The notes below the pieces were generated by a model, which was not told where the DNA came from, did no database searches, and saw only the letters and a program-made list of their open reading frames with translations. This document shows positions 1 through 24,152 of a stretch of DNA of 24,152 nucleotides, piece after piece (positions within the stretch are counted from its first letter, which is position 1; each line of letters opens with the position of its first letter). Source of the stretch: a virus; IMG/VR virus record IMGVR_UViG_3300007538_003141, positions 1-24,152 of that record. One strand, given 5' to 3'. The translations under genes were made by a program, and so were the position numbers.

Positions 1-3000
1 GATGTGCTTAAGTCATAGATAGGCTGTGTTAACCAAGTTCTAGACTGATGTACATCTGCACGATAGATAGATTCTTCACCTGCTGTGTTGACGATATCTA
101 AGTAGATTTCTTCGTCAGGAGTTGAGTGAGGAATCATAGAAGTAATGATCACAACGTCACCTGGTATTACTTCAGTCAAGATGCTAACTTCGTTGTCTTC
201 ACGCATTCTTAACTTGCTGTTAGGTACTCTGTAGCCATTTACTGTTACCCAAAGTCTTTCAACATTTGTTTGCTCCCATTGAGTCACATTCATGATGCCT
301 GAATCGTTAGTTAGCGATACCGCAGTAGTAGCGTCCCGAGTCAAGCCGATAGTGAATTCAGTATTACTGATAACCTGCTTGACATAATAAGTCACGCCCT
401 GTTCGATACCACCTAATAGTGTTGCTCCTGCTTCTTGACCTTGTTGCGTAAAGATCACAGGTGTATTTGCTACTAGATCAGCCGTGCTGTTTACTGTTAT
501 ATAGTTAGTACTTGTTGCAGTAGCAGATGCAGTCGTAGTTGTGATAAAGAACGTGCCTTGTCTCCAAGTATATCCGCCTGACACCCATTCAGTTACACCA
601 ACTACTGGATAGTTAACTGCTGATACAGCAGGGTCCCAAGGTTGTGTATAAATATCGAATCTATATTGGTCAATAACTTTAACATAGTAGTTGTTGCCGT
701 TAAGTTCGCTTGCTCCAACACATCCGTCGATAGCCGCTAACTGATCGTCTGCATATGCATGCGGCACACTAGTTGTGATTCTAGCCGTATCATTGCCGCC
801 TACGATTGTGATTAAGTTACCAGAAGCATTTGTAACAGTAACTTGTGTTCCGGTAGCATCTTTCAGTGTCGCAGTAGTGCTGTCAATAACAGACTCGACA
901 AAGTATACAGTTCCGGGTACTAAGTTACCGAATCCAGTTCCTTTTAAGATTACAGTTTGATCTACGATGAATCCAGTTGTGCTGTTGAAAGTAATTTCGT
1001 TGCCAGTGCTTGATGTAGCAGTTGCTCTAGTCTCTGCTAGTGGATTGTTAATTTCTGTCAAGATATTACTAATCGGTGCAACAGTAATAGCATTTGATGT
1101 ACCTGTCATAGAACCTGTATCATCTGTTACCGTTACTGGAGTACCACCAGGAGTTGTTGAGATTGTAAAGACTGTTGAGTTAATAATCTGAAGTACATAG
1201 TAAGTGAACCCACCAGTCAAACCACCTAATGCAGGTGATGAGAATACGATAGGCTCATCAACTACTAGGGTTGATGTGTCTGTGCATACTAAGTAATCAT
1301 ATAATTCGTCAAGGGCGCTGATTACGGTATCTGCTTCACCATCACCGGATCCTGCATCAACTGCTGTAAATATGTCACCTACATTATATGTGATACCTGA
1401 AGTACCTGCTACCACGTTCCAATCTGTAGTTGTTCCTAGATCGCTGATCTGATATACTACATCTGGTACGAATGATCCTGCTACTACTGTTTCAGAAGTA
1501 TAAGGAGTCTCGGCACTTGTAGCATCGTAATCACCTGCATCATATGGTACTTCAGAGTGTACTGTATCTGTTACTGTGATAGCGGTGAATGCGCCACCTG
1601 AGATACCAGATATACCATATTGCGATGTAAAATATTGTCTTTCTGTGTTGTTATAAGTTAATACAGAAATCTTTGCTCCATTCGCAGGTGGTGAATTGAA
1701 CAAGATCGTATTCGATCCTGAGTTTATTGTATATCTAGAAATTGTTTGACGCAAGCCATCAATCTCTACGATTGCATGTGTTGGGTTGTCATCACCACAG
1801 AAGTTTGGTAGTGTGAATGATGATGTTGACCCGTCACCTGTGAATTCTGCAATCTCAGGTAAAGTATAACCATATTGTGTGCCAGCAGTCTCACCAAATA
1901 ATGAGAATACAAAGTAATCATCTTCATTGTTGTATGAGCCGGGCGCCGCTAACACAAGTTTTGCTTGCTGACCGTTTGGCTGAATACCGATAGCATAGTC
2001 GTTAGTAACATAACTAGAGATACCTGATGCGTCACTTAGTGTTAATGTTGGTCCACCAAGTGTCTCAGAGATAGTAAACTCGTTGCCATCTACAATAGAA
2101 TTGATATAGTAGTATTGGTTAGGAGTAATATCGCTACCAAACATATTTGCGGCAAAGATTATTCTGCTTCCAACAATCAAGCCAGCAGTTGTACCAGTTG
2201 TAATAGCATTGTTACTTGCTTTTGTTCTGCTAATAGTGTTTGTTTTACCTAATACTAACCGTTGACCGTTATGATTTACAACAGGATCTGTCCAAACAGT
2301 GCCAGTACCTGTTTGAATATTACAAATCATTGAACCTGTTGCAGTTGTCAATGCTTTAGTAGGACCTGCTAGACCTGTTAAAGTATTATAAGTCTCAGAT
2401 ACAGTGATAGAGTTTGTTGCTGTAGAGATAGTTTTCACATAATAAGTTGTTTCGTCTGCGATACCACCAAACACAACACCTTGGAATGTGATTGGATCAT
2501 TAGCAACAAAGTTACTTACGTCTACAAATGTGATAGTATCACCGTTAGCATCTGTAGCAATCGCTTCTACTTCGATAGAATGTGAACCTGTTCTGATAAC
2601 ACCTGAACCTTGGAAGATAGATGCACTATAGTTACAGTTCAAGTAGATATCATCAAACCCTGTTTCTTCCATCTCTCTGATTGGGTAAGTATCGCTACAT
2701 GCTTTGACTAATTGATTGCCGTTACCAACTTCGTACACATCGATTCTCAATGCTTGCATTGGTGAGAACTGTAGTGGACTATCCAGCGTGATTATCTTAT
2801 TAGGCCAATCTACTGTGTATTCAGAAGTTGCTAGACCTGTACCCAACTCAGTTGCCGGATCGATAACTTGTAAACTTATTTGCGCAGGATGCTGTAAGAT
2901 TTCTTCGAAACTGTATACAGTCTGGAATTCTTCTTGAGGATACAGTACCACAGACGCTACGTTGTATCCAGTATGTGAATATTGTGTAACGTCCCAGTTA

Positions 3001-6000
3001 GTTCCTGGACGTGTTGTTACAGTCATAGTCAAGTTGTCTTTGATCAAACCAGGAACTAGTTCTTCTGGACCGTAACCGTATGGGAACTCAGCGCCTTGTA
3101 CGTCATAGATTGGCTGTTGTACAGTAAAGAAGGATGAAGATGTCCAAGTAATACCATCATCATCTGATTGAATGATAGTATTGTCGTCCCCAACAACTAC
3201 CCAAAGCGATTCATCTTGATTGAACGTGATACCGCGTAATGTTTTCACAGTCCCTGAGGTCTGTTGCGTCCAATTCACTCTATCAGATGAAGTTTGGATC
3301 TGTCCATCTTCACCCACTGCCATCCAGATGCTGTTAGCATACTTGATATCTAACAATGTATGTTGTAATGTAGGATCTTTATGATACAATCTTGCTTGTA
3401 AAGGAATCGTATCAGCAGTTAGTGTTACCAGTGATGACAATCCTGCATCAGTGTACAGTTTAACCTGTGTTGAACTGATGACATCGACATAATAAGTGTC
3501 ACCTGCTGTCAAACCAGCAAATGAATCTGTTACTGATACGCTAGCACCTGATGCAAAACCTTCAGTTGAGATCACGTTTAAGATATCTAATGGTTCGTTA
3601 ACTGATACACAACCAACTTCACGCAATCCTACCCAGTTACCGCCGTTGTTTGACTGATAGATGATACCATTTTCACCAACTGCTAGCATGTAAGTGCCAT
3701 CAGACTCAATACCATAGAAACCTAGTGGGGTAGCTGATGGGCCGTCTTGCCAGAATTGACCCTCGTCATCAAAAGAGTACGCAACAATGTTAGTATCTAC
3801 TAACTCAGTTACGCCTGATGAGTATTCGTAACGCTTACCTTTACCTACTGCTACGAAACCAGTGTAACCTGAAGTCACGCAATATTTGACACCGTATAGA
3901 GTTACGTCAAATACTGGATCATATGCTTTTCTTTCTGTCCATACATAAGTGTCTGAACTTTGTACGATTCCACGACCTGCGGCTACAAAGAATCCATTGC
4001 CATAATCTACGCTTCTTAGCGAGATGGCTGCGATAGAAAGTGCAGTTGAGTCATATGGATTTGTGTCGTATGGCAGCGCATCATATGGTGTGAACCAACC
4101 GTTAGTAGTCCAAGTAACACCATCGTTGCTTCTAAACAATGGAGTCGCAGTGTTTGTTGATGTCATCACATACAAGCCGTTACCTTCAACGATGTCTGTT
4201 ACGTTGATAGGTGCGTTTGAAACTTTATTGATGCTCCAAGATTGACCTGTGGCACTTCTGATCACACCTGAGTAATTTTCTAAGTTAGCAGGGCTTAAGA
4301 AATACTGATCATTCCAAAGAATAGATGTGATAGAAACACCTGTTGGATAGAATGGCTGATCTTGTAACTCAGTATCTAATGTAAACTGATCTTCTGGTGC
4401 GAACGCATTACCGTAGTAGACTGAGTTTGGATAGATGATACCTTCAAACAATTGTGTCAAGTCGAAACCAGGCATGTTAGCAGTTGGTTGATAGTAACCC
4501 TCTACTCTATCTAATGCGTTTAGTACACGATCACCTGAGTCTAATTCTTCCCATTTACCTAATACGAATTCTGTATCGTTGTTAGAAATGATACAACGAT
4601 AAACTCTATTCAAGTATTTGACGATTGACTGTGTAAAGTAGAAGGGTTCTGGTAAGAACGCAAAGCTACCTGCTTTACTTATAGTCAAGTTAGTTAGTGC
4701 AAGTGTAGTTACTACGTTGACTGCACTGCCGTTAGGCGTATCTGATACTTGAATCTCGTTAGTGATTGTATCGATATCAATGATATAGTAAGTTTCACCG
4801 ATCTCTACATCGATAGAGTTATTAGGTAGTGTTCCCATGAACACGATAGCATCGTTATCGTTGAAGCCTGCAACGCTATCTAATGTGATAGTATCAGTTC
4901 CTGATGTACAATCTGTTACGTTTGCTGTTGTGAAGCCGTTGAATGGGAAGTCGATGCCTGATACTGGCACTGTCATTCTAGGATCACTGTAAACTTCAAC
5001 GGTGTCCGGTGTACGAACTTTGAAGTAGTATTGATATACTGTATCTTCTGGATCACCTTCAATAATTAAACTTGTAATTGCACCGTTGCTGTCGATAGTA
5101 TTGACAACCAATGTAACGTCATTAGCAGGTGATGTGCCACCTACTTCATTTCCTGAAATAGTAATAGTGTTAGTTACTGCATAACCTGATCCAGCATTGC
5201 TAATGACTGCTCTATATCCACCTAAGATAAATCCAATGTCAAACTCTGCTGTTGTCTGAGGAGTTTGAGTCATAGTCATTGCAGTATTTGTATCGGTTAA
5301 CGTTACAGCAGAGCCACCTGGTGTAGTAGAAACTTTGATGAACGGGTTACCTGTACCAGTCATCGGACCGTTGTCGGTTGTTAATGAAACAACACTTCCG
5401 CCTGCTACATCAGTGATAGTAAATTGAGTTGCACTATCTATAGTTTTGATATAGTATTCTGTACCGATTACGATTCCACCTAAACCTACACCTGAGAAGA
5501 TGATAGGCATGTTCACCCAAAGTGATGAAGTATCTAAACAAGTAATTAAATCACCTGTAGAAGATGTGCCAGAGCAATCTACTTCGATAAACGTTGATTG
5601 ATCATCAGGATCAGAGAATTCTATTACGTAATAAACTGTACCAGAAGTGATACCGCCTTGTGTTGTGTTAAAGACTACTGGCATATTTACATAGAAGTTG
5701 TAAGTGCCCTTGTCTTGCATACTCAATGCGATTCTGTTATCAGTACCTTCGATAGCATCGCCTGCAATAGTTGCATAAGCAGTACGAACTAATGCATCAG
5801 TCAACACACCTGAATTGATGTCAGTATAGAATGCAGATGTGTCATACAGTGAGAACAACTGTCCGTTGATCTGTCCTGGTGATACTGGTAATGACACGTT
5901 CATTGCCATAGTGCCGGTAGCATTAGTTAAATCTAATGTATCTTTCTGGTTAGTTAATAGTGCAGAACCAGTTGTTACATCTGTTAGTGTAACTGGTACA

Positions 6001-9000
6001 TTGTTTACTTGAGTAGAAATTTTTAGTTCGGTCAACGAAACGATTTCGTTTACATAATACAACGCACCTGAATCGATTCCACCATAACTATTGATTGGGT
6101 TACTTGATCCATCTACCATAGTGTTAAAGATGATCGGATCATTGACACTAAATCCAGTAGTATCATCTACTGTAACAATATTAGTACCTGAAGTTGTAGC
6201 ACTTACTGTTGCTGTTAATGGATCAGGCTCGGCAGAGATCGTAACATTCTCAGAATCTACTACAGTAGTTACATAATAAACATCATTTTCAATGATACCG
6301 CCAAATACATCACCTGTAAAGAACAGAGGAATACCAATATAGAATCCATCTGTACCACCTGTACCTATTACGGACTGTGGAATAGTTATTGTATTAATAT
6401 CTTTTGTAGTTGTGGTCGCTGTGATAATACCTGGATAGTTTAATGTTAATACCGCAGTATCTACTACTTCACCAACTAAGCATGACATTCCTGCTGATGT
6501 TGCAGTAGCATTTGACAACGCAAACGTGCTACCACCTGCTGTCTCAGAAATAGTAAAGTCAGTTATGTTTACAATACTGTCTACGTAATATACTTGATCT
6601 GCTACTATGCCACCAATCACTGCACCGGTAAATTTGATTGGCATACCTACGTAGAAACCGATAGTAGAACCAGATGAGTTTAATTCTCCAGTGCTTTCAT
6701 CGTAAGGATTCAATCTTACAACATCGTTCGCCGCAACTGTTTCGGAAACTCTACGAACAAACGATGACCAAGTGACTTGATGATCATTTTCTACTTGACT
6801 GATCTCAAATACTACGCCTTGTGCTGAAGCAAGAATACTGTCGATCGGGGGCTGTGTAGATTCTAATCCAATTGAAGATGATGCAACCTTTTCGCTATTG
6901 AAATATGATCCTGCAAAGAATGAACCATAGAACACTCCTGCTTCCCAATCAGTAACTTGTGAATTGAATGTAGTTCTGTCAAATCTAATCGTAGTGTTGT
7001 TTTCACGTACGGGATAAGAGCTAGAAATTGCTGTTGCTCTCGCACCAACATTTAGCACAAAGTTACCATCTGTAGTACCAGCAGTGAATTCGATTCTGTT
7101 TACTTGTCTAACCGCATCTCTATAGCTTGGGTATAGAGCGATGATAGATGTAGGTACTGTCTCTAATACGTTTACGTAATACCAATTACCGTCAACAAGT
7201 CTATTGATTGTTGCTCCCGTTGGATCTGATTGATATCTAACTATATCACCTGTTGATAAGTTAGGAGCAAACAGTTTGATAGTATGCAATGTAGAATTGA
7301 TCTCTGCATTAGTAAAGAAGATTTGTTGTGCAGGATCGATAATGATCTCTGGAAGAACTGCATAACCTTCACCTGGATCGATTACTCTAACTGACACAAC
7401 ACTGTCTACGCTCATTACTGCTTCTAGTTGTGCTTCTACTCTAGGTTCTGGGTAGATAAAAGTATCGATATATGCTGTTACTTTCGGAGGCTCTGTATAA
7501 CCTGTACCACCGTCTAATAGTAATACAGCAGGTAGATCGATATAAACATCGTCACCAGGAATATGTGTTACTGGAGTAGTACCGTTGATACCTCTTTGCA
7601 AACCACCTAATACGTTGAGCGCACGATCAACAAATGCGTAACTGATTTGCTCGTCACCAATGGTGATCGTTCCATTGATTGGGAAACCTTGAGCGTTGTC
7701 TACTATCAAGAACGTAGAACCGATCGTAATGTAGCTGGCTAAAGTTGTTATCTGATAATTATCTTGACCAGTGATAGTTACGCCGTAGTTATTAAACCAA
7801 TTACTATAATCAGGTGTAGACCAAATTGGACTTGTTACTGAGAATTCTGAGGTAGTGTCCACCCCTGTATACACAAGTTCAGGTGTTACATATTGCTGTA
7901 TCGCAGTGTTGTATTGTGCAGGCAAGTCAAAGTCTGTAACGTCACCCGTATAAACGTCACTACCTGTGTACTTGAATAAGAAATCTTTGATTACCACGTG
8001 ATAAGGCTTGACTTCATTCAGATAACCTTCTAAGAAATCTTGATTGTCTGATTGGAAATTCTCGATTGGTAAAAGTTCTCTAATTGTGTGAGCCACGTCA
8101 ATCAATGAAGTCTTGTTCAACCACGGTAAGTAATTTTGTGACTCGTCTGTCTCACTTTCGATATATTGGAACAGGATGATCAGTGACTTGTTTCTATACT
8201 CAACTAATTCATCGATGTAAATCTGCTCGTTCAATGCTCTTATGATCCATCGTGTTTCTTCACTTGGATATTCATCGAAAGGACTTGTGTCAAAGAAGTT
8301 ATCGCCGAAACCAATCTTGCCTTCAGCATAATCCCAAAGATAAGTCTTAAATTTAATAGTACCGTTTTCTAGGCCAACACGTGTCCAAACACCTGCACCA
8401 TCAAAACGATACATCTCCCACTTACCGTCACCGTTTTCAGTTACTTTTACTAGAGTGTTTAAAGCAACATTAAGTTTTGCTAAGTCAGCGTAAACAGGGA
8501 CGTTTAACGATGCTTTAGTGTTATTGTTATACTGATTTTCAGGATTGTTAGTTGGCAACCACCAGTTTACATATTCCCAATAATCAGGAGTATTGTAGAA
8601 CTCCCCGGTTGCAAACAAGTAAGTTGCTTCTCGTCTTGTTTCAGCAATCGGGAACTGGGCTAAAATATCATTAGCGTACTGTAAGAAATTTTTAAGACCA
8701 GTCAATCTATCAAAGAAGAAACTTTGTCTTGGTCTTGCTAACACGCCTGACTGCACTGCTTTTGGTAAGAACGGATTAGGTACTACAGCACCTGCTTCGT
8801 CAACACCTGCAAGACTGTCTAGCATTCTATCATACAAACCTTCTGGTCTGTTGTTTTGTGTTTGGGGACCTAGTTTAGGTAATCCAGGTAAGAAGTCATC
8901 TGGATAATCTGTTCTGATCAGACTAAACTCTTGGTGAGGTACATCATCACTTTGTCCTGTACCAAATCCTACGTGGAACACGCTATCATTTGCGTTGATA

Positions 9001-12000
9001 TAAGAACCTGCGTTATATAGAGCAAAAGTGTTTGGCAGTAGTGGCGCAAAGTATGCGATACCTGATTGTCTTGGATTTCTGATATAGATTTGTAAATTGA
9101 TATCAGAAATAGTTTTACCGATCTTTGTATTGATAGTATCAGTATTACGAACCCAGAATGAGTACAGAGGTACTGAGACGTTAGATGCGTTAAGTGTGCT
9201 TTCTACTGAGAACTGTGTAGTGCTTCTAACTGTTCCAGGGCCTGCGTACTGACCGGGAGGTACATTACTTGTTACCCAAGTATATACCGCTACGTCAGAA
9301 CCTGGAAATACTCTACCCCAGAACTTACTGTTGTACACTACATCATTCTGATGATAGTTTAACCAGCGAACATTAGAAGTATCAAACCATAGTCTACCTT
9401 CGTTTCTGCTACCCCATACCTTACCTGATACTGTTCTGTTTCTGTCTGCATTATAACGTGCAGGATCTATGTTGTCAACATAATCTATATTTTGTCTAAT
9501 GACCCCTAGCATTTTGTTTTGCATAGGATCTAAGTAATCTAAATTGATTAATGTCTGATTAGTTTCTGCGCTGTATATCTGTGAGTTCTGAATCTTTTCG
9601 ATGTCAACAACCGGAGCACTTTCTCTATATACAGCCCAGTCTTTTACACCTGTCTGATTTCTGTATACATTAATCTGACCCGCTACATCAGCAAATGACA
9701 AATCTGGTGTACCGATCACTACTTGATTGTTTCTAAAATCTAGTGCAGTTCCGTACATTGGCTGGAAGCCATAGTTGTTGTCAAGTGAGTTACATGATTG
9801 TGCGTAAATAAACTTACCGGGATCAGCAATACTACCATTGTAGTTTGCTAGATAATCATACATGTATACTGCCCCAGCATTTGGATATTGGTCTACAAAT
9901 CTGGTTGCGTTTTGATCGAATACCGTGTCGTTATCTAAGTTTTCGTCATCCGTAAAATCAAAGGTCGTGCCTGCAAATCTTGTACCTGCAGGAGCTGAGA
10001 TAACAACGCTGTCGAATTCATTAAACTTGATAGTATTACCAAACAGTGTTCTTGTTTGAGCATGAGGAGCAGTCAATACCTGCGTATTAGTATAAACTTC
10101 AATACCAAGGTCAGTAAATGTAGCAGTCTCTGGTGACTGTAATAATAATCTTTCATTGACAAGACTCAAATTCTTATCAATAACAGAGATGATTAGCTTG
10201 TTATCCGTAGCTGTTGCTTGAACATTAGTGATACCTATGCCGTTAATCTGACTTGCTACTGTTGCGGCATTACTACCATTAGCTAATGGAACTAAGAAAC
10301 CGTTTATTAATAGCTTTCTATTAGCAGTCAATAAACATTCATTGGCGCCGATGATTGTGCCATACTTGGCACCGCCATTTGTAAATCTATAGACTGCACC
10401 GTCTTCTTGAAAGTTACCATCAACTACGATCTCGCCGGGTGCTCCAAACAAGATTTCATTAGCAGAAGATATCATGTCATTATCATAACCCAACTGCACC
10501 CCTACTCTATCTGTAGAGTTAGATACAACGGTTTGTAATAACTGGAATTCGTTACTACTGATAGTAACAATATCACCTGCACGTACAGTTGTGTAATATC
10601 TTAACTGTGATCCAACATAAGCGTAATTGTCATCGTCTACTGGAGTACCATTTACTGATACTAGTAGAGGTTCTGACTGAACGTAAGCAGTGATAGTAAT
10701 ACTAGGATCATCTGTTAGTGCCAGCACAGTAGTTGATGAACGTGATAATTTCAATGAGAAAGTGCTACCAACGATATCTTCGATATAGTATACTTGGTAC
10801 GGAGAGATACCGCTGTCACCAAAATCACTTCCATCAAATACTACAGGATCGTTAACATTCATACCTGTAGTAGATGCTACCGTGATGTAGTTTGAAGACA
10901 CCGCAGTTGCATTACTTGTAGTAGCAGTTGGAGTAAATGCTAACTCAAGCGGCTGATACAAATCTGGAATGCTTGTGTACTGAACTTCTACGTTTTGTAC
11001 TAAACGAGAGTAAATCCATCCTTTACCGTAATTTGTTAATCCACCGGGGCCTGTAAAATTAGGCGCACCAATAGCGATAGTATCACCATTGTAATCCGTT
11101 GATACTGAGAAACCAAAGTTGTCTGCTAATATAGCTCCGTCTGCTGAACCGTCGATCACATAAGGTGTAGTGTTGTATGTTATTTGATCTGCGCTACCTG
11201 TACCTGTACCTGGTCCTGTAGCAACAAAGATGATACCAACTTTATTGTCTACTGCACCGATCAATTTAAAATCTGTTGTTCCAACTTCGGTGATCTGATA
11301 AGTTTGACCTGTTACAAAGTAGCCGGCGTTGAGAGGAATTCTTTCTCTACGATATGCAAGAACTCTTACGTTTGCAGGGTCACTAGCATAGATCCAATTT
11401 TGATCTTTAGAAATCGCAATGTCTGTTCCTACGCCTGATGCAACACTGATAGCAGGTTGATAGTCAATGATATCATCTGTTAAGATAGTATCATTTAATG
11501 TATAAATGTGTAGCTTAGGTGTGCCTGTTGGCTCAGAGATAACAAACAAGTTTCCTGAGTATGCGATCTTGCTACCAAAAGAAGGACCTGAAGTTAATAA
11601 ACTTCCTGTATCTTCTTCATAGTTTTGTGTAACTGGGTTGAACCCGTAACGATATACTTTACCAGCATCAGCGTCACCAATCAGATAACCCATACGATCT
11701 GTGTATGCAACTGCGCTACCAAATGATTGTCCGTCTACTCTATCAAGTTCTTTTAGTTGCTGATAGTTAATAGATTTTCTATAAACAGTCCAACCGCCGT
11801 TAGAGCCTTCATCAACCCAAACAGTGTTTTTTACAAATTCTGCTTCGTTAAGGTCGAGAGTTTCGATCTCAGAGGGTTTAGCAACACGCTGATCGATAAA
11901 CGTCAACCCTAGACCACTGCCATCAAGAGAGAATGTTCTTTCTGTTGTTATATTAATACTAACTTCAGTGATGCTATTGACTCTAGTGACAACGTAATAT

Positions 12001-15000
12001 CCATTGATCTCGTTGTCAACTTGAATCAATGAGATTGGATCTAACTTTTTAAGACCGTGTGGCTTATCGAATGTGATAACTGTTTCGGAACCAGACGGTG
12101 TAGCCCCTATGACTCTGGCTACAGGTTTCCAAGTATACACTCTCCAGCGTTCTTTAAAGTTTGCTAACCAGACATAATCTCTTACATAAAATGCTGAGAT
12201 AGGAATGCGTATTGCATTATTGTTGATCGCATTCGCTAGACCTGAATAGAAATAAGATGCCATCTTGACATCATCATAATTAACGTAACCTGCTGTTGGG
12301 TACAACTTAGTAGTAGGTTCGCTGTCGGTAGTCATCAGTACATTAGGATCACTGATGGGTCTAGCATAGTTGAATAAACCGTATGTTGGAACTTCTTGCT
12401 GTGCGCCCGGAGTTGGAGTGCCGTTAGTTAAACTAACAATAGCTGGGTTGCCTGTCAACAGTGCTTCATTGATTCTAAAATCAACAAAGTTGCCATTTAA
12501 TGTACCACCAAACTGACCAGACAAGATAGCCCAGTTTTCGTATACGTCATAATCGATGCCGCCTTGCGGTAAGTTAGCACCTTTGAACGCAGATACAGCA
12601 TTCGGTGTACCTTTGTTTTTAATCATGTTTTTGTAAACGTTTACTTGAGTAATGTCAGTTAAGTCTACTAGTGCTAAGTAATCTCTTGGTCTATAACCAA
12701 TCAATGAGAATGATAACTGATCAGCATCTTTTTCTAAGTTTGCTACATTGTCATTGTAATATAGAGTCTGTTCATAGCATCGTGTTGATGAGTTGGGTAG
12801 CAAGCCTTTTTGAATTTCATCGTAATCAGTTACAACCCAATCAAGTTCTCTGAACGTAGCACTTGGTTCGATAACTTTTATAGCAGTCCAGTACTTGTTC
12901 TTGTAAGTAACAATCATACCTTTTGTATATTTTGTACCAACGTTCCACTCTTGAATATTATCTTGATTTAAGATAAATCCTGAAGCAAATACAGTACCGT
13001 TCCACTCTGCTGTTTTTGTACCACGTAAGAAAATTCTGTTTTGACGCAATCCTGTGATCAAGTTATAAATGATATCATTGAACAACGTAGTATTATCAAA
13101 TACTACACCATGCTCAAAGTTACTCAAATTGAATTGAGTATAAGCCATAGTATCGCCGCTGTTTAGAGTTTTAACATTAAATTCTGTATCTAAACGAGAG
13201 ATTGCTAAATCCCCTAAAGCGATAGGATATAAGTTTTGGTTCAAAATAAAATTGTTTTGCTGAATTGTTAACGGCTGGACGATCTCGCTTTCTTTGAACA
13301 CTTTCAAATTCTGTGCCGCTGGGTTTAGAGTCAAGATAGCACCATTTTCCCATCCTGTTTGTGCCCAGAATAAGAATTCTTTTACCATTACTTCCCAGTT
13401 GATTTCCATACCGTATTCGATATTATCGAACACCATACCTTTACGTTCTAACCAATGTCCGTAGCCCATCAAGAATGTTGCTACTTCTAATGTAGAATAG
13501 AACTGCGTACCATATGGTATTAGGCGTTCTTCTGTTTCGGTACTTGTATAGTTCAAAGGTAGCTTGACAGAAGCATCGTCAACTGTTATAGTAGTGTTGA
13601 CACCGTTATTGATTGGTGTATCTACTGTAAAATATGCTTGGCTTTGTGAGTTACCATATACTCTCCAACCATCTGCTGTAAGCTGGAGTACCACAGCCGA
13701 GAACTTGATAGTATCCATCGGCTGGTTATCATGTAATAATAATGCGTAGCTTTCGTCTGGAATTAGTAATGATGCATTGTTTGAGTTAGGTGTTCCTTTC
13801 TCAACAAAGAATTTCAAGAATGTTTTATCACTATAACCTGCTAGACGATAAATCAAACGCACATCCAGATTGTCTAGAAGTCCAGTGATTGAAGTAGTTG
13901 CATCTACCCCTTGTTGTTTTTCGAAATCAACGATCCAGTTCAGGTAACTTGTTTTTGCAGTTCCGTTACCATATACTTCGATATCATTAATAATCAAATG
14001 TGATCTATTGTTAACTAGGTATTGATTGAATTCTGTATTATATTTGTAATTGTCTAAGTCTACCGATAAGTTAAAGAATTCTGCTGGTCTAGTAAGAGCA
14101 AAAATCTTCATAAGGTCGAACGGATATGAAGAACTTCTACGGTAAGCTAGTTCAGCAGGAGCGATGTCTCCAACTTTCCATTCACGTTTAAATGTGTTAG
14201 AAGTATATTGACCTACGATTGCCTGTAGGGGCGATTTTAGATTGCCCTGTGCATCTACTGGTAAGATTTTGCTTAAGCCAGGTCTCTTTAACAGATCAAC
14301 TGTGATGGGGTCTCCGTTATTCCAAATAATACCTGCCTCAATATCTCCCCACAAGATATCGTTAGTGCTAGTGTAAGGTGCGGGACCATAACGATCTTGC
14401 CACCAACTTGGTTCTTCTGCAAAACCTAGCATTTCCCAAGGTGCAATGTTTGGTTGTAAAGAACCATAGAAGAATTCAGATATGCCTCTCCAGTAACCTT
14501 GATAGATAGGCGTGTTCGTTAATTTATTTCCTGATCCTGTATAGTTATAAACAAACTCATTAGTTGAAGTATAACCTTGCTGAGTCTTGTAGTTAATTCT
14601 ATTTTGACCTGCCCAGTTCAAGAAGTATGGTGAATAGATTCTTAGGTAATCTTCATTTGAATATGTACCTTCTCTAAAGAAGCCGGGTAATACTTCATAA
14701 GCATTGATAGGAACTTCAGTAGAAAGTTTTAAGTTGTTATAGATTCTTGTTTCAAATTCAAGTAATGCTTGATCTCTGAAATCAATCAAACCATACTCTG
14801 GCGAATAGTCACCGTACAGTGAAGTATAAGACCCGTCGTGTCCTCTCAACATATAAGTTGGAGTAGAATAGTTTGGATCTAGAACTACTTCAGGAACAAA
14901 ACTTGGATACATGCCTAACTTAGTTGGAGTGTTAGGAACATACGATCCGTATGTTTGATTATATTCTTTAATTGTGATTATGTCATTTGGTTGTAGACCG

Positions 15001-18000
15001 ACTGTTACACTTAGTGAGGGTGAGGTTGTTGATACAACATAATCTCTATCTTTTACTAATTGAGTTGTAACTTGAACTCCGGCGACAACACGGGTAAGAT
15101 AAACTAATACACCTGTATAATTTGCAGTATCAAAATTGTATATTTGTGTTAACGGATATACAGATTCTTGGAGCGCATTAGCAAACGTATATGAATTTGA
15201 TCTATATGGCGCCTGTGAAGGTAACATATCGCTCCAGAAGAATGATTCTCCTTCTGTTTTATTAGCACTAATCTGTTCTAATGCTGTATCTAGGATATAA
15301 GAAGCACTAAAACGTTGTTCCCAATCAATGTTATTAACAGTGTTAACTAGTATTTGTTTGAATTGAACATATTGATGACTGTTATATTGTAAAGCATCAA
15401 AAATGTTATGCTCGGACTTACGTAAAAATACGCCGGGCAGTACTAGTGACGCAGAGTTTTGAATAATCTTTGTACCGTAAGGAACAAGATTACCTAAATC
15501 TCTAAAGTTGTTTGAGCCAAAAATAGTACCCGTGATATCAGGAGTATTAACAAAAATGTTTTGATACTGTGATCTGATATCACCGATATTAACTTGTGTC
15601 AAGTCTTCATTAAATGGGTTGTTATTTAAGTTGATAGGAATATCATAATAAGCAGTCTTGCTTACTTGGTTACTTAATAACAAGATTTGAATGGGTTGAT
15701 CACCTACAGGCGATGCTTCATCACTTAATGTTACAACTGTTGAATTAGCAGTTGAAGTTACTGTATACTGTGAAGGTAATACGAATTGATTGTTAACGTA
15801 TACTTGAATTCTTGGCCATGATGCGCTTTCTGATTCAGGAATAACCGCAACATCACACGTAAATTGAGGTACGGTCGCTTCTTGATATTCTAGTTCAAAC
15901 ACTTGGTATTGTACTGAAGGGGCAACTGCTGTTTGCCACCCCAATTCACGTGTGAATTCTGTTCGGTCACTATAATTATAAACATAACCAGTATTGACAT
16001 TTTGTGTGATAGGATCGGTGCCGGTTACGTATGAGAACGTGTCTTTGTTTAGTGATACGTCAAAACTTAAGTCACCGACGTTATCGATATTTGAATAACG
16101 TACAGGGAAACCTAAGATAGGATCGTTTGTGCCTGATCCAATTCCGTAAGCAAACAATTTGTTACCGGTAAATGACGTACCGGAATAGTATTCTGCATCG
16201 CCGAATGAGATTCCGTTCTCATCGAACACATCAAATAATGGAGCTTGGTTTACTGTAAGTTTTTGCTGACCCTCGTTCCACTCAGTTCCATCAAACCAGA
16301 AAGTTGAACCCTGATAATTATAACCACGCAGTGCAACAGTTTGATCGTTCTCTTCCACTAATGCATCTTCTGCCGGAGTCAACGTAATGATTGGAGTAGA
16401 ACCAAACGTGAATGATGAGAAACCTACTACCCAGATTTTATTTCTTACGTCTGGATTTGTATCTTGTGTGAATACGATTCTAGCACCTTGGAATAGCGCA
16501 TAATTGTTTACAGTAGTATCGCTACCTACAATTGAAGAATTAGTAGTTGCAGAGAAAGTAGCAGGATCTTGCCAGCTTACAGTTAAAATAGTATTTGTGC
16601 CTGAAACATCAATGCTGTCGATCTGTGTGTTTCTAGGTAATACGTTAGTAGAGTCTGTGATATACATTCCTACTTGGAATGTTGTAAAGATTCCGCTAGT
16701 AGGAATAGTAATAGTTGTAGTAGTCGCACTTGACGCACTAGCAATAACACCGGTATAAGTTGTATAAGTTTCGATATCAGGATAGTACTGCTGTTGATTT
16801 GCAACACGTGTGAATGCATTTGTAGTGCGTGTGTCGATAAAATCTACAGGTGCTTTGGCTGCTGATCCTGAATCAAATAGTTTTAAGTTAGGATAAAACT
16901 CAATGATAGGACGCTTTGCTTTGTTTCTGCCAGTAGCGTAAGTTGTAGTGATCGTAGGATCTTCGTTATACTGTGCAGTTGCATTGATAACATCAATGTG
17001 GAACCATCTGTTTGAACGAGACCATGCGTTATTATTGATAGAGTTTCTAGCAATAGTGATATAATCTGGTTCTACAGGAATAAACAACTCTTGATCAAAA
17101 CGTCCAATATCGTAAGGTAATGAATCGTAGGGAATGTATGTAGAACCAGTGAAGTCTTCTGGACACACTAAGTCCCTAGCTGGAATTAGTTCGATACTAG
17201 TACCAACACCTTCTACGTAATATTCACCTTCTAAGTAACTTGATGGGACAACATCACCGTCAAATTGAACTTTTAATCCGTTAGTAAATTCTACACCGTT
17301 AGTAGAGGTAAAGTTTTGTTTACCTAAAATATCTTCTTCGACATTAAGCGTATTTGTTAGGTTGCTTTCGATTAATCTTATGACACCAACTTTGTTTGGA
17401 TTAGTACCGTCTTGATAATATAAAGTGTCAAGTAGTGAAGACAGATAAGGAATCTCTAGAATCTGACCTAAAGTATTTCTGTAAAACTCTAAACCAACAA
17501 ACTGTGAACCGTAAACTACCGTGATTTTTTCTTCTGTTGGAATATTTCCTGCGGGTAATAAACGGATAGTAGGGTCTGCTGAATCACCAACATAACTGAT
17601 AGAATAAAAGTTTTCGTTTACTACAGTATAGAAACCCTCTTCAAATAAACCTTCGTTGACGTTTGCTACCATAGTACCGGTGTCAGCAGTTAACACCTTA
17701 GTAGAACCAGCAACAGTATCACTAATAGTAAATGTTGTTGGAGAGATAATATCTTTTACATAATAGATAGTATCAACGTCTAGACCACCTAACAGTGGTA
17801 AACCGTCGGGTTGAGTAAATGTTACTGTTTGATTTTCTACTAAGGCACTAGTATCTCCTGAAGCTAATACTAAAGTAGATGTTGTAGTCTGATTAATGGA
17901 CAAAGTAACTGGTGCGACAATAACCGGAGTTTCTAAGTTTTCATCGTAATCTGCTTCATCATAATATGCAGAAACGAACCCGATCTCGTTAGCATCTGCG

Positions 18001-18875
18001 GTGTTGTAGAACATCACTGTTAAACCTTCAAGTGATGTGACACCGTCGATATTTCCTAACTCTGATAATGTTTTACCGTTGATCTCAGAAAATAGTTTAG
18101 TGCTGATTAAATCAACTGTATTGTTTCCTGGAAAAATAAAATCATCTTGTGCGTTTCTGTTAGGAACTGTGAACGTGACAAATCCCTGGTTAGCACCGTT
18201 ATTAGAAACACCTAAGATATCTCTTGTGTTTTTATTACCATCTAATCCTGTGACCCCAGGAACACCTTGAATCCAAAATTGTGTTTCTTGGTTTACTGCA
18301 AATCGATATGTGCCGCCTCGTAACAATGTAATTGTAGGATTGAGAGAACCTGATGCCGCACCTAATGCTCTAATGTTATAAGCATTTGCTGTATCTGTTA
18401 CAACATAATCTGTTTCATTAAAGACTGTAGCAGATGCTACGGTAACAGCAGGAGGCCCGTCAGGCAACCAGTAGTACTGATTGTAGTTAATTAACTTGTC
18501 TAAGTTACTGAACGAATCCCATGAATAAAACTGACTAGTAAACAACTTAGAGTTGTCTGTAGTCACTCCACCTTTTAGTTTGAGAGCATCAATAATACCT
18601 GGGTATGTGATGAAATCTTGCGCTGTGTTTTGATTTTCTTTTAAGAAAACAACACCCGGTGCTAATTGATAATCAGTTCTTGTCTTAGTTGGTTCGGTTA
18701 CGTAGTAATCTTTAGCATTGATTCCATAACCAAGTTTACTACCTACATAACCTTGTAGAGTTTGATTTTTAGGAGGATTGACCAGCTGGTCAAGAGTCGC
18801 TCCTAAAAACTGAGCGTTAGTAGAAGTTTTGAATATGTCTGGTAAAAAATCTAATGTTCTAATTCTGTGGCTCAT
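1..18875 (-). CDS. Giant modular virion/baseplate protein, at least 6291 residues (3' end beyond window)
   Basis: One frame stays open from ATG at 18875 to the left edge, 6291 codons. The phase is the same at both ends and at every point I translated between them, and I met no stop. Order by approximate residue: conserved-looking N-terminus with LPDIFKTSTNAQFLGATLDQ (11-30); a long non-repetitive body with TIKEYNQTYGSYVPNTPTKL and PWEMLGFAEEPSWW (1290-1500); FG-GAP-like repeats (2370-3075); a section with VAHTIRELLP and EVKPYHVVIKDFLF (3540-3640); RG and Gly-Tyr modules (3690-3840); arrays of a Tyr-Tyr-Val module (3900-4750 and 5430-6200); Asp-box repeats (4870-5250); a VNG module at the visible end. 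No signal peptide or membrane segment was seen. It directly follows gp6 with a good ribosome binding site. From memory, segments such as the N-terminal motif resemble very large virion structural proteins of marine T4-like phages, so the family may be known though poorly characterised. Position suggests a baseplate wedge or appendage role (T4 has gene 7 here); this is inference. Confidence 0.9.
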   Translation of the reverse strand, partial: MSHRIRTLDFLPDIFKTSTNAQFLGATLDQLVNPPKNQTLQGYVGSKLGYGINAKDYYVTEPTKTRTDYQLAPGVVFLKENQNTAQDFITYPGIIDALKLKGGVTTDNSKLFTSQFYSWDSFSNLDKLINYNQYYWLPDGPPAVTVASATVFNETDYVVTDTANAYNIRALGAASGSLNPTITLLRGGTYRFAVNQETQFWIQGVPGVTGLDGNKNTRDILGVSNNGANQGFVTFTVPNRNAQDDFIFPGNNTVDLISTKLFSEINGKTLSELGNIDGVTSLEGLTVMFYNTADANEIGFVSAYYDEADYDENLETPVIVAPVTLSINQTTTSTLVLASGDTSALVENQTVTFTQPDGLPLLGGLDVDTIYYVKDIISPTTFTISDTVAGSTKVLTADTGTMVANVNEGLFEEGFYTVVNENFYSISYVGDSADPTIRLLPAGNIPTEEKITVVYGSQFVGLEFYRNTLGQILEIPYLSSLLDTLYYQDGTNPNKVGVIRLIESNLTNTLNVEEDILGKQNFTSTNGVEFTNGLKVQFDGDVVPSSYLEGEYYVEGVGTSIELIPARDLVCPEDFTGSTYIPYDSLPYDIGRFDQELFIPVEPDYITIARNSINNNAWSRSNRWFHIDVINATAQYNEDPTITTTYATGRNKAKRPIIEFYPNLKLFDSGSAAKAPVDFIDTRTTNAFTRVANQQQYYPDIETYTTYTGVIASASSATTTTITIPTSGIFTTFQVGMYITDSTNVLPRNTQIDSIDVSGTNTILTVSWQDPATFSATTNSSIVGSDTTVNNYALFQGARIVFTQDTNPDVRNKIWVVGFSSFTFGSTPIITLTPAEDALVEENDQTVALRGYNYQGSTFWFDGTEWNEGQQKLTVNQAPLFDVFDENGISFGDAEYYSGTSFTGNKLFAYGIGSGTNDPILGFPVRYSNIDNVGDLSFDVSLNKDTFSYVTGTDPITQNVNTGYVYNYSDRTEFTRELGWQTAVAPSVQYQVFELEYQEATVPQFTCDVAVIPESESASWPRIQVYVNNQFVLPSQYTVTSTANSTVVTLSDEASPVGDQPIQILLLSNQVSKTAYYDIPINLNNNPFNEDLTQVNIGDIRSQYQNIFVNTPDITGTIFGSNNFRDLGNLVPYGTKIIQNSASLVLPGVFLRKSEHNIFDALQYNSHQYVQFKQILVNTVNNIDWEQRFSASYILDTALEQISANKTEGESFFWSDMLPSQAPYRSNSYTFANALQESVYPLTQIYNFDTANYTGVLVYLTRVVAGVQVTTQLVKDRDYVVSTTSPSLSVTVGLQPNDIITIKEYNQTYGSYVPNTPTKLGMYPSFVPEVVLDPNYSTPTYMLRGHDGSYTSLYGDYSPEYGLIDFRDQALLEFETRIYNNLKLSTEVPINAYEVLPGFFREGTYSNEDYLRIYSPYFLNWAGQNRINYKTQQGYTSTNEFVYNYTGSGNKLTNTPIYQGYWRGISEFFYGSLQPNIAPWEMLGFAEEPSWWQDRYGPAPYTSTNDILWGDIEAGIIWNNGDPITVDLLKRPGLSKILPVDAQGNLKSPLQAIVGQYTSNTFKREWKVGDIAPAELAYRRSSSYPFDLMKIFALTRPAEFFNLSVDLDNYKYNTEFNQYLVNNRSHLIINDIEVYGNGTAKTSYLNWIVDFEKQQGVDATTSITGLLDNLDVRLIYRLAGYSDKTFLKFFVEKGTPNSNNASLLIPDESYALLLHDNQPMDTIKFSAVVLQLTADGWRVYGNSQSQAYFTVDTPINNGVNTTITVDDASVKLPLNYTSTETEERLIPYGTQFYSTLEVATFLMGYGHWLERKGMVFDNIEYGMEINWEVMVKEFLFWAQTGWENGAILTLNPAAQNLKVFKESEIVQPLTIQQNNFILNQNLYPIALGDLAISRLDTEFNVKTLNSGDTMAYTQFNLSNFEHGVVFDNTTLFNDIIYNLITGLRQNRIFLRGTKTAEWNGTVFASGFILNQDNIQEWNVGTKYTKGMIVTYKNKYWTAIKVIEPSATFRELDWVVTDYDEIQKGLLPNSSTRCYEQTLYYNDNVANLEKDADQLSFSLIGYRPRDYLALVDLTDITQVNVYKNMIKNKGTPNAVSAFKGANLPQGGIDYDVYENWAILSGQFGGTLNGNFVDFRINEALLTGNPAIVSLTNGTPTPGAQQEVPTYGLFNYARPISDPNVLMTTDSEPTTKLYPTAGYVNYDDVKMASYFYSGLANAINNNAIRIPISAFYVRDYVWLANFKERWRVYTWKPVARVIGATPSGSETVITFDKPHGLKKLDPISLIQVDNEINGYYVVTRVNSITEVSINITTERTFSLDGSGLGLTFIDQRVAKPSEIETLDLNEAEFVKNTVWVDEGSNGGWTVYRKSINYQQLKELDRVDGQSFGSAVAYTDRMGYLIGDADAGKVYRYGFNPVTQNYEEDTGSLLTSGPSFGSKIAYSGNLFVISEPTGTPKLHIYTLNDTILTDDIIDYQPAISVASGVGTDIAISKDQNWIYASDPANVRVLAYRRERIPLNAGYFVTGQTYQITEVGTTDFKLIGAVDNKVGIIFVATGPGTGTGSADQITYNTTPYVIDGSADGAILADNFGFSVSTDYNGDTIAIGAPNFTGPGGLTNYGKGWIYSRLVQNVEVQYTSIPDLYQPLELAFTPTATTSNATAVSSNYITVASTTGMNVNDPVVFDGSDFGDSGISPYQVYYIEDIVGSTFSLKLSRSSTTVLALTDDPSITITAYVQSEPLLVSVNGTPVDDDNYAYVGSQLRYYTTVRAGDIVTISSNEFQLLQTVVSNSTDRVGVQLGYDNDMISSANEILFGAPGEIVVDGNFQEDGAVYRFTNGGAKYGTIIGANECLLTANRKLLINGFLVPLANGSNAATVASQINGIGITNVQATATDNKLIISVIDKNLSLVNERLLLQSPETATFTDLGIEVYTNTQVLTAPHAQTRTLFGNTIKFNEFDSVVISAPAGTRFAGTTFDFTDDENLDNDTVFDQNATRFVDQYPNAGAVYMYDYLANYNGSIADPGKFIYAQSCNSLDNNYGFQPMYGTALDFRNNQVVIGTPDLSFADVAGQINVYRNQTGVKDWAVYRESAPVVDIEKIQNSQIYSAETNQTLINLDYLDPMQNKMLGVIRQNIDYVDNIDPARYNADRNRTVSGKVWGSRNEGRLWFDTSNVRWLNYHQNDVVYNSKFWGRVFPGSDVAVYTWVTSNVPPGQYAGPGTVRSTTQFSVESTLNASNVSVPLYSFWVRNTDTINTKIGKTISDINLQIYIRNPRQSGIAYFAPLLPNTFALYNAGSYINANDSVFHVGFGTGQSDDVPHQEFSLIRTDYPDDFLPGLPKLGPQTQNNRPEGLYDRMLDSLAGVDEAGAVVPNPFLPKAVQSGVLARPRQSFFFDRLTGLKNFLQYANDILAQFPIAETRREATYLFATGEFYNTPDYWEYVNWWLPTNNPENQYNNNTKASLNVPVYADLAKLNVALNTLVKVTENGDGKWEMYRFDGAGVWTRVGLENGTIKFKTYLWDYAEGKIGFGDNFFDTSPFDEYPSEETRWIIRALNEQIYIDELVEYRNKSLIILFQYIESETDESQNYLPWLNKTSLIDVAHTIRELLPIENFQSDNQDFLEGYLNEVKPYHVVIKDFLFKYTGSDVYTGDVTDFDLPAQYNTAIQQYVTPELVYTGVDTTSEFSVTSPIWSTPDYSNWFNNYGVTITGQDNYQITTLASYITIGSTFLIVDNAQGFPINGTITIGDEQISYAFVDRALNVLGGLQRGINGTTPVTHIPGDDVYIDLPAVLLLDGGTGYTEPPKVTAYIDTFIYPEPRVEAQLEAVMSVDSVVSVRVIDPGEGYAVLPEIIIDPAQQIFFTNAEINSTLHTIKLFAPNLSTGDIVRYQSDPTGATINRLVDGNWYYVNVLETVPTSIIALYPSYRDAVRQVNRIEFTAGTTDGNFVLNVGARATAISSSYPVRENNTTIRFDRTTFNSQVTDWEAGVFYGSFFAGSYFNSEKVASSSIGLESTQPPIDSILASAQGVVFEISQVENDHQVTWSSFVRRVSETVAANDVVRLNPYDESTGELNSSGSTIGFYVGMPIKFTGAVIGGIVADQVYYVDSIVNITDFTISETAGGSTFALSNATATSAGMSCLVGEVVDTAVLTLNYPGIITATTTTKDINTITIPQSVIGTGGTDGFYIGIPLFFTGDVFGGIIENDVYYVTTVVDSENVTISAEPDPLTATVSATTSGTNIVTVDDTTGFSVNDPIIFNTMVDGSSNPINSYGGIDSGALYYVNEIVSLTELKISTQVNNVPVTLTDVTTGSALLTNQKDTLDLTNATGTMAMNVSLPVSPGQINGQLFSLYDTSAFYTDINSGVLTDALVRTAYATIAGDAIEGTDNRIALSMQDKGTYNFYVNMPVVFNTTQGGITSGTVYYVIEFSDPDDQSTFIEVDCSGTSSTGDLITCLDTSSLWVNMPIIFSGVGLGGIVIGTEYYIKTIDSATQFTITDVAGGSVVSLTTDNGPMTGTGNPFIKVSTTPGGSAVTLTDTNTAMTMTQTPQTTAEFDIGFILGGYRAVISNAGSGYAVTNTITISGNEVGGTSPANDVTLVVNTIDSNGAITSLIIEGDPEDTVYQYYFKVRTPDTVEVYSDPRMTVPVSGIDFPFNGFTTANVTDCTSGTDTITLDSVAGFNDNDAIVFMGTLPNNSIDVEIGETYYIIDIDTITNEIQVSDTPNGSAVNVVTTLALTNLTISKAGSFAFLPEPFYFTQSIVKYLNRVYRCIISNNDTEFVLGKWEELDSGDRVLNALDRVEGYYQPTANMPGFDLTQLFEGIIYPNSVYYGNAFAPEDQFTLDTELQDQPFYPTGVSITSILWNDQYFLSPANLENYSGVIRSATGQSWSINKVSNAPINVTDIVEGNGLYVMTSTNTATPLFRSNDGVTWTTNGWFTPYDALPYDTNPYDSTALSIAAISLRSVDYGNGFFVAAGRGIVQSSDTYVWTERKAYDPVFDVTLYGVKYCVTSGYTGFVAVGKGKRYEYSSGVTELVDTNIVAYSFDDEGQFWQDGPSATPLGFYGIESDGTYMLAVGENGIIYQSNNGGNWVGLREVGCVSVNEPLDILNVISTEGFASGASVSVTDSFAGLTAGDTYYVDVISSTQVKLYTDAGLSSLVTLTADTIPLQARLYHKDPTLQHTLLDIKYANSIWMAVGEDGQIQTSSDRVNWTQQTSGTVKTLRGITFNQDESLWVVVGDDNTIIQSDDDGITWTSSSFFTVQQPIYDVQGAEFPYGYGPEELVPGLIKDNLTMTVTTRPGTNWDVTQYSHTGYNVASVVLYPQEEFQTVYSFEEILQHPAQISLQVIDPATELGTGLATSEYTVDWPNKIITLDSPLQFSPMQALRIDVYEVGNGNQLVKACSDTYPIREMEETGFDDIYLNCNYSASIFQGSGVIRTGSHSIEVEAIATDANGDTITFVDVSNFVANDPITFQGVVFGGIADETTYYVKTISTATNSITVSETYNTLTGLAGPTKALTTATGSMICNIQTGTGTVWTDPVVNHNGQRLVLGKTNTISRTKASNNAITTGTTAGLIVGSRIIFAANMFGSDITPNQYYYINSIVDGNEFTISETLGGPTLTLSDASGISSYVTNDYAIGIQPNGQQAKLVLAAPGSYNNEDDYFVFSLFGETAGTQYGYTLPEIAEFTGDGSTSSFTLPNFCGDDNPTHAIVEIDGLRQTISRYTINSGSNTILFNSPPANGAKISVLTYNNTERQYFTSQYGISGISGGAFTAITVTDTVHSEVPYDAGDYDATSAETPYTSETVVAGSFVPDVVYQISDLGTTTDWNVVAGTSGITYNVGDIFTAVDAGSGDGEADTVISALDELYDYLVCTDTSTLVVDEPIVFSSPALGGLTGGFTYYVLQIINSTVFTISTTPGGTPVTVTDDTGSMTGTSNAITVAPISNILTEINNPLAETRATATSSTGNEITFNSTTGFIVDQTVILKGTGFGNLVPGTVYFVESVIDSTTATLKDATGTQVTVTNASGNLITIVGGNDTARITTSVPHAYADDQLAAIDGCVGASELNGNNYYVKVIDQYRFDIYTQPWDPAVSAVNYPVVGVTEWVSGGYTWRQGTFFITTTTASATATSTNYITVNSTADLVANTPVIFTQQGQEAGATLLGGIEQGVTYYVKQVISNTEFTIGLTRDATTAVSLTNDSGIMNVTQWEQTNVERLWVTVNGYRVPNSKLRMREDNEVSILTEVIPGDVVIITSMIPHSTPDEEIYLDIVNTAGEESIYRADVHQSRTWLTQPIYDLST
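3..285 (-). other. VNG-type module at the left window edge (giant protein continues)
   Basis: The last visible residues contain RLWVTVNGYRVPNSKLRM, a V-I-P-G-D-V-V-I-I-T strand, then ADVHQSRTWLTQPIYDLST. A related module lies near 10600-10680 (LLVSVNGTPVDDDNYAYVGS with RAGDIVTIS), and a looser one near 15740-15840 (RIQVYVNNQFVLPSQYTVTS). The frame is open through base 3, so the protein extends beyond the window. Confidence 0.55.
300..2600 (-). repeat. Array 1 of Tyr-Tyr-Val modules in the giant protein
   Basis: Six copies have their Tyr-Tyr-Val type codons at 2436-2444, 2103-2111, 1194-1202, 897-908 (VYFV), 681-689 and 381-389. The clearest are GGIADETTYYVKTISTATNS, ALGGLTGGFTYYVLQII and LLGGIEQGVTYYVKQVISNT. 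A full unit runs from a T-S-x-x-N-x-I-T strand through PVIF, the YYV core and the SGIM-like end, about 240 bases. The array lies in the visible C-terminal fifth, as expected for a distal stalk or fibre-like part. Confidence 0.75.
1335..1490 (-). repeat. GTTD-type module, copy near the visible C-terminal end
   Basis: The protein reads VVYQISDLGTTTDWNVVAGT followed by a V-G-D-I-F-T-A strand and GSGDG. It matches a second copy at 11185-11335 (TYQITEVGTTDFKLIGA, then GIIFVATGPGTGTGSA). This is a separate small module family from the Tyr-Tyr-Val type. Confidence 0.6.
3130..4262 (-). other. Asp-box (BNR-like) repeat region, candidate seven-bladed beta-propeller
   Basis: Seven Asp-box-like elements end in Trp: RSATGQSW (4236-4259), RSNDGVTW (4110-4133), QSSDTYVW (3939-3962), SFDDEGQFW (3750-3776), QSNNGGNW (3633-3656), TSSDRVNW (3270-3293) and QSDDDGITW (3144-3170). 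Several are preceded by a strand such as YMLAVGENGIIY, WMAVGEDGQI or LWVVVGDDNTII. This matches sialidase, YCF48 or BNR-type propeller blades. A Tyr-Tyr-Val module (codons 3486-3494) is inserted between elements five and six. No sialidase active-site residues were identified, so a binding or scaffold role is more likely than an enzyme. T4 gp7 also carries a propeller-like region, which is of interest given the gene position. Confidence 0.65.
4640..7200 (-). repeat. Array 2 of Tyr-Tyr-Val modules in the giant protein
   Basis: Copies of a roughly 80-residue module are recognised by a GG-I/L-x-x-G-x-x-YYV core followed by an FTIS-like strand and a T-x-x-x-G-x-M end. Tyr-Tyr-Val/Ile codons lie at 7173-7181, 6582-6590, 6270-6278, 6051-6059, 5625-5633, 5448-5456 and 4782-4790; a degenerate YYF is at 5022-5030. 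Clear examples are GGIVADQVYYVDSIVNITDF and GGIVIGTEYYIKTIDSATQF. Copies have diverged at both DNA and protein level, so they are old rather than recent duplications. Similar modules are common in marine phage fibres. Confidence 0.75.
7350..7800 (-). repeat. RG-type and paired Gly-Tyr modules of the giant protein
   Basis: At about 7560-7800 the protein has a module with FPINGTITIGDEQISYAFVD, GGLQRGINGT and HIPGDDV, a type found in many phage fibre proteins. It is followed at 7350-7540 by two linked units, LDGGTGYTEPPKVTAYI and VIDPGEGYAVLPEIII, each with a G-x-GY-x-x-x-P core. These are adhesion or fibre-style beta modules, identified by pattern only. Confidence 0.6.
7960..8265 (-). other. 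Helical, non-repetitive section of the giant protein
   Basis: Residues about 3538-3638 read as helix-prone sequence: TRWIIRALNEQIYIDELVEY, SLIILFQYIESETDE, YLPWLNKTSLIDVAHTIREL, DFLEGYLNEVKPYHVVIKDF, then a TGDVTDFDLP turn. This differs from the beta-rich modules on both sides and may be a folded hub between the propeller and the distal modules. Function unknown. Confidence 0.45.
9650..11760 (-). other. FG-GAP-like repeat region, candidate seven-bladed beta-propeller
   Basis: Seven similar elements occur in order: SFGSAVAYTDRMGYLIGDAD (near 11700), SFGSKIAYSGNLFVISEPTG (near 11560), VGTDIAISKDQNWIYASDPA (near 11400), NFGFSVSTDYNGDTIAIGAP (near 11080), LGYDNDMISSANEILFGAPG with GAVYRF (near 10440), FDSVVISAPAGTRFAGTTFD with GAVYMY (near 9950) and YGTALDFRNNQVVIGTPDLS with INVYRN (near 9720). 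The pattern of FG-x-S, a hydrophobic strand, G-A-P and a final V-Y strand is that of FG-GAP blades of integrin-alpha type propellers. Between elements lie inserted modules: one at 11185-11335 and a VNG and Tyr-Tyr-Ile pair at about 10600-10950. Blade count is by eye; calcium sites were not verified. Confidence 0.6.
11185..11335 (-). repeat. GTTD-type module inserted in the FG-GAP region
   Basis: The sequence TYQITEVGTTDFKLIGA, followed by VGIIFVATGPGTGTGSA, lies between the third and fourth FG-GAP-like elements. Its partner is at 1335-1490. The Gly-Thr-rich end is a good marker for the family. Confidence 0.6.
14377..14995 (-). other. Non-repetitive conserved-type core of the giant protein
   Basis: Residues about 1294-1500 hold distinctive, aromatic-rich segments: TIKEYNQTYGSYVPNTPTKL, MLRGHDGSYTSLYGDYSPEY, LIDFRDQALLEFETRIYNNL, YLRIYSPYFLNWAGQNRINY, PWEMLGFAEEPSWWQDRYGP and ILWGDIEAGIIW. 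I recall similar segments in marine T4-like virion proteins. The lack of repeats and high Trp/Tyr content suggest a folded core rather than a fibre module. No catalytic motif is visible. Confidence 0.5.
17690..17860 (-). repeat. First, isolated Tyr-Tyr-Val module of the giant protein
   Basis: Residues about 340-395 contain GGLDVDTIYYVKDIISPTTF followed by TISDTVAGSTKVLTADTGTM. This is a near-ideal copy of the module that forms the arrays at the other end of the protein (Tyr-Tyr-Val codons at 17757-17765). A weaker Tyr-Tyr-Val site lies at 17214-17222 (EYYVEGVGTSIEL). The isolated copy suggests the module was inserted here separately. Confidence 0.7.
18420..18875 (-). other. N-terminal conserved-type segment of the giant protein
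   Basis: Residues 1-152 form a compact non-repetitive section: SHRIRTLDFLPDIFKT, FLGATLDQLV, GYVGSKLGYGINAKDYYV, RTDYQLAPGVVFL, DFITYPGIIDALKLKGG, then NYNQYYWLPDGPP. Its Tyr, Asp and Pro-rich style matches the start of large virion proteins of marine T4-like phages as I remember them. It is the best candidate for the part that anchors the protein in the virion, since later segments are modular. No enzyme motif was seen. Confidence 0.55.
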
Positions 18876-18882
18876 CTACTTA

Positions 18883-18887
18883 CCTTT
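18883..18887 (-). promoter_or_regulatory. Ribosome binding site of the giant gene, overlapping the gp6 stop
   Basis: The minus strand reads CTTAAAGGTAAGTAGATG. AAAGG lies 7 bases before the ATG at 18875 and shares bases with the TAA of gp6. This fixes the start of the giant gene and suggests that its translation is coupled to gp6. Confidence 0.75.
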
Positions 18888-21800
18888 AAGACTGTAGAGT
18901 CGTAGGAGTTAATGCTGGTACAATAACAATATTGCTGGTTGTCGCCGCATTAACAAAAATCTCATATGGTCTACATTTGATCTCATACAAATCACCAAAC
19001 AATTTTTCAGGATCGTTTGAGACAAGAACAACTGAGCTAATCAAATCACCTATCTGTTCATGTAGATATGCGCTTAGTTCTGAGAAAAAGAATGTATCTC
19101 CAAAATCCCAATTATTAATACTAAAATATCTGTCCATAGCTGATAATACCGCACTTCTGATCTCGCTGTTGCTGGCGTTTGTATTGCTTGCTTTCACTAC
19201 TTTGATAGTACCCTGTAGCGCAGGATCTGCTTTAGCACCAAACAACGGTTTGAACGTAACACTATTTAATATCACTGAATCCGACAACATTTTGTAGTCT
19301 TGTACTAAAGGATATGCACTGTTCAATTCATTTAATGTGGGTTGATCAGGTTCCGGAATAGTATCAGTTGTGTCAGTAATCCAGTTTCTATATGCTGTGT
19401 AATAAGACTGTGTAACTACATACAGATCAATAATGTTTGTAGTCGCTGGATCAATGCGGGTTGTATTGTTAGCATTGTGTCTATACTGGTATGACAGTCC
19501 CTGTCTACCTGGTTTGACTGAGTAGTTTACTTGCTCTACTAAATTATATAAAGGAGTTACTACTGTAGGGTCTTGCACTGATTTGTAGAATCTATTATCA
19601 GTATATGCATAGAAAAGCTGTCCAACGGGGAATTCATATTTTACTACTTCGATTTGATTCTTAGTTGCATATGTGTAAACTACTTCTTCGTTAGGAACGA
19701 TTAATTCTCTAACTAAGTTTACCGGATCTGTAATAGTTTCGAAAAATACATATACCCCGATATTAGCGCCATTGTTTACATATCCAGTGATCTCGTTAAA
19801 GAAATCAGGATTTAATACTAATTGTTTATTGTTTACATCAGTAGCGGCGACTTCAACTTGGAAATCATTTACATAACCATCGCTCTCTACTGTTTGACCT
19901 AAGATATTTACTTTAGTGTCTGCGCCCAAAGCAGTACTTGTACCGAATTCAGAGTTGATACCTAAAATGTTTACGTAATCTTGAATAATTTTACCAGTAA
20001 AAGGATCGTAAACTAATTCGTCTTTGTTAAATGTAAAACGAGTGTCAGTAACACTACCAAAATAGTATGTCAATGATCTGTAAGTAACGGTGTATCTGTT
20101 ATTTCCCAAACTAGTAAACTTAACAAAATAGTTAGGATCTGTAAATGTACTAATTGACCAGCGTTCTTGGTTGATCAATAAAGAGTTATTGAATACAAGT
20201 GTAAAATCTTGTTGCAATTCGATTTTGATGATACACTCTTGGATCAAGTTTGCTGATAGTGAGTTGTCAAATACCGGGATAACTTGTGCAAGAGTCACTC
20301 CGTCAGGTACATAACCATTCAATGTAACAGGACCTTGTCCGTTTGCGAAAGTTCCAGATCCGTTATTGCTACCATCACCTACTACATTTAATACAGTTGA
20401 CCAGATAAAAGTAGAATCACCGATACCAGGAACGCCTGCTACTAAACGGTTATTGCTATCAAAATAGTAGCCGACTGGGGCGGTGAATTTTAATATAGCG
20501 CCTGGTGTCACATATTTTGCATTGGTTGTAGTGAATGTACCTAAAGGTGCAGGTTGCTCTAAGCTACCTGACACTGAATATAAGTACCCTGATTCGCTAG
20601 AAGATTCTACGGAACTAGTTTTCCAATATAATACAGGTTCACCTGAACCAGGATAAGAATATCTTGGATAATTTTGAATATAGTATTGTGTAGCCCTGTT
20701 TAGTGATAATACTGCTGATAAGTCCGCAGTAAAGAATTGAATGATGTCACTAGTATTTTCTACAGTAAGGGACAAGAATCCGTCAGTATCGCTTTGATAC
20801 AATGCACCGTCACTACCAAATGAATTTGTGCTACTATATTTTCCGGTTGGATCTAATAAATCTAAGTTTTTAGATACACCAATAGAACTTCTGTTTACAG
20901 CCTTAGATTTAATGATAGAATTGTAAAGAGTGTACGGGAAGTTAGTGTAGTCTTCTCCGTTAACCATTCTGTTTTGTGTGTAGTAACGTGTAGGTGCTCT
21001 TTGCTTGATTGAAGCAAGTGATTCTCTGCTTTGTGCATTAGATACTGTAAGAGGTAATTGCAATCCAATAGTTAATGTTTCGTTTCTGCCCTGTCTACTA
21101 ACGTATGATATAGCAACTACTACTCCGTTCATCTCTGATGGATCAATAGTATATGTCAATGCGTTACTAGAACGAACATATGCACGGAAAGTTCCTACTG
21201 GAATTTCAGAGAAGACGCCGTCACCAAAGATATATGAAACTTGGTCGTTACTACGTGATCCAACAGAAAAAATCTTTTTGGAAGAAGTTTCTGTCTGTAG
21301 ATATGCATCTGCATAAACGTTTTCTACTTGTTCCCAGAGTTCTAAAGTATTATTAGTACCTCTTTGATATAACCAAGTATCAGTTTGGTTTACCCCGTCA
21401 ATATCGATGTTGATAGACTGATTAGAAATAGCTTGTTGCAATGTGAAATCATAATTGTCTAGTCTACCTTGCTTAAAGTAGAACATAAAACCTGTATTTG
21501 GGCTTCCAAATCCTAGACGATCATTTCTATAAAGAATGTTTAGTCTACCGCTTGGCGCAGGTGGAATCTCATAGATATAGTCTGTGTTTACTGAAGAACC
21601 GCTTACTAATTCAAAATTCATTGACTGTCCATCTACTACAGTAGAGAACGGAGCAATGGGTAGAGTGTTGTTAGGAATTCTAATAGAATATTCACTAGTA
21701 GTAACACCTAAAATATCAGATACGTTGCCAGGACGCCCGATTCGCTGAGAATCTATCAATGTAGCATTGATCACTGTATTCATCTGATCTAACCAATTTG

Positions 21801-22248
21801 AGTTAGCTGGGTCATTCCACAAGATAGGAACATTACTTAGATTGACGCCATTAGAATCTACGACACCTTCTGTAGTTCTGATAGAAGTTACTTTTAGATA
21901 TCCTGAAGCACACGTGTTTCTTTTTGGTGTGTAGCCAACTAACGTAGCAAGTTTGATTACTGAATCTCTACGTTCAGCAGTGTCTAAAAAGTTTTCTCTA
22001 GTGTTTAAATCATTACGAAAGGCAAGACCCTGACCCATGAAGGCCATGACATCTAACAGAGCGATGAACTCTGCTGATTCGATATAATCGTTAAAGGTCT
22101 CAGGATAGTATAGACGTAGATAGTCAATAAAACTTTTACGTAAAGTTTCATAGTCATAACTTTTAAAATCTGCTTCGCTAAACGTTTGGTATATAGCTTT
22201 CCAATCGTTTACTCCGAATAATCCTGATTGTCGTGAATTAGTGGCCAT
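18886..22248 (-). CDS. gp6: Baseplate wedge protein gp6 (baseplate J-like), enlarged
   Basis: An 1120-residue protein; T4 gp6 is about 660 residues. gp6 dimerises around the hub to form the inner ring that links wedges and passes on the contraction signal. The N-terminus (1-110) has the typical YDYETLRKSFIDYLRLYYPE, ESAEFIALLDVMAFMG and RRDSVIKLATLVGYTPKR segments. A baseplate-J-like core follows with IFGDGVFSEIPVGTFRAYVR (about 340-360) and APTRYYTQNRMVNGEDY (about 417-433). The C-terminal dimerisation-type region carries NWDFGDTFFFSELSAYLHEQ (about 1040-1060). The extra length lies mainly between about 480 and 1000, a beta-rich part of unknown function. The ATG at 22248 is preceded by a purine-rich ACAAGAGAA and a late-promoter-like octamer. 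The stop is 10 bases before the giant gene, whose ribosome binding site overlaps it. Family call is strong. Confidence 0.93.
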   Translation of the reverse strand: MATNSRQSGLFGVNDWKAIYQTFSEADFKSYDYETLRKSFIDYLRLYYPETFNDYIESAEFIALLDVMAFMGQGLAFRNDLNTRENFLDTAERRDSVIKLATLVGYTPKRNTCASGYLKVTSIRTTEGVVDSNGVNLSNVPILWNDPANSNWLDQMNTVINATLIDSQRIGRPGNVSDILGVTTSEYSIRIPNNTLPIAPFSTVVDGQSMNFELVSGSSVNTDYIYEIPPAPSGRLNILYRNDRLGFGSPNTGFMFYFKQGRLDNYDFTLQQAISNQSINIDIDGVNQTDTWLYQRGTNNTLELWEQVENVYADAYLQTETSSKKIFSVGSRSNDQVSYIFGDGVFSEIPVGTFRAYVRSSNALTYTIDPSEMNGVVVAISYVSRQGRNETLTIGLQLPLTVSNAQSRESLASIKQRAPTRYYTQNRMVNGEDYTNFPYTLYNSIIKSKAVNRSSIGVSKNLDLLDPTGKYSSTNSFGSDGALYQSDTDGFLSLTVENTSDIIQFFTADLSAVLSLNRATQYYIQNYPRYSYPGSGEPVLYWKTSSVESSSESGYLYSVSGSLEQPAPLGTFTTTNAKYVTPGAILKFTAPVGYYFDSNNRLVAGVPGIGDSTFIWSTVLNVVGDGSNNGSGTFANGQGPVTLNGYVPDGVTLAQVIPVFDNSLSANLIQECIIKIELQQDFTLVFNNSLLINQERWSISTFTDPNYFVKFTSLGNNRYTVTYRSLTYYFGSVTDTRFTFNKDELVYDPFTGKIIQDYVNILGINSEFGTSTALGADTKVNILGQTVESDGYVNDFQVEVAATDVNNKQLVLNPDFFNEITGYVNNGANIGVYVFFETITDPVNLVRELIVPNEEVVYTYATKNQIEVVKYEFPVGQLFYAYTDNRFYKSVQDPTVVTPLYNLVEQVNYSVKPGRQGLSYQYRHNANNTTRIDPATTNIIDLYVVTQSYYTAYRNWITDTTDTIPEPDQPTLNELNSAYPLVQDYKMLSDSVILNSVTFKPLFGAKADPALQGTIKVVKASNTNASNSEIRSAVLSAMDRYFSINNWDFGDTFFFSELSAYLHEQIGDLISSVVLVSNDPEKLFGDLYEIKCRPYEIFVNAATTSNIVIVPALTPTTLQS

Positions 22249-22268
22249 AATGATTCTCTTGTTTCATA

Positions 22269-22276
22269 TATTTATC
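22269..22276 (-). promoter_or_regulatory. T4-like late promoter candidate upstream of gp6
   Basis: In the 53-base gap between gp25 and gp6 the minus strand reads AATGATAAATATATG. GATAAATA matches seven of eight bases of the T4 late consensus TATAAATA, which in T4-like phages is read by the gp55 sigma with the sliding clamp. It lies 20 bases before the gp6 ATG, leaving room for a short leader with a purine-rich ACAAGAGAA ribosome-binding segment. Spacing is plausible; transcription start is not shown by sequence alone. Confidence 0.5.
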
Positions 22277-22300
22277 ATTACGGAAAACCGGTTTTTTAAT
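22277..22300. other. Small imperfect palindrome in the gp25-gp6 gap
   Basis: A perfect 12-base palindrome AAAACCGGTTTT (22284-22295) is flanked by ATTA (22277-22280) and TAAT (22297-22300). As RNA it would make only a weak A-U stem closed over CCGG. It might be a minor terminator or processing site after gp25, or a binding site next to the promoter candidate. I cannot choose between these, and chance is possible. Confidence 0.3.
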
Positions 22301-22301
22301 A

Positions 22302-22760
22302 TTAAAGCAAGACGGCTGAATTAGTTTGCTGATCGAAAAATAGTGCGAGGTCACCGGCGTTATTAAAAGGGTTGATAGAAAGTTGCATCTCTACTAAGAT
22401 ACCGTTATCTCTAGGATATGCTACGACCGTATTTACATAAAGTCTAGGGTCTAATGCAGCCACTCTACGGACTTCGTTCTGTAATTGTTGTACTACGTCT
22501 ATAGTGTTAGGTTCAAAAACAAAATCCCAAAGCGTTGTGCCATACGCAGGGTTACCTACTTTCTCTCCCTTACGGATGTTCAATGCGTTGATAAAGTCTT
22601 GAATTACAAGTTGTTCGTCTACAAGTCTAAACTTTTTACCATACTTGATACCACCAGAACGAATAATGCCCTGGCCTGCTTGGTTGACAGGCGGGTTGAC
22701 ATTGTTAGTCGTTCTAGCTTTATCAGCATTGATTGTTGAAAATCCTACGTATGTTGGCAT
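22302..22760 (-). CDS. gp25: Baseplate wedge protein gp25 (GPW/gp25 family)
   Basis: A 152-residue protein, slightly longer than T4 gp25 (132 residues). In contractile-tail phages gp25 sits in the inner baseplate wedge with gp6 and gp53 and helps nucleate the sheath. Relatives occur in type VI secretion (TssE) and R-pyocins. Visible family features are FRLVDEQLVIQDFINALNI (about 45-63), RKGEKVGNPAYGTTLWDFVF (64-83, the conserved G-x-P-x-G-T/S-x-L-W/F core), then an amphipathic helix NTIDVVQQLQNEVRRVAALDPR and a C-terminal beta section with VEMQLSINPF. The start ATG at 22760 is 12 bases after the Hint gene stop, with AGGA upstream. gp6 follows after 53 bases. The family call is strong. Confidence 0.93.
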   Translation of the reverse strand: MPTYVGFSTINADKARTTNNVNPPVNQAGQGIIRSGGIKYGKKFRLVDEQLVIQDFINALNIRKGEKVGNPAYGTTLWDFVFEPNTIDVVQQLQNEVRRVAALDPRLYVNTVVAYPRDNGILVEMQLSINPFNNAGDLALFFDQQTNSAVLL

Positions 22761-22764
22761 AATG

Positions 22765-22772
22765 TATTTATC
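22765..22772 (-). promoter_or_regulatory. GATAAATA octamer before gp25 (possible late promoter, doubtful)
   Basis: The minus strand reads TAGGATAAATACATTATG into the gp25 start. GATAAATA matches the T4 late promoter consensus TATAAATA at seven of eight bases. It ends only 4 bases before the gp25 ATG, too close for a transcript carrying a normal leader for gp25. The overlapping AGGA, 10 bases before the ATG, could instead be the ribosome binding site. The match may be a coincidence of AT-rich DNA. Confidence 0.25.
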
Positions 22773-24152
22773 CTATTTTTTATCCCAGTATATACCTTCG
22801 TTTTTAACGTTGTGGTGTAAGATAAACGCTTCGTTTGTTTCACCTGCCCAGAACGCTGTGTCTCCAGCATTGATTACTGCAACAAACTTGTACCCCATGT
22901 CTTCAATAGAAACAACTTCGTCCCAGAAAGTTTCGTCATTCCTCATACATGCTACTTCTTTGTTCATAAGATCAGGAGCACTAACGAACGTTAAATCTTT
23001 AGTAAAGATGGGCGCAGTTGTAGAACACACTAATGATACACCTGTTTTAGTCACTAATCTTACGCAAGGTTGATGATCTACGTGATTGAATACTACGGTT
23101 CCTAGATAAACTTCTAAATCTTTGCTGTCTTTACCTAGAGAAATATCATGACCTTCTCGTAGTTGCCACGCTTGTTCAATAGCTCTACCATTCCAAATAG
23201 TAGTTTCTACCGCAGGTATATAGCTGTCTAAGACTACGCACCCGCCGCCACCAGGATTTGGAGTCGTTGGTGGGGGTGGAGGAGGTGGGGGTGGAGGAGG
23301 TGGAGGATTTGGTGGCGGTATCGGACCGACAACTGCTCCTATTGTGTTCTCCTCGACTGGTTCATCATCTTCATCTACTAAGTCCGGTGGAGGCGGAGGT
23401 GGGGGCGGAGCAACATATTGTTGATGGCTCTCGAATCCCGTAGTAGAAGTCAATGCATTAGAGAATCTAGTAAATGTAAACGATTCTCCGGTTAGAGGAT
23501 TTAGATAATATTCTTCTCCGGCTGAAGCTGGTGCGAACACACCTGAATTACTATCAAAACTAAACTGTCCAAGACTTGATCCAGGTGTTTGAGTAGTTGC
23601 TAGTAATGCAAGAGTAGTGTCTGCTTTTGCCGCATCTTGAATCGCAGTTTCTAAGTCTTGGAATGCTTCTTTAGTCTCACTTAGTAAGGTTGCGCCGGCT
23701 GGTACTTTTTCTGTAACTGCATTAGGTGCAGTCGATAGTATTGATTGTACTATATTTCTTGCGATATCTAATTCTGCAACCGATGTCTGATATGCGGCTA
23801 ATGCAGTTGCTATTTCAGGTGATCCTGCAGGTAAATTAGCTAACGCTTCTGCATATGCAGATTGAGCTTTAGTAGCTTTCTTGCTGGCTGCTGTAAGTTT
23901 TCTAGCGGCTGTTGATAATTCTTTACGTTGTTTTATCAGCGATTCGGCCGCGCCTATTGCAGAAGGTGCAATCTCCCCTAATAGATTAGGTCTTGGGATA
24001 ATGCTGGGACCTAAAACATTGTTAATCATGGCTGTTAGCGGAGCCCTATTAAATGTGTTGACACCGATGCTAGGTAATTTAACTGTAGAGCCACCACCTG
24101 AAGTTAATGATGCGAGTGCTGATTCTACTATAGCTTGTACGCCTGGAGGCAA
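22773..24152 (-). CDS. Hint-domain virion-associated protein with polyproline linkers (5' end cut by window edge)
   Basis: The last 459 codons of a longer gene are visible. The leftmost reading (TTG at the window edge) is not a convincing start, so the true N-terminus lies beyond the window. Visible order (numbering from the edge): a Gly/Ser/Pro-rich part (1-70), an Ala/Lys-rich helical or coiled-coil-like stretch (about 70-140), eight consecutive prolines (249-256), an acidic linker containing DEDDEPVEE, thirteen consecutive prolines (283-295), GGGG, then a Hint fold from Cys305 to Asn448 and an 11-residue tail ending in DKK. The gene ends with TAG 12 bases before gp25, so it probably belongs to the same late structural operon. 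Known: Hint domains catalyse self-cleavage or splicing. Inferred: a self-processing baseplate or tail-tip part; a PAAR-type or gp5-like N-terminus is possible but not visible. Hint call is good, the role is unknown. Confidence 0.85.
   Translation of the reverse strand: MPPGVQAIVESALASLTSGGGSTVKLPSIGVNTFNRAPLTAMINNVLGPSIIPRPNLLGEIAPSAIGAAESLIKQRKELSTAARKLTAASKKATKAQSAYAEALANLPAGSPEIATALAAYQTSVAELDIARNIVQSILSTAPNAVTEKVPAGATLLSETKEAFQDLETAIQDAAKADTTLALLATTQTPGSSLGQFSFDSNSGVFAPASAGEEYYLNPLTGESFTFTRFSNALTSTTGFESHQQYVAPPPPPPPPDLVDEDDEPVEENTIGAVVGPIPPPNPPPPPPPPPPPPPTTPNPGGGGCVVLDSYIPAVETTIWNGRAIEQAWQLREGHDISLGKDSKDLEVYLGTVVFNHVDHQPCVRLVTKTGVSLVCSTTAPIFTKDLTFVSAPDLMNKEVACMRNDETFWDEVVSIEDMGYKFVAVINAGDTAFWAGETNEAFILHHNVKNEGIYWDKK
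22809..23240 (-). other. Hint (hedgehog/intein-type) autoprocessing domain
   Basis: The domain spans 144 residues, the size of a Hint fold without a homing endonuclease insert. It opens with Cys305 in CVVLDSYIP (block A-like nucleophile after GGGG), has a block B-like segment LVCSTTAPIFT (374-384), a block F-like stretch KFVAVINAGDTAFWAGE (422-438), and ends in FILHHN (443-448), the His-Asn pair expected for asparagine cyclisation. Position 380, where block B normally carries a catalytic His (TxxH), is Ala followed by Pro. The residue after Asn448 is Val, not Cys, Ser or Thr, so normal splicing is not expected. Cleavage at the C-terminal Asn or a non-splicing use is more likely. Block assignments were made by eye. 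Confidence 0.75.
23268..23408 (-). repeat. Proline-coding microsatellite (13 + 8 consecutive Pro codons)
   Basis: Two runs of CCN codons lie inside the Hint-domain gene: 13 codons at 23268-23306 and 8 codons at 23385-23408, separated by an acidic linker and a PIPPPN segment. The DNA is a near-repetitive tract of CCACCTCC and CCACCCCC units (GGT/GGA/GGG on the plus strand). This is likely a stiff spacer that holds the Hint domain away from the rest of the protein. Such tracts can change length by slippage, and long proline runs slow ribosomes unless EF-P is present. Confidence 0.9.

Follow-up and report, generated by a model that had tools for sequence, protein, structure and literature searches.

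Is a reading frame that fills most of a viral contig a real gene and, if so, what kind of protein does it encode and where in the particle would this protein sit? The window (the whole stretch of DNA that we analyzed) is the entire 24,152-base IMG/VR record IMGVR_UViG_3300007538_003141, and its left edge is therefore the contig end. On its minus strand, one frame runs from the ATG at 18875 to base 3 over 6291 codons, with no internal stop, and is still open at the window edge. As about 0.067 stops per codon are expected at 39% GC (our own estimate), a frame of 6291 codons is no chance event. The ATG follows the stop of a gp6-like gene at once and has an AAAGG ribosome-binding site 7 nt ahead of it. 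An earlier note on this DNA had reported one phage gene that follows gp6 directly, open from this ATG to the left edge and with a good ribosome binding site, and each of these points held when the frame was re-read.

A complete gene under purifying selection

The same gene is present in IMGVR_UViG_3300025646_003104 (loci L088 and L145). Over 18,873 nt, the two copies differ by 44 SNPs and by no indel; 25 of the changed codons are synonymous and 14 nonsynonymous. The extension to the left that the earlier note had proposed as a check could be run on this near-identical contig. Its stop lies 181 codons beyond the window edge, and the complete protein has 6472 aa, 709.7 kDa and a pI of 4.2. Counting this contig, complete and unbroken frames of 5279-6629 aa were detectable in 31 IMG/VR contigs, which encode 27 distinct proteins. 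The giant gene is real, and selection acts over its full length: dN/dS is 0.07-0.22 in each 500-codon block with a defined value, as measured pairwise against relatives of 64-68% identity, where dS is near saturation.

Two contigs carry broken giant genes, one with a frameshift (L140:11742-11755) and one with an in-frame stop (L110, near 7235), both otherwise intact; either break may be a sequencing error or a natural variant. These breaks are what speaks for an assembly artefact or a pseudogene. Given the 31 complete frames, the near-identical contig without indels and the low dN/dS, such an origin is hardly conceivable. Misassembled repeat arrays, which the earlier note had named as a possible refutation, are not a concern here, since Tandem Repeats Finder detected no DNA tandem array in the giant gene. 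Together, the intact contigs, the lack of a tandem array and the low dN/dS rule out an assembly or repeat artefact.

The earlier note had also stated that few phage genes are this long. The size stands, but it has precedents: huge phages with proteins of up to 7694 aa, some of them tentatively called structural, were reported in 2020 (PMC7162821), a likeness of size. The outline and keywords of a 2025 moraphage paper mention no such gene (PMC12619734).

Family membership and domain organization

The profile phrog_10938 ('virion structural protein', 3324 positions, 121Q gp582; PHROGs category 'head and packaging') matches successive pieces of the conserved half of the giant, with E-values of 1e-77, 5e-128 and 1e-43. 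The conserved regions match the profile in order, and the core that they form makes up approximately half of the protein. A tblastn search recovered the family from 84 records of isolate phages, with homologues of 3323 aa in 121Q, 3340 in CBB, 3807 in SCTP-2 (gp140), 3857 in PA5oct, 4449 in Atu_ph07 and 4555 in Phosso. In the family alignment, the common core comprises aa 1-170, 520-700, 800-2200 and 3100-3700. Judged by these similarities, the giant belongs, as an enlarged version, to a known family of jumbo-phage virion proteins and is no stand-alone oddity. The kind of gene is already known, as are phage proteins of comparable size. New are the link of the giant to phrog_10938, its full length, the domain map (Table 1) and a graded series of sizes, suggestive of growth through gained modules.

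Table 1. Features of the window, with coordinates on the 24,152-base record
Feature	Position	Strand	Basis or remark
Giant gene, continues past left edge	1..18875	-	6291 codons in window; 6472 in complete homologous contig
Lineage-specific C-terminal region (window part), aa 3701-6291	3..7775	-	beta-module array
YYV module 14	303..488	-	iterated HMM
YYV module 13	825..983	-	iterated HMM
YYV module 12	1119..1280	-	iterated HMM
YYV module 11	2028..2189	-	iterated HMM
YYV module 10	2343..2522	-	iterated HMM
Ycf48/BNR-type beta-propeller, aa 4790-5290	3006..4508	-	contains inserted YYV module
YYV module 9, inside Ycf48-type propeller region	3414..3569	-	iterated HMM
YYV module 8	4707..4877	-	iterated HMM
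YYV module 7	5373..5534	-	iterated HMM
YYV module 6 (partial)	5607..5705	-	iterated HMM
YYV module 5	5979..6164	-	iterated HMM
YYV module 4	6201..6353	-	iterated HMM
YYV module 3	6507..6668	-	iterated HMM
Conserved core 2, aa 3100-3700	7776..9578	-	predicted helices near aa 3539-3579
FG-GAP-type beta-propeller, aa 2360-3080	9636..11798	-	family alignment, FG-GAP matches
YYV module 2, aa 2668-2723, inside FG-GAP propeller region	10707..10874	-	iterated HMM
Conserved core 1, aa 800-2200	12276..16478	-	phrog_10938
CBM_5_12 (chitin-binding type), aa 1976-1998	12882..12950	-	weak match, below Pfam cut-off
YYV module 1, aa 341-397	17685..17855	-	iterated HMM
Conserved N-terminus, aa 1-170	18366..18875	-	common to 121Q/PA5oct/Atu_ph07 homologues
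AAAGG ribosome-binding site	18883..18887	-	7 nt before ATG
gp6-like baseplate wedge protein, 1120 aa	18886..22248	-	phrog_10646; weaker phrog_219 = T4 gp6
gp25-like baseplate wedge / sheath initiator, 152 aa	22302..22760	-	Pfam and profile matches

The earlier note had described a chain built of fibre and propeller modules and had denied any polyketide or peptide synthetase. Both statements agree with the map, which holds two types of propeller and fibre-like beta-modules, and a Pfam scan of the entire in-window chain in overlapping pieces returned no KS, AT, A or C domains. The FG-GAP propeller region aligns only in Atu_ph07 and Phosso and is mostly missing in 121Q, PA5oct and SCTP-2. FG-GAP_2 was matched in 15 of 18 members. 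The second propeller region is matched by Ycf48 structures (E = 7e-4). Only the giants have the stretch of aa 3700-6400; among isolates, a Caulobacter phage tail fibre alone matches it, over a short length.

The isolate homologues differ in how much of this architecture they share. 121Q gp582, phAPEC6 gp245 and CBB_236 have the homologous core in the same order and the position after gp6, at about half the length of the giant; 121Q lacks the YYV modules and the array of aa 3700-6400. Atu_ph07 gp180 and the Phosso virion structural protein have the core, the FG-GAP-aligned region and a related RG-motif module at their C-terminus, but neither YYV modules nor the Ycf48-type propeller, and are 1900 aa shorter. 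PA5oct gp355 has the closest core among isolates (approximately 29% over 69% of the first 2200 aa) and a similar C-terminal motif, but is 2600 aa shorter and devoid of YYV modules. The C-terminal tail of the giant scored 12.3 bits against the short relatives (best shuffled 7.6), which is weak by score. This homology is probably real, since in Atu_ph07, Phosso and PA5oct the matches fall at the C-terminus; none was seen in 121Q. A viral fold search returned uncultured phage proteins and Atu_ph07, most likely of the same family; the viral structure library already contains uncultured-phage relatives, split into several segments.

Module copy number and growth of the gene

Compared to the short relatives, the giants have two additional beta-propellers and approximately 2700 aa of beta-modules. 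The YYV module, 54 aa with a beta-like pattern and the consensus ...NDPIVFTGTVFGGIVAGTTYYVKSIVSSTTFTISETPGGSVVTLT..., is detected by the iterated HMM in 14 copies scattered along the chain and also inside both propeller regions. Among the giants, the number of copies correlates with protein length (r = 0.95, with ancestry shared by both). On a tree built from the core only, the copies number 0 in the isolates, 1 in the 5.3k clade, then 7-9, 11-12 and 14-15, the node that sets apart the one-copy clade having a support of only 0.58. This order suggests a stepwise gain of the module. The extra length would have come from repeated gain of the 54-aa beta-module and from the two propellers, starting from an ancestor of roughly 3300-4600 aa. 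Intermediates of 3.3k, 3.8k, 4.5k, 5.3k, 6.2k and 6.6k aa allow this putative growth to be followed. Microbacterium phages have a weakly related module, in one record annotated as minor tail protein.

Place in the virion

The proposal of the earlier note that the giant is a particle component is very probably right, because mass spectrometry has detected short homologues in virions: phAPEC6 gp245 (381.9 kDa) with 17 peptides (PMC7247149) and CBB_236 with 21 peptides (PMC5259590), while PA5oct gp355 is flagged ESI-MS/MS in its record. All virion peptides stem from these short homologues and none from the 6.5k form. For the unusual place that the note had expected of a component of this size, the baseplate wedge or its periphery is the simplest candidate.

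Gene order points to the baseplate. The homologue lies directly after the gp6-like gene in 121Q, phAPEC6, CBB, PA5oct, Atu_ph07 and Phosso. In a 333-kb relative, a virion structural protein, a small baseplate wedge subunit and a second virion structural protein are followed by hub/lysozyme, gp25, gp6, the giant and fibre-like genes. Adjacency to gp6 is not obligatory, since the homologue of Salicola phage SCTP-2 is approximately 92 kb away from it, and the 'head and packaging' category that PHROGs assigns to the family also speaks against a baseplate location. In that phage a second very large gene, gp141 (L183:4609-13899, 3096 aa), lies directly before the homologue.

In T4, the gene directly after gp6 in the wedge operon is gp7 (1032 aa, six times smaller than the giant), which is present in six copies (PMC3004832). 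The two families did not co-occur in the records tested. All seven jumbo records (four giant-bearing, 121Q, PA5oct and Atu_ph07) have gp6 and phrog_10938, and the T4 gp7 profile (phrog_964) matches none of them. T4 shows the reverse, with gp6 and gp7 and without phrog_10938, and the gp6 control profile matches all eight records. Neither was gp8 credibly found in the records tested, where the one match spans 28 residues of Atu_ph07 (E = 0.008). The T4 gp7 orthologue of XM1, gp17, is only 242 aa long and serves to anchor the tail spikes (PMC10457771), which indicates that the gp7 position tolerates large changes in size and carries adhesins.

The simplest reading, and a fairly likely one, is that the phrog_10938 family does the job of gp7. 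We infer this wedge role, since the giant has no similarity to T4 gp7 by BLAST or profile and the structure predictions are too weak to decide. Hhalign returned nothing for six gp7 proteins against eleven giant segments (a thin gp7 profile of six sequences), nor for the gp6 N-terminus (core-bundle region) against the giant, and three core alignments, used as profiles to search solved structures, were equally negative. AlphaFold models of aa 3080-3740 and 1300-2360 have low confidence (pLDDT 65 and 59), and a PDB fold search with these two core models matched no solved baseplate protein. The E1-enzyme and endosialidase folds that appeared were short, local matches with TM of approximately 0.07, and we discarded them as not credible.

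As a working model that we consider probable, the giant is a very large phrog_10938 member of the baseplate region, forming a six-copy wedge arm at the gp7 position. There would be one chain per wedge and six per particle. The four core segments would bind the gp6/gp25 wedge at the position of T4 gp7, and an arm made of the propellers, the patch that resembles a carbohydrate-binding module and the C-terminal array of beta-modules would extend outward. This arm may touch the host surface, hold the short fibres encoded just downstream, or both. The giant shows that a conserved baseplate-region protein of jumbo phages can double in size with its core kept. More tentatively, a single chain of approximately 710 kDa may merge a gp7-type scaffold with the adhesin layer, having grown by stepwise 54-aa insertions, even within propellers.

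The lack of core similarity to gp7 would also fit a fibre or adhesin at the baseplate periphery that adjoins gp6 and does not replace gp7, with a highly diverged gp7 encoded elsewhere. Orthologues as small as that of XM1 are easily missed, and in SCTP-2 the homologue and gp6 are not linked. We regard this alternative as unlikely, because adhesins typically evolve fast, whereas the core shows conservation and strong purifying selection over its whole length. Less probable still is a whisker or fibre of the tail surface or neck, in which the chain would form or anchor the hair-like appendages of Rak2-like jumbo phages instead of a baseplate wedge. CBB bears whiskers of approximately 119 nm and phAPEC6 similar filaments, with proteins not assigned (PMC5259590, PMC7247149), and a modular protein with repeated, beta-rich-looking modules would suit them. 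Against this, the gene is located within the baseplate cluster; moreover, the CBB authors expect that GAP32, if whiskerless, should lack whisker genes (PMC5259590), but the annotation of CBB_236 notes similarity to GAP32_230. The wedge arm remains our preferred reading. The giant also poses a question that can be tested: which protein takes on the job of gp7 in jumbo phages that have gp6 and no recognizable gp7?

Several neighbouring genes deserve mention. The gene upstream of gp25 (22773-24152, minus strand) is represented in the window by a C-terminal part with long poly-proline runs, and only a short stretch of it resembles the hub gene of a relative. After these runs, a stretch from CVVLDSYIP to ILHHN appears, by eye only, Hint-like (intein/Hedgehog-type self-processing). 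Downstream of the giant, a 407-aa fibre-like protein (L145:13918-15138) has a near-cut-off match to Peptidase_G2, an autoproteolytic chaperone. The fibre-like genes are followed by a conserved cluster of radical SAM/SPASM proteins and other, unassigned genes (L145:16452-22554 and L187:3498-17998), and in Atu_ph07 and Phosso, too, a radical SAM gene lies a few genes downstream of the homologue.
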